Shown here in pieces: positions 1-64,000 of a stretch of DNA of 64,000 nucleotides. Source of the stretch: Psychrobacillus sp. FSL K6-4046 (GTDB taxonomy: Bacteria; Bacillota; Bacilli; Bacillales_A; Planococcaceae). Position 1 is the first letter of the stretch. Every line of letters begins with the position of its first letter. The stretch covers positions 310,001 through 374,000 of the forward strand of contig NZ_CP152020.1 in the NCBI RefSeq assembly GCF_038624605.1, in the 5' to 3' direction. Made by a program: the position numbers and the translations under genes. The notes under the pieces were generated by a model. The model made no database searches and was not told the origin of the DNA. It saw only the letters and a list, made by a program, of their open reading frames with translations.

Positions 1-759
1 ATAGCTGGAATTGTCCCGGGTATAATACTAACTATATCTTTTATGATTTTTGCTTCATATCAAACACGTCATATCAAAGATAAACCAGCTACTTGGGCCG
101 AAAGAATGGAAGGTACTAAAACTGCTATTTGGGGCTTGTTATTACCAGCAATTGTAATAGGGGGAATTTACACTGGTATTTTTACTCCTACGGAAGCTGC
201 AGCAGTAGGTGTAATGGTTAGTTTTGCAATTTCGTTGTTTATCTATAAAAATCTAACGCTTGCAAATTTCAAAAAAATAATAATTGAAACTGTAAAAACT
301 AATGCAATGATTCTATTTATCATTGTTGGAGCTATGTTACTTGGCTACATAATGACAATTTTAAATATTCCTCAAACCATTACAAATTATGCTACAAGCC
401 AAGAGATTTCGCCATGGATTATATTTATATTAATCAACATAGTTTTGCTAATATTAGGTATGTTTTTGGAGACAATATCTATTTTGGTAATCACTTTGCC
501 TATCTTATATCCAATAATAATGGCATTAGGATTTGACCCAATTTGGTTTGCTATTATTATGGTTATAAACATGGAGCTTGCTCTTATTTCTCCTCCAGTT
601 GGTTTGAATTTATTTGTTTTAAAGGGAATAGATAGAACTAATAGGATAGATGAAATTGTTAAAGGGGTAATTCCATATGCAATAATTATGATTTTGTTAA
701 TAGTGGTGTTATCTGTTTTCCCGGAAATATCCACCTTTTTAATTAGTGATATAGAATAA
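1..759 (+). CDS. TRAP transporter large permease (DctM type), 5' end outside window
   Basis: The reading frame is open from base 1, so the N-terminus lies upstream; 252 residues are visible. DctM is the large membrane subunit of TRAP transporters, which use ion gradients and a periplasmic-type binding protein to import organic acids. The visible part is almost entirely hydrophobic, with about six membrane helices. The segment ISPPVGLNLFVLKGI (about residue 210) is the typical conserved DctM loop. The binding protein and small DctQ subunit would be expected upstream. The gene ends at a strong bidirectional terminator. Family assignment is firm; the substrate cannot be told. Confidence 0.88.
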   Translation: MAGIVPGIILTISFMIFASYQTRHIKDKPATWAERMEGTKTAIWGLLLPAIVIGGIYTGIFTPTEAAAVGVMVSFAISLFIYKNLTLANFKKIIIETVKTNAMILFIIVGAMLLGYIMTILNIPQTITNYATSQEISPWIIFILINIVLLILGMFLETISILVITLPILYPIIMALGFDPIWFAIIMVINMELALISPPVGLNLFVLKGIDRTNRIDEIVKGVIPYAIIMILLIVVLSVFPEISTFLISDIE

Positions 760-795
760 TATTTTTCTAAATTACAATGTAAATACAGGAGAGAA

Positions 796-835
796 AGACA
801 AAAAGTACTTCAGGTCCTTGAAGTTCTTTTTGTCT
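796..835. terminator. Bidirectional rho-independent terminator
   Basis: A long inverted repeat, AGACAAAAAG-ACTTCA / TGAAGT-CTTTTTGTCT with a 5-base loop, sits between two convergent genes. The A- and T-rich flanks let it work in both directions, for the TRAP gene on the plus strand and the YdaT-like gene on the minus strand. Confidence 0.8.
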
Positions 836-840
836 TCTTC

Positions 841-1206
841 CTATTCATATAAGGTACTGTCTAACTCCCCATCTTCCTGATATATAGAAAGAATTCCATT
901 ATGGTCATTGACGTAAGGCTTTGCCTTTTCAAGCAAAGCATCTTTTGTACCCTCAGAGAAAATAGCTCTTTCCCCATTTTCTTTTAGCAGTACCCAATCT
1001 TCCGAACGAGCCTTTACTTCATATTTTGGGCGGTCATTATCGTCTCCATTTACTGCCTTTCTTGCCTGGGCTGTTGCAATAGCTATTGCTCTTCCTTCAT
1101 CAGTATCGTCTCTTAATAATGCATTCGCAATTTCAATTGCCTTTTCTCGAACATCCGGCTCAAGATTTTTCATTGAAGCTGGATAATCATTTTTACTCCA
1201 CGGCAT
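841..1206 (-). CDS. YdaT-like general stress protein (DUF2188 domain)
   Basis: This 121-residue soluble protein begins MPWSKNDYPASMKNL and continues with EGRAIAIATAQA, closely resembling the N-terminus of Bacillus subtilis YdaT as I remember it. The C-terminal half (about residues 60-115, YEVKARSEDWVLLKENGERA) matches the DUF2188 pattern. YdaT is reported as a sigma-B general stress protein of unknown biochemical role. A sigma-B-like promoter lies about 30 bases upstream of this start, and AAGGAGG precedes the ATG. The gene is monocistronic. Family call is good; molecular function is unknown. Confidence 0.75.
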   Translation of the reverse strand: MPWSKNDYPASMKNLEPDVREKAIEIANALLRDDTDEGRAIAIATAQARKAVNGDDNDRPKYEVKARSEDWVLLKENGERAIFSEGTKDALLEKAKPYVNDHNGILSIYQEDGELDSTLYE

Positions 1207-1230
1207 ATCTATCGCCTCCTTGGCTAAGAA

Positions 1231-1256
1231 ATTCCCCGAAATAAATCAAAATAAAC
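1231..1256 (-). promoter_or_regulatory. Sigma-B-like promoter of the YdaT-like gene
   Basis: On the minus strand GTTTAT (complement of 1251-1256), 14 bases, then GGGAAT (complement of 1231-1236). The sigma-B consensus is GTTTAA-N12-14-GGGTAT, so each box has one mismatch and the spacing is right. It lies directly upstream of a homologue of a known sigma-B gene, which strengthens an otherwise weak motif call. Confidence 0.5.
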
Positions 1257-1369
1257 ATCCCGTGCTGAAATAGTAAATTATTTTCAGGGAAAATCTTATT
1301 ATTCTTTTCTGGAAGATCTTCATTCGAGTATAATTATTTATATACTTTCCAATATTTGGAGTGATTTGA

Positions 1370-1990
1370 GTGGAGTTATTAATTATTAGACATGGAGAAT
1401 CGGAAGCTGATCTGTTAGGTGTGCATGAAGGTAGAGCGAACTTTCCTTTAACTGAGTTAGGTATTGAACAAGCTAGTAAGATGGCTACATACGTGAAGGG
1501 TCATTTTCCACCAAACGTTATATTGTGTAGTCCTCTAAGCCGTGCAAAGAGCACTGCGACTATTCTACAAAGTAATATAGGCTGTGAGCTGTATGAGGAG
1601 TCTGACTTAATGGAGTTTAATAACGGAGTGCTCGCGGGTTTACCTCGAGGAGAAGCAGCTATAAAATACCCTCTACCTAAAGAAGGAAGACCAATTTATA
1701 TACCAATTGAAGCTGGAGAATCCGAGTTAGCGTTTCGTTACAGAGCAGAATACATCCTTCACAAAATAATAGAAGAATACAAGGATTATCAAAGAGTAGC
1801 AATTGTGTCACACGGCGGCTTGATCTCTATCCTTATTAAGGCGTTTCTACAATTGCCAGTTAACAGTGACTATATTTTCCCTACGGGAGACACTGGAATT
1901 CATTTACTAACCATTGAAAAGGACAAGCGTATCATCAGGTTTTTAAATAGACTGGAGCATATAAATAACGAAGAAGAGGTGATTAAATGA
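1370..1990 (+). CDS. Histidine phosphatase family protein (phosphoglycerate mutase-like)
   Basis: This 206-residue cytoplasmic protein starts at GTG, 8 bases after GGAG. It carries the family signature LIIRHGES at residues 4-11, where the His is the phosphorylated nucleophile. SPLSRAKSTA follows near residue 54 and the second catalytic His is in VSHGGLI near residue 147. Such enzymes remove phosphate from small molecules or proteins; the substrate is not predictable here. The stop overlaps the start of the following alpha/beta hydrolase by 4 bases (ATGA), so the two are translationally coupled. Confidence 0.85.
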   Translation: MELLIIRHGESEADLLGVHEGRANFPLTELGIEQASKMATYVKGHFPPNVILCSPLSRAKSTATILQSNIGCELYEESDLMEFNNGVLAGLPRGEAAIKYPLPKEGRPIYIPIEAGESELAFRYRAEYILHKIIEEYKDYQRVAIVSHGGLISILIKAFLQLPVNSDYIFPTGDTGIHLLTIEKDKRIIRFLNRLEHINNEEEVIK

Positions 1991-2700
1991 TTTTACATAC
2001 ATCCATTCAGGGGAGAGGTGAACCACTCTTATTTTTGCATACAGGCCTACAAACTGGAAATACAGATTTTCATTATCAGCAGGACTTTTTCAAAGATAGC
2101 TATCAAGTGTTTGCCCCAGATTTAAGGGGACATAGTCAGTCGCCTTCTGATGATATTGAAAACTTCTTTTTAGATTCCGCGAAGGATTTATTGGAAACCA
2201 TCAATCATTATCAGCTGAAAAAGATTCATTTGGTTGGATGCTCACTGGGTGCAATTGTAGCTGTACAATTTGCTAGACTTTTTCCGGAGCGAATTCAAAC
2301 ACTCACTGTTTCAGGCATGATGCCAGTTAAACCGGACAACTGGCTGGATTTGCATATGCAGGATGTAAAAACTCAGGGACAGATTTTATGGAACAATGAT
2401 TTTATAAACTATTTCAATGAGCTACATTCATCTGATTGGAGAAGGTTTATTCACTTGGGGAAAAAAGAGGATTGGTATCCTTTTGAAGATATGTTAGCTA
2501 TGTATCACTTCGAGTTCCCGGTCCTATACATAGTTGGGGAAATAAATGTGCATGAAACTGTAGGGGCAACCATTTATCCGAAAGAAAACAAACATATTCA
2601 CGTTGCTGTTATCCCCTTTGCAGGGCATTTAGTGCATGAAGATCAGCCTGCTATTTACACCGATATAGTAAAAACCTTTTTAGAGTGCTCCTACAGTTAA
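1987..2700 (+). CDS. Alpha/beta-fold hydrolase
   Basis: This 237-residue protein has an alpha/beta-hydrolase fold. Visible features are the HTG oxyanion region near residue 18, DLRGHSQS (45-52), the nucleophile elbow GCSLGA with Ser86, and the catalytic His214 in FAGHLVHED. The acid is probably around Glu185 or a nearby residue. It overlaps the upstream phosphatase gene by 4 bases and is presumably co-translated with it. Substrate unknown; esterase, lipase and hydrolase of small esters are all possible. Confidence 0.82.
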   Translation: MILHTSIQGRGEPLLFLHTGLQTGNTDFHYQQDFFKDSYQVFAPDLRGHSQSPSDDIENFFLDSAKDLLETINHYQLKKIHLVGCSLGAIVAVQFARLFPERIQTLTVSGMMPVKPDNWLDLHMQDVKTQGQILWNNDFINYFNELHSSDWRRFIHLGKKEDWYPFEDMLAMYHFEFPVLYIVGEINVHETVGATIYPKENKHIHVAVIPFAGHLVHEDQPAIYTDIVKTFLECSYS

Positions 2701-2772
2701 ATTATTATTTTAAACAAGTTTTTTGGCTGGCAAGCATATGCTATCTATATATGCAATTTGGAAGGGGATCTT

Positions 2773-3420
2773 ATGTATTTAAATGCGTTACATCCTTGGC
2801 CTCTCATTCGGACTATTTCCGTTAATGGGGAAGGCTCAATTACTGTACCACCGAATTATGCGTTGTTACAAATCGAAGTTACAACGGAAGGCAGCGAGGT
2901 GGAGGAAGCCCAGCAAAGAAATGCAGCAATTATGAATCAGGTCATTCAATCCATACTAGAGCTAGGTATACCAAGAGAAAATATACAAACAGCTGCATAT
3001 AATATTTTTCCGCGTTACGATTTTGTAGATGGAAAACAGGTTTTCAGGGGATATGAAGTGACTAATGCCATTTCGGTAAAAATACCTGATGTAAGCATGG
3101 TAGGAAAAGTGATTGATACAGCAGTCAGAAATGGTGCAAATCGAATTTCTTCTCTTGAATTCAGATTAGAAAACGAAGATGCCTATTATCAAAGAGCTCT
3201 TAGTAAGGCTTTAATAAATGCACAATTAAAGTCAAATACAATAGCAGAAACAATGAGGCTTTCAGTTTCACCACAAGTTATAGAGGTAGTGGAAGAAAAA
3301 GAAGGAAGTCCGATCGTACCATATAGAGCGATGTTAATGGAATCATCTACAGGAGCAACCCCAATAGAACAAGGTGTAATTACGATAATAGCTAGAGTCA
3401 CAGTTAAGTTTCAATACTAA
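2773..3420 (+). CDS. SIMPL domain protein (DUF541)
   Basis: The 215-residue product has the SIMPL/DUF541 fold. It opens with ISVNGEGSITVPPNYALLQI, followed by the typical VEEAQQRNAAIMNQVIQSI helix and GYEVTNAISVKI. I place the start at the ATG at 2773, with GAAGGGGA 5 bases upstream; an in-frame TTG at 2758 has no ribosome site. There is no signal peptide, unlike many gram-negative relatives. The family's function is poorly defined (interaction with the mouse pelle-like kinase gave the name). It is probably monocistronic. Confidence 0.8.
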   Translation: MYLNALHPWPLIRTISVNGEGSITVPPNYALLQIEVTTEGSEVEEAQQRNAAIMNQVIQSILELGIPRENIQTAAYNIFPRYDFVDGKQVFRGYEVTNAISVKIPDVSMVGKVIDTAVRNGANRISSLEFRLENEDAYYQRALSKALINAQLKSNTIAETMRLSVSPQVIEVVEEKEGSPIVPYRAMLMESSTGATPIEQGVITIIARVTVKFQY

Positions 3421-3515
3421 TAAATAATTAATATTGTGTATAAAAATACGTAATATCCATTTGCATAATACCTTTTTACAACTTATCATGTATATATAGG
3501 TAAGGAGGGTTCAGG

Positions 3516-4721
3516 ATGGATGCAATTGATATTCTAACGAACTTAGATAACTTGCAAGCTTATTTTCAGCCTATTTTTAGTGCAGACGAGCATATTGTAG
3601 TCGCCTATGAGGTTTCTGGAAAATTACTGCATGATGAAAAGCTTATAAACTTAAACGCGTTTGCTTATGATGAAGAGGTACCAGAGGAGTATAGAGTTGA
3701 GGTCGAACAAAGAATTCTTCATATTGCTTTAGGGGAGCTTGTAGACCAGCCAAAAAACTTTGATATATATCTTCCGTGCAACGCCAATTTACTAGTGCTA
3801 GATTATGGCGAAGGTTTTTTTGATATTATAAAACAATATATCCCCGAGGAAGAGCTTTCCCGAATTGTTATAGTTATTTCCGAGCATAACTTTAAAGGGG
3901 ATTTTCATCAGTTAAATAATATAGTACGTTACTTTAAAACCTATGGAATAAAAATAGCGATTAACCAATTAGGCTCAGAGAGTCATCTCGATTATATACA
4001 AATGCTAGCACCTAATATCCTTAAGGTAAATATAGAGCAGTTAAGCTATGAATCCTGGGGAGCACAGAATGACCTTTTTACATCACTTAGTTCATCGGCG
4101 CGTAAAATTGGAGCAAATATGCTTTTTGAGGGTATTGATACAGTTCACCAGCTTCAATTTGCCTGGAAAAATAGTGGCCGATACTATCAAGGGAAATATT
4201 TAGCTGAAGCAGGCACAGGGCTGATCCCACGAAATCAATTAAAGAAAAGCTTTAAGGATAGATGTCGTCAATTTATTGCAACAGAAAAACGGATATTAGA
4301 AGAGAATTACAAGGCATTGAAGGAATTACAAGTTAATCTAGAGAAAAAAGTTCAAGCTATTAAATCTTCTAGCGAGGAAGTAGAAGATTTATTGAAACTA
4401 GCTGAAGAGCTAAGTGAATACTCATTCCGTCTTTATATTTGTGACGAGGAAGGCTTCCAGACCTCGCCCAATATTGTTCGAATTGATTCGCATTGGGAGG
4501 TTGAAGAAGACGCCATTAACAAAAACTGGAGCTGGCGCCCATACTTTCTAAAAACAATTATTAAGATGAGAAATGATCAAAGTGGTGTGTTCTCTGATAT
4601 TTATAGCGATATTCAAACAGGCGAAATGATAAGAACCTTCTCTGTACCAATCAACGAGAATGAATATATGTTTATTGATATTTCCTATGATTATTTATTT
4701 AAAAAGAATATCTTCAGATGA
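3516..4721 (+). CDS. ykuI: YkuI-like EAL-domain protein with degenerate active site and C-terminal PAS-like domain
   Basis: The 401-residue protein aligns along its length with B. subtilis YkuI as I remember it, from DILTN near the start to NWSWRPYFL and SDIYSDIQTGEMIRTFS near the end. Residues 1-245 form the EAL fold and about 280-395 the YkuI_C PAS-like domain, joined by a helix. EAL domains normally hydrolyse cyclic-di-GMP. Here the first motif is YEVSGK (Glu32 kept, Leu changed). The metal-binding Glu of ELTE is replaced (VISE, 120-123) and the Asp of DDFG is Asn150 (INQLG). Lys170, Glu205 and Gln225 remain. It is likely a c-di-GMP sensor or a dead enzyme rather than a phosphodiesterase. 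Confidence 0.82.
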   Translation: MDAIDILTNLDNLQAYFQPIFSADEHIVVAYEVSGKLLHDEKLINLNAFAYDEEVPEEYRVEVEQRILHIALGELVDQPKNFDIYLPCNANLLVLDYGEGFFDIIKQYIPEEELSRIVIVISEHNFKGDFHQLNNIVRYFKTYGIKIAINQLGSESHLDYIQMLAPNILKVNIEQLSYESWGAQNDLFTSLSSSARKIGANMLFEGIDTVHQLQFAWKNSGRYYQGKYLAEAGTGLIPRNQLKKSFKDRCRQFIATEKRILEENYKALKELQVNLEKKVQAIKSSSEEVEDLLKLAEELSEYSFRLYICDEEGFQTSPNIVRIDSHWEVEEDAINKNWSWRPYFLKTIIKMRNDQSGVFSDIYSDIQTGEMIRTFSVPINENEYMFIDISYDYLFKKNIFR

Positions 4722-4771
4722 AGCCTACTAGTAGGTGAGGGTGCCTTACTATAACTAAAGAAAATCCATCT

Positions 4772-4802
4772 ATCGAAATCTTACCTAAGGTTTCGATTTT
4801 TT
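4772..4802 (+). terminator. Rho-independent terminator after the YkuI-like gene
   Basis: The stem ATCGAAATC / GGTTTCGAT encloses TTACCTAA and is followed by six T residues. It is 50 bases after the stop codon. Confidence 0.7.
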
Positions 4803-4923
4803 GTGTATATTTATTGCCCAGATTAGAGCTATATTTTTCCGTTTCTTTCAAGGATATTAGGGAATAGTTACAATATGTCTGATTTTAAAAGGCGAATTAT
4901 ACATAAAAAGAAGGTGTTTTGAC

Positions 4924-6135
4924 ATGAATATACTTTGGGGAATTGGTGGAGTTATTGTTGTAATCGGGATTGCTTTTCTCCTTTCCAATGCTAAAAAGTC
5001 GATAAATTTACGAACCATACTGATTGGTTTAGTTATACAGATTGCATTTGCATTTATGGTATTGAAGTGGGATTTGGGACGCTGGGCATTACTAAAGCTT
5101 TCAGAAGGAGTTCAAAATTTAACTGGGTATGCCAATGAGGGGATATCTTTCTTATTTGGCTCATTGTCCGATGTGGATGAGTTTGGGAGCATCTTTGTTA
5201 TACAGGTGTTAACTATCATCATTTTTTTCTCAGCTTTAATTTCAGTTTTGTATTACTTGGGCATCATGCAGTTCTTAATAAAGATTATTGGAGGAGGACT
5301 TTCCAAGCTTTTAGGAACTAGTAGGGCAGAGTCTGTATCTGCTGCAGCAAACATTTTTGTGGGACAAACAGAGGCTCCTCTAGTTGTTCGCCCCTTTATT
5401 GCAAAGATGACTAACTCAGAGCTTTTTGCTGTGATGACAGGCGGACTTGCATCGGTTTCAGGATCCATTTTAGTAGGATATTCTTTGTTAGGGGTGCCAC
5501 TGGAATATTTGCTTGCCGCTAGCTTCATGGCTGCGCCAGCAGGTTTGATCATGGCTAAGCTAATGTTTCCTGAGACGGAGACTGTGGAAGACACCGATTT
5601 CAAGATGGAAAAAGATGATTCAAACGTCAATGTAATTGATGCTGCTGCAAGAGGTGCAGCAGACGGGATGAAGCTTGCAGTCAATGTAGGAGCTATGTTA
5701 TTGGCATTCATCGCCTTAATTGCTCTTTTGAATGGTTTAATTGGAGGGATTGGAGGACTCTTTGGCTATGGTGAGATAACGATAGAAGGGATATTAGGCT
5801 TTATATTCTCTCCATTGGCTTTTGTAATTGGAGTACCTTGGTCAGAAGCAGTGGCGGCTGGATCCTTCATTGGTCAAAAGCTAGTTTTGAATGAATTTGT
5901 TGCTTATAAAGCTTTTACCGATGATATGGGGAACCTTTCTGCTAAAACCAATCTTGTCGTAAGTTTTGCTCTATGTGGCTTTGCAAATTTAAGCTCAATG
6001 GCAATATTGTTAGGTGGATTAGGTTCCCTAGCTCCAAACCGGAGACCAGACATTGCAAGATTAGGGTTTAAGGCAGTTATTGCAGGAGCGCTTGCATCAT
6101 TACTTAGTGCTGCAATAGCAGGAATGTTTTTATAA
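4924..6135 (+). CDS. Concentrative nucleoside transporter (NupC/NupG family)
   Basis: This 403-residue polytopic membrane protein belongs to the CNT family, which couples nucleoside uptake to sodium or protons. Family hallmarks are [13 protein letters not shown] (about residues 151-163), [16 protein letters not shown] (171-186) and the C-terminal [18 protein letters not shown] segment. The length equals the usual ~400 residues of bacterial members. ATG follows AGAAGG. It is monocistronic between two terminators. Whether it prefers purine or pyrimidine nucleosides cannot be read from the sequence. Confidence 0.87.
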
Positions 6136-6207
6136 ACAGTGATCTTTGACATAACAAAACCGTTCTACAAAAAATAAAAATTATTTGTCGAATAATGAAT
6201 TTACTAC

Positions 6208-6246
6208 AACCTCCTATGGAACTAGCCATAGGAGGTTTTCTTTTTG
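6208..6246 (+). terminator. Rho-independent terminator after the nucleoside transporter
   Basis: A perfect 10-base stem CCTCCTATGG / CCATAGGAGG with loop AACTAG is followed by TTTTCTTTTT. Confidence 0.88.
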
Positions 6247-6349
6247 GGATATACAATAGTAGCGCTATAGAGACTTTTGGTTTCAACATTTTCGTACATT
6301 TTCAAACACTTAACGACAAATTATTAGGAATAAAGTCGCATAAAATTCA

Positions 6350-6379
6350 TTGACAAAGTTATTGTTTGTAAAGTAATAT
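6350..6379 (+). promoter_or_regulatory. Sigma-A promoter of the Liv-type/acyl-CoA ligase operon
   Basis: A consensus -35 TTGACA (6350-6355), an 18-base spacer and TAATAT (6374-6379). Transcription would start near 6386, about 42 bases before the first start codon. Confidence 0.65.
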
Positions 6380-6394
6380 TCAACAAAAGCTTAC

Positions 6395-6409
6395 TTGTAA
6401 ACGCTTAAC
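6395..6409 (+). promoter_or_regulatory. cre-like site (CcpA) just downstream of the promoter
   Basis: TTGTAAACGCTTAAC fits the catabolite responsive element consensus WTGNAANCGNWNNCW except at one core position. It lies about 10-24 bases after the predicted transcription start, a typical roadblock location, so the operon may be repressed on preferred sugars. It is a pattern match only. Confidence 0.45.
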
Positions 6410-6427
6410 TAAAAGGGGGTATCCATA

Positions 6428-7201
6428 TTGGATCCTATATTAGAGATAAAAAATGTCTCTTTACAATTTGGAGGGGTAAAGGCACTAGAAGATGTCAGCT
6501 ACCATATTAACAAAGGAGAGATTTTTTCGTTAATAGGTCCAAATGGAGCTGGAAAAACTAGTATGCTGAATTGTATTAGTGGTCTCTATCAACCGACTGG
6601 TGGCTCCATTTTGTATAAAGGTCATGAAATCATAAATATGAAACCCTATAATCGCACAGCTTTAGGGATTGCTCGTGCATTCCAAAATATAGCGTTATTT
6701 GCCCATATGTCTGTGCTAGACAACCTAAAGCTTGGAAGACATACATTGATGAATTCCGGACCGATTAGCGGAGGAATGTATGTTGGAAAGGCTGCAAAAG
6801 AAGAAATTGCGCACAGACAGAAGGTAGAAGAAGTAATTGAATTTTTAGAGCTTCAAGATATCCGTCATACTCCTGTCGGTACGCTGCCTTACGGTTTACA
6901 GAAGAGAGTCGAGGTGGGAAGGGCGCTTGCTTTAAACCCTGAACTTATCTTATTGGATGAACCAATGGCTGGGATGAACAAAGCGGAAAAAGATGAAATG
7001 TCACATTTTATAGTAGAGATGCATGAGACGATGAATATGACGGTAGTCTTGATCGAGCACGACTTAGGGGTTGTTATGAATTTATCGGAACATATAGCTG
7101 TATTAGATTTTGGTAGACTTATTGGTTTTGGAACCCCAGCAGAAATTCAAGAAAATCCAGCTGTTATAAAGGCCTATATTGGGGAAGAAGCCGTTATTTA
7201 G
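6428..7201 (+). CDS. LivG-type ABC transporter ATP-binding protein
   Basis: This 257-residue ATPase is the first gene of a six-gene operon. Walker A is GPNGAGKT at 37-44, the LivG-type signature is LPYGLQKRVEVGRA (153-166) in place of LSGGQ, and Walker B is LILLDEPMAG (173-182). The start is TTG, preceded by AAAGGGGG with 8 bases of spacing. With LivF, LivH, LivM and LivK homologues in the same operon it powers an importer of the branched-chain amino acid/hydrophobic amide family. It is followed after 15 bases by the ligase gene. The ligase suggests the cargo is a carboxylic acid rather than an amino acid. Confidence 0.87.
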   Translation: MDPILEIKNVSLQFGGVKALEDVSYHINKGEIFSLIGPNGAGKTSMLNCISGLYQPTGGSILYKGHEIINMKPYNRTALGIARAFQNIALFAHMSVLDNLKLGRHTLMNSGPISGGMYVGKAAKEEIAHRQKVEEVIEFLELQDIRHTPVGTLPYGLQKRVEVGRALALNPELILLDEPMAGMNKAEKDEMSHFIVEMHETMNMTVVLIEHDLGVVMNLSEHIAVLDFGRLIGFGTPAEIQENPAVIKAYIGEEAVI

Positions 7202-7216
7202 GAAGGGGAAATTAAA

Positions 7217-9094
7217 ATGGATCACAAAACATTACCCACTCTTTTAGCGGAAAGGTCTGCTAATCATGAGCAAGAGGTTGCTCTCAGGCAAAAACAGCTA
7301 GGGATTTGGCATGAGGTTACTTGGGGGGAATACAGTAAAAAGGTAAATCAATTATCTATTGTATTATCTGAATATTTTGATTTTTATAAGGGGGAAAGGC
7401 TAGCAATTATAGCCGATAATCGGCAAGAATGGGTTTATACCCAACTTGCTGCACAAAGTTTAGGCGGTATAACGGTAGGGATCTATCCAGAATCATTACC
7501 TGAACAAATTGTTTTTTATCTAAATGACTGTAAGGCCAGAATCGTATTAGTTGATAATCAAGAGCAGGTAGATAAATTGTTGGGGATTGAAGAGCAAATA
7601 CCATTAGTTGAGCAAATCATATTTTGTAACAAGCAAGGGATGAGGCATTATAAGCATCCAAAACTAGTAGACTTTGAGGATTTACTATCAGACGGCATAT
7701 TATTGTTGCGAGATAAGGCAAAGTTCCTTGTTGATCCACCTGAAGAGGTTTTGGAAAATGACCCTGCAATTATTGCCTATAGTGCAGCAACATCAGGGAT
7801 GCCAAAAGGTGTCATTTTAACGCATGCTAACCTAATTGATGCGGCTGAAGGTCTACTTACTATTGATAACGTGAAAACAAAGGAAGATTATTTTTCTTTT
7901 TTACCTTTCGCTTGGATTCATGAGCAAATTTTAGGGATAGTAACTCCTTTAATTAAAGGGATGGTTGTTAACTTCCCCGAACGCCCACATACAGTTTTAG
8001 GCGATCTTCGGGAAATAGATCCACATACATTGCTGGCTCCACCTAGAGTTTATCAATCTATCATGTCTAGTTTTACGAACAGGATAGAGGGAGCAAGTAA
8101 GTTTAAAAAAACAATTTATAATTTTTTCAAGAAATTTGGGGACAAGGCTGCCCATGCAGAATTGAACAAAGAGCCAATCAATTTCGTAGACAAAGCAATG
8201 TATGTATTAGGAGATATTATTGTTTTTAGTGCCATTCGTGATCATTTAGGTTTAGCGAGAGTTAAAAGAGCTTATGTTGCAGGAGCTGCTTTGCATCCGG
8301 AAGCTTTTTACTTTTATCACAGTATTGGAGTAAATCTAAAACAAACCTATGGAGGGACTGAGGTTGCTGGTATAGCTTTTGTTCAAAGAGACAAAGACGT
8401 AAGAGCCGGAAGCTCAGGAAAAGCATTACCAAATACACTAGCTAAGATTGGAGAAGATGGAGCAGTATACATTAAAAATTCAGCTGTTGCTACAAATTAT
8501 ATAGGTGGAGAAAGTACGCATGATGGGGATGGATGGATTTCCTTAGGTGATTGTGGTCACTTGGAGGATGACGGACATCTTTACGTGCTAGATAGATTAG
8601 AGGATATTATTATTGCCGAAAATGGCCAAGTTATTTATCCGAGACTGATAGAAAACAAGTTAAAATCGAACCCTTACATTTTAGAGGCAGTTTGCTTTGG
8701 TCAAAATAAACCATATGTAACTGCAATGATCAATATGAACTGGAACAGTATGGGGAGATGGGCAGACAAACAAAGAATTGCTTACACAGATTATGAAGAG
8801 CTGGCTAAAAACAATCAAGTGATAGAGTTTTTGGAACAACAGGTGTCATTGTTAATGAAAGATTTACCTTCCTTTGCAAGGGTAGAGAAATTCACACTTT
8901 TACACAGACCATTTTCAACAGAAGAAGGAGAGCTCACCAGAACCTATAAAATAAGAAGAAATTTCATAGAAGATCGTTACAGAGTGTTGATTGACGGGAT
9001 GTATACAGAAAGAGAAAGTATTTCTGTAGGGTCGAGTGAGATGGATAACGTAAGAGTGGTTCAACTAAATAGAGAGCAGGAGGTGACGTTATGA
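7217..9094 (+). CDS. AMP-forming acyl-CoA ligase (FAA1/long-chain type) embedded in the transporter operon
   Basis: The 625-residue protein adenylates a carboxylic acid and transfers it to CoA. The P-loop is YSAATSGMPKG (188-198, with SAATSG where TSGTTG is usual). YGGTEVAG lies near residue 380, followed by the GDCGHLEDDGHLYVLDRLED segment, and the catalytic Lys is probably Lys578 in RTYKIRR. No membrane segment is seen. It lies between livG-like and livH-like genes and overlaps the latter by 4 bases, so activation is produced together with uptake. This arrangement of ligase plus Liv-type importer recurs in bacteria. Chain length or aromatic preference cannot be read from sequence. Confidence 0.85.
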   Translation: MDHKTLPTLLAERSANHEQEVALRQKQLGIWHEVTWGEYSKKVNQLSIVLSEYFDFYKGERLAIIADNRQEWVYTQLAAQSLGGITVGIYPESLPEQIVFYLNDCKARIVLVDNQEQVDKLLGIEEQIPLVEQIIFCNKQGMRHYKHPKLVDFEDLLSDGILLLRDKAKFLVDPPEEVLENDPAIIAYSAATSGMPKGVILTHANLIDAAEGLLTIDNVKTKEDYFSFLPFAWIHEQILGIVTPLIKGMVVNFPERPHTVLGDLREIDPHTLLAPPRVYQSIMSSFTNRIEGASKFKKTIYNFFKKFGDKAAHAELNKEPINFVDKAMYVLGDIIVFSAIRDHLGLARVKRAYVAGAALHPEAFYFYHSIGVNLKQTYGGTEVAGIAFVQRDKDVRAGSSGKALPNTLAKIGEDGAVYIKNSAVATNYIGGESTHDGDGWISLGDCGHLEDDGHLYVLDRLEDIIIAENGQVIYPRLIENKLKSNPYILEAVCFGQNKPYVTAMINMNWNSMGRWADKQRIAYTDYEELAKNNQVIEFLEQQVSLLMKDLPSFARVEKFTLLHRPFSTEEGELTRTYKIRRNFIEDRYRVLIDGMYTERESISVGSSEMDNVRVVQLNREQEVTL

Positions 9095-9975
9095 CATTCT
9101 TTCTTCAAATGCTTGTCACGGGAGTGGTAGTAGGTAGTATCTATGGTCTAGTGGCATTAGGGTTTGTATTAATTTATCGGGCAAGTGGTGCACTAAATTT
9201 GGCAAATGGAGAGTTTGTTATTGTTGGCCCCTATATTTGTTTAGTTTTGATGACTGCTTACCGTATCCCTTTCTTTATTGCCTTGTTAATTACCCTTATA
9301 TTCAGTGCCATTTTGGGGTTAATCGTGGAAAGATTAGTTATCCGCCCTATTCAAAATGCACCAGTAGTATCTGTTATTATGGCGACAATTGGACTTTCTA
9401 GCTTACTAGGGGGAGCCGTTCATATGATTTGGGGTCACCAAACAAGAATGTTTCCTAAAATATTCCCAACAACTCCTATAAATATATCAGGAATTATTAT
9501 TAGTCCTGTATATCTTTGGTCTTTTGTAATTGTCATAACATTGCTCACCATATTCTTGTTGCTGTTCAAGTTTTCAAAAATGGGGATTGCTATGCGAGCA
9601 GTGGCAGATGATCGTCAGGCTGCGATGTCAATGGGGATCAGTGTGAAGTATGTTTATGCAGCAACTTGGACTATTGCTGCTGTTGTAGCAGCGGTAGGCG
9701 GGATATTGCTAGGGAATATCAACGGTTTAAGTCCTACGATGTCTGCAATTGGTTTGACAGTTCTGCCGGTCGTAATTTTAGGTGGATTGGATAGTGTTCT
9801 TGGAGCAATCGTAGGTGGATTTATAATTGGTATTCTCCAAAACATGGCAGGTGGATATATAGATCCATTTGTAGGAGGAGGCTTAAAGGAGGTTGTTCCA
9901 TTCATAGTGGTTTTACTCATCTTAATGTTAAAACCATACGGACTATTTGGTAGTAGAACAATTGAGAGGGTGTGA
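9091..9975 (+). CDS. LivH-type ABC transporter permease
   Basis: A 294-residue, highly hydrophobic permease with about eight helices. Family landmarks are GSIYGLVALGFVLIYRASG near the N-terminus, LNLANGEF, and the cytoplasmic coupling segment GIAMRAVADDRQAAMSMGI (about 164-182). GGTxxP-like glycine-rich helices close the protein. It overlaps the ligase by 4 bases, and the next permease starts 4 bases after its stop. Typical length for LivH. Confidence 0.88.
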   Translation: MTFFLQMLVTGVVVGSIYGLVALGFVLIYRASGALNLANGEFVIVGPYICLVLMTAYRIPFFIALLITLIFSAILGLIVERLVIRPIQNAPVVSVIMATIGLSSLLGGAVHMIWGHQTRMFPKIFPTTPINISGIIISPVYLWSFVIVITLLTIFLLLFKFSKMGIAMRAVADDRQAAMSMGISVKYVYAATWTIAAVVAAVGGILLGNINGLSPTMSAIGLTVLPVVILGGLDSVLGAIVGGFIIGILQNMAGGYIDPFVGGGLKEVVPFIVVLLILMLKPYGLFGSRTIERV

Positions 9976-9979
9976 ACCT

Positions 9980-11041
9980 ATGAGGAATCTGTTTGTTAGA
10001 GAAAGTGGTAATTATAAAATTTCTTATTTAGACGATGCAAAAATGTTTGGAACAACCTCTGGCAAGATTAAAGGTTTATTAATAGTAGCCATGGTCCTCT
10101 TGCTGCCATTAGTTACTACTAATTATTGGATTGGTCTTCTTACCCTCTGTTCTATTTCAGCGATTGGGGCAATCGGACTTAACATACTGACGGGTTTTAC
10201 TGGGCAAATATCGATTGGAGTCGGCGCCTTTTTAGGTGTAGGTGGATATACATCAGCAATTCTAACTTCCACCTATGGATTAAGCTTCTGGATTTCTTTA
10301 CCGTTGGCTGGAATCGTTACAGCTTTAATAGGGGGCTTGTTCGGTGTTCCTTCCCTGAGACTAAAGGGTTTGTACTTGGCTATTGCTACTTTAGCTGCGC
10401 AAGTTATCATTTTATTTGTCATTAGTCGATGGGATAGTTTAACAGGTGGTACTGCTGGAATGGTATTGAATCGTCCAAAGGTTGGAGACGTTTCTTTAAC
10501 GAGTAATACACAATATTATTATTTATGTGTCATTATTTTGTTACTTACCGTCTTGTATGCTACTAATCTATTGAGAACAAGAACTGGAAGAGCCTTTTTG
10601 GCTGTCCGAGACAGAGATATAGCTGCACAAATAATGGGGATCAATCTATTTAAATATAAGGTAATGGCATTTGTTATAAGCTCGTTCTTTGTCGGTATAT
10701 CTGGAGCTTTACTCGCACATTACACAATGATTGTGAGTCCAGAACTATACAACTTTCATGTATCTATCGAGTACCTAGCAATGATTTTGATAGGTGGCTT
10801 AGGAAGTGTATTTGGTTCTATTCTAGGAGCAGCTTTTATAACATTGTTACCTGTACTGCTAGGTTCCTTCGTTGATGTTTTGGCAGCTTTTATGCCAGAC
10901 TTCTATCAGTTGTTTTCAGCTTTTAAGGATTTTGTTTTTGGAGCTGTCATTATTTTATTTTTAATCTTTGAACCAGGAGGACTCGCACATATTTGGCTCA
11001 ATTTTAAGAAGTACTTTAAGCTTTGGCCGTTTTCTTATTAA
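9980..11041 (+). CDS. LivM-type ABC transporter permease
   Basis: A 353-residue permease. I choose the ATG at 9980 (GAGAGG about 10 bases upstream) over an in-frame TTG at 9947 that lies inside the preceding gene. Landmarks are NILTGFTGQISIGVGAFLGV, the substrate-path motif of LivM, and the coupling helix GRAFLAVRDRDIAAQIMGIN. A hydrophilic N-terminal extension of about 30 residues precedes the first helix. Together with the LivH-type subunit it forms the membrane channel. Confidence 0.87.
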   Translation: MRNLFVRESGNYKISYLDDAKMFGTTSGKIKGLLIVAMVLLLPLVTTNYWIGLLTLCSISAIGAIGLNILTGFTGQISIGVGAFLGVGGYTSAILTSTYGLSFWISLPLAGIVTALIGGLFGVPSLRLKGLYLAIATLAAQVIILFVISRWDSLTGGTAGMVLNRPKVGDVSLTSNTQYYYLCVIILLLTVLYATNLLRTRTGRAFLAVRDRDIAAQIMGINLFKYKVMAFVISSFFVGISGALLAHYTMIVSPELYNFHVSIEYLAMILIGGLGSVFGSILGAAFITLLPVLLGSFVDVLAAFMPDFYQLFSAFKDFVFGAVIILFLIFEPGGLAHIWLNFKKYFKLWPFSY

Positions 11042-11079
11042 CTAGTTTTCGTTTTCTATTAGAAACAAGGGGAGTGTTG

Positions 11080-12294
11080 ATGAAGTTGAGAAAAAATAAT
11101 TTTGTATACAAAATATTGGGGATTCTTTTCGTGTTATTACTAGGGGCTTGTTCAGAGGAAGGTACATCTGAAGGCAGTGATGGCTCGAGAAAAGTGGTTG
11201 TTGGTGGACTATATGATATAACTGGCGGTACTGGAGACGTTGGAACACCTTACGCAGAGGGAGAAAAAGCGTATTTCAAATATGCTAAAGATAAAGGAGA
11301 AATAGAAGGCGTAGATTTGGTTTTGAATGGAAAGGACTACGCTTATTCTATTCCAGAAGCCCAAAAGATTTACCAAGAGCTGCGAGATAAAGAAAAAGTT
11401 GCTGCTGTACTTGGCTGGGGAACGGGAGACACAGAGGCATTACGTCAGCAAGTGGCTAGCGATAAGCTTCCTTTTTTCTCTGCATCGTATTCTGAGAATC
11501 TAAAAAACTTAGAGGAGAGTCCTTATAACTTTTTGGTGGCTGCTTCATACTCCGATCAAGGGAGAACTGTATTAAAGTGGATTAAGGATAACCATAAAGG
11601 CTCTGATCCAACGGTAGCATTATTGTATAACGATACAGCGTTTGGGCGTTCTCCAATCGAGGATATTAAAGCGTACGCGGCTGAAATTGGTATTAAGGTT
11701 GTAGATGAGCAAATTGTTGATGTGCAGGCTACCGAAGCACAATCTCAGTTATTGAATATGGAGAAGAAAAATCCAGATTATGCAATTATCCAAGAAACTT
11801 GGGGCGCAACAGCTACAATTCTTAGAGATGCTAATACACTGAACATAGATACCCAATTTATAGGGTTAAACTGGGCCTCTGGTGAAGGAGTTATTACAAT
11901 AGTAGGGGAAGATGTAGCGGAGGGCTATATTGGTATTCTATCGCATGCTTTACCATACGAGGATCAACCAGGAATGGCTGAGGTAGAGGAATATTTAAAA
12001 GGTGAGGGAAAAACACTAGAAGATATCAATCAGAAATTTATCCAAGGATGGTCGGCTGCTAAAATTATGGTTGCTGGTATAGAAGAAGCGGCTAAAAAAC
12101 ATCCGGACGGTGATATTACAGGAGAAGAGATTAGATCAGGTCTTGAATCTTTAAATAACTTTGACCTTGGCGGACTTGGAGCACCGGTAAGCTTCAGTGC
12201 AGACAACCATACAGGCACGGAGCAGACTCGTCTAGGCATAGTGAAGGGCGGCAAATGGGAGCCTTTAACAGATTACTTTAGCTATAAGGACTAA
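11080..12294 (+). CDS. LivK-type substrate-binding lipoprotein
   Basis: The 404-residue extracellular receptor of the importer. The ATG at 11080 follows AAGGGGAG; an upstream in-frame start inside the livM-like gene is not credible. The signal peptide ends in LLLGAC, so Cys24 is lipidated. The mature part starts VVVGGLYDITGGTGDVGTP, the peripla_BP_6 (Leu/Ile/Val-binding) fold. The binding pocket sequence does not show the usual LivK amino-acid contacts clearly, and the neighbouring acyl-CoA ligase argues for a carboxylate ligand. It follows livM by 38 bases. Confidence 0.87.
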   Translation: MKLRKNNFVYKILGILFVLLLGACSEEGTSEGSDGSRKVVVGGLYDITGGTGDVGTPYAEGEKAYFKYAKDKGEIEGVDLVLNGKDYAYSIPEAQKIYQELRDKEKVAAVLGWGTGDTEALRQQVASDKLPFFSASYSENLKNLEESPYNFLVAASYSDQGRTVLKWIKDNHKGSDPTVALLYNDTAFGRSPIEDIKAYAAEIGIKVVDEQIVDVQATEAQSQLLNMEKKNPDYAIIQETWGATATILRDANTLNIDTQFIGLNWASGEGVITIVGEDVAEGYIGILSHALPYEDQPGMAEVEEYLKGEGKTLEDINQKFIQGWSAAKIMVAGIEEAAKKHPDGDITGEEIRSGLESLNNFDLGGLGAPVSFSADNHTGTEQTRLGIVKGGKWEPLTDYFSYKD

Positions 12295-12314
12295 AGTGGA
12301 AATGAGGAGCTGGC

Positions 12315-13100
12315 ATGCTAAAGGTAAATAATGTAGAAGCAGTATACTCAAAAATTATTTTAGCTTTAAAGGGAACGACTCTTAATGTTCCGAATGGAGA
12401 CATCGTAGCTCTTTTAGGCAGTAACGGTGCAGGGAAGTCTACGACGCTTAAAGCGATTTCAGGTTTACTTTATGCGGAAGATGGACAGCTAACTGATGGA
12501 ACGATTGAATTTGAAGGCAAGTCATTGAAGGGACTAACAACTGATGTGATTGTAAGGAAAGGCATTTTCTTATGCATGGAGGGTAGACGAGTTTTTAAGG
12601 ACTTAACGGTTGAGGAGAATCTAACAGCTGGGGCATTCACTCGAAAGGACCGTTCTAATATAAAAAAAGATATAGAGAAAATCTATGGGTATTTTCCAAA
12701 GCTAAAACCTTTAGCTTCCCGTAAAGCGGGTTTCCTTTCGGGGGGAGAGCAGCAAATGCTCGCAATAGGAAGAGGAATCATGGCAAAGCCAAAGCTACTG
12801 CTATTAGATGAACCATCGTTAGGAATAGCACCCTTACTGGTCAAGGAAATATTTCAAAATATAAAACAGATAAATGAAGAGGAAGGTACTTCCATCTTAG
12901 TTGTAGAACAGAATGCCAATATTGCCCTATCGATAGCTGACTACGGATATATAATGGAAAATGGTAGAGTAGTTTTACAGGGTGATGCTGCGAGTCTATT
13001 ATCAAACACAGAAGTTAAGGAACATTATTTAGGCATTGGCAAAGAAAAAGGTTATAGAGATAATAAAGGAGCTGGACGTAAACAGCGAATGGTTTGGTAA
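12315..13100 (+). CDS. LivF-type ABC transporter ATP-binding protein
   Basis: The second ATPase of the importer, 261 residues. Walker A GSNGAGKST lies near residue 35, signature LSGGEQQML near 137, and Walker B LLLLDEPSLG near 156. The C-terminal tail (about 20 residues, rich in Lys, Arg and Gly) is longer than in most LivF proteins. GAGGAG sits 5 bases before the ATG. Last gene of the operon, which ends at a strong terminator. Confidence 0.87.
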   Translation: MLKVNNVEAVYSKIILALKGTTLNVPNGDIVALLGSNGAGKSTTLKAISGLLYAEDGQLTDGTIEFEGKSLKGLTTDVIVRKGIFLCMEGRRVFKDLTVEENLTAGAFTRKDRSNIKKDIEKIYGYFPKLKPLASRKAGFLSGGEQQMLAIGRGIMAKPKLLLLDEPSLGIAPLLVKEIFQNIKQINEEEGTSILVVEQNANIALSIADYGYIMENGRVVLQGDAASLLSNTEVKEHYLGIGKEKGYRDNKGAGRKQRMVW

Positions 13101-13140
13101 ACTAGCTTACTATAAGGTTGGAACATTACTAGTCTCAATT

Positions 13141-13185
13141 AAAGACGTGAAATCAGAAACTTGATTTCACGTCTTTGCTTTTTTT
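13141..13185 (+). terminator. Strong rho-independent terminator closing the Liv-type operon
   Basis: A perfect 15-base stem, AAAGACGTGAAATCA paired with its complement across loop GAAACT, followed by GCTTTTTTT. The rest of the 396-base gap (13101-13496) is very AT-rich and carries the palindrome at 13431-13460; I see no other gene in it. Confidence 0.92.
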
Positions 13186-13430
13186 AAAGGAAACTGATTT
13201 CGAATAAAAAATTCTCTATACTCGTTGATTGGCGAGGAAGTCAGGACTCCTATAAAAATATTTTAATAATATAGGCATTAAGTTCTATATTTTTAGTTTA
13301 AATTTAATGAAAAAAGGGAAAGTATTAATAGTTAAAATTATCTCTTTGATAAAAAAGATATAAAAATGATTATTTTTTGTTTATTATATAAACATATCTA
13401 AAATACTAGATTTATTTACAAAAAAAGGTG

Positions 13431-13460
13431 TTAATATAGATATTAATTAATCTATATTAA
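13431..13460. promoter_or_regulatory. AT-only palindrome in the leader of the GGDEF-EAL gene
   Basis: Perfect 11-base arms TTAATATAGAT and ATCTATATTAA flank an 8-base centre. It ends 22 bases before the GGAGG ribosome site of the next gene. It could be a protein-binding operator or a weak RNA hairpin. The surrounding AT richness lowers confidence, but exact 11-base symmetry is more than I expect by chance here. Confidence 0.4.
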
Positions 13461-13496
13461 AGATTTATAGATTATTAAAAATGGAGGTACTTTATA

Positions 13497-16235
13497 GTGA
13501 GAGAGCAAACGAGATATTCTCGTCTAGCCCATATAACAAAGCTGATCAATACTAAGCTAGATCTTAGAGAGGTATTGGAGCAAGTCATCAAGGCTATATC
13601 TGAGGAAATTGTTCAATGTGATTCTGTAGGAATTTATTTGCCACAGCAGGATGGACAATTTAGGGGGTTCGTAGGGAAACCCGAATATATTAATGGTTTT
13701 ACGTTAGATATGCATTTGATTGAGACGGAATATGACTTGCTTGCTAAAGAAGTAATAGAAACGCAAAAAACTATATATATACCAGATACATCAAAAGATA
13801 CTAGACCAGACCCAAGGAATGTGAAAGCTTTCCAGATAAAATCTTTATTAGCTCTTCCTATCTCTTTTGAAAACGAGCTTTTTGGACTAGTTTTCTTGTT
13901 CGATTACGGTACGCCGATGAACCTGACGGAGGATGAAATTCAAACCGTAGAGGCCTATGTGAATATGGCTGGGGTTGCTATTCAAAATGCTACCAATCTT
14001 ACTAGAAAAGAGAACCTAATAGCGGAGAAGCAATTACTTCTAGATCATACTCGAGAGCTATCTATGTGTTCAACCATGCAGGAAGTAATTGATCGGTGCT
14101 TCTTCTATGTGGGTAAAGTATTGGGCAACTATAATATTGGCGTTCATTTATTGGATCCTATGGCTGATAAGAATATAAAGCCAGCAAGTCTCAGTCAAAA
14201 TAGTGATTGGACTGAAGAAGAATGGATAAGAACCCATGAAAACTTAGAAGTAGATGAAAATGATCTCGTAATTCAAGAAGTCATTCAGACTAAAAAAGCA
14301 ATTATGATACCTAATGTTTTTGTAGATGATCGTCCCAATCACGATGCCTGTAGAACGTTTGGTATAAGGGGAATGTATCTGTGGCCATTAGTGACGATGG
14401 GGGAAGTACTAGGGGTAATTGCTGTAGTAAATTTAGATGACGAAGAAATAAACTATTCCGAGTCTGATATTCTTTTAGCGCAATCCATTGTGGACGCAAC
14501 TGCAGCTAGTCTTTCTAATATGCTTTTTATGGACAAGCAGGAAACCATTATAGAAGAGAGAACCTCGGAAATCCGTGTAAAAAATACAGAGCTGGAAAGA
14601 GTTGTTCACGAGCTGCAGCATCTTAGTAATGAGAAAGAATTGATCTTAAACTCTGCAGGTGAAGGGATTTTTGGTATAGATTTGTGCGGGAGAATCACGT
14701 TTTGTAATCCAGCTAGTGAAAAGATGCTAGGTTATGAAAAGGGAGAGCTGATCGGTACGTTATCTTCTAGTGTTATTTGCGAAGAGACTGAACATTCATC
14801 CTTTGGAGAAACCGTGCAAATGTTTTGTAAGAAAGATAAAACAAATTTAGCTGTAGAATATGTTCTTTCCTCGATTGTAGAAGATGGGAATGTTATTGGG
14901 CAAGTTGTAACGTTCAAAGACATTACTGAAAGGAAGAAAATGGAGGAAGAGATTAGATACTTGGCTTATTACGATAGTTTGACGGATCTTCCAAACAGAG
15001 TCTTGTTAAATGATAAGTTAAAAAAAATACTAGAAGACAAGGAGCAACAAGGAGCAATTTTATACTTAGACTTAGATCGCTTTAAATTAGTAAATGATAG
15101 TTTAGGACATAGCTATGGCGACTTGTTGCTTAGAGAAGTGGCAAACCGTCTTCAAATAGTAATCCCGACAGATGCGATTGCATCTCGACAAGGGGGAGAC
15201 GAGTTTACTGTTGTTTTGCCTAATATTCAATCTAAAAAGGACGTGCTCGATGCTGTAGAGCAGATTTCCGATATATTCTCGCAACCTTTTTCATTAATGG
15301 GAAATGAAATTTATATTAAGACAAGCATAGGGATAAGCATGTTTCCTAAAGATGGCGTGGATGTGGAAGTACTGATAAAAAATGCAGACGCGGCCATGTA
15401 CAAATCCAAGGAAAAATCAGGTACAGGCTATCACTTCTTTGAACAGGAGATGAATACCAGGTCATTAGAAAGCATTCAGCTAGAAAATGCTCTATATAAG
15501 GCGCTTGATCGGAACGAATTAGATGTATATTATCAGCCACAAATTGATAGTAGGACGAACGACATAATAGGAGTGGAAGCTCTTTTAAGATGGATACACC
15601 CAACAAAAGGGATGATTTCTCCTGCAGATTTTATACCAATTGCAGAGGATACAGGGCTAATTGTGCCGATTGGAGAATGGGTACTAGAGAATGCCTGTAA
15701 GCAGTTGAAAGAGTGGCATAAAGAAGGAAATGACTTTATGAGTGTCTCGGTAAACTTATCCAGCAGACAATTTGAAGAAAATGATTTAGTAGAAATGGTG
15801 CAGAGAGTTTTATCTGACATAGAGCTAGCTCCAGAATTCTTGCACTTAGAATTGACGGAAAATCAAATCATCAAAAATAAAGATTTGACCGTTGAAATGA
15901 TGGAGCAACTTAAAGAGATTGGTGTAAAGATAGCGATAGATGATTTTGGAACAGGATATTCTTCGCTAGGCTATCTTAAAAACTTTCCAATTGATGCTTT
16001 GAAAATAGACAAATCGTTCATTCAAGATATTAGAGAAGATGATGATAGTAATTCAGCTATTACTAATACAATCATTACACTAGCAGAAAATCTCATGCTC
16101 AATGTAATCGCTGAAGGTGTCGAAACAAAGGAGCAATTAGATTTTCTTTTGTCAAAGGGCTGCTATTTAATGCAAGGTTATTACTTTAGTGTTCCTTTAA
16201 AAGCGGGTGCATTGAAAGATAAATATTTAATTTAA
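13497..16235 (+). CDS. GAF-GAF-PAS-GGDEF-EAL cyclic-di-GMP signalling protein
   Basis: This 912-residue cytoplasmic protein has two GAF sensor domains (about 20-165 and 190-340), a coiled linker, a PAS domain (about 380-490), GGDEF (495-655) and EAL (670-905). Both catalytic motifs look intact: GGDEF at 566-570, EALLR at 694-698 and DDFGTGYSS from Asp815. It could both make and degrade c-di-GMP, with GAF/PAS ligands choosing the direction. The start is GTG, 9 bases after GGAGG. No membrane segment. A thiamine-diphosphate enzyme gene follows after 14 bases, an unusual operon partner. Confidence 0.9.
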   Translation: MREQTRYSRLAHITKLINTKLDLREVLEQVIKAISEEIVQCDSVGIYLPQQDGQFRGFVGKPEYINGFTLDMHLIETEYDLLAKEVIETQKTIYIPDTSKDTRPDPRNVKAFQIKSLLALPISFENELFGLVFLFDYGTPMNLTEDEIQTVEAYVNMAGVAIQNATNLTRKENLIAEKQLLLDHTRELSMCSTMQEVIDRCFFYVGKVLGNYNIGVHLLDPMADKNIKPASLSQNSDWTEEEWIRTHENLEVDENDLVIQEVIQTKKAIMIPNVFVDDRPNHDACRTFGIRGMYLWPLVTMGEVLGVIAVVNLDDEEINYSESDILLAQSIVDATAASLSNMLFMDKQETIIEERTSEIRVKNTELERVVHELQHLSNEKELILNSAGEGIFGIDLCGRITFCNPASEKMLGYEKGELIGTLSSSVICEETEHSSFGETVQMFCKKDKTNLAVEYVLSSIVEDGNVIGQVVTFKDITERKKMEEEIRYLAYYDSLTDLPNRVLLNDKLKKILEDKEQQGAILYLDLDRFKLVNDSLGHSYGDLLLREVANRLQIVIPTDAIASRQGGDEFTVVLPNIQSKKDVLDAVEQISDIFSQPFSLMGNEIYIKTSIGISMFPKDGVDVEVLIKNADAAMYKSKEKSGTGYHFFEQEMNTRSLESIQLENALYKALDRNELDVYYQPQIDSRTNDIIGVEALLRWIHPTKGMISPADFIPIAEDTGLIVPIGEWVLENACKQLKEWHKEGNDFMSVSVNLSSRQFEENDLVEMVQRVLSDIELAPEFLHLELTENQIIKNKDLTVEMMEQLKEIGVKIAIDDFGTGYSSLGYLKNFPIDALKIDKSFIQDIREDDDSNSAITNTIITLAENLMLNVIAEGVETKEQLDFLLSKGCYLMQGYYFSVPLKAGALKDKYLI

Positions 16236-16249
16236 TAGGGGGAAATGGG

Positions 16250-17884
16250 ATGAAAGCTGTTCGTTCTGTGTTGGAATATTTAAAGGGGATTGGAGTACAA
16301 CACGTTTTTGGAATACCTGCAGGCTCTGTAAATGCATTTTTTGATGAATTATATGATATGCCGGAGATTACTCCCATAATTACTAAGCATGAGGGTGCTG
16401 CCTCCTATATGGCTGCAGCCTATGCGAAATACTCGGATCAGCTGAGTGTATGTATTGGAAGTAGCGGTCCTGGAGGTACTAATTTAGTCACCGGTGCAGC
16501 TAATGCAATGAGAGAGCACTTGCCAATTTTATTTTTAACGGGAGCTGTGCCAGTAAGTACAGAGGGCTTGAATGCATCGCAGGAGCTTGATGCGGATCCG
16601 ATTTATCATTCTGTCACGAAGTATAGTGTAACAGTGAGAGACTCAAAGGATTTATTAAAGGAAATTATTAAGGCTACCAAAATAGCAGTTTCCGGTGTTC
16701 CTGGTCCAGTACATATAGCTATGCCTATTGATGTTCAACAAGGTCCGTGTGGTAACGAAGAGATTCCTACTATTTTGGTAAGGGAAGAAGTTATACCGAA
16801 TCTCGACATGATTAAACAGGCAGCTAAAGAGTTAGTCGAAAGAAAAAGTGGTTATATATTTGTAGGTCAAGGGGTTAGAAATTCAGTCGACCTATTATTT
16901 GAATTGGCAGAGATGCTCGAGTGGCCGATTATGACAACGCCTGTCGCAAAGGGCTTTGTTCGTCAAGATCATCCATTGTCTGCAGGAGTTTTTGGATTTG
17001 CTGCTACAGAACAAGCTACAAGTCTTATAAATGACGGAGATGGAAAATCTCTATTAATCATCGGTTCTAGTCTTGGAGAAACAGCTACTAATAACTATAA
17101 TGGTAGCCTGACTGATGGGCGCTTTACGGTTCAAATGGATTTTGATGAAACCGTCTTTAATCGCAAGTATCCGATCGATATTCCTATCCTGGGTGATATT
17201 CAATTGAGCCTTTCTGCATTAATAGAAGAGCTTAAAGCTCTTGGAATAACAAGGAAAGAAATGGCCTTTAATAGAAAAGATAATGTCCAAAGTCATGAAG
17301 ATTATACTACTAAGAATGTGTTACTTCAGTTACAGTCGTACCTCCCTTCATCTACCCGATACACAATAGATATTGGAGAATTTATGGCTTACGTTATACA
17401 TGACATGGATGTCCTTGAATACAGTACATTTGATATAAATGTCCATTTTGGAGCTATGGGTAGTGGTATAGGGTCTGCGATAGGAGCTAAGCTTGCTGAA
17501 CCAGATCGTCCTACAGTAGCCATTACCGGTGATGGGTGTTTCTTTATGCATGGAATGGAAATATTGACTGCTAAGGAATACAATATTCCTGTGCTCTTTG
17601 TTGTGATGAACAATGCTCGCTTAGGCATGGTTTACCACGGGCACAATCTGCAATACAAAAGGGTTCATCCAACCTTTGCGCAAGAGCCGATTAACATTGC
17701 AGCGATGGCAGCAGTTATGAACATACCTAGTGTTCGTATAGAGGAAATGGGAGACTTGAATGAGGAAGTTATAAACAGTCTCCTGCAGATGAATGGCCCA
17801 GCTGTATTAGAGATTTCATTGGTAGATAATAGTATCCCTCCAATGGGCGATCGAGTTAAATTTCTATCATCCTTTGGAAAATAA
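16250..17884 (+). CDS. Thiamine-diphosphate-dependent enzyme (acetolactate synthase/decarboxylase superfamily)
   Basis: The 544-residue protein has the three-domain layout of ThDP enzymes. These are a PYR domain with catalytic Glu48 in KHEGAA, a central domain (about 185-330), and a PP domain with the cofactor motif GDG (427-429) followed by NN (454-455). SSGPGGTN (71-78) is the usual loop. The family includes acetolactate synthase, pyruvate oxidase, benzoylformate decarboxylase and oxalyl-CoA decarboxylase; I cannot separate them safely. No small regulatory subunit is nearby, so it is probably not the biosynthetic acetolactate synthase. It lies in an operon with the GGDEF-EAL gene. Confidence 0.82.
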   Translation: MKAVRSVLEYLKGIGVQHVFGIPAGSVNAFFDELYDMPEITPIITKHEGAASYMAAAYAKYSDQLSVCIGSSGPGGTNLVTGAANAMREHLPILFLTGAVPVSTEGLNASQELDADPIYHSVTKYSVTVRDSKDLLKEIIKATKIAVSGVPGPVHIAMPIDVQQGPCGNEEIPTILVREEVIPNLDMIKQAAKELVERKSGYIFVGQGVRNSVDLLFELAEMLEWPIMTTPVAKGFVRQDHPLSAGVFGFAATEQATSLINDGDGKSLLIIGSSLGETATNNYNGSLTDGRFTVQMDFDETVFNRKYPIDIPILGDIQLSLSALIEELKALGITRKEMAFNRKDNVQSHEDYTTKNVLLQLQSYLPSSTRYTIDIGEFMAYVIHDMDVLEYSTFDINVHFGAMGSGIGSAIGAKLAEPDRPTVAITGDGCFFMHGMEILTAKEYNIPVLFVVMNNARLGMVYHGHNLQYKRVHPTFAQEPINIAAMAAVMNIPSVRIEEMGDLNEEVINSLLQMNGPAVLEISLVDNSIPPMGDRVKFLSSFGK

Positions 17885-17896
17885 TTAATATAAAAG

Positions 17897-17932
17897 CTCC
17901 TATCTCAGTGTTTGCGAGATAGGAGTTTTTTT
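17897..17932. terminator. Terminator between convergent genes
   Basis: Perfect stem CTCCTATCTC / GAGATAGGAG, loop AGTGTTTGC, then seven T residues. An AAAA tract on the other side would allow weaker use by the minus-strand gene. Confidence 0.88.
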
Positions 17933-17967
17933 ATATTCGCTTCGTCATACGGCAAAGCACTTGTATT

Positions 17968-18672
17968 TTATAAGTGTTTATATTTCGTCCGGGCTACTTC
18001 TATCAAACTATTTAGGACCTGGCCTTTAAATGAATCTTCTACTGATTGTCCGTCTTCTGTGCAGAAATAGTAGCACATTTTTTCTTGATTATAACTGAAT
18101 CCCAGCTCATTTAGCTTTTCATGTAAATTCTCTGGTAAGCCATCTAATCCAGTCTTTTGTTTAAAATAATCAGTTGCTAAAATGTAAACGTCTATATCTT
18201 TTACCCCAGTAGAAACAATAAACAAATCATGGTCCTGTTTTAGAATCCATTGCTTCTTAGAATATAAAGAGATTTTCTTGTTTTCTAAAAATGCAAGTCC
18301 ATTTGTATTTATACCAAATAGGTTTTTTAGGAGAATGCGAATCTGCTCTCCAGTCCAATCTTGCTGTTGAGTTTCCAGGTGCCATGTAATGGCTGCCTTT
18401 GGAGTAGGCTCTTTCAGGTTTTCAGCAGTTTCTATGTCTAACAAGTATGCTTTGTCTAAATCTATGTAAAAAGCATGGGATATAAAATGGGAGATAGACT
18501 CGGTAGTTACCTCTACTTCTTTAGAACTAAAATACCGATCCATAGCTTCTATTTTAGACATTTCTACTAACTTGTCTTCAATTACTTCATTTTTAACGCC
18601 TTCACTTTTTAAGGTTTGGATGATTACTTCATCTATAGACGGATGGTATTTTGGAGAGTGTAAGAATGGCAT
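17968..18672 (-). CDS. Hypothetical protein, 234 residues
   Basis: I do not recognise this protein. It is soluble and acidic, without a signal peptide or membrane helix. The N-terminal third is helical and charged (DEVIIQTLKSEGVKNEVIED). The middle looks like alternating strands and helices, and the C-terminal part has an isolated CYYFCTEDG strand. The ATG has a good AAGGAGG-type site upstream on the minus strand. It is monocistronic and converges with the ThDP enzyme. Codon use looks like its neighbours, so I take it as a real gene. Confidence 0.65.
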   Translation of the reverse strand: MPFLHSPKYHPSIDEVIIQTLKSEGVKNEVIEDKLVEMSKIEAMDRYFSSKEVEVTTESISHFISHAFYIDLDKAYLLDIETAENLKEPTPKAAITWHLETQQQDWTGEQIRILLKNLFGINTNGLAFLENKKISLYSKKQWILKQDHDLFIVSTGVKDIDVYILATDYFKQKTGLDGLPENLHEKLNELGFSYNQEKMCYYFCTEDGQSVEDSFKGQVLNSLIEVARTKYKHL

Positions 18673-18945
18673 AATATTCCTCCTTATTTTTAATTATCAT
18701 ACAATAAAAGCGGATGGGGTGCTTACATTATTTAAATAATAATTTTAATAACCTCATTTTTGAAGTTGTAATTCCTACTCATTTTAAAAGTTTTGAACGA
18801 ATCAACTTAAGAAATACCCCTTTGTAGGAATCGTTAATCTATTTCATAGAATTTAAGGGTATAATTTTATACGTTTATATTATATGATTATTTAGAAATA
18901 TTAAATTTATTTAAAAATAAATCTATTTTATAGGAAGGTGTGCCT

Positions 18946-20118
18946 ATGAGTAATTACCGTATTCAAAACGTTCAAATGTGCTTAGAGGATGGCCAAATAA
19001 TCGATGGGGAGATTTTAATTGTTGATGGAAAGATAGCATCTATATCTGAAGGTACAATGGAAGAGTTTACTGGAGAAGTCATTGATGGTATGGGATATGT
19101 TGCAATGCCTGGTTTTATAGATATCCATATTCATGGCGCTGCTGGCGCTGATTTTATGGATGGAGAGCTCAAGGCTACTAAAGAGATTGCCGAATACTTG
19201 CCTCAAGAAGGAACAACTTCTTTTTTAGCAACGACTATTACTCATTCATCAGAGCGAATTAAACAATCGATAGAAGTAAACACTCAATTCCTGGAGGAGG
19301 GTATAGAAAATCAGGGAGCAGAGATGCTTGGCTTTCATTTGGAGGGGCCATTTATACATCCCGAGCAGGCAGGGGCTCAGCCGGTTCAGCATATACAAAA
19401 GCCTTCCATTGATCGTTTAAATAGTTGGTTTGGAGAACAACTAAGCAATTTGAAGGTGGTTACATTGGCTCCTGAGCTCGACGAAGCTTTTGAGATGATC
19501 CAATATTTAAAAGAGAAAGGAGTTATTTCTTCCGCAGGTCATTCGAAGGCATCCTATCAAGACATTAATAATGCAGTACAAAATGGGTTAACACACCTAA
19601 CGCATTTTACCAATGCTATGACAGGTGTTCACCATCGAGAAATTGGGATGGTTGGAGCAGGATTCATGAATGAAATGCTTTTCTGTGAAGTTATTGCGGA
19701 TGGTATCCATTTATCAGACGATATGCTTCGATTAGTATTTAAGGTGATTGGGCCGGATAGACTCATCCTCATTACTGATTCAATGCGAGCAAAAGGGCTT
19801 CCCGATGGAAACTATTCACTTGGCGATCAGGAGGTCAAGGTGGTTGGTCGAACTGCTACATTAAAAACGGGTACATTAGCTGGAAGTGTGCTAAAAATGA
19901 ATGAGGGTGTACGGAAAATCCGAGATTTAACTGATTTACCGCTTCATGAGTTAGTCAAAATAACCTCAACAAATGCAGCAAAAAGATTAGGGATAGATGA
20001 TCGAAAAGGGAGTTTAGCAGTTGGGAAGGATGCCGACATTGTATTGCTAAATAACTCCTTTGAAATACAATATACTTTTTGTAAAGGAAGGCTGAGTTAT
20101 TCTAATGAGCAAAGGTAA
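18946..20118 (+). CDS. nagA: N-acetylglucosamine-6-phosphate deacetylase
   Basis: This 390-residue amidohydrolase removes the acetyl group from GlcNAc-6-phosphate, giving glucosamine-6-phosphate. It shows the metal motif HIH (61-63, DIHIHGAAG), LEGPFIHPEQAGA, the metal-site His in SAGHSKA and THFTNAM, and the catalytic Asp in LITDSM. I prefer the ATG at 18946 (AGGAAGG 7 bases upstream) to the GTG at 18940. It overlaps nagB by 14 bases. No GntR-type NagR regulator gene follows, unlike in B. subtilis, and I saw no clear NagR operator upstream. Confidence 0.92.
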   Translation: MSNYRIQNVQMCLEDGQIIDGEILIVDGKIASISEGTMEEFTGEVIDGMGYVAMPGFIDIHIHGAAGADFMDGELKATKEIAEYLPQEGTTSFLATTITHSSERIKQSIEVNTQFLEEGIENQGAEMLGFHLEGPFIHPEQAGAQPVQHIQKPSIDRLNSWFGEQLSNLKVVTLAPELDEAFEMIQYLKEKGVISSAGHSKASYQDINNAVQNGLTHLTHFTNAMTGVHHREIGMVGAGFMNEMLFCEVIADGIHLSDDMLRLVFKVIGPDRLILITDSMRAKGLPDGNYSLGDQEVKVVGRTATLKTGTLAGSVLKMNEGVRKIRDLTDLPLHELVKITSTNAAKRLGIDDRKGSLAVGKDADIVLLNNSFEIQYTFCKGRLSYSNEQR

Positions 20119-20827
20119 TATAACATGGTTGGAAGTTAAAACTTACGAAGAAATGAGTAAAATGGCAGCTACTATTTTTGAAAAGCAATTAAGAGAAAAG
20201 CCACATAGTGTATTAGGATTGGCAACAGGAGGTACTCCGATAGGCTTTTATAAAGAATTGGTGCAATGCTACATAAAAGGTGATATTTCTTTTGAAGAAG
20301 CAAGTACGTTTAACCTGGATGAATATGTAGGGGTCGGGTCGGAGGAAGCTACAAGCTACCATAAATATATGCAGGAGCATCTATTTAACCATGTAAACAT
20401 TCCAAGAGAAAATGTTTATCTTCCAGATGGCTTAGCAACGAATTTAGAGAAGGAATGTGCCCGTTATGAGCAGCAGATTGAACAAAAAGGCGGAATTGAT
20501 CTTCAATTATTGGGGATTGGTGTTAATGGACACATTGGGTTTAATGAGCCAGGTACGTCTTTTCAGTCAAGAACACATGTTGTCGAGCTTGCAGATAAAA
20601 CAAAACAGGATAATGCTAAATACTTTCCAGAAGGAAAATCAGTCCCAGAGCTAGCCATTACAATGGGTATTGAAACAATTATGATGGCTAAGCAGATTGT
20701 GTTATTAGCCTTTGGTGAAAATAAAATAGAGACTTTGAATCGCATTAAGGAACAAGGCATCTCCGAGGATTTTCCGGCAAGCTGTTTGAAAAAGCATCCT
20801 CATGTAACCATTATTTATGGAAGTTAA
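20105..20827 (+). CDS. nagB: Glucosamine-6-phosphate deaminase
   Basis: This 240-residue enzyme converts glucosamine-6-phosphate to fructose-6-phosphate and ammonia, the step after NagA. Key residues are visible: Asp72 in NLDEYVG, His143 in GVNGHIGFNEPG and Glu148 in the same motif, plus LATGGTPIGFY for phosphate binding. The length matches short Bacillus NagB proteins lacking the allosteric C-terminus of the E. coli enzyme. Its start lies inside nagA, so expression is coupled. Confidence 0.93.
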   Translation: MSKGNITWLEVKTYEEMSKMAATIFEKQLREKPHSVLGLATGGTPIGFYKELVQCYIKGDISFEEASTFNLDEYVGVGSEEATSYHKYMQEHLFNHVNIPRENVYLPDGLATNLEKECARYEQQIEQKGGIDLQLLGIGVNGHIGFNEPGTSFQSRTHVVELADKTKQDNAKYFPEGKSVPELAITMGIETIMMAKQIVLLAFGENKIETLNRIKEQGISEDFPASCLKKHPHVTIIYGS

Positions 20828-20846
20828 ACATATATATAGTATCAAA

Positions 20847-20887
20847 AAAATGTTTGAGGAAGATATATAGTATCTCCTCAAACATTT
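20847..20887. terminator. Bidirectional terminator after nagB
   Basis: A perfect 14-base stem starting AAAATGTTTGAGGA with a 13-base loop, A-rich on one side and T-rich on the other, sits between nagB and a convergent esterase gene. Confidence 0.82.
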
Positions 20888-20948
20888 TAAATAAGAATAA
20901 ATTTCATTTTTCAATTGAGATTGATATATGTGCAAAAAAACGATTATT

Positions 20949-21578
20949 CTACAATTGTTTTATAAAATTAACTAAATCAAGCTGATTTTCCGGAACAACT
21001 CCGTGACCGTCCTCGTATGTTTTATATGTAACATTAGCTCCTAGTTCCTCAAAATAATTTTTACTTTCTAATCCCCAGTGAGATGGAATTACGTAATCAT
21101 ATTCCCCGTGCGAAATGAACATAGTCAAATGATCGACAGGGTGCTTTCTATATTCCTCTTTCACAAAATCAGGTAAATAACCGCTTAGGGCAGCTACTCC
21201 TTTTATTACATCGCCCATAGTAAGAGCTATTGTCTGTGCCAATACAGCGCCCTGACTAAAGCCGACTAAACTTATTTTACTTTGATCTAAGCTATATTCC
21301 TGTACGGCCTCTGCAATAAACTGGTGTAGGTAAGTTACTACCTTATCAAAAACCTGTCTTTCTGGTCGTCCCTCTTCCTCAATCGTAAAAAATGCATATC
21401 CAGGGTTAAATACAATTGGTCCACGCAAACTAAATATATGGTGGCTTCCCTCAAATTCCTTTACAAGCTGGAGCAAATCCTCTTCGTTACTGCCCATGCC
21501 ATGAAATAAGAAAAGGGATGGCTGGTCATTTCCTTTAGTGGTCGGTGCTATATATTTATATGTAAAAGGTGACTTCAT
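20949..21578 (-). CDS. Alpha/beta hydrolase, phospholipase/carboxylesterase family
   Basis: This 209-residue small esterase has the complete catalytic triad: Ser108 in GFSQGA, Asp161 in GEYDYVIP and His192 in DGHGV. FLFHGMGSNEEDL (23-35) supplies the oxyanion hole. The fold and length match the MhqD/YodD-like branch of carboxylesterases. No signal peptide; cytoplasmic. Monocistronic. Substrate not predictable. Confidence 0.83.
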   Translation of the reverse strand: MKSPFTYKYIAPTTKGNDQPSLFLFHGMGSNEEDLLQLVKEFEGSHHIFSLRGPIVFNPGYAFFTIEEEGRPERQVFDKVVTYLHQFIAEAVQEYSLDQSKISLVGFSQGAVLAQTIALTMGDVIKGVAALSGYLPDFVKEEYRKHPVDHLTMFISHGEYDYVIPSHWGLESKNYFEELGANVTYKTYEDGHGVVPENQLDLVNFIKQL

Positions 21579-21701
21579 AGTAGCTACTTCCTTCCTTCTT
21601 GTAGTAAATACATTCTATCATATGCTTTATTTAAAGATAAAAGATAGTGCAAAGAGCTTTTCTAGTTGTTTAGGAAATTATAAAGTTCTGAACCTGTGGA
21701 A

Positions 21702-22060
21702 CGCCTTGCCCCTCGGGGTCAAATGGATAAAAGTACCGGTGGCTGAGGAACTGCCTCCTCGCTTTTCTCCATTTGCCTGTCTGGGCAGTGATAGGCGATT
21801 CCGCTTTTCTTGATGTCTAGCTCCATCGCCTTGCCCCTCGGGTCAAATGGATAAAAGCTCCGGTGGCTGAGGAGCTCCCTCCTCGCTTTTTCCCATTTGC
21901 CTGTCGGGGCAGACATAGGCGATTGCGCTTTTCTTGATGTCTAGCTTCATCGCCTTGCCCCTCGGGTCAAATGGATAAAAGCTCCGGTGGCTGAGGAACT
22001 GCCTCCTCGCTTTTTCCCATTTGCCTGTCGGGGCAGACATAGGCGATTGCGCTTTTCTTG
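21702..22060. repeat. Three tandem copies of a ~125-bp GC-rich structured repeat
   Basis: Copies start at 21702, 21827 and 21951 (period 125 and 124). Copies two and three are nearly identical; copy one is more diverged. Each has nested complementary arms: CGCCT/AGGCG, TGCCCC/GGGGCA, CAAATGG/CCATTTG, AAAAGC/GCTTTT and GAGG/CCTC, so a transcript would fold into one long hairpin. Copies are linked by GCTTTTCTTGATGTCTAGCT. The GC content is far above the flanks. It resembles dispersed intergenic repeats that I recall from Bacillaceae. Reading frames through it are not genes. The rest of the gap 21579-22122 shows only the P450 ribosome site. Confidence 0.85.
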
Positions 22061-22122
22061 TTTTAACCAGATTAAAAAGGGAAAAGTAAACAAACAATAT
22101 AAGTAAATAAGGAGATGGTTAA

Positions 22123-23379
22123 ATGACTAATTCAAGGCAGATGCCAAAGGAAGAGGGTCTAGATCATAGTCTCACGTTGTTACGTGAGGGGTATATGTTT
22201 TTAGCGAATAGACGTAAAAGCTTTGCATCTAATATCTTTGAAACAAGATTGCTGGGGCAGAAGGCGATCTGTATGGGTGGCGAAGAGGCGGCTAAGCTTT
22301 TCTATGATAACGATAAGTTCATAAGAACGGGAGCAGCTCCAAAAAGACTTCAAAAGACACTATTTGGAGTAGGCGGAGTTCAAGGATTGGACGAGGAAGA
22401 GCATAGAAATAGAAAAGGGATGTTCATGTCTATCATGACGCCAAATCATCTAGAGCGTTTAAACCGTCTTACTCAAAAAAATTGGGATATCAAAAGTAGA
22501 GAATGGGAACAGAAAGACCAAGTCGTTCTATATGATGAATCGAGAGAATTATTATGTAAGCTGGCATGTGAATGGGCAGGGGTGCCTTTAAATGAGGGCG
22601 AAGTAAAAAAACGTACAGAGCAGCTGACTAAATTATTTGAGTCTGCTTCTGCGCTAGGACCTGAACATTGGATGGGAAGGCACGCTAGAAAAGAATTAGA
22701 GGATTGGATTGGAGAGCTGGTGGAACAAGTAAGAAATAGCGAGCTACAGCCACCAGAGGGAACTGCTCTCAACAGTTTTTCCTTTCATAAGGACATAGAT
22801 GGCAAGCTATTAGATAAAGAAATAGTTGCTGTAGAAGTGTTGAATATTATTAGACCAATTGTAGCAATCTCCGTTTATATTACCTTCACCGGCTTGGCCG
22901 TGCATCAATATCCTGAAAATAAACCGAAACTTTTAAAAGAAGACGAATTCCTTCAAATGTTTGTACAGGAGGTCAGAAGATTTTATCCTTTTTTCCCTGC
23001 GACAATCGCTAGAGTGAAAAAAGACTTTATCTGGAACGATTTTCAATTTGAAGAAGGAACCTTAACGTTATTAGACTTGTATGGAACCAACCATGATCCT
23101 CATCTATGGGACAACCCAGAAATTTTCAATCCCGATCGTTTTGCACAGTGGGACGAGAGCCCATTTAGCTTTATACCTCAAGGTGGTGGAGATTTCAATA
23201 TGGGTCATCGCTGTGCAGGAGAATGGGTAACTATTGAAGTAATGAAGGTGAGCCTTCAATATCTTGCAAATAAGCTAGAGTACGACCTTCCAAATCAGGA
23301 TTTAAGCTATAGCATGGTAAGTATACCAAGTCTTCCACATAGTAAGGTTATAATGGCCAATGTAAAAAGCAAGCAATAA
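22123..23379 (+). CDS. cypC: Cytochrome P450 CYP152 family fatty-acid peroxygenase
   Basis: This 418-residue hydrogen-peroxide-dependent P450 is very similar to B. subtilis CypC (YbdT, P450BSbeta) as I remember it. The heme-ligand Cys364 lies in GHRCAGE. Arg244 in IIRPIVAIS is the residue that holds the fatty-acid carboxylate in this family. The position that is His in the alkene-forming relative OleT is Gln87 here (VQGLD), as in CypC, which favours hydroxylation over decarboxylation. AAGGAGA precedes the ATG. A 76-residue orphan follows after 13 bases. Confidence 0.9.
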
Positions 23380-23392
23380 TAGGAGACTAAAG

Positions 23393-23623
23393 ATGAAAGA
23401 ATTTAAGATCACTTACTTCTTTGATGAAAACCACTATATAAGAAGGTTTATTCACTTAGAATCATTGGAGGAAGCGGAAAGTCTGATCCGAAATGAAAGG
23501 GATCAGTTTATTTCCTTTTGGGATAGTAGAGGCATCTACCATGAATTGAATACGAAGAATGTCCGTGTAACCCAACTGTCTGAATACCATCGTATAGATA
23601 AAAGTAAAAAGGTACCCAAATGA
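23393..23623 (+). CDS. Small hypothetical protein downstream of the P450
   Basis: A 76-residue soluble protein with a good ribosome site (GGAG, 8 bases) 13 bases after the P450 stop, so it is probably co-transcribed. It is charged and aromatic (ITYFFDENHYIRRFI) with no motif I recognise. Its last codons overlap the left arm of the terminator. A role with the P450 is only suggested by position. Confidence 0.6.
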   Translation: MKEFKITYFFDENHYIRRFIHLESLEEAESLIRNERDQFISFWDSRGIYHELNTKNVRVTQLSEYHRIDKSKKVPK

Positions 23624-23650
23624 AGCATAGTCTTCATGGGTACCTTTTTT
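23607..23650. terminator. Bidirectional terminator
   Basis: AAAAGGTACCCA pairs with TGGGTACCTTTT, with an inner TGAAG/CTTCA stem. It overlaps the 3' end of the small plus-strand gene and touches the stop of the convergent transporter gene. Confidence 0.85.
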
Positions 23651-24567
23651 CATATGTGATTTTTGGCTGTATTTTCTTGCTTTAAGGTAAGCCGCTGTTT
23701 CTTTCCATACAAGTTAACGAGTAATAAGCTGCTTATTGCAATGGTCCCACCAACAATAGAAAGTGGAGAAGGAAGCTCATGAAGCCAAATCCAAGTAATA
23801 ATTATAGCAACAACTGGCTCTGCGTATAATGTATTGGAAATAGAGCTGGCATTGCTCTTAGATAACGCTATTGCCCAAGTAAGGTAGGCTAATGCTGTAG
23901 GAAATATACCAATGTAAATTGCAGATAGATTTGCTTCTACAGTTGCGTTTTGAAGAGTATCGAATAGTCCAGGTGAAAAAAAGAGAAATGGTACAGTACC
24001 AGCCCAAGTAAAGTAAGCAGTAAGCTCAATAGCGCTATATTTCTTAAATAAAGGCTTTTGATATACGAAAAAAATAGAAGTGGCAATGGCTGCAGTTAGA
24101 ACTAGGAATACTCCCGGAGAGATATCAAAGGATGAGTCTCCAGTCCCTAAAGCGATAAGTATTATTCCAACAAATCCAAACCCTAATCCTACCCAACCTA
24201 CTTTTCCTAGTCGTTCATTTAATATAACGACAGCCATCACAGTGGTAACAATTGGTGCAGAACCGATAAGCATACCTGCCGTCCCTGCAGAAATGGTCAT
24301 TTGTCCAAATGTCACGCAAACATGGTAGAGGCTAATACCAATCCACCCTAATATTAATATTTTCCATATGTCACTTTTCTCAGGAAGTTTAAATTTACTT
24401 CCTGGCCAGAATGCAACAACAGCAAAAATAAGTGAGGCTATCAAAAATCTATATAAAGATAAGTGACCCGGAGGAAAGCCTCCATTTAAACTTGCACTAA
24501 TCGCTGCAAAAGAAGATCCCCAGATAGCTACAGTCATAATTGCGAGAAAAAAAGCTTTTGTATTCAT
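23650..24567 (-). CDS. EamA-family (DMT) transporter
   Basis: This 305-residue membrane protein has ten predicted helices in two EamA repeats (about 5-140 and 155-290). The N-terminal AIWGSSFAAI and the second-repeat ATSIFFVYQKPL are typical. The family exports amino acids, nucleotides or other metabolites; the substrate here is unknown. Short polar C-terminus. Monocistronic, convergent with the P450 operon. Confidence 0.85.
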   Translation of the reverse strand: MNTKAFFLAIMTVAIWGSSFAAISASLNGGFPPGHLSLYRFLIASLIFAVVAFWPGSKFKLPEKSDIWKILILGWIGISLYHVCVTFGQMTISAGTAGMLIGSAPIVTTVMAVVILNERLGKVGWVGLGFGFVGIILIALGTGDSSFDISPGVFLVLTAAIATSIFFVYQKPLFKKYSAIELTAYFTWAGTVPFLFFSPGLFDTLQNATVEANLSAIYIGIFPTALAYLTWAIALSKSNASSISNTLYAEPVVAIIITWIWLHELPSPLSIVGGTIAISSLLLVNLYGKKQRLTLKQENTAKNHI

Positions 24568-24705
24568 CTATCATTCACCGAGCCTTATGTTGTAAGATTC
24601 TTTATTTTAATATAACTAATGAATCTTACAACATATATGAAATTTAAACAACATGACGACAGCTATTTGGCACACAAAATAAAAAAATACCCATTGTGTA
24701 GAAAA

Positions 24706-24754
24706 TTAGAGACTATATTACGACATTGTCTCTTTCATATCAGTCATATACTAT
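24706..24754 (+). promoter_or_regulatory. Promoter with overlapping palindrome upstream of the first sugar-binding protein
   Basis: AGAGAC (24708-24713) and GTCTCT (24728-24733) are perfect inverted arms. The right arm overlaps a -35 TTGTCT (24726-24731), followed by 17 bases and TACTAT (24749-24754). The first 30 bases match 25 of 30 with the element at 26848, which precedes the paralogous gene. This is the only signal I see in the 313-base gap 24568-24880 apart from the ribosome site GAAGGGG at 24866. The predicted leader is about 120 bases long. Confidence 0.5.
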
Positions 24755-24880
24755 TAAGTAACTAAATGATTTACATTTTACATAATTGGAAAAAAGTCCT
24801 TATTATTTCGAAAGGGGTGAACTAGAAGCAGAATCGAAAAGAGAAGAGCAGCTAGAAAACAAATCGAAGGGGTAGGTCAA

Positions 24881-26038
24881 TTGAAAAAGTTATTTTTTTT
24901 ATTGCTGGTAAGTGGGTTACTGATGGTTGGTTGTAGTGATGATACTGGAACAACGGATTCTCAAAGTAAAGGGGAAATAACTGTATGGGCTCATCCGTAC
25001 ACGGACAATCAGGATAAGGAAGGGGAAATGTGGAAGGAGTTAATCGCTTCTTATGAAGATGCCTCTGGTGTGAAGGTTAACTTCCAACAAATTCCTTGGG
25101 CTAATCGAGATCAAAAAATATTGACTGCACTTGCAGCAAATAATGGTCCAGATGTATTTTATGCCATCCCTGACCAAATGCCTCAATATGCTGAAGCGGG
25201 AATGCTAGTTGACCTTAGCCCTTACATGGAAAACAACGATATGGACGATTTTGTGGAAAGCTCCCTGGTTCCAACTAAGTGGAAGGGGAAAATGTATGGT
25301 GTGCCGATATTACAATCAGTCGAAACCTTTATGTACAACGTTGAAGTTGTGAAAGCGATTGGGGAAGATCCTTCCAAGCTTCCAACTACGTGGGAAGAGT
25401 TTGAAGAATGGGCAGCTAAAGCTAAAGAAAAAGGTTATTATGCTTCTAGCTTCCAAGGAGGAGGCTCAATGAATGGTACTCTGTATCCTTATTTATGGCA
25501 GGCTGGCGGTGAAATACTAACGGAAGACAATAAAGTAATGATTAATAATGAAAGTGGCGTAGAGGCATTTGAATTTATTAACAAATTATATAGTAATGGT
25601 TGGATTCCGCAGGATTCGATTACTGCCTTAGACCATGATGCCTTATGGGATAGCGGAAAACTGTTATCTATTCAAGGAGCAGGAAAATCAGTAAGTAGAA
25701 TGCTAGAAAAAGAGACTTTTGAGTTTGTCATTGCTCCGCCATTAAAGAATAAAAAACAAGCTACCTATGGTACCACTGGCATGTTTGTTGTTCCGGTAAA
25801 TTCAGATAATAAGGATGCAGCTGCAGAGTTTATTAAAGTAATTACAAATGCTGAAAACCAAAGGAAATTTAATAGAGAAACTCAATTCATTCCTACTAGA
25901 GAGTCAGCAAAAGATATTTATGACGATCAAAAATATCTCGCCCAATTAGCTTCTTACACGGAGTTTACACAGTCAGGAGTCATTCATCCGGAAGGGCGTA
26001 GTATTATGCCGTTAATACAAGCAGAACTTAGAAGGTAA
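24881..26038 (+). CDS. Sugar ABC transporter substrate-binding lipoprotein, C-terminally frame-shifted paralogue
   Basis: This 385-residue family-1 solute-binding protein starts at TTG. The lipobox LMVGC puts lipid on Cys18. It is highly similar to the intact paralogue at 27151 throughout, including VNFQQIPWANRDQK and ASSFQGGGSMNGTLYPYLW. At 26029 an 11-base deletion relative to the paralogue shifts the frame. The last 22 codons of the family (EGKKTPKEAADAAAKAIEGK) are still present in another frame to 26099, but translation ends at 26038. No permease genes follow. It may still bind sugar without its C-terminal helix, or be decaying after duplication. Confidence 0.83.
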   Translation: MKKLFFLLLVSGLLMVGCSDDTGTTDSQSKGEITVWAHPYTDNQDKEGEMWKELIASYEDASGVKVNFQQIPWANRDQKILTALAANNGPDVFYAIPDQMPQYAEAGMLVDLSPYMENNDMDDFVESSLVPTKWKGKMYGVPILQSVETFMYNVEVVKAIGEDPSKLPTTWEEFEEWAAKAKEKGYYASSFQGGGSMNGTLYPYLWQAGGEILTEDNKVMINNESGVEAFEFINKLYSNGWIPQDSITALDHDALWDSGKLLSIQGAGKSVSRMLEKETFEFVIAPPLKNKKQATYGTTGMFVVPVNSDNKDAAAEFIKVITNAENQRKFNRETQFIPTRESAKDIYDDQKYLAQLASYTEFTQSGVIHPEGRSIMPLIQAELRR

Positions 26039-26103
26039 GAAAACTCCTAAAGAAGCGGCAGATGCAGCAGCCAAAGCTATTGAAGGAAAGCTAAAGTAAC
26101 AAG

Positions 26104-26146
26104 AAAAGAGAGCGTGATCTAAAGAATAGATCCCGCTCTCTTTTTT
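26104..26146. terminator. Bidirectional terminator
   Basis: Outer stem AAAAGAGAGCG/CGCTCTCTTTT and inner GATCT/AGATC, followed by six T residues. It closes the first binding-protein gene and the convergent DUF624 gene. Confidence 0.85.
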
Positions 26147-26819
26147 AAGATTTCAGGTCCTCAACCAACATGTCTTTACTAACTAATGGTTTTTCTTGTT
26201 GTACTTTTTGTTTTTGCTCAATTCTTCTAAAGGCTCTAAAACTTAAAACGGTTATTGCATAGGCTAGAAGGCTTCCTGAGAAAAGTGGTATGGCTCCAGG
26301 TAAAAATGTTAGAAAAAAGTACATAGCTAATGTACTTGCTAAGATGCCAAAAAGCTCTAAGGGAGACGTAATAGCAATGAGAAACGACTGTTTTATGTAT
26401 TGAAAGTATTTTAGCTCAAAATGAACATAAACAGGAAAGAAAAATAGTAGTGTAAGAATACTAGAGATTAGGATGAAAAATAGAGCAGGTAATAAAAAAT
26501 TAAATTGGCCATTACTTAATTGAACAAATTGAAAGTCAAAAATTAAAAAATAACAAATGAAAGCAAAAAATAAGCCAAAACTATTTGCTTTCCAGAAGTC
26601 TTTTTTAAAGATTCTCCAAAAAGATTGAAAGACTTTAAATGGTTCTTTGCCTTCCTTCATGATCATCAATCTTACAACCCCAAATAATGCGACAGTGGAA
26701 GGGAATAGACCTAAAATCCCTAAGCCTAAAACAGTGAACATAATCCACAATAAATTCAAGTAAATTAGTGACAACATCCAATATGCAACTTTATTAAAAT
26801 TATCCCAGTTCAGCTTCAT
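26145..26819 (-). CDS. DUF624 family membrane protein (YesL-like)
   Basis: This 224-residue protein has about five membrane helices and the conserved N-terminal region of DUF624/YesL proteins (LNLLWIMFTVLGLGILGLFPS, then the cytoplasmic FKVFQSFWRIFKKDFWKAN). These proteins are very often encoded beside carbohydrate ABC importers such as the rhamnogalacturonan locus of B. subtilis; their role is unknown. Here it lies between the two binding-protein paralogues on the opposite strand. Confidence 0.8.
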   Translation of the reverse strand: MKLNWDNFNKVAYWMLSLIYLNLLWIMFTVLGLGILGLFPSTVALFGVVRLMIMKEGKEPFKVFQSFWRIFKKDFWKANSFGLFFAFICYFLIFDFQFVQLSNGQFNFLLPALFFILISSILTLLFFFPVYVHFELKYFQYIKQSFLIAITSPLELFGILASTLAMYFFLTFLPGAIPLFSGSLLAYAITVLSFRAFRRIEQKQKVQQEKPLVSKDMLVEDLKS

Positions 26820-26847
26820 TTTCTCCTCTCAAACAGAAGTCTATTAA

Positions 26848-26896
26848 TTAAAGACTATTTATAGACATTGTCTCTTTATTGTTAATCATATAAGAT
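26848..26896 (+). promoter_or_regulatory. Promoter of the main carbohydrate operon with conserved upstream element
   Basis: TTGTCT (26868-26873), 17 bases, TAAGAT (26891-26896). The element from 26848 shares 25 of 30 bases with that at 24706, including GACATTGTCTCTTT, but its left arm is less perfect (AAAGAC). It probably binds the same regulator. The leader to the start codon at 27151 is about 250 bases and contains the cre-like site. No other gene is seen in the 331-base gap 26820-27150. Confidence 0.55.
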
Positions 26897-26975
26897 AAAT
26901 AAAAGTTAACTTATTATTTTGTAATTTCAGTATATTTTAGGCTATTAAGAAAGTAAATAGTTTTATAATTTGAAC

Positions 26976-26990
26976 TTGATAGCGCTTTCT
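26976..26990 (+). promoter_or_regulatory. cre-like site in the leader of the carbohydrate operon
   Basis: TTGATAGCGCTTTCT matches WTGNAANCGNWNNCW at 14 of 15 positions, with the central AGCGCT typical of CcpA sites. It lies about 75 bases after the predicted transcription start and would act as a roadblock. The paralogous upstream gene has no such site. Confidence 0.55.
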
Positions 26991-27150
26991 TAAAAATGTA
27001 CTCGAAGTTTTTACAATTTATATCTGTGAATGTTGGAGACGTTACGGAGAAAGAACGAGCCAGAGCAGTTTATTAGGAGGAGGGATTTAGTAATTAAGCA
27101 ACAGTTATTAATCCAAACAACATATTTTAAAAAGGGGAAGGGGTAAATAT

Positions 27151-28413
27151 ATGAAAAAGCTGTGGTTATTTTTAATATTGTTAGTATTTAGTGCCTTAAT
27201 GGTAGCTTGTAGTGATGATGAGGCAGGGGAAAAAATAGAAACGTCTGGAGAAGCTGGAAAGGATGGTTTTTCAGGAGAAATAACTGTTTGGGCACATCCG
27301 TATACAGGGGATCAGGAAGTTGAAGGTAAAATGTGGGATGAAATTATTGCTTCTTACGAAGAGGCTACAGGAGTAAAGGTCAACTTTGAGCAAATTCCTT
27401 GGGCAAATCGTGACCAAAAGGTTCTTACTGCTTTAGCTGCTAACAATGGTCCGGATGTATTTTATGCTATCCCTGACCAAATGCCACAATATGCCGAAGC
27501 AGGGATGCTAACGGATCTTAGCCCATATTTAAAGGACAACGATATGGAGGACTTTGTTGAAAGTGCTCTAGTTTCCACTACATGGAAGGATAAAGTATAC
27601 GGTTTACCTATTCTACAAGAAGCTTATACCTTCCTTTACAATGTAGATATTATCAAGGAAATCGGTGAAGATCCATCCAAACTGCCAGCAACATGGGAAG
27701 AGTTTGAGAAATGGGCAGAAAAAGCAAAAGCAAAAGGGTATTACGCATCTAGCTTCCAAGGTGGAGGTTCTATGAACGGTACATTATATCCATATCTTTG
27801 GCAGGCTGGTGGAGAAGTACTTACAGCAGACAATGAAGTAAAGATTAACAGTGATGCTGGTGTAGAAGCGTTCGAGTTTATCAACAAAATGTATAAAAAC
27901 GAGTGGATTCCAAAGGATTCTATTACCGCATTAGAGCATGATGCTTTATGGGACGGTGGTAAACTGCTTTCTGTCCAAGGATCTGGAGCATCTATTAGCC
28001 GTATGTTAAGTAAAGACACATTTGAATTTGTTATTGCACCACCTTTAAAGAACAAAAAACAAGTTACGTATGGAACTACTGGTATGTTCGTAGTGCCTAT
28101 TAACTCTGAGAATCCAGATGCAGCAGCTGAATTTGTAAAAGTTATGACGAATGCTGAAAACCAACGTAAATTTAATCAGGTTACTCAGTATATTCCAACG
28201 CGTGAATCTGCAAAGGATATCTTTGAAGAGCAAAAATATTTAGCTCAGCTAGCGACTTATACTGAGTTTGCTTTACCAGGAGTTATACACCCAGAGGGAC
28301 GCAACATTATGCCTTTGATTCAAGCGGAGCTTCAAACGATGATGGAAGGCAAGAAAACTCCAAAAGAGGCTGCTGATGCAGCTGCTGAAGCAATTAAAGG
28401 AAAAGTAAAGTAA
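27151..28413 (+). CDS. Sugar ABC transporter substrate-binding lipoprotein (intact)
   Basis: The 420-residue receptor of the carbohydrate importer, family-1 extracellular solute-binding fold. Lipobox ALMVAC puts lipid on Cys20. The mature start has the usual GEITVWAHPYTGDQE strand; residues around WANRDQKVLTALAANNGPDV and SSFQGGGSMNGTLYPYLWQ line the expected ligand cleft. It ends with the complete amphipathic helix (KKTPKEAADAAAEAIKGK) lost in the upstream paralogue. A perfect hairpin separates it from the permeases. The gene order SBP-permease-permease is standard for oligosaccharide importers. Confidence 0.9.
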   Translation: MKKLWLFLILLVFSALMVACSDDEAGEKIETSGEAGKDGFSGEITVWAHPYTGDQEVEGKMWDEIIASYEEATGVKVNFEQIPWANRDQKVLTALAANNGPDVFYAIPDQMPQYAEAGMLTDLSPYLKDNDMEDFVESALVSTTWKDKVYGLPILQEAYTFLYNVDIIKEIGEDPSKLPATWEEFEKWAEKAKAKGYYASSFQGGGSMNGTLYPYLWQAGGEVLTADNEVKINSDAGVEAFEFINKMYKNEWIPKDSITALEHDALWDGGKLLSVQGSGASISRMLSKDTFEFVIAPPLKNKKQVTYGTTGMFVVPINSENPDAAAEFVKVMTNAENQRKFNQVTQYIPTRESAKDIFEEQKYLAQLATYTEFALPGVIHPEGRNIMPLIQAELQTMMEGKKTPKEAADAAAEAIKGKVK

Positions 28414-28420
28414 ATCTAAT

Positions 28421-28453
28421 AGGGAGTTTGGTCTTTGACAGATCAAGCTCTCT
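28421..28453 (+). promoter_or_regulatory. Intercistronic hairpin between binding protein and permease genes
   Basis: AGGGAGTTTGGTC can pair over all 13 positions (counting G-U) with GATCAAGCTCTCT across loop TTTGACA. No T-run follows, so it is more likely an RNA 3' stabiliser or processing barrier than a terminator. Such hairpins raise binding-protein output over permease output in many ABC operons. Confidence 0.5.
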
Positions 28454-28478
28454 ATATGATTAATCTACATATGAAAGG

Positions 28479-29429
28479 GTGTTTACACTGGTAAATACAA
28501 TAGGTAAACCTTTAGCGTCCAAGAAAAATGGGATGACGCTAAGGGCTAGATTAAAAAGACAATGGGATCGTAATGCAATCGTCTATATTTTTCTTATTCC
28601 GATCTTAATACATTTTGCTATTTTCCAAGTGTACCCATTCCTTTTAAGCTTTTATTTAACATTCATGGATTGGAAGGTAATTGGTGATCCAGAATTTGTA
28701 GGGCTTAAGCATTGGAAATACTTTTTAAGCGATAGTATTGCGTGGAAGGCCTTATGGAATACAGTGATGTTTTCAGTTTATTATATTGTCCCGACAATGG
28801 CAGTGGGCTTAATACTAGCCTTAATTATTAATTCGGGTGTTAAGATGGCTGGATTTTTTAAAGGGATTTTCTTTTTACCTGTTGTCACATCTTTTGTAAT
28901 TATCGCTGGCATATGGGGATGGTTATTCAGAGGGACAGAGGAAGGAATGATTAACTATCTAATAGGGCTCATCGGTATTGAGCCTCAGCTATTCTTATCT
29001 GATTCTAGTCAGGCTTTACCTGTTTTAGCCGCATTAAGTGTCTTTAAGGTTGCCGGGAGCACTATGATTTATTACTTCGCTGGTCTCCAATCGATAGACA
29101 AGGGGCTATATGAGGCGGCTAAAATGGATGGCGCATCGACAAGTAAAATCTTTTGGAAAGTAACTTTTCCTCTATTGAAGCCTATTCATTTTTATGTAGC
29201 GATCACTACTACTATTGGGTCGTTCCAAATTTTTGACTCAGCTTACTTGCTAACAGGTGGAGGACCAAACTATGCAACAACGACTATTGTTTATTACTTA
29301 TACAATCAAGGCTTTACTAGCCTGAATTTAAGCTATGCTGCAGTACTTTCCTATGTGCTATTCTTCATCATCCTAATGATCTCGCTCTTACAAAGAAGAT
29401 TTTTAGGGAAAGAGTCTAATCTCTACTAG
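28479..29429 (+). CDS. Carbohydrate ABC transporter permease (MalF/UgpA type)
   Basis: A permease of about 316 residues with six helices. The conserved EAA loop reads YEAAKMDGASTSKIFWKVT (about 211-229). The start is uncertain. GTG at 28479 overlaps the ribosome site AAAGGG, CTG at 28488 has better spacing, and ATG at 28533 (GMTLRARLKRQ) is possible with a weak site. The first helix (YIFLIPILIHFAIFQVYPFL) is downstream of all three. It pairs with the next permease. Confidence 0.88.
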   Translation: MFTLVNTIGKPLASKKNGMTLRARLKRQWDRNAIVYIFLIPILIHFAIFQVYPFLLSFYLTFMDWKVIGDPEFVGLKHWKYFLSDSIAWKALWNTVMFSVYYIVPTMAVGLILALIINSGVKMAGFFKGIFFLPVVTSFVIIAGIWGWLFRGTEEGMINYLIGLIGIEPQLFLSDSSQALPVLAALSVFKVAGSTMIYYFAGLQSIDKGLYEAAKMDGASTSKIFWKVTFPLLKPIHFYVAITTTIGSFQIFDSAYLLTGGGPNYATTTIVYYLYNQGFTSLNLSYAAVLSYVLFFIILMISLLQRRFLGKESNLY

Positions 29430-29445
29430 AAGGGGATGAAAGTGT

Positions 29446-30249
29446 TTGAAAAAGGTAATTTCCTATGTTGCTTTGTTTATATTGGGTTTTTGTTTTCTAA
29501 TGCCCTTTATCATTATGATTTTAGGGTCTTTTAAAAATGTAGAATATGCACAATTAGACCCGCTTTTTTGGATTCCAGATGAACCAACTCTAAAAAACTA
29601 CTTTTATATTATGAGAGATGGCCAATTTCTCCGGTGGATTTTTAACTCCGTTGTTATTACTGTGATACCCGTAGCTAGTCAGATGATTTTTTGTGCAATC
29701 CTAGGTTATATTTTCGCAAAGAAAAAATTCTTTGGGAGAGAGGTTATATTTTGGGTGTTTATGGGGGTTATTATGATTCCTCAACAATTGTTGATCATAC
29801 CAAAATATATTATGTTCTCTGACTTTGGATGGATCAATACCTATTGGGCGCTTATTGTTCCAGAGCTCTGGGGAATTATGGGGGTTTTCCTAGTAAGACA
29901 GTTTCTACAGGGAATACCAAATGATTTAGAAGAGGCTGCATATATAGACGGGGCAAATGATTTACAGATATTCTTTAAAGTTATTTTACCTCTCTCTATT
30001 CCGGTAGTCGCTACAGTTGGAACTTTTGCCTTTATCTCCAACTGGAACGATTTATTTCAGCCACTAATTTATTTAACTCAGGAAAAAATGTTCCCAGTAA
30101 CACTTGGCTTGGCTTCGATGTTAGGGAAGGAAGGAAACTTTGGGATAGAAATGGCAGGTTCAGCAGTTTCTTTTATACCGACTTTTCTTATTTTCCTATT
30201 CTTCCAACGATATTTTACAGAGGGAATTCAAATGTCAGGTTTGAAATGA
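29446..30249 (+). CDS. Carbohydrate ABC transporter permease (MalG/AraQ type)
   Basis: A 267-residue permease with six helices and the EAA loop EEAAYIDGANDLQIFFKVI near residue 163. It starts with TTG after AAGGGG, 16 bases downstream of the first permease. The importer locus itself encodes no ATPase; the MsmX-type gene at 43598 is the likely energiser, as in B. subtilis where one ATPase serves several sugar importers. Confidence 0.88.
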   Translation: MKKVISYVALFILGFCFLMPFIIMILGSFKNVEYAQLDPLFWIPDEPTLKNYFYIMRDGQFLRWIFNSVVITVIPVASQMIFCAILGYIFAKKKFFGREVIFWVFMGVIMIPQQLLIIPKYIMFSDFGWINTYWALIVPELWGIMGVFLVRQFLQGIPNDLEEAAYIDGANDLQIFFKVILPLSIPVVATVGTFAFISNWNDLFQPLIYLTQEKMFPVTLGLASMLGKEGNFGIEMAGSAVSFIPTFLIFLFFQRYFTEGIQMSGLK

Positions 30250-30291
30250 TGAATTCTAACCAAATAGGTTTTGATGTAAGGAGCGATTGAA

Positions 30292-31293
30292 GTGAAGTCA
30301 GTTATTGCTAAAGATCAAATGGTTTATATAGAAGAAAGGCCTAAAATGGATATTTTACCTTCCTATCTTATGATCAAAACGTTGTATAGCGCTATATCTC
30401 CCGGAACTGAGTTGAGTTTAATATCAGCGAGCAATTCCCGAGAGATTTCATTAGGGTATAGTGCTGTTGGTATTGTTGAGGAATGCGGGAACGGAATCAC
30501 TGATTTTCAAGAAGGAGATATAGTTGCTTGCTACGGTGCACCCTACGTGGGGCATTCTGAGTATTTATGTGTACCAACCACCTTATGTGCCAAGGTTCCA
30601 AATGGTATGGATCCAAAAGAAGCTGCCCTCGCTGGAATCGGAGCAATAGCTATTCATGCACTTCGAAAAGCGAAATTAGCATTTGGAGAAACAGTGGTGA
30701 TTGTTGGGCTTGGATTGTTAGGGCAGATGATTGCAAAGATAGCTCATGCTGCTGCCTATGATGTTCTTGCATACGATGTACAAGCTGAAAGAGGAGCTAT
30801 GTTAAAAGAAGAATCAGGAATTACCTCCTTTTCGAATTTAGAGGACATGAAAGAAGAGATTAATGTACGTACATTCAACCGAGGAGCAGACGCTGTATTG
30901 CTTTGTGCGGGAGGCAAACGGTCAACGCTTACTGGTCAAAGCTTGGAGTGGATACGCAACCAAGGAAAGGTCGTTATTGTAGGAGATATTGAGCCGGACT
31001 TTCCACGAGAGTTAATGTTTGGGAAGGAAGCTCAAATTCTCATCTCTAGAGCAGGTGGACCAGGGAGATATGATCCTGTCTATGAAAAGCAGGCAGTGGA
31101 TTATCCTTATGGATATGTGCGTTGGACAGAGGGAAGAAATGTAGCTGAATATTTAAGATTAGTGAATGAAAAGCGTATTAAGATTAATTCATTTATAACG
31201 GAAGAAGTGAACATAGATCAGGCGCCAGCTGCATATAAAGATTTGACTGACAAGAAATCTAAAACCCTGACGAAGCTAATACGTTTTCGTTAG
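30292..31293 (+). CDS. MDR-superfamily dehydrogenase lacking the usual zinc ligands
   Basis: This 333-residue medium-chain dehydrogenase/reductase has the N-terminal GroES-like fold (ISPGTELSL, GYSAVGIVEECGNG) and a Rossmann domain with VVIVGLGLLGQMIAKIA (about 140-156). The Cys and His-Glu that hold catalytic zinc in alcohol and sorbitol dehydrogenases are not at their expected places (Ser and GYS instead). Such proteins occur in oxidative sugar clusters; it probably oxidises or reduces a sugar derivative with NAD(P). GTG start after AAGGAG. Confidence 0.78.
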   Translation: MKSVIAKDQMVYIEERPKMDILPSYLMIKTLYSAISPGTELSLISASNSREISLGYSAVGIVEECGNGITDFQEGDIVACYGAPYVGHSEYLCVPTTLCAKVPNGMDPKEAALAGIGAIAIHALRKAKLAFGETVVIVGLGLLGQMIAKIAHAAAYDVLAYDVQAERGAMLKEESGITSFSNLEDMKEEINVRTFNRGADAVLLCAGGKRSTLTGQSLEWIRNQGKVVIVGDIEPDFPRELMFGKEAQILISRAGGPGRYDPVYEKQAVDYPYGYVRWTEGRNVAEYLRLVNEKRIKINSFITEEVNIDQAPAAYKDLTDKKSKTLTKLIRFR

Positions 31294-31326
31294 GAAGTAG
31301 TTTTATAACTGGAGAGGAGCATGTTA

Positions 31327-32379
31327 ATGTTGAAGGTTGGCGTGATTGGTGGAGGCTCTATTTCACAATTTCATATTACCCCTTATATTCTACATAACCG
31401 GGTGGAGCTAGTGGCATTATGCGATCAAAATGAACAAAGACTTACGGAATGTGGCCATCAATATGGTGTTACTCATATGTATACCAACTATAAAGATCTA
31501 TTAGCTAACAAAGACGTAGATGCAGTAAGCATTTGTACATGGAACAATACACATGCTGAAATTGCTATTGCTGCACTGGAAGCAGGGAAGCATGTATTAG
31601 TGGAAAAGCCCTTATGCATGACGGTCGAAGAGGCGTTGGCAGTCGAGGCTGCAGTAGTAAAGTCCGGTAAAGTTTTACTCGTCGGATTTGTTAGAAGACA
31701 TGGTAACAACTCTAATATCTTAAAACAATTCATCGACCAGGATTATTTGGGGGAAATCTATTATGCAAAAGCATCTTGTTTAAGAAGGCTAGGAAATCCA
31801 GGTGGCTGGTTTAGTGATAAATCTAAATCTGGGGGAGGAGCCCTTATGGATTTAGGCGTTCACATGATAGATCTTTGCTGGTTTTTGATGGGGAGGCCTA
31901 GACCAGTTTCTGTCAGTGGCAACACGTATTCCAAACTCGGTAATCGAAGTAATGTCAAAAATCTTTCCTTTTACAAGGCAGCTGACTACGACTCTTCTTT
32001 AAATAACGTGGAAGATTTAGCAAATGGATTAATTCGTTTTGAAAACGGTGCATCTTTGGCGGTAGATGTAAGCTTTACGCTTCAGGCAAAAGAGGATCAA
32101 GTAAGTGTTAAATTGTTTGGAGACAAAGGAGGAGCTGAAATAGAACCAGAGCTAATTATTGTGACGGAGCAGAACGATACGATCTTAAATATTCTTCCGC
32201 AGGTTGACAACAAAAGCTTTGACTTTGCAGGCTCTTTTACTAATGAGATAAACCATTTTGTAGAATGCTGCTTAGATGGGAAATCACCTGTTGCACCTGT
32301 TGAAGATGGGGTCGAAGTAATGAAAATGTTGAATGCTATTTATGAATCTGCTCAAACAGGTAAAGAAGTTTATTTGTAA
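31327..32379 (+). CDS. Gfo/Idh/MocA family sugar oxidoreductase
   Basis: A 350-residue NAD(P)-dependent sugar dehydrogenase. I choose the second ATG (31327), 7 bases after GGAGAGGAG, over 31321. The Rossmann motif VGVIGGGSISQ lies at 4-14, the conserved EKP at 93-95, and the catalytic-type Asp175/His179 pair in MDLGVHMIDL. Family members oxidise glucose, inositol, 1,5-anhydrosugars or glycosides at C3. First of two complete members in this operon. Confidence 0.87.
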   Translation: MLKVGVIGGGSISQFHITPYILHNRVELVALCDQNEQRLTECGHQYGVTHMYTNYKDLLANKDVDAVSICTWNNTHAEIAIAALEAGKHVLVEKPLCMTVEEALAVEAAVVKSGKVLLVGFVRRHGNNSNILKQFIDQDYLGEIYYAKASCLRRLGNPGGWFSDKSKSGGGALMDLGVHMIDLCWFLMGRPRPVSVSGNTYSKLGNRSNVKNLSFYKAADYDSSLNNVEDLANGLIRFENGASLAVDVSFTLQAKEDQVSVKLFGDKGGAEIEPELIIVTEQNDTILNILPQVDNKSFDFAGSFTNEINHFVECCLDGKSPVAPVEDGVEVMKMLNAIYESAQTGKEVYL

Positions 32380-32416
32380 GGACAAAGTTTGCTTAGAAAG
32401 GAGGAGCTAAATCGAT

Positions 32417-33388
32417 TTGGGTAGACAAATTGGAGACTATTCTTTAAACCATTTAAAGGAATACCAGCCAAAGCTTATTCATAAGCCGGTAGACTTTCAG
32501 GTGTTTTGGGAAGGACAAAAGAAGAAAATAAGCAATATCCAACCAAATGTCACAGTTGTTTGGAAGGATTACGTGATTCCCACTATGGAGGTAGCAGATT
32601 TGGTGTTCGAAAGCTGGGATGGGACACCATTAAAAGGATGGGCTATTAAGCCTAAAGGTGTTGAACGATGTCCTGTTATATTAAATATCCATGGATATAC
32701 AGGTAGCCGTGGACTGCCCTTAGACTATTTAAAGTGGATTTCTATGGGGATAGCTGTGTATGCCTTTGATGTTCGAGCGCAAGGAAGCTCACCGGACTAC
32801 GCTAAATACAATAATGGAAGTAGAAGTCTTGGTTGGATGCTAAATGGTATCCATGATCCAGATAATTATTATTATACGAATGTGCTTAAGGATTTACTAT
32901 TACAGCTTGAATGGATTAATTCACCGGAGGCTCTTTTTAACCCAACAAAACTAGGCGTTGTAGGAAGCTCTCAAGGAGGGGGCTTAGCCTTAGCAATTGC
33001 AGGATTGGATCGAAGGATAGAACTAGTAGTCTCTGATTATCCATTCCTCGCAAATTTTGAAAGAGCCTTAGAGGTGTCTTTGGCTGGGCCGTACATGGAA
33101 TTTATCAACTATTTCAAGTATACAGACCCACAATATGACAGCTATGAAACATTGATGAATACACTTGGCTATATTGATTGTGTCCATTTCTGTGAATCGA
33201 TTAATTGTCCGACCCTAATGTCTATTGGATTAGAGGATTCTGTAACACCACCATCAACTGTCTTTGCAGCCTATAACCATTTACAAACAAAAAGTAAGGA
33301 AATAGAAGTCTACCCTCAATATGCACATGAGGTTAACCCTTTTCATGAAGAAAAGAAGTTAGCTTTTGTCAGAAAGTATTGGAGCTGA
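32417..33388 (+). CDS. CE7 acetylesterase (acetyl xylan esterase/cephalosporin deacetylase type)
   Basis: This 323-residue cytoplasmic esterase has all CE7 landmarks: RAQ at 120-122 (usually RGQ), GSSQGG with nucleophile Ser185, Asp274 in GLEDSVTPP and the HE motif at 304-305. CE7 enzymes deacetylate small acetylated oligosaccharides after import. TTG start about 10 bases after AAAGGAGGAG. Its presence suggests that the imported sugar is acetylated. Confidence 0.88.
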   Translation: MGRQIGDYSLNHLKEYQPKLIHKPVDFQVFWEGQKKKISNIQPNVTVVWKDYVIPTMEVADLVFESWDGTPLKGWAIKPKGVERCPVILNIHGYTGSRGLPLDYLKWISMGIAVYAFDVRAQGSSPDYAKYNNGSRSLGWMLNGIHDPDNYYYTNVLKDLLLQLEWINSPEALFNPTKLGVVGSSQGGGLALAIAGLDRRIELVVSDYPFLANFERALEVSLAGPYMEFINYFKYTDPQYDSYETLMNTLGYIDCVHFCESINCPTLMSIGLEDSVTPPSTVFAAYNHLQTKSKEIEVYPQYAHEVNPFHEEKKLAFVRKYWS

Positions 33389-33411
33389 AGGGATAGATAG
33401 GAGGGGAACAA

Positions 33412-34254
33412 ATGAAAGTTAGTATAAGTATGTATAGCTTAGCCTCCACTCTTCGAGGAGAGAATTGGTCAGTTTCAGATTTCATTAATTATGCCAAAAA
33501 TATTTCTTTGGATGGCGTAGAGCTTTTAGATATTTACTGGCAAAATCCTGTTAACAAGGATGAAGAGATACAGAAAGTTGTCGAGAAACTGCACAAAACC
33601 AATCTAGAAGTATCAGCTTATGATATTACAAATAACTTTGTTCATCAAAACAAGACAGAACGAAAAGCGGAAGTTGAGAAAGTAGTAGAAGGCATTCGTG
33701 TCGCCAAGGCTTTGGATGCTAATACAGTTCGTGTTTTTTGTGGAGATATTAGAGAGGGCCTTATCTATGAAGATTGTTTTGATTGGATCATCGAGGGCTT
33801 GAAGGAAAGTGCAAAGGTAGCTGAACAGGAAAAGATAGTGTTGGCTATTGAAAATCATGGTCTTTTAGCGGGAAAAAGTCAGCAGATTCAGGAAATTATT
33901 AAAGCAGTCAACAGTCCATATGTGAAATCTACCTTTGATACGGGGAATTTTTTATTAGTCCACGAAGAACCTACGAAGGCATTTGACCGGCTTAAGACTG
34001 AAATAGCTCATGTTCACTTTAAGGATTTCAGAGAGAAGGAAGTTCATGAAACCGTAAAAGGCTTTCGTTCAACGGAAGGAAAAGAGCTAATCGGGGTGAT
34101 CCCAGGTGACGGGAAAGTAGATTTAACTTATATCGTGGAAGGACTTAAAAAACAGGATTACCAGGGTTGGCTTTCTATTGAATATGAAGGCTTTGAGGAT
34201 GCGAAGCTTGCTAACGAAGAGGCCGTGCGTCGACTTAGAAAGCTGTTGAATTGA
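33412..34254 (+). CDS. Xylose-isomerase-like TIM barrel (sugar phosphate isomerase/epimerase family)
   Basis: A 280-residue single-domain TIM barrel with the four metal-binding residues in place: Glu147 (AIENHG), Asp176 (STFDTGNF), His202 (HVHFKDF) and Glu257 (SIEYEG). Relatives isomerise or epimerise sugars, dehydrate inosose, or catalyse beta-elimination from 3-keto-glycosides next to Gfo/Idh/MocA partners. The last is attractive here because two such oxidoreductases flank it. It follows the esterase by 23 bases. Confidence 0.83.
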   Translation: MKVSISMYSLASTLRGENWSVSDFINYAKNISLDGVELLDIYWQNPVNKDEEIQKVVEKLHKTNLEVSAYDITNNFVHQNKTERKAEVEKVVEGIRVAKALDANTVRVFCGDIREGLIYEDCFDWIIEGLKESAKVAEQEKIVLAIENHGLLAGKSQQIQEIIKAVNSPYVKSTFDTGNFLLVHEEPTKAFDRLKTEIAHVHFKDFREKEVHETVKGFRSTEGKELIGVIPGDGKVDLTYIVEGLKKQDYQGWLSIEYEGFEDAKLANEEAVRRLRKLLN

Positions 34255-34267
34255 GGAGTGATTAATC

Positions 34268-34954
34268 ATGAGTATTATTTTAGGTGATTTTACTGAAGTG
34301 GAGCTAGGACAGGCAAGTAGGCTTCAGTCTGTTGAAAAGCTAGTGGAGATTAACGGTGAACAAGGCTCGTTTGTTATGGACGCTACAGAGAAAAACTTAA
34401 GAGCTCTAGAGAAAAGTGGATATAATATTTTCATTCCAGCAGACTTACTTAGTTATGTGAATGAGGATAGTGACGCCAAGGTATATTTTGAATTAGAGTG
34501 TTATCCTTTCTACAAAAAAATAAAAGAAGTAATAGAGAATGGCAGCAAGGCAAATGGCGTATTTCGTTTTCGAAGAATGGTAAGAGAGTATAACCTAGAT
34601 GTTATGGCAGGAGACCTCTATGTACTTTCCTTATTATTTGGTGAACCTATAGTGAGACAAATAAAAAGGTCTAAGCGAGATTCTGGTATAAGTCATATGA
34701 TTCTCATGATCCGTTTTGAAAGTGGAGCCATGGCCCATGTCGAATTTACGATTGCAAATGTGGAACGAGTTGAAGTGGAATGGAGTGGAATGAAGCGTAT
34801 TGTTGAATTTGATAGTGAGGAGTTGAACGGTCAGCTTCTTCCATTACAATACAATGCAGATGATGTATTGCGCTCTGCAAAAAAGGTAGATGCTGTACTG
34901 ATTGAAAAAGTGAAATTCTATCGGGATTTCATAGCTGGAGGTACACTTATATGA
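34268..34954 (+). CDS. Gfo/Idh/MocA C-terminal-domain-like protein without a Rossmann domain
   Basis: A 228-residue protein. From about residue 95 (NGVFRFRRMVREYNLDVMAGDLYVL) to the end it resembles the alpha/beta C-terminal half of Gfo/Idh/MocA oxidoreductases, including FESGAMAHVEFTIANVERVEVE. The first 90 residues have no GxGxxG, EKP or other nucleotide motif and look unlike a truncated Rossmann fold. It overlaps the following complete oxidoreductase by 4 bases. It may be a non-catalytic partner subunit. Resemblance is by eye. Confidence 0.6.
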   Translation: MSIILGDFTEVELGQASRLQSVEKLVEINGEQGSFVMDATEKNLRALEKSGYNIFIPADLLSYVNEDSDAKVYFELECYPFYKKIKEVIENGSKANGVFRFRRMVREYNLDVMAGDLYVLSLLFGEPIVRQIKRSKRDSGISHMILMIRFESGAMAHVEFTIANVERVEVEWSGMKRIVEFDSEELNGQLLPLQYNADDVLRSAKKVDAVLIEKVKFYRDFIAGGTLI

Positions 34955-35925
34955 AAATAGGTATGATGAGTTTTGCTCATATGCATGCAAACAGTTACGC
35001 GAACGCTCTAACAAAAATGAAAGACGTGCAGATTGTTGGTATCTTTGATGAGTCGGCAGAGAGAGGGCAACAGGCAGCTGCTTTGTTTGGTGCGCCCTAT
35101 TTTAACAATCAAGAGGAATTTCTCTCCTTAGACATGGATGCAGTGATCGTTTGTAGCGAAAATAATCGACATAAAGAGATGGTAATCAATGCAGCTAAGG
35201 CTAAAAAGCATATTTTATGTGAAAAGCCAATTGCTACTAATATAGAGGATGCAAAGGAAATGATTGAAGTATGTAAAGAGCAGTCGGTCATTTTGCAAAT
35301 AGCTTACCCCGTAAGATTTAGTACTCCAATCCGCCATTTAAAAGAGTTAATTGATAAAGGAGAGCTAGGAGAGATTATTGCTTTTCGTACCACTAATAGA
35401 GGACAAAACCCTGGTGGTTGGTTTATAGAAGAAGAAGCGGCTGGAGGAGGAGCAGTGCTAGATCATACGGTACATATGGTAGATATAATGCGTTGGTATA
35501 TAGGGCAGGAAGTTTCAGAAGTGTCTGCTATAGTTGACTCCTATTATCATGATATTGCAATAGATGATGCGGGTCTGCTTACGTTAGAATTTGCAAACGG
35601 TGTAATTGCTTCTCATGATCCTAGCTGGTCAAGATTTGCTCAATATCCCACTTGGGGTGATGCAACGATTGAAGTAATTGGTACCAAGCAAATAGTTAAG
35701 GTAGATGCCTTCAAGGAGCATTTCCGTATGTTTGTTAGTGGAGAAAAATCTCTTGAACACGTTTTCTATGGAAATGATATGGATTTTGGGTTAGTACAAG
35801 ATTTTGTTCAATGTGTAAAAGAAGGAAGAGAGCCATCGGTTACTGGCTATGATGGTTTAAAGTCGCTTGAAGTTGCCTTGGCTGCATATGAGTCTAGTAA
35901 ATTAAAGCAACCAATTAAATTATAG
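34951..35925 (+). CDS. Gfo/Idh/MocA family sugar oxidoreductase (second copy)
   Basis: A 324-residue NAD(P)-dependent oxidoreductase. EKP lies at 91-93, and GGGAVLDHTVHMVDIMRWY carries the Asp/His pair. The N-terminal nucleotide motif is unusual, GMMSFAHMHANSY where GxGxxG is expected, as in the His-rich YvaA/YrbE-like subset. It is translationally coupled (ATGA) to the Rossmann-less half-protein, which suggests a hetero-oligomer. Confidence 0.85.
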   Translation: MKIGMMSFAHMHANSYANALTKMKDVQIVGIFDESAERGQQAAALFGAPYFNNQEEFLSLDMDAVIVCSENNRHKEMVINAAKAKKHILCEKPIATNIEDAKEMIEVCKEQSVILQIAYPVRFSTPIRHLKELIDKGELGEIIAFRTTNRGQNPGGWFIEEEAAGGGAVLDHTVHMVDIMRWYIGQEVSEVSAIVDSYYHDIAIDDAGLLTLEFANGVIASHDPSWSRFAQYPTWGDATIEVIGTKQIVKVDAFKEHFRMFVSGEKSLEHVFYGNDMDFGLVQDFVQCVKEGREPSVTGYDGLKSLEVALAAYESSKLKQPIKL

Positions 35926-36009
35926 AATTCTACAGGCACGTGTCTAGAAGAACATGGGCCTTTTACTGTAGCTAGAAATCAAGATATTAATCTAAAAGGC
36001 AGTGATATT

Positions 36010-37674
36010 ATGAATTTGATTACTTACTTTAGCAAACAAGAGCCAATTCTATTTGCAGGAGGAGAGTTAAAAAGGCTGTTAGAAAAAGCCGGTATCGAAG
36101 GCTCCTTGCAACTTGTTGAATGCTTTAAAGATAGCGATGATCATCAAATTTTATTAATTACGAGAGAACGATACCAATCATTATCGATTAATTCCAAGCT
36201 ATCTGTGGAATTAAACCTAGATGGCTTTGCCATAGTAAAACAAGGTCATCATACATGGATTATTGGGGAGGAGCCACGCTCTGTTTTATATGGAGTTTAT
36301 AAGTATTGTGAAATGGTTTTAGGCTACAGATGGACTCAGTTGGACCAAGAAGAAATATTTCAAGCGCCGCTTCAAGAGCAAGAAGAGCTTTCTACCTTTA
36401 ATCCTACTTTTCAAAGAAGAGGAAATATTATTGAAACCATTGATAACTCAACATTTATTAACTCGTTAATAGATTGGGGAGTAAAGAATGGCCATAATGA
36501 ATATTTTTTTACTTTCTTTTTATGGGAAAAAGTAAAAAGGTATGTAGCTCCGACCTTAAAAAAAAGAGGAGTAAAGGTAACATTAGGCGGCCATTCACTT
36601 CAATTTTTATTAAACGAGATAGGTATTCAGAGTGCTAAGCAAGAAAATATTCAATTCTTTACAAGAGATAAGATAATACAGGAGAAGGTCATCCAAAAAA
36701 TTGTAGCCATTTGTAAAGAGAATGAGGTGATTTCTAGAATATCCTTATGGCCAGAGGATGTTGGTATTGGAGAGAAAAACGCCAGTGACTTTATGTCGAG
36801 TTACATTTTATTTACTGAAAATTTAAATAAATACTTAAAGAGAAGTGGGCTGCAGGTAGAGGTAGAGCATATAGTCTACAACGCTGGACTTTCGTGGAGC
36901 ATGCTAGAACGCGACAATAACACGAATATCTCGTCAGAAGTTGATATTCTATTTGCATACTGGGGAAGAAATTACGCAGAAAGTATAGAATCACAGGAGA
37001 TTAATCAGCAAAGAGCTAATCATTCATTAAAGGATTGGAACGCGGGAGCCACACAGAATGGTAGAAATCTAACCGTTTTAGAATATTATAGCGACCATTT
37101 CATGCTAAGTGAGCTATTCCCACCTCTGGCAAAAAGAATTGATGAAGACGTAAGGGATTATCGACGTCAAAACGTAGCGGGAATTTTAAATCTCATTGTC
37201 CCGCCACATGTGAAAGACCACTCTACGGAATTAGACAAAAGTTACCCATGGATGTGGGCCCAACATTTTAATAATTATATATATACGAAGCTTGTTTGGG
37301 GACAGAGTTTAAGTGAGTCTCTAGAACAATATTTTCAGATCTATGCTTCTGATTCGACACAGATTAAAGAAGCATTTCTCTTTTTAGAAGAAATAATCTC
37401 TCCTCATACTAAATGGAATGTACCACTATTTCCAGCTAGAGTCGTCGATCCAGAAAAGATTACAGATACGGCAGAACGGCAGGGGGTTGTATGCTTTCTA
37501 AACGAGATCGGTAAGCATCTTGGTCAGACGGATTTTGAAGAGACAGAAAGGCTGCTCTCTACTCAATCGAAAGATGTTCCTCAATCTTATACACCAACAG
37601 AATTAGCCAACATATACTTCTATTTTTTAAAAACAGTAGCTGCAAGAACTCTAAAAGAATGGAACGAGAAATAA
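36010..37674 (+). CDS. Putative glycoside hydrolase-like protein (GH67/GH20-type N-domain, DUF4838-like)
   Basis: A 554-residue cytoplasmic protein with no signal peptide. Residues 1-120 look like the small alpha/beta domain that precedes the barrel in alpha-glucuronidases and hexosaminidases; the hallmark is PRSVLYGVYKYCE...LGYRW (89-108). The rest (about 135-480) is consistent with a TIM barrel, with FFTFFLWEKVK and LWPEDVGIG as possible strand ends; Glu or Asp there could be catalytic. I cannot name the family with certainty. The position between oxidoreductases suggests hydrolysis of an imported uronoside or modified glycoside. Confidence 0.55.
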   Translation: MNLITYFSKQEPILFAGGELKRLLEKAGIEGSLQLVECFKDSDDHQILLITRERYQSLSINSKLSVELNLDGFAIVKQGHHTWIIGEEPRSVLYGVYKYCEMVLGYRWTQLDQEEIFQAPLQEQEELSTFNPTFQRRGNIIETIDNSTFINSLIDWGVKNGHNEYFFTFFLWEKVKRYVAPTLKKRGVKVTLGGHSLQFLLNEIGIQSAKQENIQFFTRDKIIQEKVIQKIVAICKENEVISRISLWPEDVGIGEKNASDFMSSYILFTENLNKYLKRSGLQVEVEHIVYNAGLSWSMLERDNNTNISSEVDILFAYWGRNYAESIESQEINQQRANHSLKDWNAGATQNGRNLTVLEYYSDHFMLSELFPPLAKRIDEDVRDYRRQNVAGILNLIVPPHVKDHSTELDKSYPWMWAQHFNNYIYTKLVWGQSLSESLEQYFQIYASDSTQIKEAFLFLEEIISPHTKWNVPLFPARVVDPEKITDTAERQGVVCFLNEIGKHLGQTDFEETERLLSTQSKDVPQSYTPTELANIYFYFLKTVAARTLKEWNEK

Positions 37675-37691
37675 GAGAAGGAGGGAAGCGA

Positions 37692-39284
37692 ATGAATTTT
37701 AAAAAACTTTACTATTACAAGCCTACACCAAAAAATAAAGAATCTAAAATTGTGGAGAAAGACCTAATCATCTACGGTGCAACTCCCGCTGGCTTGACGG
37801 CAGCTGTTCAGGCTCGTCGAAACGGATTGACTGTTGCAGTAGTAGAATTTAGCCGAAATATCGGGGGAATGACTGCCAGTGGGTTAGGAGCAACAGATCT
37901 TGGTGCTGAAAAGGCAATTGGTGGACTTGCTAAGGAGTTTTACGAAGAGGTAGCTAAATACTACCATAAGGAAAAACAATGGAGATTCGAACCTAAGGCT
38001 GCACAATCTATATTTGCCTCATGGATGGATAAGTACGATATTCCTGTATTTCTTAATGAGCATTTACAAAAAGTCCTTAAAGAGGATGGGAAAATAAATG
38101 AAATCATTATGGAGAGTGGTAATAGATTTAAAGGTAAAATCTTTATGGATTGTAGCTATGAGGGAGACTTACTTGCGCTAGCGGACGTTTCCTATTTTGT
38201 AGGTAGAGAGTCGAATGCCACTTATAAGGAAATCTATAATGGCGTTCAATTTGGTGCACCACATCATAAATTTGAGAAGTGGATTGACCCGTATAAGATA
38301 GAGGGTCAGGAGGACAGTGGACTATTACCAGGTATAAGTGTAGATAGTAAAGAGTCTCTAGGATACCAGGGACAGGGGGATCATCGGATTCAAGCCTATA
38401 ACTTTCGAATTTGTTTAACAAATAACCCTAAAAATCGAATTTCTTTTCCAAAACCCCCTAACTATGAACCTCAGCGTTATGAGCTTTTATTACGCTATAT
38501 TAAGTCGGGCGTGTGGGATGCTATGAAGCTACATACTCCACTCCCAAATGACAAATCGGATTTAAATAACCACGGTGCAATCTCCACTGATAATATTGGT
38601 AAGAATTATGAATGGCCAGAGGGTAGCTACGAAAGACGAGAGGAAATTTTTCAGGACCACGTAAATTATGATCTTGGGATGCTCTATTTTTTATCTAATG
38701 ATGAACGAGTCCCACAGTCAATCCGTGAGGAAGTAGCATCTTGGGGGCTACCAAAGGACGAATTTATGGAAACGGGACATTGGCCGCATCAATTATACAT
38801 CCGAGAAGCAAGAAGAATGATATCAGATTACGTCATGACAGACCATAACTGTCTTGGACAATCCTTTGTTGAAGACCCAATTGGATTGGCTTCCTTCCAT
38901 ATGGATTCTCATAACTGCCGACGTGTGGTGATTGATGGAAGATGTGTAAATGAGGGAGATGTGCAGGTCCCGATTTCTCCATTTGAGATATCCTACCGCT
39001 CCATACGTCCAAAAGTAGAGGAGTGTACTAATTTGCTTGTTCCAGTTTGTTTATCCAGTTCTCACATTGCTTTTGGATCTATACGAATGGAGCCAGTATT
39101 CATGATTCTTGGACAATCTGCAAGTGTTGCAGCCAATTTAGCTATTAAGCATAATACATCTGTCCAAGAAATAGATTATCAGGAACTAAAACAAGAACTG
39201 ATGAAAGTAAGCCAGGTAGTTGAATGGAGTAGCGACATGAAGGATGACCCTATTAAACGTATGCAAGAGACATTCGGACAATAG
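37692..39284 (+). CDS. FAD-dependent oxidoreductase (FAD_oxidored family)
   Basis: A 530-residue flavoprotein. The ATG at 37692 follows AAGGAGGG by 6 bases; an in-frame upstream start at 37659 lies inside the previous gene. The dinucleotide motif is DLIIYGATPAGLTAAVQA (24-41) with Glu52 ending the second strand, then NIGGMTASGLGATD. EGDLLALADVSYFVGRES and PFEISYRSIRP are typical of the family sometimes annotated as xanthan-lyase-like. Members are common in polysaccharide-use loci, but the reaction is not well established; sugar oxidation is an inference. Confidence 0.8.
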   Translation: MNFKKLYYYKPTPKNKESKIVEKDLIIYGATPAGLTAAVQARRNGLTVAVVEFSRNIGGMTASGLGATDLGAEKAIGGLAKEFYEEVAKYYHKEKQWRFEPKAAQSIFASWMDKYDIPVFLNEHLQKVLKEDGKINEIIMESGNRFKGKIFMDCSYEGDLLALADVSYFVGRESNATYKEIYNGVQFGAPHHKFEKWIDPYKIEGQEDSGLLPGISVDSKESLGYQGQGDHRIQAYNFRICLTNNPKNRISFPKPPNYEPQRYELLLRYIKSGVWDAMKLHTPLPNDKSDLNNHGAISTDNIGKNYEWPEGSYERREEIFQDHVNYDLGMLYFLSNDERVPQSIREEVASWGLPKDEFMETGHWPHQLYIREARRMISDYVMTDHNCLGQSFVEDPIGLASFHMDSHNCRRVVIDGRCVNEGDVQVPISPFEISYRSIRPKVEECTNLLVPVCLSSSHIAFGSIRMEPVFMILGQSASVAANLAIKHNTSVQEIDYQELKQELMKVSQVVEWSSDMKDDPIKRMQETFGQ

Positions 39285-39302
39285 TAGAAAGGATGACGTG
39301 AA

Positions 39303-40262
39303 ATGAAAACCATACCTTGGGATGTTAGTAGACTAGCGGAAGTGGTTGAGCTCTGGAACAAAGAATTGGGAGAAGAATATCCAATGCGTCAAGAACTTTT
39401 TAACCAAAATAGTTTGGAAGACAAGAATGTCCTAGAAGATGGTTGTGCCATGGCGGTAGACGACCAAAATAACATAATAGGGTTTATTGTAGCTAAAAAA
39501 TGGCAGGAGAACGTAGATATAAAAATGGATTCTAAAAGGGGGTGGGTTCAGGTAATCTTGGTTGACACAAATTACCGGAATAAAGGGTTAGGGACAAAGT
39601 TACTTAATAAGGCCGAAGAAACTTTAAAAGATCATGGTATAGAGGAGGTTCAGTTAGGCGGAGATCCTTTTCATTATTTCTCCGGAGTGCCTCTACAATT
39701 TGGGGAGACACAACAGTGGGTTGAAAAGAAGGGCTATGTGAAAAGAATCGACACATATGACTTGATTAATCATCTAAGTAAGAACTATTCCATGCCCGAA
39801 GACAAGACAGTGTCTTATTCAATCTTACAACCGGATGAAAAGGAAGAGTTACTTACCTTTTTAAACAAGTCTTTTCCTGGCAGATGGGAATACGAGGCGA
39901 TTAAATATTTTGAATCGAATGGAAGTGGAAGAGAGTTTGTAGTACTCAAAAAGAATGGACGGATCATTGGCTTTTGTCGAATCAATGATGAAGAATCCCC
40001 AACAATTGCGCAGAATGTTTATTGGAGTCCTTCCTTTACAACTAAGGTTGGAGGGATTGGACCCCTCGGAGTAGATTCGAGCGAACAAAAGCAAGGATAT
40101 GGATTAGGAATTGTAGAGGCGGCAATGGTTCTATTACAGGAAAGAAAAGTCGAAACTATTATTATCGATTGGACGATATTAGTAGACTTCTATAAAAAAC
40201 TAGATTTTGATATTTGGAAAGGATATGGGATTTATTTAAAGGATTTAGCAGGTACAAATTGA
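39303..40262 (+). CDS. Tandem GNAT-domain N-acetyltransferase
   Basis: A 319-residue protein with two GNAT folds. The first has the acetyl-CoA loop VDTNYRNKGLGTKLL (about 83-97) and the second VDSSEQKQGYGLGIV (about 258-272). It could acetylate an amino sugar or a small molecule connected with the pathway. It lies 18 bases after the FAD enzyme gene and is the last cytoplasmic gene of the operon. Confidence 0.8.
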   Translation: MKTIPWDVSRLAEVVELWNKELGEEYPMRQELFNQNSLEDKNVLEDGCAMAVDDQNNIIGFIVAKKWQENVDIKMDSKRGWVQVILVDTNYRNKGLGTKLLNKAEETLKDHGIEEVQLGGDPFHYFSGVPLQFGETQQWVEKKGYVKRIDTYDLINHLSKNYSMPEDKTVSYSILQPDEKEELLTFLNKSFPGRWEYEAIKYFESNGSGREFVVLKKNGRIIGFCRINDEESPTIAQNVYWSPSFTTKVGGIGPLGVDSSEQKQGYGLGIVEAAMVLLQERKVETIIIDWTILVDFYKKLDFDIWKGYGIYLKDLAGTN

Positions 40263-40389
40263 AATAGCGTTTACAGAAGAAAGAAGTACTCGATTTTAGA
40301 CTCATTCAAAGTCGACAACCCTCACTAATCATAGCAAAAACTATTCTTAAGACTAGTACTAATAACTATATAAATAGGAGGAAAAATAA

Positions 40390-43300
40390 ATGAGAGAATT
40401 CTTTAAAATTGTAATGATTACGGTTCTTTGTACAAGCGTGGCGTTAGGAAACTTTACGCCATTATCCATATCTCATGCGGAGGAAGCTTCAAGTGAGATA
40501 CGAAACCCTGGATTTGAAGAGGTAAATAATGACCCTTCTACTATACCAGGATGGTCGATGGAAAATAACAGTAGTACTCCAGCAGTTATTACCAACACTA
40601 TTTCTCACGAGGGGAGTCATAGCCTACACTTTAAAGACGAATCGGACAAAGCAGGTAGTAGGATATTTAGTGACAGAGTATCGGTCACTCCTGGTAAATC
40701 CTATACTGCAAAGGTCATGACAAATGTGGTAAAGCAAACTCATAATATTGTGTATGAGGTGCACTATTACGACAAAGACAATAGAAAGCTCACTAACAAT
40801 GTCAAAACAGAGTTATTTGGAAACTTACCTAAAGACAATTGGACAGAACTAAAAGTCTTTACTGAGGTTCCTGCGAATGCAGCATATGCAAGGCTAGCCT
40901 TCTACTCTGGCGTAATTAGCTTAACAGAGGCTTACTTTGATGATGTTACTTGGGAGCAAGCAGTAGAAGACATTCCATTAGAAAGAGAATATGCTTCTCC
41001 AGTCGATTTAGGTGAAATGGTTAACGTGCAGTTAGGACAAGCAGCAGTTATTCAAAAAAATAGCCTAGGAGAAAATGAAGTATATTATCATTCTAATGGC
41101 CTTCCGGGAACATTTTCTGTTTTAAATGCTGAAACAGGAGAGCTTAAATTTTCTAAAGTAATAGAAGGAACAGAGGCTTTATGGGCAATCACAATTGGTT
41201 CCGATCAAAATGTGTATTTTGCAGGAACAGGTGATGGTAAGCTTTATCGATATTTACCAGAGGAGAAGAAAGTAGAAGAATTAGGGGTCAATCCATCTGA
41301 TAACTGGGTGTGGGATTTAGAAGGTACCGCTGATGGGAAGATTTATGGGTCCACTTATCCTCATGCAGCTGTATTCGAATATGACATAGAAAGCGGTGCT
41401 TTCCGTAACTTTGGTACTGCAAAGGAAGGTCAGCAATATGCGAGAGGAATTGGAGTAAGTGATGACTCTATTTACGTCGGAGTAGGTACTAAAAAGCATT
41501 TGATCAAGATTGATAGATCTACAGGAGAAAAAGAAGAAATAATAATTGAAGGCCAAACAGGTACAGATGGCATGATCGAAAATATTTTTATCGTAAATGA
41601 TAAGCTGTTTGTTTCCGCTGGTTCAGTAACTATGCTAGTTCTTGATAGAGAGACGCATGAAGTGATTAATCAATTTAGTTATAGCAATATGATTTCAGAC
41701 CCTTCTCCACACAATAACAATTTAATTTACTTTAAGTTTGAAAAGAAATTGTATCAGTACGATTTTAGTGAAAATGAAACAAAAGAGATTGAAGGTATTC
41801 CTTTATTACCAGACACAGTACGAGTTAAAGATATGGAATGGATAACATTAAGCAATGGAGAGACAGTTCTTGCGATGATTACACAGTATGGTGAATATAT
41901 ATTATATGAGCCAATAAAAAATGAAATAACGTTTATTGACATGAATATTGCCTCACAATCCGTAGAGATTCAGGCGCTAGAAGCTGGACAAGATGGAAAA
42001 TTATATATGGGTGGCTATCAGCGTGGACTAAGTATATATAACCCATTTACGAATGAAAGGGAAGTGAATATACCTTCCTTTGCCCAACCAGAAGGCATCG
42101 GTTTTCTAAATGACAAAGTATATTATGGAACATATGTAGGAGCGATGATTTATAGCTATGATCCGAACAAGGAGATAGATTTAAATAGTAACCCTAAGCT
42201 AGAATATGATATTACTGATCATCAAGATAGACCTTTTACACTTACATCGGGAGATAATAAGCTATTCGTTGGTACGGTACCAGATTACGGGGTATTAGGT
42301 GGAGTTCTAGCCATATTCGATGAAGACACCGGTAAATGGTCACAATATAGAAATGTAGTAGAAGATCAAAGTATTATTGGATTAGCCTATAAGGACGGAA
42401 AGCTATATGGCAGCACATCCATTTGGGGCGGACTAGGCTTGGACCCAAAAGCAAAAGAGGCTAAGATATTTGTATGGGATGTAGCTACTTCCAAAAAAAT
42501 AGAAGAATTTACCCCTGCTATTCCTGGAATAGATGAAACTCCAAGAATGATTGGTGAGATCTCATTTGGACCTGATGGTAACCTATGGGGCATAGTTGAT
42601 GGGACAATATTTGCGATGGATCCAGAAACGAAGGAAGTGGTTAAGAGTAAAACCATTCATCCAAGCTTATATAATAGCAGTAAGTGGCTACCTTACCGAC
42701 TAGAATGGGCACCAGATGGAATGCTTTATACGACACTTTCTCGAAAGTTAGTTGCTATTGATCCAGAAACCTTGTCACATAAAGTTATCGTAGATCGCTT
42801 TATGAATAATATGACGGTAGGGATGAACGGAAGCATTTATTACGCACAAGGCAACAAGCTACAAATGATTGCAGTACCTGAAACAGACGCTACACTAAAA
42901 TCTATTTTAATTGGCGGAAAGACTATTTCTAATTTTTCACCAGGGAAAAGCCAATATAGTTTACCGGAACAAGAAAGATCGAGCTTACAAGCTATAGCAA
43001 ATCAGACAGAAGCGAATATAGATATAAAAGACGAAGGACAAGTAACTATTATTTCAGTCACTGCTCCAGATGGTAAGTCAAAGAAAACATATAGTATTCA
43101 ATGGGAGCAACAAGCAGAGATTCCGGAATATGCAATGGAAGTGAATGTGAAATTCCAAGATGAAAAAGGAAAGGAAATACAAAAGCTTACGAAGGAGAAA
43201 AAGATTACAGCTGCCATAGAGGTTATAAATACTAAAAATAAAAATCAAGATATTTTAGTATTAATGGAGTTACTTGATGAGAATGGAAAAGTAGTTGATC

Positions 43301-43470
43301 AAGATCAAAGCTCAAGAACAATCCCAAAAGGTAAGACGATGAAAATGTCGACAAAGCTTAAGATGCCTAAAAACATTAAGGGGTATCAATTAAAAGTAAC
43401 TGCGTGGGAAGGGAAGAAGATAAAGGAGAATATGGTCCCGTTATCGGAAGAGTTTATCATTAAGGAATAA
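40390..43470 (+). CDS. Large secreted beta-propeller protein with carbohydrate-binding-like and Ig-like modules
   Basis: A 1026-residue exported protein. The signal peptide probably ends at SHA-EE near residue 30. Residues 30-195 resemble a CBM4/9-type sandwich (NPGFEEVNNDPSTIPGWSM ... AYFDDVTWE). Residues 200-835 contain repeated beta-propeller blades (DQNVYFAGTGDGKLYRY, ADGKIYGSTYPHAAVFEY, DGKLYMGGYQRGLSIYNP). About 835-910 matches a cadherin-like beta domain (TDATLKSILIGGKTISNFSP), and the rest is Ig-like. No LPXTG anchor. It may bind or cleave the extracellular glycan. A 127-base gap separates it from the GNAT gene; AGGAGG precedes the ATG. Confidence 0.8.
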   Translation: MREFFKIVMITVLCTSVALGNFTPLSISHAEEASSEIRNPGFEEVNNDPSTIPGWSMENNSSTPAVITNTISHEGSHSLHFKDESDKAGSRIFSDRVSVTPGKSYTAKVMTNVVKQTHNIVYEVHYYDKDNRKLTNNVKTELFGNLPKDNWTELKVFTEVPANAAYARLAFYSGVISLTEAYFDDVTWEQAVEDIPLEREYASPVDLGEMVNVQLGQAAVIQKNSLGENEVYYHSNGLPGTFSVLNAETGELKFSKVIEGTEALWAITIGSDQNVYFAGTGDGKLYRYLPEEKKVEELGVNPSDNWVWDLEGTADGKIYGSTYPHAAVFEYDIESGAFRNFGTAKEGQQYARGIGVSDDSIYVGVGTKKHLIKIDRSTGEKEEIIIEGQTGTDGMIENIFIVNDKLFVSAGSVTMLVLDRETHEVINQFSYSNMISDPSPHNNNLIYFKFEKKLYQYDFSENETKEIEGIPLLPDTVRVKDMEWITLSNGETVLAMITQYGEYILYEPIKNEITFIDMNIASQSVEIQALEAGQDGKLYMGGYQRGLSIYNPFTNEREVNIPSFAQPEGIGFLNDKVYYGTYVGAMIYSYDPNKEIDLNSNPKLEYDITDHQDRPFTLTSGDNKLFVGTVPDYGVLGGVLAIFDEDTGKWSQYRNVVEDQSIIGLAYKDGKLYGSTSIWGGLGLDPKAKEAKIFVWDVATSKKIEEFTPAIPGIDETPRMIGEISFGPDGNLWGIVDGTIFAMDPETKEVVKSKTIHPSLYNSSKWLPYRLEWAPDGMLYTTLSRKLVAIDPETLSHKVIVDRFMNNMTVGMNGSIYYAQGNKLQMIAVPETDATLKSILIGGKTISNFSPGKSQYSLPEQERSSLQAIANQTEANIDIKDEGQVTIISVTAPDGKSKKTYSIQWEQQAEIPEYAMEVNVKFQDEKGKEIQKLTKEKKITAAIEVINTKNKNQDILVLMELLDENGKVVDQDQSSRTIPKGKTMKMSTKLKMPKNIKGYQLKVTAWEGKKIKENMVPLSEEFIIKE

Positions 43471-43500
43471 AATCTGGAAAACATATTCATAGGTGGGTGA

Positions 43501-43528
43501 AAAAAGTGCTAAACATAGCACTTTTTTT
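43501..43528 (+). terminator. Terminator of the carbohydrate operon
   Basis: AAAGTGCTA / TAGCAC with loop AACA, followed by seven T residues, 30 bases after the propeller gene. Confidence 0.82.
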
Positions 43529-43556
43529 ACTGATATTTTCTACAGCATAGCATTAT

Positions 43557-43588
43557 AAAAGCCCACAACCCTTTAATGGGCTGTGGGC
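43557..43588 (-). terminator. Terminator of the MsmX-type ATPase gene
   Basis: On the minus strand GCCCACAGCCC pairs with GGGTTGTGGGC across a short loop, followed by TTTT. It lies 10 bases after the gene's stop. Confidence 0.82.
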
Positions 43589-43597
43589 AAATTTATA

Positions 43598-44695
43598 TTA
43601 TCGTATGCGGCTTTCTGTTTCCTTGTCAAAGAAGTGAGCCTTAGACATATCAAATGTAAGCTGTATGTTTTGCCCTGTTTCTAAAAGAGAATCTGCATTA
43701 ATTCGAGCAACGTATTGCTGTTCTCCTAGAGTGGAGTACACCATGAACTCAGCACCTGTTAATTCACATACATCTACATGTGCGTTCACTACGGATTCTG
43801 GTGTTCTAGTCAGATCCTCTGGGTCGGCAGAAATATGCTCTGGACGGATTCCGAAAATAATATCTTTACCGTTGTAGCCTTGCCCATTTAGAAGAGAAGC
43901 CTTTTCTGGAGATAATTTAATCTTATTCTCGCCGGCTACAAAGTAACCGTCTTTTACTTGCCCTTGGAAGAAGTTCATGGCAGGTGATCCAATAAAGCCT
44001 CCAACGAAAACATTTTCTGGGTTTTCATACACGTCTTTCGGTGTACCGACCTGTTGAATAAGGCCGTCCTTCATAACTACTAAACGTGAAGCCATTGTCA
44101 TTGCCTCTGTTTGGTCATGGGTAACGTATACAGTAGTTGTTTTAAGTCGGTGGTGAAGCTTAATAATTTCAGCACGCATTTGTACACGTAATTTGGCATC
44201 TAGATTAGATAATGGCTCATCCATTAAGAACAGCTTAGCATCACGGACGATTGCACGTCCTAATGCCACACGCTGACGCTGACCGCCAGACAAAGCTTTT
44301 GGTTTTCTATTTAGAAGTGGCTCAAGACCTAGAATTTCAGCTGCATTCTTCACTCGCTTGTCAATATCAGCTTTAGGGAATTTTCTTAGTTTTAACCCGA
44401 AAGCCATATTATCATAGACAGACATATGCGGATAAAGTGCGTAGTTTTGGAACACCATTGCGATGTCGCGATCTTTAGGAGCCACATTATTCATAAGCTT
44501 ACCCTCGATACGAAGCTCACCTTTAGAAATTTCCTCTAGGCCTGCAATCATACGAAGTGTTGTCGATTTACCGCAACCAGATGGCCCAACTAAAACGATA
44601 AATTCTTTGTCTTGTACGTGTAAGTTAAAGTCTGAAACTGCAGTAGAAGTATCATCATATATCTTATAAATATTTTCGAGAACCATTTTTTCCAT
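43598..44695 (-). CDS. msmX: MsmX/UgpC-type multi-sugar ABC transporter ATPase
   Basis: A 365-residue ATPase with Walker A GPSGCGKST (37-45), signature LSGGQ (135-139), Walker B LFLMDEPLSNLD and the C-terminal TOBE-like regulatory domain (from about 235). I place the start at 44695, 7 bases after GGGGGG, not at an upstream in-frame ATG. MsmX proteins energise several sugar importers in Bacillus; this one is the obvious partner for the two permeases at 28.5-30.2 kb, which lack an ATPase. It follows a PucR/CdaR-like regulator on the same strand. Confidence 0.9.
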   Translation of the reverse strand: MEKMVLENIYKIYDDTSTAVSDFNLHVQDKEFIVLVGPSGCGKSTTLRMIAGLEEISKGELRIEGKLMNNVAPKDRDIAMVFQNYALYPHMSVYDNMAFGLKLRKFPKADIDKRVKNAAEILGLEPLLNRKPKALSGGQRQRVALGRAIVRDAKLFLMDEPLSNLDAKLRVQMRAEIIKLHHRLKTTTVYVTHDQTEAMTMASRLVVMKDGLIQQVGTPKDVYENPENVFVGGFIGSPAMNFFQGQVKDGYFVAGENKIKLSPEKASLLNGQGYNGKDIIFGIRPEHISADPEDLTRTPESVVNAHVDVCELTGAEFMVYSTLGEQQYVARINADSLLETGQNIQLTFDMSKAHFFDKETESRIR

Positions 44696-44803
44696 TGTAA
44701 ATCCCCCCAAATTGTTTTTTCCATACATTAAGTTTAACAATAGAGATTAATGGCTTATATAGATGATATGCACAAGGTTTTTAGAAATATATTGTGCATG
44801 TTG

Positions 44804-45700
44804 TTATTCATAGTTTACGAGCAAGCTAGCACAATAAACAATGAGTGCTCCGCCAAAGTCACGGACTGATATACCTGTGATTTCCTGAAATTTTGACAAT
44901 CTATAATGAAGTGTATTCCGGTGAATATGTAATTTTTTTGAAGTGATAGAGGCGTTGAAGCCATTTTCGAAAAATGCACGGACGGTTTGCAGTAGCTCCG
45001 TGTCAAATTCAATTGGAATTAACACTTCGTGGTGAATGATTTGTCTCAAGCTTTCCGACATTTCATTGGTTAGGATGGTCGGAAATATGCTTTCGAGTGT
45101 ATAAATTCGTCCAGGAAAATAGTTGCCTATTCCATTAGAAAACCATTCTCTTTCTAAAGCATAACGTGAAGGTGTTTGTTCATCTACAGGATAGAACTTC
45201 CCGATAAAGAGCTGGGCTTTTATAAAAAAATCACTTTCTAAAGCTGAGATAAAGGAAGCCAGGTCCTCTGGAGACTGAGTATATGTAGACTTTTGTTCAA
45301 TCAGTAAGGCATTGTTGGGGGCTACGAAAACAAGTTGCACAGCATCCTCGAAAAATAATTGAACGGCCTTGGCCAAGTCTGTATTTTGAAAGCTATTACT
45401 CTTTATCACAAGCTGTATAATACGAATTTTCTTGCCTGCCTCAATAGGTAGCTCACCAGAGCCTTGAAGAAAACGATTCCACCTTTCAGAAAGTGAGTAA
45501 TCAGAAGGCAATGTTAAATCTACTACTGTGTAGAAAGAAGAGAGTAGCGAAAAGTCCCGAGAGGATACTTCATTCTTCTTTATTTGTATCCACTGATTAC
45601 TAGAAGGATCATGAAAAGTATGAACGTCCTTATCTGTGTTGTTTGGGTATTCTGAAAATTTGTGATAGGAAGGAAAGAGGGAAGATAAATCTTTCAGCAT
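44804..45700 (-). CDS. PucR/CdaR-like helix-turn-helix regulator
   Basis: A 298-residue protein whose C-terminal 60 residues are the PucR-type helix-turn-helix (ENGFNASITSKKLHIHRNTL, then HYRLSKFQEITG). The N-terminal 220 residues have no motif I can name and probably sense a ligand. It lies 108 bases upstream of the msmX-like gene in the same direction, a pairing common in Bacillales, so it may control the shared ATPase or sugar uptake. Confidence 0.75.
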   Translation of the reverse strand: MLKDLSSLFPSYHKFSEYPNNTDKDVHTFHDPSSNQWIQIKKNEVSSRDFSLLSSFYTVVDLTLPSDYSLSERWNRFLQGSGELPIEAGKKIRIIQLVIKSNSFQNTDLAKAVQLFFEDAVQLVFVAPNNALLIEQKSTYTQSPEDLASFISALESDFFIKAQLFIGKFYPVDEQTPSRYALEREWFSNGIGNYFPGRIYTLESIFPTILTNEMSESLRQIIHHEVLIPIEFDTELLQTVRAFFENGFNASITSKKLHIHRNTLHYRLSKFQEITGISVRDFGGALIVYCASLLVNYE

Positions 45701-45802
45701 AGTTGAACTCCTTTCTCATGAATCTCTTTCTGGAACTGTGGTAGATTAGTATGCAAAGTAGACATCTAAACATATATATCAGGAAATTAATTGCTCAAAA
45801 TA

Positions 45803-45839
45803 GAAATCTCCCAAGTTTCATATGAACTCGAGAGATTTC
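45803..45839 (-). terminator. Probable terminator of the Ter-type operon
   Basis: On the minus strand GAAATCTCTCGAGTT can pair with AACTTGGGAGATTTC (one mismatch) across CATATGA, followed by TATTTTG. The T-run is short, so termination may be incomplete. Confidence 0.45.
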
Positions 45840-45909
45840 CTTTACTGTGCGGGCTTGAGATATAAAGTTCAATCTTTCTTGTAAGCTTGTCATGCACTTA
45901 TTAAATTGC

Positions 45910-46488
45910 TTAGCTAAGACCAAATTCCGTTATTAAAGAGGCTAAGCCACCTTGGAAACCGCTCCCAATTGCGTTAAACTTCCACTCATTTCCGTGTCTG
46001 TATATCTCACCAACAACAAGTGCCGTTTCAATGGAAAAGTCCTCTCCCAAATCGTATCGAACTATTTCTTCATGCGTCTCGTCATTTACAATCCGGATAA
46101 AGGCATTAGAAACCTGACCAAAGTTCTGATTCCTAGCCTCTGCATCATGAATAGTAACGGTAAAAACTACTCTATGCACACCGCTAGGGACTTGTTGAAG
46201 GTTCACTAACAATTGCTCATCGTCACCATCGCCATCACCTGTGCGATTATCTCCAGTATGAACAACTGAGCCATCCTCACTTTGAAGATTGTTATAGAAG
46301 ATGAAACTTTTATCGCTTAGTGCCTTTCCATTTGAATCAACTAAGAAAGCAGAGGCGTCTAAATCAAAGTCATGACCACCACTATAGCGATTTGTATCCC
46401 AACCTAATCCAACCATAATTTTTGTTAATCCAGGATTCGTTTTTGTAAGATCAATCTTTTGTCCTTTAGATAGGTTAATAACTGACAT
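45910..46488 (-). CDS. TerD family stress protein (copy c, operon end)
   Basis: A 192-residue TerD-fold protein. It has the calcium-binding acidic signatures DFDLDASAF (about 41-49) and [14 protein letters not shown] (about 77-90), and the conserved C-terminal [11 protein letters not shown]. TerD proteins bind metal and are induced by envelope and oxidative stress; the molecular role is unsettled. Last gene of the minus-strand Ter operon, 41 bases after the TelA gene. Very similar to copy b at 53694. Confidence 0.9.
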
Positions 46489-46529
46489 TTCAATTCCTCC
46501 TTTAAATTAGTGAGTACTGAGTAAGTGTT

Positions 46530-47606
46530 TTATTTTCTTTGACCATCTTCATATTTCTTTTGAAGCTCTTCTAATCGAAGACGACCTTGTTCTCTCATTT
46601 TACGGTTTTCATCTTCAATCGCCTTTGTTTCGTTCATCCCACGCATAATCGTTTCCCACGTTTGCTCAATCGTTTCAATTTTAATACTAGGCTGACCTGA
46701 CATTCTGGCGATATCTACACTTTGCCTAGAAATGTCATTCGCATTTCTTAACAGCATTTCGTTTGTTCGACGGTCTAATTCACTCATCGATTGGGCAACC
46801 AAGTTTTGTCGTTTGGCAGAAATAGCATTGATTAGACCAGTTTTAAATATAGGAATGGTAGTCACAAATGCAGAGTTAATCTTCCCTATAAGCTTGGTAT
46901 TACCTCGTTGCAGCATTCGGATTTGAGGGGCAGACTGATAGGCAACTTGTTTAGCCATTTCTAAGTCATAAATTCTTTGATCTAGTAGCTCAACGGCATT
47001 TTGAAGGGAATTTAAATCCATTAAAACAAGCTGATCGCCTCTCTCTGCTTTTTCCTGTAGGGCAGGGAGCTGCTGGCGTAACTGGTTAAGCTTTAATTCA
47101 CCTGCAACAATATATTTCTCTAGCTCCATGAAATAAGTGAAGTTTTTATCGTAGAGTTCTTCTAACGTTTGAGTAGAAGCTTTCATCTCTTTTTCATATT
47201 TCGTAATTTCAATGAAGACTTTGTCTATTTCTTTCCCCATTGTTTGATACTTATTGAAGAGCTTTTCAATTAGCTTCTCACCCTTTTTGAACACCTTGCT
47301 CAATAGAGATGGCTTTTCTACAAAATCTTTTTTATCGAACTTATCCATAATTTTACCAAGCTGTTTTAAAAGCTCGCTGGATTCTTCCATACTACTAGAT
47401 TTTATTGTGTTTAAAATTCTTCCTGTAAAAGCAGAGATTTCGTTTGCTGGCTCGCGACCAAACTCTAACAACTCTACTTGGTTCTTAGGATCAATTTTCG
47501 CAACCAATTGTAAAACCTGAGGATCTCTCTTCAATTGTGTTTTGAGTTCATTGCTTTCCTCTAAAAGCTGTTCCTTTTGGTCCATTTCTAATTTTTCTAG
47601 TTCCAA
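46530..47606 (-). CDS. TelA/YceH family toxic anion resistance protein
   Basis: A 358-residue, almost wholly helical and highly charged protein matching the TelA (KlaA/YceH) family. It includes LLEFGREPANEISAFTGRIL, the long coiled coil from about 95 to 200 and IPIFKTGLINAISAKRQN near 250. TelA proteins act with TerD and TerC in stress resistance and may bridge to the membrane. It lies 18 bases after yceG in the same order as in B. subtilis. Confidence 0.88.
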   Translation of the reverse strand: MELEKLEMDQKEQLLEESNELKTQLKRDPQVLQLVAKIDPKNQVELLEFGREPANEISAFTGRILNTIKSSSMEESSELLKQLGKIMDKFDKKDFVEKPSLLSKVFKKGEKLIEKLFNKYQTMGKEIDKVFIEITKYEKEMKASTQTLEELYDKNFTYFMELEKYIVAGELKLNQLRQQLPALQEKAERGDQLVLMDLNSLQNAVELLDQRIYDLEMAKQVAYQSAPQIRMLQRGNTKLIGKINSAFVTTIPIFKTGLINAISAKRQNLVAQSMSELDRRTNEMLLRNANDISRQSVDIARMSGQPSIKIETIEQTWETIMRGMNETKAIEDENRKMREQGRLRLEELQKKYEDGQRK

Positions 47607-47624
47607 ACTACTTCAACCCCTATA

Positions 47625-49238
47625 TCATCTAAATTTTTTAAAAATCTTACTTACTACATTCTCTTCTTTAAAAGGCTCATTGAAGGATCTATCATCCATC
47701 CAGTGCAGATCAAACATTCCTTCTTGAACCCATTTTTCTATATCCAAATGTCCTTGCGGATTTACCAATATAATATCTAAACCAAGATGATGCATGATGC
47801 ATAGAGCGTTTGCATCTGCTCTACTCAACTCGGGTCCCTTTTCTTCGTTATAAAGGAAGATAGTTGGAACAAATTGAGGGTAATCAAACGTTTGAAACAG
47901 ACGTATAACAAAATCAGGTATAAACATGGATTGAGAGAATGCATATAATTGTAATTCCTCATGTGTTTCGTTTCCCTGAGGAATAAGAATGGGATCACGC
48001 ACATGCTTAGCAATGGCTTCACCTATCGCTGTTTGTGTACCTGAAGGTAGCTTACCATAAGACCACCAATTAGAAGATTTCATAATCTCAGGATCTAACA
48101 TTCCGTCAGAGTTTAAAGCATTTCGATAATGAAAAACTGGATTTGCCTTTTGTTCCTTAGTAAATGGGAATTGACGAATCACATGGGTATCCTCTCGAGA
48201 GGTTAAGGAATGCACGTTGTTCCAAAAACGCTTTCGATTGCGGTCTATTCCCATGTATTTAGCAAAAACGACGGGAATAGTTACTTGCTGACTGCTTACT
48301 TGAAAGTGAGGCCGAATCATAGCACGTTCTTTAGCTATTAAGAATGCTTCATCCTCGGTGGTTTTTAACCTTAAGGAATTTATGGAATATGATTTAAATT
48401 GAAAAGGCTTATAAAGACCTGAATCATCGTGATGCAAGAGTTCATTTATTTCTTGAGTAGCTCTAAAAGCAACTGTACCAGCAATTTTAGGCATCTCATT
48501 TGGAAATTCACTTGGCTTGCTTGCTATTTTGGGAAATTTAAAGGAATGTTCCTCATCTATTCCAAGCATTTGCATTGGCCAGGATTCATCGCAGGGATTA
48601 AATATGACGATATGAAATCCATAAGCTCCTAAAAACTTTAGAAACCATCTCTCACTAGGAGTAGCATCACCGTACCAGAGGAAGCCGGGCAGACCAGTTT
48701 GAAAGTCTAATTTTTCTAAAACAGGCTCGACATGATTGAATATCCATTTAATCATATCAATCGTTATCCGTCGATACTCATGGTGCTGTGTCCCTTCAAC
48801 ATAGTTAGATTGGAGCTGTTTTAATAAATCGATTAAAACAATCCTTATACGTCTATTTAAATCGGTATCATTGAGTTTTGGGAGTAAAAAATGACCTTCC
48901 AAAAAGGCAACCATTCGATTCGGAGACAGTCCTTTTTCCTGGCGATGTATTTCAAAAAGCTGATTAATAGCACGTAGTTTATCAGGTGCAATATTTTTAT
49001 TAAGAGAATTAGTAAGATTAATCAGCTTACCATCAGAATCATTTAATTGTGTATGCAAAATAGTAAAATACTCATCTTCATCCATAGAAACACCAATAAA
49101 TTGGCATAATAACTGGGGATATGTCAGGCTATCTTGATCGACTGTCACTATGCTAGGGTCTTCTAAAGAGTTTTTTAGCCATTTCCCAATGTTAGATGAA
49201 TCCCACGACTGCATCCTTATTGGATTTAACTTCACCAT
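47625..49238 (-). CDS. yceG: YceG family protein
   Basis: A 537-residue cytoplasmic protein that I recognise from its place before telA/yceH and its length as the YceG family. Internal landmarks are FQTGLPGFLWYGDATPSE (about 201-218), IVIFNPCDESWP and the C-terminal VPTIFLYNEEKGPELSRADA. No catalytic motif is obvious. The family is a constant part of Bacillus Ter operons and probably acts with TelA; its activity is unknown. 15 bases separate it from the HAD gene. Confidence 0.82.
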   Translation of the reverse strand: MVKLNPIRMQSWDSSNIGKWLKNSLEDPSIVTVDQDSLTYPQLLCQFIGVSMDEDEYFTILHTQLNDSDGKLINLTNSLNKNIAPDKLRAINQLFEIHRQEKGLSPNRMVAFLEGHFLLPKLNDTDLNRRIRIVLIDLLKQLQSNYVEGTQHHEYRRITIDMIKWIFNHVEPVLEKLDFQTGLPGFLWYGDATPSERWFLKFLGAYGFHIVIFNPCDESWPMQMLGIDEEHSFKFPKIASKPSEFPNEMPKIAGTVAFRATQEINELLHHDDSGLYKPFQFKSYSINSLRLKTTEDEAFLIAKERAMIRPHFQVSSQQVTIPVVFAKYMGIDRNRKRFWNNVHSLTSREDTHVIRQFPFTKEQKANPVFHYRNALNSDGMLDPEIMKSSNWWSYGKLPSGTQTAIGEAIAKHVRDPILIPQGNETHEELQLYAFSQSMFIPDFVIRLFQTFDYPQFVPTIFLYNEEKGPELSRADANALCIMHHLGLDIILVNPQGHLDIEKWVQEGMFDLHWMDDRSFNEPFKEENVVSKIFKKFR

Positions 49239-49253
49239 GGGTTTTACCTCCTG

Positions 49254-50069
49254 TTAATACATATTATAACAAATATTATGAACTTTTTTTATTATTTCCT
49301 CACCTGCCAATACACCAGTTTGATCGGTTACTTGGACGTGAGATGGGAGGTGCGAATTATTTAATATAACTTCTCCATGCTGAGGGATGAAACCGTAATC
49401 AGCACTCAAAACCATATCTAAGTCTAATAATGAATCACCTGCTGCAATTACTGTTTCTGCCTCTACTCGATCAGCTACAAACTCAAGAGCGAGAGATTTG
49501 TTAATACAATTAGGCATTACGTACAACTTTCTTCCTTGTTTAGACAAGGTAAAGCCTTGCTTGTAAAAGAGTTGGGATAGGTCTTCCAAGTCCTCAACTG
49601 TAAATCTCTCCTCATCTATAATCATATACACAAACCAGTTCTCTGCCTGTAAGGATTTTAAGACGGAGCCTCTTTGAATATAAGGTTCAATCTGTGATAG
49701 TACGTGAGAGACAGAGGTACAGTCGTTCTCAAGCTGTACCTCTATTTTATCAGACCATTCCGGAATAGGTTTACCATTTTCTAATATTACAGCTCCATTG
49801 GAAACAATGGAGTATGTTGGCTTCTCCTGAGGATTATACAATCTAAACAAACGTTCATATTGTTTACTAGTTCTAGTTGTGACCGGCAAAAATTCAATGG
49901 AAGAGGAGAGTTCTTTAAAAATTTCTAGTCCTTCCTTGGTCATGAATGCTGTCGGATTGTTCTCACGCCACTCTACTATGGCTAGATCTTGTTCACTTAC
50001 TTCGAGACCTCTAGATTTTTTACTATATATGAGTGTTCGATCTAAATCACTCGCAAATAGAATAGTCAT
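49254..50069 (-). CDS. HAD-superfamily phosphatase of the Ter biosynthetic module
   Basis: A 271-residue HAD hydrolase. The nucleophile and acid are Asp8 and Asp10 in FASDLDRTLIYS, and the metal motif is GDSLLDLDMV (about 218-227). The C2-type cap resembles sugar-phosphate or mannosyl-phosphoglycerate phosphatases. It overlaps the StiP-like gene by 4 bases. In the published comparative analysis of Ter systems (recalled from memory) such a phosphatase belongs to a set of enzymes predicted to make a nucleoside-like metabolite. Confidence 0.82.
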   Translation of the reverse strand: MTILFASDLDRTLIYSKKSRGLEVSEQDLAIVEWRENNPTAFMTKEGLEIFKELSSSIEFLPVTTRTSKQYERLFRLYNPQEKPTYSIVSNGAVILENGKPIPEWSDKIEVQLENDCTSVSHVLSQIEPYIQRGSVLKSLQAENWFVYMIIDEERFTVEDLEDLSQLFYKQGFTLSKQGRKLYVMPNCINKSLALEFVADRVEAETVIAAGDSLLDLDMVLSADYGFIPQHGEVILNNSHLPSHVQVTDQTGVLAGEEIIKKVHNICYNMY

Positions 50070-51175
50070 ATTAATTCCTCCGATTCTATAAGCCCAATAG
50101 CACGGTAATAAAGGTCAGGGATTATTTCAATAGGTATATTTTTTTCTTGGCATAAGCTTAAAATATGCTTAACAGCTTCCTCATTTTCATCTCTTAAGAG
50201 AATTTTATGAGGTTTCCTTCTTAATAACGTTCTAGTCGTTTCCCCAATACTAGGCTTTACTTTGGTGAGGTCAGAGTTTTTGTAATATTTGTGTGCGATT
50301 TCTTGAGCTACCTGCATGCCTGACCAGGTTCTTTCGTTCTTAATAGGGAATTCATTGAACTGCTTTAGGGTATTTTCCTCTTCAGCAGAAAAATGAGCAG
50401 TTATTTGATCGACAAAAGAGTTGGACACATCCTCATCCTCAAGCTCCGCGTAATACTTGGCCCCATGAAAATCCTCTGGTGACTGATAGGCGTTATTTAG
50501 AATAGTTCTACTGATTAAGCCAGATACTGTAGAATTTAAAAAGGCATTAGGTATTAGAATATCTTCTCTTGTGCTATATAACGTTGCACATCCACCAGGA
50601 TCGGAAAGGACTGCAAGGTCATCGTTTAAGTGAAGACCTTGTTCATTCAATTGTTGAACGGATTTGGTCAACTCTTTTTGAATGGCACCTTTTCCTGTCC
50701 AACCATCTACAAATTGTAAATGATGGTTCGGGTATAAATCACGCACTGTTTTTATAGCATTTTCGTCAATCCCTTTTCCTCTTAAGATGGATACGCTAAA
50801 ATGTGGCCAGTCTAAGCCTAAAAAAGTACGAGCATATCTTCTCATTAAAATTCCTACTGGGCTTCCTGCGCGTGCCAAGGAAATGATGACGACTTGATCC
50901 GTTCCTGCATATTTGTGGACGCGTCTAGTGACAATGCCTACTAATTGAGCTATATAGCTAGAAAGCTGGTTCATAGCCTGATTGTATAAACGTAGATACT
51001 CTGGAGAGGGTCGATATTCTATAGGTAAGGACTCAGAGTAATGATGCCCTAAAGAAAATGCCTTTTCTCGATTATCTATGTTCGATTCAATTTGAATTTT
51101 GGACATATCCTTTAGTAAGAAGGTAATGTCTTCTGGTGAGTAACTAGTTTTAACTAAGTGATCAGTCTTAAGCAT
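50066..51175 (-). CDS. StiP-family phosphoribosyltransferase-like protein with PELOTA-type C-terminus
   Basis: A 369-residue protein of the family labelled 'cysteine protease StiP' in databases. Comparative work on Ter systems instead sees a PRTase-like fold fused to a PELOTA RNA-binding-like domain. Visible are VIISLARAGSPVGILMRRY (about 93-111), the PRPP-loop-like FVDGWTGKG, the DPGGCATLYSTREDILIP block and the C-terminal alpha/beta domain (about 310-365). It overlaps the PRTase-TRSP gene by 8 bases and the HAD gene by 4. I favour the PRTase interpretation. Confidence 0.8.
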   Translation of the reverse strand: MLKTDHLVKTSYSPEDITFLLKDMSKIQIESNIDNREKAFSLGHHYSESLPIEYRPSPEYLRLYNQAMNQLSSYIAQLVGIVTRRVHKYAGTDQVVIISLARAGSPVGILMRRYARTFLGLDWPHFSVSILRGKGIDENAIKTVRDLYPNHHLQFVDGWTGKGAIQKELTKSVQQLNEQGLHLNDDLAVLSDPGGCATLYSTREDILIPNAFLNSTVSGLISRTILNNAYQSPEDFHGAKYYAELEDEDVSNSFVDQITAHFSAEEENTLKQFNEFPIKNERTWSGMQVAQEIAHKYYKNSDLTKVKPSIGETTRTLLRRKPHKILLRDENEEAVKHILSLCQEKNIPIEIIPDLYYRAIGLIESEELI

Positions 51176-52535
51176 CCTCTAATCCCCCTCTGTTAGCTGG
51201 CGATGTAAGGGATAACCATGTGACCGATCCTTTGCTGTGCAAATAGCTTAGTAAAGGAGACCAGGTTTCTTTATTTTTTACAGACTCTGCTACTACTAAG
51301 ATTTGTTCAAATTCATGTTCTGCAACGTTATATAAGTATTGTTCAACACCATTTGAATCAGGCAAAATAAATTTACACTTACTTTTAATTGGATAGTGTT
51401 CTTCTTTTTTTGCAAAGATTGGGCTTCTAGTCGTTGTTTGGATCTTGGTATGTTTACCTAGTGCGAGAGCAATACGGCTTGGAATATATATGTTTTCTCC
51501 TATGCCTATTACAAGCGTTGGTTTATCCCTATCTAATTTCAGCTTCTCAAGTAATTTATGTATCCAGTCGTCCATTGCTGCATGGCTTTCACTCGTCAGG
51601 CCAAATCTACCAGTGAGAGTGCTATAAATTGCATGTTCGCTAAAATAGGGAGTGGTGCACTGAGAGGGGATGTCATCTTCTAAAGACACATGAACTTCTT
51701 CACCCCCTTTTAGATAAGGTATGACTTCCTCTTTGATGGTAGCTGTATTGTGTAGAGTGAATTGACCAGAAAGAATGGGAATTATTTCGGCATGAATCCC
51801 ATTTTGTTTCATTAAGTCAGTAAAGTTGTTTATATTTTCTACACTTCTCCAATCCAGAATAGACAATATTTTAAACTGCTTTTTTGGGAACTTTTCGTTT
51901 AAGGATATAATTAAATTGGAAAGTGTGAGACCAGAGGTTATTTCATCATCGATAAGTACAATCGTTTCCGCTTCCTTTAACACGTTCTCTGAAGCATATA
52001 CTCGGTGAGAGGTAGCATGAGAATGCTCTTCTTCAAAAACAAAAGAAGGGGAGAGATTGATGATTTCTTCACGCGTAGTATGAATATACTGAGCCTCATC
52101 GAAATGATTAAAAACAGCATGACCTAAACCGGTGGCAGTTTCTGCGAAGCCTATAAAGACAGTATTAGTCGGTAATTTAACCTTATATTTTAAAGAGCTA
52201 AGGCTAAGCGTGCGGTCTGACTGGCCGGAATCAATCATTTGAATAATTTCCATTAACTGTGGATGAGCAGGTAAACCTTCATTTTCCATTAACATAGAAG
52301 CAAGAACAGTCCCAGTTCCTAGTGAAAGAGAAGGGTCTACTGGTAGGTGTTTCCCGAGCAGGCGACTAATAAAGAGAAATTGTCTTTTTTTATTTATTCT
52401 TACTCCCATTTCAAAAAGCTTATCTGGATTAAGGTTGTATGGATTATTTTGAACATCAATGGTTAGCTTTAAATTTCCATGTAAATTATATGTTCTTGAT
52501 GTAGCCGATAAAGTCGTGTGTGGTAACATTTTCAT
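51168..52535 (-). CDS. Phosphoribosyltransferase with TRSP domain (Ter biosynthetic module)
   Basis: A 455-residue protein. Residues 1-270 are a PRTase fold with the PRPP-binding signature VLIDDEITSG at 193-202. The C-terminal TRSP domain shows its name-giving motif TTRSP at 368-372, after GENIYIPSRIALALG. It would transfer a ribose-phosphate or related group to a base. The start overlaps the CitE-like gene by 50 bases; a second ATG two codons in is also possible. Confidence 0.85.
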   Translation of the reverse strand: MKMLPHTTLSATSRTYNLHGNLKLTIDVQNNPYNLNPDKLFEMGVRINKKRQFLFISRLLGKHLPVDPSLSLGTGTVLASMLMENEGLPAHPQLMEIIQMIDSGQSDRTLSLSSLKYKVKLPTNTVFIGFAETATGLGHAVFNHFDEAQYIHTTREEIINLSPSFVFEEEHSHATSHRVYASENVLKEAETIVLIDDEITSGLTLSNLIISLNEKFPKKQFKILSILDWRSVENINNFTDLMKQNGIHAEIIPILSGQFTLHNTATIKEEVIPYLKGGEEVHVSLEDDIPSQCTTPYFSEHAIYSTLTGRFGLTSESHAAMDDWIHKLLEKLKLDRDKPTLVIGIGENIYIPSRIALALGKHTKIQTTTRSPIFAKKEEHYPIKSKCKFILPDSNGVEQYLYNVAEHEFEQILVVAESVKNKETWSPLLSYLHSKGSVTWLSLTSPANRGGLEDA

Positions 52536-53622
52536 TTAGCACCCCATATATTTCTGCTTGCGCCAGTATTTTTAAAGCCCAACTATAATGAGGTTTAACC
52601 TCATTCATTTTATTTTTTGAAGGGCTACTTAAAATTCCATTATTTCCATATCTGTTTCCAACGATCATGCTAGCGTCGTCAAACGTCTCCTTAGAAACAG
52701 GATAGACAGCATTAACGATATCTACTTGGCTTGGATGAATGCACGTTTTACCGTAAAATCCATTCAAAAGGTCTAGTTGAACTTCTTCCCATAAGATGTC
52801 CTTACTTTTATCATCAAAGTATTCAAATACAGGACCTGAAATTATAAAGTTATCCTCATAGCGTCTAAACGTGTTTAGAATTTCTGTTAAACAATCTCCA
52901 ATTAATTGTAGCTCGTAAACAGTTCTATTATATGGCCGTCTAAGGCTAAAAAGGCTAGAGAAGTCTGTTGCCCCAACTCTAATGGTTAATATGAGACGTT
53001 CGTAATTCAAGAAAATCTTATAAAGCTTTTGGAGCTCCTCTTGTCGAGACTCTTTAAAAATAATCTCTTTTGATTCAATAATAGGCAAACCATATAGCGT
53101 AACGGATCTTGCTTGGTTTAAGGAATCCAAGCATGAAAAGAAATCATTAGCATTAGTAGAATTACATTTAGGGAAGACTATACCCGTGATAAGGTCTAAA
53201 TCATTTCCTAACTGACTAGCAATTCTCTGTAACTGGTCTACGCTTCGAATTCTTATAAATAGGAGGGGCAAATCATACTGTAGGGTAGCATTTGCGCTGA
53301 TCGCTTCAGCTAAGGTGTGCAGTTGTTCTACTACATTGTTTTCGGCTTCTGTTAGCGCGTTATCTGAAATAGAATCCTCTAAACACATAATTACACTAGT
53401 AAGATTTTCAAAAGATCTCTTGATTAATTTTGAAGAAAAATTACTCATTAGGCCAGGAATATATAAAGTGGCACCCATAGCAATCCCCAATTTTAGCTTG
53501 TCTGTCGTTTTTGAAAATTCTTTAGGAGGTAGATGAAAAAAATTATTCACTTCATTTTCACTTAAACCCTTAAAATGTCTGATGGTAATCACTCCTTGAA
53601 AGAAGAAGGGGCTATAGGTCAC
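52486..53622 (-). CDS. CitE/HpcH-like aldolase or lyase of the Ter biosynthetic module
   Basis: A protein of about 365-378 residues with the TIM-barrel fold of citrate-lyase beta-like enzymes. It has VIMCLEDSISDNA (acidic metal-site region, about 78-90), LPLLFIRIRS (strand with basic residue), TIRVGATDFSSLFSLRR and GKTCIHPSQVDIVN, a strong CitE signature. The start is unsettled. GTG at 53622 has no ribosome site, while AAGGAG at 53592-53597 points to a start near 53583, where the codon is ATC. It follows an internal terminator and presumably makes or cleaves a C-C bond in the predicted nucleoside-like product. Confidence 0.8.
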   Translation of the reverse strand: MTYSPFFFQGVITIRHFKGLSENEVNNFFHLPPKEFSKTTDKLKLGIAMGATLYIPGLMSNFSSKLIKRSFENLTSVIMCLEDSISDNALTEAENNVVEQLHTLAEAISANATLQYDLPLLFIRIRSVDQLQRIASQLGNDLDLITGIVFPKCNSTNANDFFSCLDSLNQARSVTLYGLPIIESKEIIFKESRQEELQKLYKIFLNYERLILTIRVGATDFSSLFSLRRPYNRTVYELQLIGDCLTEILNTFRRYEDNFIISGPVFEYFDDKSKDILWEEVQLDLLNGFYGKTCIHPSQVDIVNAVYPVSKETFDDASMIVGNRYGNNGILSSPSKNKMNEVKPHYSWALKILAQAEIYGVLNENVTTHDFIGYIKNI

Positions 53623-53649
53623 CCAAGTTCTATTAAATATACTCTTTGT

Positions 53650-53680
53650 AAAAAAAAAGCAAGGAGAAAACCCTTGCTTT
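53650..53680 (-). terminator. Internal terminator between the TerD pair and the biosynthetic genes
   Basis: On the minus strand AAAGCAAGG / CCTTGCTTT with a 7-base loop, followed by an uninterrupted T-run. It begins 14 bases after the TerD copy b stop. As the downstream genes have no strong promoter that I can see, it probably acts as a leaky attenuator that keeps TerD output above enzyme output. Confidence 0.8.
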
Positions 53681-53693
53681 AGAAAAGATTTAA

Positions 53694-54269
53694 CTAGTTT
53701 AAGCCAAAGTCAGAAACTAAAGCTCCTAATCCACCTTGGTAGCCGCTACCAATTGCATTAAATTTCCACTCGTTATTGTGGCGATACAATTCACCTACAA
53801 CTACTGCTGTTTCAATTGAGAAATCTTCTCCTAAATCGTAGCGAATTAGTTCTTCCTGAGTGTCTGCATTGATAATTCGTACGTATGAATTATTTACTTG
53901 ACCAAAGTTTTGACCTCTAGCTTCTGCATCGTGAATAGTAATGCTAAAAGCAATTTTTTCAATAGAACTTGTAACGTTTGCAAGGTTTATATTAACTTGC
54001 TCATCATCGCCATCGCCTTCGCCTGTGCGATTATCTCCTGTATGAACAACTGCTCCATTACTACCTGAAGTATTGTTATAAAAAATAAAATCAGCCTCAG
54101 ATGCACATTTTCCACTGCTATTTAATAAGAAAACGGAAGAGTCAAGGTCGAAGTCGTTTCTGCCGTCATATTTGTTTGTATCCCAGCCTAGACCTACAAT
54201 AATGTTTGTTAACCCTGGATTACCTTTAGTTAAGTCTACCTTTTGTCCTTTAGATAAATTAATAGCCAT
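53694..54269 (-). CDS. TerD family stress protein (copy b)
   Basis: A 191-residue TerD-fold protein with the metal-binding motifs DFDLDSSVF and [14 protein letters not shown], and the ending [11 protein letters not shown]. Closely related to copy c at the operon end, so the operon probably grew by duplication. It follows copy a by 16 bases and is the last gene before the internal terminator, so it should be among the most strongly expressed. Confidence 0.9.
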
Positions 54270-54285
54270 GTTTATATCCCACTCC

Positions 54286-54897
54286 TTATAAGTATTTGTT
54301 TGCTATAGATGAAATATCAGTGTCTGCTGTACCTTCTCCAATAGCCGAGAATTTCCACTCTTCACCATCGCGATATAGTTCCCCAAGGAAAAGTGAAGTT
54401 TTCCCAGAATAATTATCAGAAAGATTATAATGTACTAATTCTTGTCTTGTATCGTTGTCCACTAAACGAATAAATGCATTTTTTATCAAGCCAAAATCTT
54501 GTTTTCGTTGTTTTGCTTGGTAAATATTAACGACAAATAAAAGTCTATGAACAGAACTTGCAACTGATTTAAGGTTTACGTTAATTACCTCATCGTCTCC
54601 GTCACCATCTCCGGTACGGTTGTCACCCATATGTACCACGCTGCCATTGTTAGAAGTTTTGTTTCCAAAATATATTAATTGTTGTTTGGAAGATAACTTT
54701 CCATTTTCGTTTAAAAGTAGAACTGAAGCGTCACAGTCTATAGCAGCGCCACTAGAACCACCGCCAAAAAGACTACCTAAAAACCCACCGCTTTTTTGAC
54801 TTACTGGATCCCATCCAAGTCCAACCATGACACTTTTTAAAGAAGACCTACCTTTAGTAAGATCAATTTTTTGTCCTTTTACAAGATTAATAGCCAT
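54286..54897 (-). CDS. TerD family protein with glycine-rich insertion (copy a, operon start)
   Basis: A 203-residue, diverged TerD protein and the first gene of the operon. It has MVGLGWDPV, then a Gly/Ser-rich insertion ([14 protein letters not shown], about 37-50) before [10 protein letters not shown], where the first acidic ligand pattern is weakened. [13 protein letters not shown] is intact. The C-terminus lacks the GSGYQGG tail ([18 protein letters not shown]). This type corresponds to the lead TerD gene (YceC-like) of Bacillus operons. Strong GGGGAGG ribosome site. Confidence 0.87.
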
Positions 54898-54930
54898 TGA
54901 TAAACCTCCCCAAATTTCTTTATTTAATTA

Positions 54931-54961
54931 ATTTTACGTAACTACCGCTTAAATAGTTTCA
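54931..54961 (-). promoter_or_regulatory. ECF (sigma-W/M-type) promoter of the Ter operon
   Basis: On the minus strand TGAAAC (complement of 54956-54961), 17 bases, CGTA (complement of 54935-54938). The sigma-W consensus is TGAAAC-N16/17-CGTA. Predicted transcription starts about 30 bases before the ATG, leaving just enough room for the ribosome site. The yceC operon of B. subtilis is known to respond to sigma-W and related factors. The rest of the 254-base gap up to 55151 shows nothing firm. Confidence 0.68.
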
Positions 54962-55151
54962 TTAAGTAATAAAATTTTTATCGTTATTCATACTAATATA
55001 TTTTAACGGTTTACATGGGAAATTGGAAATATATAAGCCGATATCAGAACAAAGACTGTGACAATTTAAATTCGGTATCTGCTTTCTCCTGAAGTTTTCA
55101 GCAGAGCCACGCAGAAGTTAAGTGTGAGTCACTTGTTGCTTCATCCGAGCT

Positions 55152-56321
55152 TTATTTCTTTTGATAGAGAATAGCGGCATGCCCTAACGTTTTAGCTGCT
55201 GTTAGCATGGCCTTTTCATCAAAATCAAACATCGGGCTATGATGTGGGTAGACATCTCCATCAGGCATAGCTCCGGTGAAGAAAAACGTCCCTGGAATTT
55301 GTTCGAGATAATAGCCATAATCCTCACCAATCATTAAAAGCTCCGATTCCTGTACCTCTTTGACATCTGGGATTTGTCTTGCTATTTCAGCAAGATATTC
55401 TGTTTCTTCTTTATGGTTAATGACTGGAGGGTATCCTCTTTCATATGTGAGTGTATAGGTACAGTCTGCAGTCAGACAAGTTCCGTCTAACACGCGTCGT
55501 AACTCATTCTCCATTAAATCTCTTACAGCAGGAGTAAATGTTCTAATGGTTCCGCTCAATTTAACCGAATCAGCGATAATGTTAAATGCATTGTCGGCAA
55601 CAAATGAACCGACAGAAAGAACAGCCGACTCTACCGGATTGACTCTTCTTGAGACAATTTGCTGCAAATTAACTACTAGTTGTGAAGCAGCCAAAATGGC
55701 ATCTTTTGTGTCATGAGGATTAGCGCCATGACCACCGCGCCCTTGAATTTTGATGATAAAACGATCTGCTGCAGCCATAATTGGGCCGGAGCGATAGGCA
55801 ATTGTGTGAAGGGGAGTTTGAGACCATAAATGGGTACCAAAAATTACATCTACGTCATGTAAGCAGCCAGCTTCTATCATTGGTTTTGCGCCACCTGGTG
55901 CATATTCCTCCGCATGCTGATGTATAAATACGTATTCTCCGCTCAGTTCATCTTTTAACTCATGTATAGTACGGGCAAGAATGAGCAGTGTAGCAGTATG
56001 TCCATCATGTCCACAGGCGTGCATTACACCAGGTACTGTAGATTTATACGGAACTTCCTTCTCATCTTGAATGGGTAGTGCATCAAAGTCTGCACGCAAA
56101 GCAACCGTTTTCCCAGGGCGTGCCCCTTTAACTCTTGCGACAACACCATTTCCGCCCACATTGGCGTCAAAAGGTATACCAAGTTGTAAGTAAAAGTTTT
56201 GAATATATTTGGCAGTGTTAGTCTCTTGAAAGGATACCTCAGGATGCATATGTAAATACCTTCTAATTGTTACCATGTCATTAAAACCTTCTTCTAATCT
56301 TCGAAATAAATCATTAGTCAT
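55152..56321 (-). CDS. M20 family metallo-amidohydrolase (N-acyl amino acid/hippurate hydrolase type)
   Basis: A 389-residue zinc/manganese amidohydrolase with the metal motif HACGHDGHT (101-109, ligands Cys103 and His105), HQHAEEYAPGG (Glu pair near 137), GRGGHGANPH in the lid domain, and IGEDYGYYLE with the last Glu/Asp ligands. It removes acyl groups from amino acids or similar amides in the cytoplasm. Monocistronic, divergent from the YhcN gene; AAGAGGTG precedes the ATG. Natural substrate unknown. Confidence 0.88.
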   Translation of the reverse strand: MTNDLFRRLEEGFNDMVTIRRYLHMHPEVSFQETNTAKYIQNFYLQLGIPFDANVGGNGVVARVKGARPGKTVALRADFDALPIQDEKEVPYKSTVPGVMHACGHDGHTATLLILARTIHELKDELSGEYVFIHQHAEEYAPGGAKPMIEAGCLHDVDVIFGTHLWSQTPLHTIAYRSGPIMAAADRFIIKIQGRGGHGANPHDTKDAILAASQLVVNLQQIVSRRVNPVESAVLSVGSFVADNAFNIIADSVKLSGTIRTFTPAVRDLMENELRRVLDGTCLTADCTYTLTYERGYPPVINHKEETEYLAEIARQIPDVKEVQESELLMIGEDYGYYLEQIPGTFFFTGAMPDGDVYPHHSPMFDFDEKAMLTAAKTLGHAAILYQKK

Positions 56322-56432
56322 CTTAAAAACACCTCTTTTATATATTTTTAATTAACAATTACTTCTAAAAATTATAACAGATAATAGAAAGTCTATTTTA
56401 AATTATTTAAATAATCTATTTTTTATTTTGGT

Positions 56433-56461
56433 GCATATTTTCTTACAGAACTCACATCATA
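56433..56461 (+). promoter_or_regulatory. Sigma-G/F-like forespore promoter of the YhcN gene
   Basis: GCATA (56433-56437), 17 bases, CATCATA (56455-56461). The forespore consensus is GHATR-N18-CATNHTA; both boxes fit and the spacer is one short. It lies about 35 bases before the start of a family known to be made in the forespore. Confidence 0.5.
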
Positions 56462-56496
56462 CGACTGTAATAATTTATTGAAAAGGAGAAAATAAA

Positions 56497-57045
56497 ATGA
56501 TAAAAAAGATGAAGATATTAATCGCTATTCTTATAATAGGGTTCTTAACAGCATGTGGAAATGATGATGCTAAGGATGATAAAACAACAGATACGACAAC
56601 GGATACAACTCAAGATGGGAATATGGATCCTAATGCAACAGTTGATACTGGGAACGATGGAGAAATTGGTGAAGAAGAAGGAAAAGACGTTTCTACAAAC
56701 GGAGATCAAAAGGTTGATGTAGCAGATGACGTGGCTGCAAAAATTGCAGAATTGGATGAAGTAGATGTTGCTCATGTGTTAGTGACGGATACAAATGCAT
56801 ATGTTGCTGTTAAAGCGAAAGAAGGAACAGAAGATAACGATGAGTTAAAAACTCGTATATCTGAAAAAGCTAAAGAAGGTAAAGGTAATTTAAATTTTGA
56901 GAACGTGTATGTATCTTTGGATCCTGATTTTGTTGGCCGTATGGAAGAGTACGGAACAAAGATTAAAGCAGGGGAGCCGGTTGAAGGATTCTTTGATGAG
57001 TTTACAGATACAGTACAACGTGTATTTCCTGATACAGCTAAATAA
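56497..57045 (+). CDS. YhcN/YlaJ family sporulation lipoprotein
   Basis: A 182-residue lipoprotein with lipobox FLTAC (Cys20), then a Thr/Asp-rich linker (about 25-72) and a compact C-terminal domain. That domain contains AAKIAELDEVDVAHVLVTDTNAYVAV, the signature of the YhcN/YlaJ family found in spore membranes. This identifies the organism as a spore former. AAGGAG precedes the ATG. Closed by a bidirectional terminator. Confidence 0.85.
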   Translation: MIKKMKILIAILIIGFLTACGNDDAKDDKTTDTTTDTTQDGNMDPNATVDTGNDGEIGEEEGKDVSTNGDQKVDVADDVAAKIAELDEVDVAHVLVTDTNAYVAVKAKEGTEDNDELKTRISEKAKEGKGNLNFENVYVSLDPDFVGRMEEYGTKIKAGEPVEGFFDEFTDTVQRVFPDTAK

Positions 57046-57078
57046 AAAAGGCGAAGAGGTAATTCTCTTCGCCTTTTT
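57045..57078. terminator. Bidirectional terminator between YhcN and symporter genes
   Basis: A perfect 14-base stem, AAAAAGGCGAAGAG with its complement, loop GTAATT, A-rich and T-rich flanks for both directions. It starts at the last base of the YhcN stop codon. Confidence 0.92.
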
Positions 57079-57079
57079 C

Positions 57080-58612
57080 TTATTTTAACCCGATATTTGC
57101 TTTGACATCGACCTCTGCATATTTCTTCTGATCTGCTCTTGCTCCTATTAATGTGCCTATATAGCCACCCAAGAACCCAGCAGGTACTGAAAAAATCGCA
57201 GGGTTAGTTAATGGGAAAAGAGCTGTACCATTAAATAAATGAGTGCCATCTGTTCCCCAAAGGTTTGGACTTAAGGAAACTAATACTAGAGCAGTAACTA
57301 GCCCGGTGACAATTGCTGTCATAGCTCCAGTGGTATTGAACCTTTTCCAATAGATGGTGTAGATGATCACCGGTAAATTAGCACTTGCAGCGATACAGAA
57401 TGCTAGTGAAACCAAGAACGCAACATTCATCGTTTGTGCTCCTAAGGCTAAAACAATAGATAGAAGTGAAACCCCAACAGAAGCAAAACGAGCCGCTCTC
57501 ATTTGCTGTTTTTCAGTTGCTTTTCCTTTCTTTATGATTTGTCCATAAATATCATGGGCAAATGCAGATGCACCTGATAGCACTAGTCCTGCTACTACTG
57601 CTAATATAGTGGCGAAGGCAACAGCAGATACGAAAGACATGAGGATATCCCCTCCTAGTGCCTGCGCTAGTAATGGTGCTGCCATGTTTCCTGCTGAGTT
57701 TGCAGACATAATGTCGCTAGCTCCTACAAAGTAAGCAGCTCCGAAACCTAGGAAAATAGTAAGAACATAGAAGATACCTACAATCCATGTTGCATACACC
57801 ACAGAAGAGCGGGCAGTTTTAGCATCTTTTACTGTGAAGAATCGCATAAGAATATGAGGTAAGCCTGCTGTACCTAATACTAAGGCGATCATCATAGAAA
57901 TTGTGTCCAAGCCATTCGTATACTTTACTCCAGGATTTAAGAAGTTTTCTCCTTGCTCTGTAACCGTTTTCATCTCAGTGAACATACCAAGGATATTAAA
58001 GTTGAATTTCCATAATACTAAAAACGAGATAAGGACTGTCCCAATCATTAACAATACAGCCTTAATGATCTGTACCCAGCTCGTTGCAGCCATTCCACCC
58101 CAAAGAACATAGATGGTCATCATTGTTCCTACGATTAGTACAGCAATCCAGTAATCAATGCCTAGTAATAGTTGTATTAGTGCACCTGCACCCACAAGCT
58201 GTGCAATCATATAGAACAAAACGATTGTAATAGTGCTAATCGCGGCAGCTCCACGTACTTTCTTTTGGTTAAAGCGTGCATTAATCATATCGGCTAGCGT
58301 ATATTTCCCCAAATTTCTTAGAGGCTCTGCTACGATGTAAAGTACAACTAAATATGCTACTAAGTAACCTATACTATAGAAAAAACCATCAAAACCAAAA
58401 AGTGCGATAGCTCCGGCAATTCCGAGGAATGATGCAGCAGAAAGGTAATCTCCTGCGATGGCTATCCCATTTTGCCAGCCAGACAAACCTCCACCGGCAG
58501 TGTAAAATTCACTAGCAGAGTTAGTTCGTTTGGACGCAATGTATGTGACAAATAGAGTTAATGCTACGATTCCTACAAAAAATATAAGACCGACTGTACT
58601 CATGCCATTCAT
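57080..58612 (-). CDS. actP: Sodium:solute symporter, acetate permease (ActP) type
   Basis: A 510-residue SSS-family transporter with about 13 helices. Hallmarks are FYTAGGGLSGWQNGIAIAGD (about 36-55), SAASFLGIAGAI and the YVLWGGMAATSWVQIIKAVL helix. It is coupled by a 4-base overlap to a DUF485 gene, the same pairing as yjcH-actP in E. coli, which supports acetate or another short monocarboxylate as substrate. Acetyl-CoA synthetase is not nearby. Confidence 0.85.
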   Translation of the reverse strand: MNGMSTVGLIFFVGIVALTLFVTYIASKRTNSASEFYTAGGGLSGWQNGIAIAGDYLSAASFLGIAGAIALFGFDGFFYSIGYLVAYLVVLYIVAEPLRNLGKYTLADMINARFNQKKVRGAAAISTITIVLFYMIAQLVGAGALIQLLLGIDYWIAVLIVGTMMTIYVLWGGMAATSWVQIIKAVLLMIGTVLISFLVLWKFNFNILGMFTEMKTVTEQGENFLNPGVKYTNGLDTISMMIALVLGTAGLPHILMRFFTVKDAKTARSSVVYATWIVGIFYVLTIFLGFGAAYFVGASDIMSANSAGNMAAPLLAQALGGDILMSFVSAVAFATILAVVAGLVLSGASAFAHDIYGQIIKKGKATEKQQMRAARFASVGVSLLSIVLALGAQTMNVAFLVSLAFCIAASANLPVIIYTIYWKRFNTTGAMTAIVTGLVTALVLVSLSPNLWGTDGTHLFNGTALFPLTNPAIFSVPAGFLGGYIGTLIGARADQKKYAEVDVKANIGLK

Positions 58613-59001
58613 ACATAATCACCTGCCTTTTCCTTTTCGATTATTTCTTCCGCATCCTTATCAAACCCCTCTGCTTTACGAACATAGATCATACATAAGG
58701 TCCAAGTCATGATGAATTGAGCAAGAGCAAAAACCCAAACCCAAGTTATATCTCCAATTGCTGGCTTGTTTAATATAGTTGTATAAGACGTTAAAATTGG
58801 TAAAGAAATATAAAATAGCAGAAAGAAAATCGTTATTGGAACGATAAAATTTCTTTTCTTCTTTTTTAAGGCAACAAATTCAGGGCTGTGTGCAATAGCC
58901 TCATAGTTGTAAAGTGGTGGTTCCTTTCCGCTTTTTTTCACTTTTTTAGAGGTTTTTTGAGGACTAGCAGGGTTTAATACACTTCCAGCTTTCTTTGGCA
59001 T
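58609..59001 (-). CDS. DUF485 membrane protein (YjcH-like symporter partner)
   Basis: A 130-residue protein: a basic, Ser/Lys-rich N-terminus, SPEFVALKKKKRNFIVPITIF (about 49-69), then two membrane helices (IFFLLFYISLPILTSY and TWVWVFALAQFIMTW). DUF485 genes precede acetate-type symporters widely. It overlaps the symporter start by 4 bases. AAGGAGG-type ribosome site upstream. Role probably in symporter assembly or control, not established. Confidence 0.83.
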   Translation of the reverse strand: MPKKAGSVLNPASPQKTSKKVKKSGKEPPLYNYEAIAHSPEFVALKKKKRNFIVPITIFFLLFYISLPILTSYTTILNKPAIGDITWVWVFALAQFIMTWTLCMIYVRKAEGFDKDAEEIIEKEKAGDYV

Positions 59002-59491
59002 TTTCCTTCCTCCTTCAACTTTACTAGCTTTCTGAATATTAAGTTAGAAAACTGTATTTTAATAATAGGGAAAAATAATAAAAATTACAAACAAAAAATT
59101 ATAATATTGTAATTATTTAGAAAATTATATTAATATAATACAACTATACCTTTTCAAAAATATTTTGCTTGTCGACGTGTGTAGCGAGATGAACGATGCA
59201 CTATAATGGGCGTGAGGGTCTTTAATTTATGGAATATTGTTGTAGGGTGTTGGGATGACTAGGACGGATAAAGTAAGTAAAGTGTATTAAAAAAAACTTT
59301 GTTAAAGTTATTGGTTGATTTTGACTAACAATTCTTTTTTATATTGACTGTAAACATTATAAAAGGGACATTCAAATGACTATTAAGATTATAAATAGAT
59401 TATGAAATTGGGATTGGGTACAGTTTTTCGGCTTTGTTTATGCGAGTAAATTTATAAGTACCTATAGATGCATGAAAGCTGTTCCCATTTA

Positions 59492-59624
59492 TTGATTGGA
59501 GCGCCAGACGGCGACTCCTACGGGATGAGTGAGACAGATAAGACATCACAACCACGCGCGCAAGCGATGGGTGATGGCTTATCGCTCACCCCGAGGAAAG
59601 CGTCCGGCTGGTGCGAAAAATCAA
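59492..59624. repeat. GC-rich palindromic intergenic repeat (133 bp)
   Basis: Ends TTGATT/AATCAA enclose GAGCGCCAGACGG and CCGGCTGGTGC, which pair imperfectly, and an inner ATGGGTGATGGCTTATCGCTCACCC region. The whole could fold as one long stem-loop. It is much richer in GC than the flanks. The pattern (GGAGCG...CGACTCCT...CGGGAT...GAAAGCGTCCG) resembles a dispersed repeat that I recall from many Bacillaceae/Planococcaceae genomes. It lies in the 804-base gap 59002-59805, which otherwise holds AT-rich DNA, a small GC-richer patch near 59168-59280 and no gene I can support. Confidence 0.65.
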
Positions 59625-59805
59625 TTCTACTCTCTGAATCTAAGATTTCTTTGCATCATAAATCAATCCTACCCTTTAACATAGCCTAAAAAAATTACGA
59701 TTTCTAAATTTAACCAAATCAAAATAGTAATTGATAATTTAAGAAATCCTTAAAAAATGCTAACATATAAAAGTTGGACTAAAAAATCTAAAAGGAGGTC
59801 TGTTC

Positions 59806-62800
59806 ATGAGTAATGTTTCAACTCTAGAAAAAACAATGCGCTGCAATTTAATGATGACTAATAATGCTCGCAAAGGAATACAGGAGTGGTCAGCTGATGA
59901 ACACGACTTTTTTAATATACAAAAATCGTTTCAAGTTTACATTGAGAAACGTCCGGTTAATGCACAAGGAAATATCTCGCTTTCCTTATACTTTGACAAC
60001 ATAGAGAACTTGCAGCTTACTGAAAAACTGGATGGCAAGGTAGCAATAATGGACTGTGTACTACAGAACAATGGGTTTCTTGCAACCGGATTTCATGTAC
60101 GGGGTTCTCGAGTGCCGGTGCAGACAAATAGAAGGCTACCAGTTAACCTATCATTCGTTACATCAAAAAATAACGGTGCTGGGTTACCGATACAGTTACA
60201 TACAAAGATACGAGAGTTACCTGTAGCAGAGGAACGCTCTGAGTACGTGAAGAAGCGGATATCAAGCTGGGAAGGTTATTTAAAAATACAGGAACGAAAT
60301 GCGGATATTGCAGATATAACTGCAAGCTTTTCTAAACTTATATTTAACGAAGATTTTAGTAGGATGTCATTAGTAGGCTGTGAAGTTAACGGTAACGAAT
60401 GGAATAAAATAAGAGGGCTTAGCATTAGCTTCAAGGGTTACCAAAATGACATTGGGGATGTATTAAAAGCAAATAGGAATAAAAACACGATTGAAATAGA
60501 GCTAAGACCAAGGATTAGGGAAATGGCAAGGAAAAATAGTTTGAACCCTAAAGCTAAGGAAGTGGTTTTTAGTAATTTTGCAACCCTTAGTCAAATACGT
60601 CGACTACGAAAAGGTTTTGAGGATCTTCAGAATGGCTTAGCAGCAAATGCCAACCTAGAAAAAATTCTATTTGAAGATCGTCCTACAATTAGAATTACGA
60701 ATAAACAAAAGGAACTGGAATTCCATAATAGGCTTAATGAATTTCAACAGGAGGCAGTCGTTGGTGCTATGTCTGCAGAAGACTTATATGTTATTCAGGG
60801 TCCCCCAGGCACGGGTAAAACAACTGTTATTTCCGAAATATGTCAGCAGAATGCTAAAGCTGGACTTCGCACCCTTGTAGCCTCTCAGTCAAACTTAGCG
60901 GTAGATAATGCCCTTAGTAGGTTACTATCTAACAAAGAAATTCGTATATTACGGTTTGGTAGAACGGAGAGCATAGAAGAAGAAGGGAAAAGATTTATAG
61001 AAGAAAATGTGGGGCAGTATTGGAAGGAACAGACGCTTGCAACACTTTCCGATGTAATAGAGCATCATGCTTCTCAAGAAAACCTACTAAAAGACAGATT
61101 GAATAATATTGTCCTAGAGACAAAGAGTCTTGATGAAGAAAAGCAACGTTTAATAGAAGCTATTGAAAAGAAAGTCATAGCACAGACCGAGTATGATGAA
61201 CGTAGTCAACAAATAAGAGCATTAAAAAAATCCTTAGTTTCATTAAAAAAGGAACGTGAGGAAATTGAACTCACTATTCAAAGTATTGGTCCTGCAGTTC
61301 AACAACTAGCTCAGGATATAAAGGCTATGGAGCAGTTCCTGGAAGCTAATCCTTCAATAGATCAATTAACAGAACAAACGGAGCAGCTAACGAAGAAATT
61401 GGATAGTATCCAAGATCAGATATTGTATCAAAAATCAGTACGTTCTTTACAAAAAGCTCAACAAGAAATAGAAAACACGAGAGAACAACATCAAAAACTT
61501 CAAAAAAAATTAGGGGCATTAGAAGCTCTTAAAAAAGAAATCCAAACAATCCGTAAGGTGGATGAACTGAAGGAGCGTCTAAAGCTATGTGGGATTGTTC
61601 CATCATTTCTTGTTAACCGCCAGATGGAAGAGTTGGATTTGTTAATTGAAAGCATAAAGTCCTCAAGTGATTGGCAGGAGTTAAATGCTCGATTGAGCTC
61701 GGCCATAGCATTTATAGAAAAACTACTAAAAAAACATAAGTACCCTGTAGAGTCAGTCAAAAGCAATATGGGCAGAAGTGGTGTCGTTTTTGATTCCAAC
61801 TACACGGTTAAAGAAATTCACCAATTTATGAACAGATTAAAGCATATTATGACTTCAGATGAAGAAGAGCTGACTACTGAGAAATTAGCTATTCTGCTAG
61901 AGGGTCTTTATGTAAGAGAGAAATTTGTTTTAAAGCAACAAGCAAGCATTCAACTGTCTAAGAGCAATTCCATTACCAAGTATCAGGCTATCAAGGCCCA
62001 AGTAGCCACTGAATTGGAAAACGGGTTCAAAGCTATTAATAACCAAACAAGAGAGTTATTAATTGTTGGGACAAATCAGAAACACCAACTTACCAATTTA
62101 GAGAAACAAATTAAGGACATTTCCGCTGAATCTGGTGACTTTGAAGGCCTTCCAACACAAGAGACTCTTGAAACCAGCTTATTAGATAAACAAAAAAAGA
62201 GAGCTGCTCTGGATGAAACAATGGAGAAAGTATCTGTTTACAGTGCGAAGTTAGGCCACAAAAAGGCTGAATTAGAGAAGCTTAAAACTCAACTTCAGGA
62301 GAAAGAAGATATTCTACAAAAAAATGAACAAGAAGCTAAGATGGTAAATGCAGAAGGTCTAGACCAGGAAAAGCGCTTAAGGATTTTAGATGAAATCATA
62401 CTCCAAAATCCAGAAAATGCGTTAAAGAAATTGGAAGAGAGCTACACAGCATTAGAACAAGAAAGTGCGCAGATACACATTGAATTAGAGCGCCTACCTA
62501 TAACTCAAGCTCTTCAAACGGAATGGTTTTCTCTTTTACAGGAAGCTAACGATCATGACTTAGATGAGATAAGAAAGCTATATGTGCGTCATGCGAATGT
62601 GATTGGGACTACTTGTGTTGCATCTGCTAGAAAAGAATTTATGGAGAATTATCCAACCTTCGATGTTGTCATCATTGACGAGGTATCCAAAGCTACACCA
62701 CCAGAACTCTTGTTGCCGATGTTAAAAGGAAAGAAGATTATTCTAGTAGGTGATCATCATCAGCTTCCTCCATTAGTTGGAGAGGATACGTTAGATGAAA

Positions 62801-63642
62801 CGCTTCAGGCTATTCTTGAAGAAAGCGATAGCTTCGAAGAAAAAGAAGAGTTGAAAAAGTTGCTCAAAGAGTCTCTTTTCGAACGTCTCTTCAAAAATTT
62901 ACCTAAGAGCAATAAAACAATGCTAGCGATTCAATATCGAATGCATGAGAGTATTATGGAAACTATTACGCCGTTTTATGAGGAAGAGAACTACAGGTTA
63001 CAATGTGGCCTAACCGATTCTGATGCGATGAGGGACCATTTATTAGATTCTGAGATTGTCAAAAGAACCGACCATCTTCTATGGGTTGATATGCCTAATG
63101 AAAAACGATACTTTGAAGAACGTATGAAGGACGGTAAGAGTAGATTCAATCAAGCTGAGCTCGATTCAATTAGAAAGATTCTCATTGACTTGGACAAAGC
63201 TACAGAGAAAGCTAAGCAAGAGGGAAGAATGGAGCAACATGAAAAGAAAAGCATTGGAGTTATTAGCTTCTATGGTGAACAAGTAAAAAGAATTGATCGA
63301 CTCATTCAACAGGAAATGAACTTAAAGCATTTGCATTTTAGAACTGGAACGGTAGACAAGTTTCAAGGAATGGAAATGGACGTCATCCTTTTGAGCATGG
63401 TACGTAACAACCAGGACAAGAGTGGAGACATTGGATTTGCTAATGATTATCGTCGACTGAATGTAGCATTATCTCGTGCTAGAGAGCTGCTAGTCATAGT
63501 AGGCAGTGTGGAAATGTTTACGAAACGAGCTAAGCAAAAAAGCTCCAGAGAAATGTATGGTCGTTTAAAAACAATAGTAAAACAGAAGGAAGGCTTTCGT
63601 AATCCAGAAGTGATTGGACAAGGGAGTCGCATAGGAGTTTAA
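59806..63642 (+). CDS. Superfamily 1 (Upf1-like) helicase with giant coiled-coil insertion
   Basis: A 1278-residue ATP-dependent helicase. The N-terminal 300 residues are a beta-rich domain of unknown type. Walker A is QGPPGTGKTT (331-340), motif II is VVIIDEVSKA with Asp958/Glu959, then GDHHQLPP, QYRMHES, the TVDKFQGME motif V and VALSRARELL motif VI. Between Walker A and motif II about 600 residues form long charged coiled coils (roughly 390-700 and 730-910), as in ATPases that reach or clamp along nucleic acid. A likely role is DNA or RNA processing, repair or defence; no family name is certain. Strong AAAGGAGG site. Confidence 0.85.
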   Translation: MSNVSTLEKTMRCNLMMTNNARKGIQEWSADEHDFFNIQKSFQVYIEKRPVNAQGNISLSLYFDNIENLQLTEKLDGKVAIMDCVLQNNGFLATGFHVRGSRVPVQTNRRLPVNLSFVTSKNNGAGLPIQLHTKIRELPVAEERSEYVKKRISSWEGYLKIQERNADIADITASFSKLIFNEDFSRMSLVGCEVNGNEWNKIRGLSISFKGYQNDIGDVLKANRNKNTIEIELRPRIREMARKNSLNPKAKEVVFSNFATLSQIRRLRKGFEDLQNGLAANANLEKILFEDRPTIRITNKQKELEFHNRLNEFQQEAVVGAMSAEDLYVIQGPPGTGKTTVISEICQQNAKAGLRTLVASQSNLAVDNALSRLLSNKEIRILRFGRTESIEEEGKRFIEENVGQYWKEQTLATLSDVIEHHASQENLLKDRLNNIVLETKSLDEEKQRLIEAIEKKVIAQTEYDERSQQIRALKKSLVSLKKEREEIELTIQSIGPAVQQLAQDIKAMEQFLEANPSIDQLTEQTEQLTKKLDSIQDQILYQKSVRSLQKAQQEIENTREQHQKLQKKLGALEALKKEIQTIRKVDELKERLKLCGIVPSFLVNRQMEELDLLIESIKSSSDWQELNARLSSAIAFIEKLLKKHKYPVESVKSNMGRSGVVFDSNYTVKEIHQFMNRLKHIMTSDEEELTTEKLAILLEGLYVREKFVLKQQASIQLSKSNSITKYQAIKAQVATELENGFKAINNQTRELLIVGTNQKHQLTNLEKQIKDISAESGDFEGLPTQETLETSLLDKQKKRAALDETMEKVSVYSAKLGHKKAELEKLKTQLQEKEDILQKNEQEAKMVNAEGLDQEKRLRILDEIILQNPENALKKLEESYTALEQESAQIHIELERLPITQALQTEWFSLLQEANDHDLDEIRKLYVRHANVIGTTCVASARKEFMENYPTFDVVIIDEVSKATPPELLLPMLKGKKIILVGDHHQLPPLVGEDTLDETLQAILEESDSFEEKEELKKLLKESLFERLFKNLPKSNKTMLAIQYRMHESIMETITPFYEEENYRLQCGLTDSDAMRDHLLDSEIVKRTDHLLWVDMPNEKRYFEERMKDGKSRFNQAELDSIRKILIDLDKATEKAKQEGRMEQHEKKSIGVISFYGEQVKRIDRLIQQEMNLKHLHFRTGTVDKFQGMEMDVILLSMVRNNQDKSGDIGFANDYRRLNVALSRARELLVIVGSVEMFTKRAKQKSSREMYGRLKTIVKQKEGFRNPEVIGQGSRIGV

Positions 63643-63644
63643 AG

Positions 63645-64000
63645 ATGCAATCATTACAAAAACGCTTAGAAAAAGAAATTTACCAAAATTCTAAGGTGAA
63701 AATAATGGAATCACTAAATTGGTGTGTTCCAGTCCATACAATTGAAGTGGAATATAAACGAGTGAAGCGTACAAAAATGGACGTACTGATGAAAATGATG
63801 TTAATCTCCTTTCAAAAAACGAATATTAACACCTCGGCCCAGCTTAGTGAATTGTTGATGGTGGAGCAGCTATTCATCGATGATTTAATAGAGGTTATGA
63901 GAAAGTCAGGTTTAATAGAAAAAAGAGAAGCTAATATTGTACTAACGGCAAAAGGTAAACAACAACTAGAACAGGGAATCTTCGAAGAGGAGCAGGATCC
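63645..64000 (+). CDS. Partial gene with winged-helix-like domain, continues past window
   Basis: ATG at 63645, two bases after the helicase stop, opens a frame that stays open to the window end (118 codons). The visible protein begins MQSLQKRLEKEIYQNSKVKI. It then has a helix-rich stretch and TNINTSAQLSELLMVEQLFIDDLIEVMRKSGLI, followed by LTAKGKQQLEQG, which reads like a winged helix-turn-helix of the MarR/ArsR style. The tight spacing implies translational coupling with the helicase. Function unknown. Confidence 0.65.
   Translation, partial: MQSLQKRLEKEIYQNSKVKIMESLNWCVPVHTIEVEYKRVKRTKMDVLMKMMLISFQKTNINTSAQLSELLMVEQLFIDDLIEVMRKSGLIEKREANIVLTAKGKQQLEQGIFEEEQD

Follow-up and report, generated by a model that had tools for sequence, protein, structure and literature searches.

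A nine-gene operon was identified on the minus strand of the window, as the analysed stretch of 64,000 nucleotides from a Psychrobacillus genome (3.89 Mb, one contig) is called here, and its four enzyme genes were confirmed as a real, conserved module belonging to a known Ter-linked biosynthetic module. The reading that we favour, with moderate confidence, is that of a stress-induced Ter operon in which a constant part (TerD, YceG and TelA) is joined to a PRPP-dependent biosynthetic part (CitE-PRT-StiP-HAD). From its predicted structure, StiP looks like a phosphoribosyltransferase (PRTase) fold and not like the protease as which it is labelled. Ter systems are common on plasmids and occur in many genomes, and their chemistry is still unsolved; the evidence presented here sets a directly assayable hypothesis of PRPP-using enzymes against the protease label of StiP.

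The operon runs from 54897 to 45910 in the order TerD-TerD-CitE-PRTase_2/TRSP-StiP/PELOTA_1-HAD-YceG-TelA-TerD, as determined from the open reading frame list and Pfam (Table 1). The nine minus-strand genes and the families named in the original prediction were borne out: the coordinates agreed, the Pfam matches of all nine proteins exceeded the curated cut-off, and the four middle genes were placed in the families proposed for them.

Table 1. Genes and regulatory-like sites of the operon, listed in the direction of transcription.
Feature	Position	Strand	Basis and remarks
ECF-sigma-type promoter-like site TGAAAC-N17-CGTA	54935..54961	-	about 37 bases before first TerD start
TerD 1	54286..54897	-	PF02342, 1.9e-72
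TerD 2	53694..54269	-	PF02342, 2.9e-83
Intrinsic-terminator-like hairpin with T-run, between TerD 2 and enzyme genes	53656..53680	-	sequence scan
CitE-like C-C bond lyase	52486..53622	-	PF15617 C-C_Bond_Lyase, 7.5e-106; start uncertain
PRTase_2 with C-terminal TRSP (PRT)	51168..52535	-	PF15609, 4.3e-62; PF12500, 8e-32
StiP with C-terminal PELOTA_1/L7Ae-like domain	50066..51175	-	PF11202, 6.8e-94; PF15608, 2.2e-25
HAD-type phosphatase	49254..50069	-	PF08282 (Hydrolase_3, 1.2e-8) and PF05116
YceG_bac protein	47625..49238	-	PF14266, 1.4e-79; two domain copies in a single frame
TelA	46530..47606	-	PF05816, 8.3e-102
TerD 3	45910..46488	-	PF02342, 1.3e-86

All enzyme reading frames were open. Overlaps of 50, 8 and 4 bases among the enzyme genes were confirmed for the reading frames as listed, with a CitE start that is not conserved, and co-translation of the overlapping genes is plausible from this arrangement. 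In the sister species (locus L053), a stop codon lies upstream of CitE and an ATG is found 39 bases further in than the listed start, where the window species has ATC; the candidate starts in the window are GTG 53622, GTG 53592 or ATC 53583. An ATC at the conserved start could result in low CitE output. Citrate lyase proper was considered for the CitE-like protein and rejected, as the protein belongs to PF15617 and its matches to the NCBIfam RipC and CitE models were far below cut-off.

Comparison of the window with the sister species yielded dN/dS values of 0.03–0.14 in eight of the nine operon genes. For CitE a value of 1.32 was obtained and set aside as artefactual: the compared stretch probably extends across an in-frame stop in the sister species, with loss of the codon register. 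At columns at least 95% conserved elsewhere, the window deviated at 2 of 89 positions in StiP, 1 of 62 in PRT, and none in CitE (35) or HAD (25).

The order CitE-PRT-StiP-HAD was observed in 106 of 112 StiP loci, the exceptions being L076, L079, L106, L154, L164 and L167, with L076 and L164 situated on contigs shorter than 12 kb. Two duplicate loci, L084 and L092, were left out of the 112-locus and junction counts and kept in the promoter count. Wide occurrence of the enzyme genes without TerD or TelA neighbours, which would have spoken against the original prediction, was not encountered here: TerD was present within the locus stretch at 108 of the 112 loci (all except L080, L113, L154 and L164), and in the genome of L113 (G045) a TerD was found beyond the stretch, at a distance of about 12 kb. 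TelA was detected in at least 70 of 112 stretches, a lower bound, since the TelA profile misses divergent TelA, one of which was revealed by Pfam.

The link to Ter genes was also evident at the level of whole genomes. Among 151 genomes of the window's family, which are related to one another, StiP was found in 65, and TerD and YceG in 70 each; TerD accompanied StiP in all cases (65/65) and YceG did so in nearly all (64/65), and five TerD genomes had no StiP. Since all StiP genomes have TerD and not vice versa, TerD and YceG are regarded as the constant part and the enzyme module as an addition. Across the phylum StiP was patchy (21 of 398 genomes, that of the window counted in), and it was common on plasmids (2568 of 72,556 records, mostly Enterobacterales). 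StiP was likewise carried by G104, which is of the same species as the window, and the StiP of Psychrobacillus sp. BL-248-WT-3 was 99% identical to that of the window.

A Ter-linked metabolite module and a nucleoside-like metabolite have been predicted in print (PMC7824862, PMC8115787, PMC12054061), and the Ter-linked biosynthetic module of Anantharaman, Iyer and Aravind (2012) is known here through the papers citing it. This module comprises the same PRTase, HAD, PELOTA/PRTase protein and CitE-like lyase adjoining Ter genes. Its copy on a Pantoea plasmid has the order ATPgrasp_Ter-PRTase_2-HAD-StiP-CitE, unlike the order in the window, and is surrounded by annotated TerZ, TerA, TerB, TerC, TerD, TerF, TerW, TerX and TerY. 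The window further differs from the known module in that Ter-type ATP-grasp was not found in its genome, no TerC adjoins the operon, and YceG follows HAD. Loci of Paenibacillus and Cohnella (L055, L058, L062, L070) share with the window the CitE-PRT-StiP-HAD order and the upstream TerD genes, but they have ATP-grasp after HAD, TerC before CitE and no YceG in the locus stretches.

The yceCDEFGH operon of B. subtilis, whose genes we take to encode TerD paralogues, YceG and TelA, has these families in common with the window operon. StiP was not found in the B. subtilis control genome by profile search. In print, yceCDEFGH appears in a table of the SigW regulon (PMC12563154), and for yceCDE-meeF a constitutive expression that stress sigma factors can raise further is described (PMC10550928). 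The B. subtilis operon includes TerC (YceF/MeeF, PMC10550928), whereas the window operon does not.

The original prediction that the window holds neither TerC nor ATP-grasp was right, and genome-wide a single TerC was found at 2.78 Mb, unlinked to the operon. This absence from the window says little, because TerC occurs, in one or more copies, in each of the 151 family genomes. It had also been proposed that the module sits where the TerC gene yceF would be. As a position relative to the B. subtilis order this stands; as a replacement it does not, since of 97 junctions examined 45 read TerD-TerC-CitE, with TerC and the module both present, and 52 read TerD-CitE. The junction set leaves out L075, L078 and L079 (gaps above 700 bases), loci that lack CitE, and those with no same-strand TerD upstream. 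Within the window's genus, 3 of the 13 genomes with the module (G041, G087, G117) have TerC next to the operon, immediately behind its last TerD, and loss or movement of TerC is therefore likelier than its replacement.

The site upstream of the first TerD agrees with TGAAAC-16/17-CGTA, which we take to be the promoter consensus of ECF sigma factors of the SigW/SigM type. It was the sole match in the window, and one or more matches were obtained in 27 of 100 shuffles (mean 0.30). Across loci, TGAAAC-N15-18-CGT was located no more than 250 bp from the first TerD in 52 of 108 cases (duplicates L084 and L092 included), against a background of 141 matches, promoter sites included, on both strands of 4.28 Mb, or about 0.01 expected per 250 bases. 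The site was also aligned in congeners. An ECF-type promoter appears to precede the operon, as supported by this position across loci, the window taken by itself being no better than chance.

Five terminator-like hairpins were found in the region, compared to 7.5 expected from shuffles, which makes the hairpin by itself no better than chance. The stem core of the hairpin that follows TerD 2 recurred at the TerD-enzyme junction in 25 of 97 loci, comprising all tabulated loci of genera g1, g7 and g12, in which CitE comes directly after TerD; any terminator-like hairpin was seen at this junction in 36 of 97. Covariation support is absent because the stem core was invariant across the loci compared. 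As the hairpin separates the TerD pair from the enzymes, the nine genes need not form one evenly expressed unit, and the sequence suggests that the enzymes are probably expressed below TerD. Together, the promoter-like site and the hairpin hint at the conditions worth examining and at a possible reason for enzyme expression below that of TerD.

From these elements we infer the following course of events. Transcription would be started at the first TerD by an ECF sigma factor of the SigW/SigM type, with the hairpin after TerD 2 holding enzyme expression under the TerD level. The CitE-like lyase would form or cleave a C-C bond and thereby supply a small acceptor, to which PRT and/or StiP would move 5-phosphoribose from PRPP, either onto nitrogen (nucleoside-like) or onto oxygen (ribofuranoside-like), and HAD would take off the 5'-phosphate. 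Elsewhere, an ATP-grasp ligase, whose gene is absent in the window's clade, may next add an amino acid. The product could serve the TerD/TelA system as a ligand, a signal or an envelope precursor. The four-enzyme set thus probably builds a ribose-bearing molecule; a nucleoside-like product is one option, and the predicted fold would equally permit O-ribosylation.

The pairing of a PRTase-fold transferase with a HAD phosphatase, as in the window, is also present in Bcs3 (CriT ribofuranosyltransferase and CrpP HAD phosphatase) and in gPRT/PRP. In contrast to these systems, the window module adds a CitE lyase and a second PRTase, no glycan genes were recognised alongside, and the likeness of StiP is confined to the fold: searched against solved structures with E values up to 1, its profile matched neither a PRTase chain nor one of a capsule multienzyme. 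A literature search on a link between Ter systems and ribofuranosyl, PRTase or PRPP chemistry, with most subscription journals outside its range, listed no paper whose title concerns Ter systems.

A different role for the same enzymes would be the production of a defence signal, namely a nucleotide-like messenger that TerD would sense when phages or colicins attack. In PMC7824862, Ter is linked to phage resistance, PRTase/HAD products are interpreted as signals, and jumbo phage ME3 is described as carrying a relatively complete set, as is also apparent from its annotated region. However, eight of the nine proteins had no match to a PADLOC model at E 0.01, PRT was only weakly similar to the PADLOC PRTase_III-A and ShosT models (best E 6.5e-6), and the promoter type suggests envelope stress. 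A defence signal is considered unlikely.

ATP-grasp (ATPgrasp_Ter) was treated as optional and not as defining for membership of the module. It was present within the locus stretch at 11 of 112 module loci, most sampled copies having no ATP-grasp nearby. In four genomes of family f2 (G172, G255, G368, G525), all without YceG, a Ter-type ATP-grasp follows HAD. In the window genome no Ter-type ATP-grasp was found, and the only matches fell in one open reading frame of 1074 aa, which appears carbamoyl-phosphate-synthase-like by its length. Within the window's genus, an unlinked Ter-type ATP-grasp was found in 10 of 13 module-bearing genomes versus none of four genomes without StiP (p 0.015, kinship not corrected).

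The unlinked ATP-grasp of the congeners follows a B3/4-domain gene, with one open reading frame between them in 2 of 10 cases; in 9 of 10 stretches a gene that on inspection looked like proline-tRNA ligase lies further on, and a divergent TerD comes after ATP-grasp in 4 of 10. The equivalent site has no ATP-grasp in the genome of the window, in the two closest to it or in four StiP-less congeners; there, the two flanking genes are separated by other sequence of about 1.6 to 4.4 kb. Parsimony suggests a single loss of ATP-grasp in the window's clade, with the deep nodes of the genus tree weakly supported. In another genus, G061 has ATP-grasp without StiP; in G061, as in G111, the ATP-grasp match reads through one TAA.

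Replacement of ATP-grasp by YceG was considered and rejected. Within locus stretches the two hardly ever occurred together (1 of 112 had both, 27 had neither), and the genome of L153, which has an ATP-grasp match, carries YceG elsewhere (G301). Genome-wide, ten congeners hold both, and YceG tracks TerD (69 of 70 TerD genomes). YceG is read as a partner of TerD and not as a substitute for ATP-grasp.

The absence of ATP-grasp from G000, G104 and G096, whose operons also have no TerC beside them, together with the ATC of the window species at the conserved CitE start and the Phe of the window's StiP at residue 212, might indicate that the module in the window's clade is a decaying remnant that no longer makes the ancestral product. 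Such decay fits poorly with the open enzyme frames, the few deviations at conserved columns and the low dN/dS in eight genes, and the 27 loci mentioned above keep StiP with neither ATP-grasp nor YceG nearby (some of these stretches being short or incomplete); a remnant is accordingly judged quite unlikely. The window's clade is instead seen as bearing a reduced natural form of the module, without ATP-grasp and without adjoining TerC, that is, a lineage-specific reduction. Placed beside its ATP-grasp-bearing congeners, this clade offers a ready metabolomics comparison.

PRT keeps D196, D197, E198 and T204 (each at least 97% conserved in 100 sequences), which we take to be PRPP-loop-like, and HAD keeps D8-L-D10, G211-D212-S213 and D216 (D8, D10, the GDS triplet and D216 at least 97% conserved in 109 sequences), presumably the HAD phosphatase residues. 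The structure model of StiP had a pLDDT of 94.5, and its fold matches were phosphoribosyltransferases. Among the matches listed, Foldseek TM-scores were low (query-normalised up to 0.28, target-normalised up to 0.57) and rmsd was often high, and so only the PRTase core of StiP is matched.

In classical PRTases the PRPP loop has two adjacent acidic residues followed by TG. The PRPP-loop-like motif of StiP, D157-G-W-T-G-K-G, was almost invariant in 112 sequences, with D157-G158-W159-T160-G161 invariant, and has a single acidic residue instead of two; a second invariant Asp, D137, lies apart from the motif. With one acidic residue in this motif, StiP might bind without catalysing a reaction. Its model had the longest match to residues 636-994 of 8a0m, overlapping the CriT range of Bcs3 (599-1036), in which the acidic pair is likewise split according to the Bcs3 paper.

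The second domain of StiP leads to another interpretation, in which the L7Ae-like domain would hold a structured RNA, the PRTase domain would add phosphoribose and HAD would trim the phosphate, so that under stress RNA would be edited and no free metabolite made. The sequence of PELOTA_1 weakly resembled L7Ae/eL8 proteins of solved structure (best E 0.015), G311-E312-x-T314-R315 and the following residues were nearly invariant, and the longest fold match is a capsule multienzyme acting on a hydroxyl. Rit1, which transfers phosphoribose to yeast initiator tRNA, provides a precedent (PMC7694415). On the other hand, CitE, PRT/TRSP and the ATP-grasp partner fit a path of RNA modification poorly, and no RNA target was seen, the interval 40000-60000 giving no Rfam hit at gathering thresholds (a weak test), which makes RNA modification by StiP rather improbable. 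Its more specific form, O-ribosylation of structured RNA by StiP under envelope stress via the L7Ae-like domain, with removal of the 5'-phosphate by HAD, is very improbable. If true, bacteria would have their own equivalent of Rit1-type RNA ribosylation, carried by thousands of plasmids (2568 matching records) under the label 'cysteine protease', with the ATP-grasp-less Psychrobacillus clade as its minimal natural form.

With respect to that label, no invariant cysteine was present in the 112 StiP sequences. The best-conserved one, Cys212, occurred in 108 of them and is Phe in the StiP of the window; among distant copies, residue 212 is Ile in Pantoea and phage ME3, Ala in Curtobacterium and Cys in a phage-clone copy, and the PRPP-loop-like motif was kept in the Pantoea, phage ME3 and Curtobacterium proteins despite the change. 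A cysteine protease, making the module partly a proteolytic regulator, is suggested by the Pfam name, by the annotation in 12 of 15 plasmid records examined out of 2568 and by the frequency of Cys212, yet it is almost certainly incorrect given the variation at residue 212, the PRTase fold matches and the fusion of a PRTase to a PELOTA/L7Ae-type domain, for which Anantharaman and co-workers are cited in PMC5571608.

StiP was also found in three phage records, two of which represent the same phage. Among the module loci, PRT and StiP were fused in one open frame at seven, and CitE and PRT at one.

At the start of the lyase gene citE, the comparison between the window species and its sister species (L053) revealed a difference at the position of the sister's initiation codon. 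An ATC was found at window position 53583 on the minus strand, whereas citE of the sister species begins with ATG at the corresponding position, preceded by AAGGAGTG. The ATC was also present in G104, another genome of the same species as the window. Upstream of 53583, the citE frame of the window remains open as far as a GTG at 53622 (minus strand).

On the 3' side of the intrinsic-terminator-like hairpin between the second terD and citE, a block of the approximate form TTTGGGT-N-ACCTA ... CTTCTTCATT was observed to be kept within the genus. This block could act as an operator or an antiterminator.

In one genome (G032), citE was represented by a 27-position match only, with an in-frame stop, while the frames of the phosphoribosyltransferase (PRT), StiP and HAD genes were retained; the lyase of this module seems to have been lost. 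At the locus of another genome (G452), StiP and HAD were present, with no PRT, CitE or TerD within the stretch examined around StiP, and YceG was absent genome-wide. These two genes possibly represent a minimal pair.

Features of the operon and its surroundings, in window coordinates
Feature	Position	Strand	Basis
YceG PF14266 domain copies, tandem pair	47646-48365 and 48432-49142	minus	PF14266 matches
Module PRTase	51168-52535	minus	
Conserved block before citE	about 53627-53590	minus	
Downstream neighbours: 1026-aa protein with carbohydrate-binding domain (plus strand), MalK-like ABC ATPase, PucR-type helix-turn-helix regulator	40390-43470 and 43598-45700		

Elsewhere in the phylum, PF14266 gave at most three matches per frame in frames of approximately 800 aa. 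The module PRTase was weakly resembled by the PRTase_III-A models of PADLOC (best E-value 6.5e-6), which belong to retron systems.

Downstream of the operon, ORFs similar in length to these neighbours of the window were also found in the sister species (L053); in the length comparison, no matching downstream ORFs accompanied the operons of the other congeners.

A second, unlinked Ter-type mini-locus, consisting of a B3/4-domain gene and the Ter-type ATP-grasp ligase gene ATPgrasp_Ter, was observed in ten congeners (L176-L185). Four of these ten mini-loci also contained a divergent TerD, scoring 27 bits in the single one tested.
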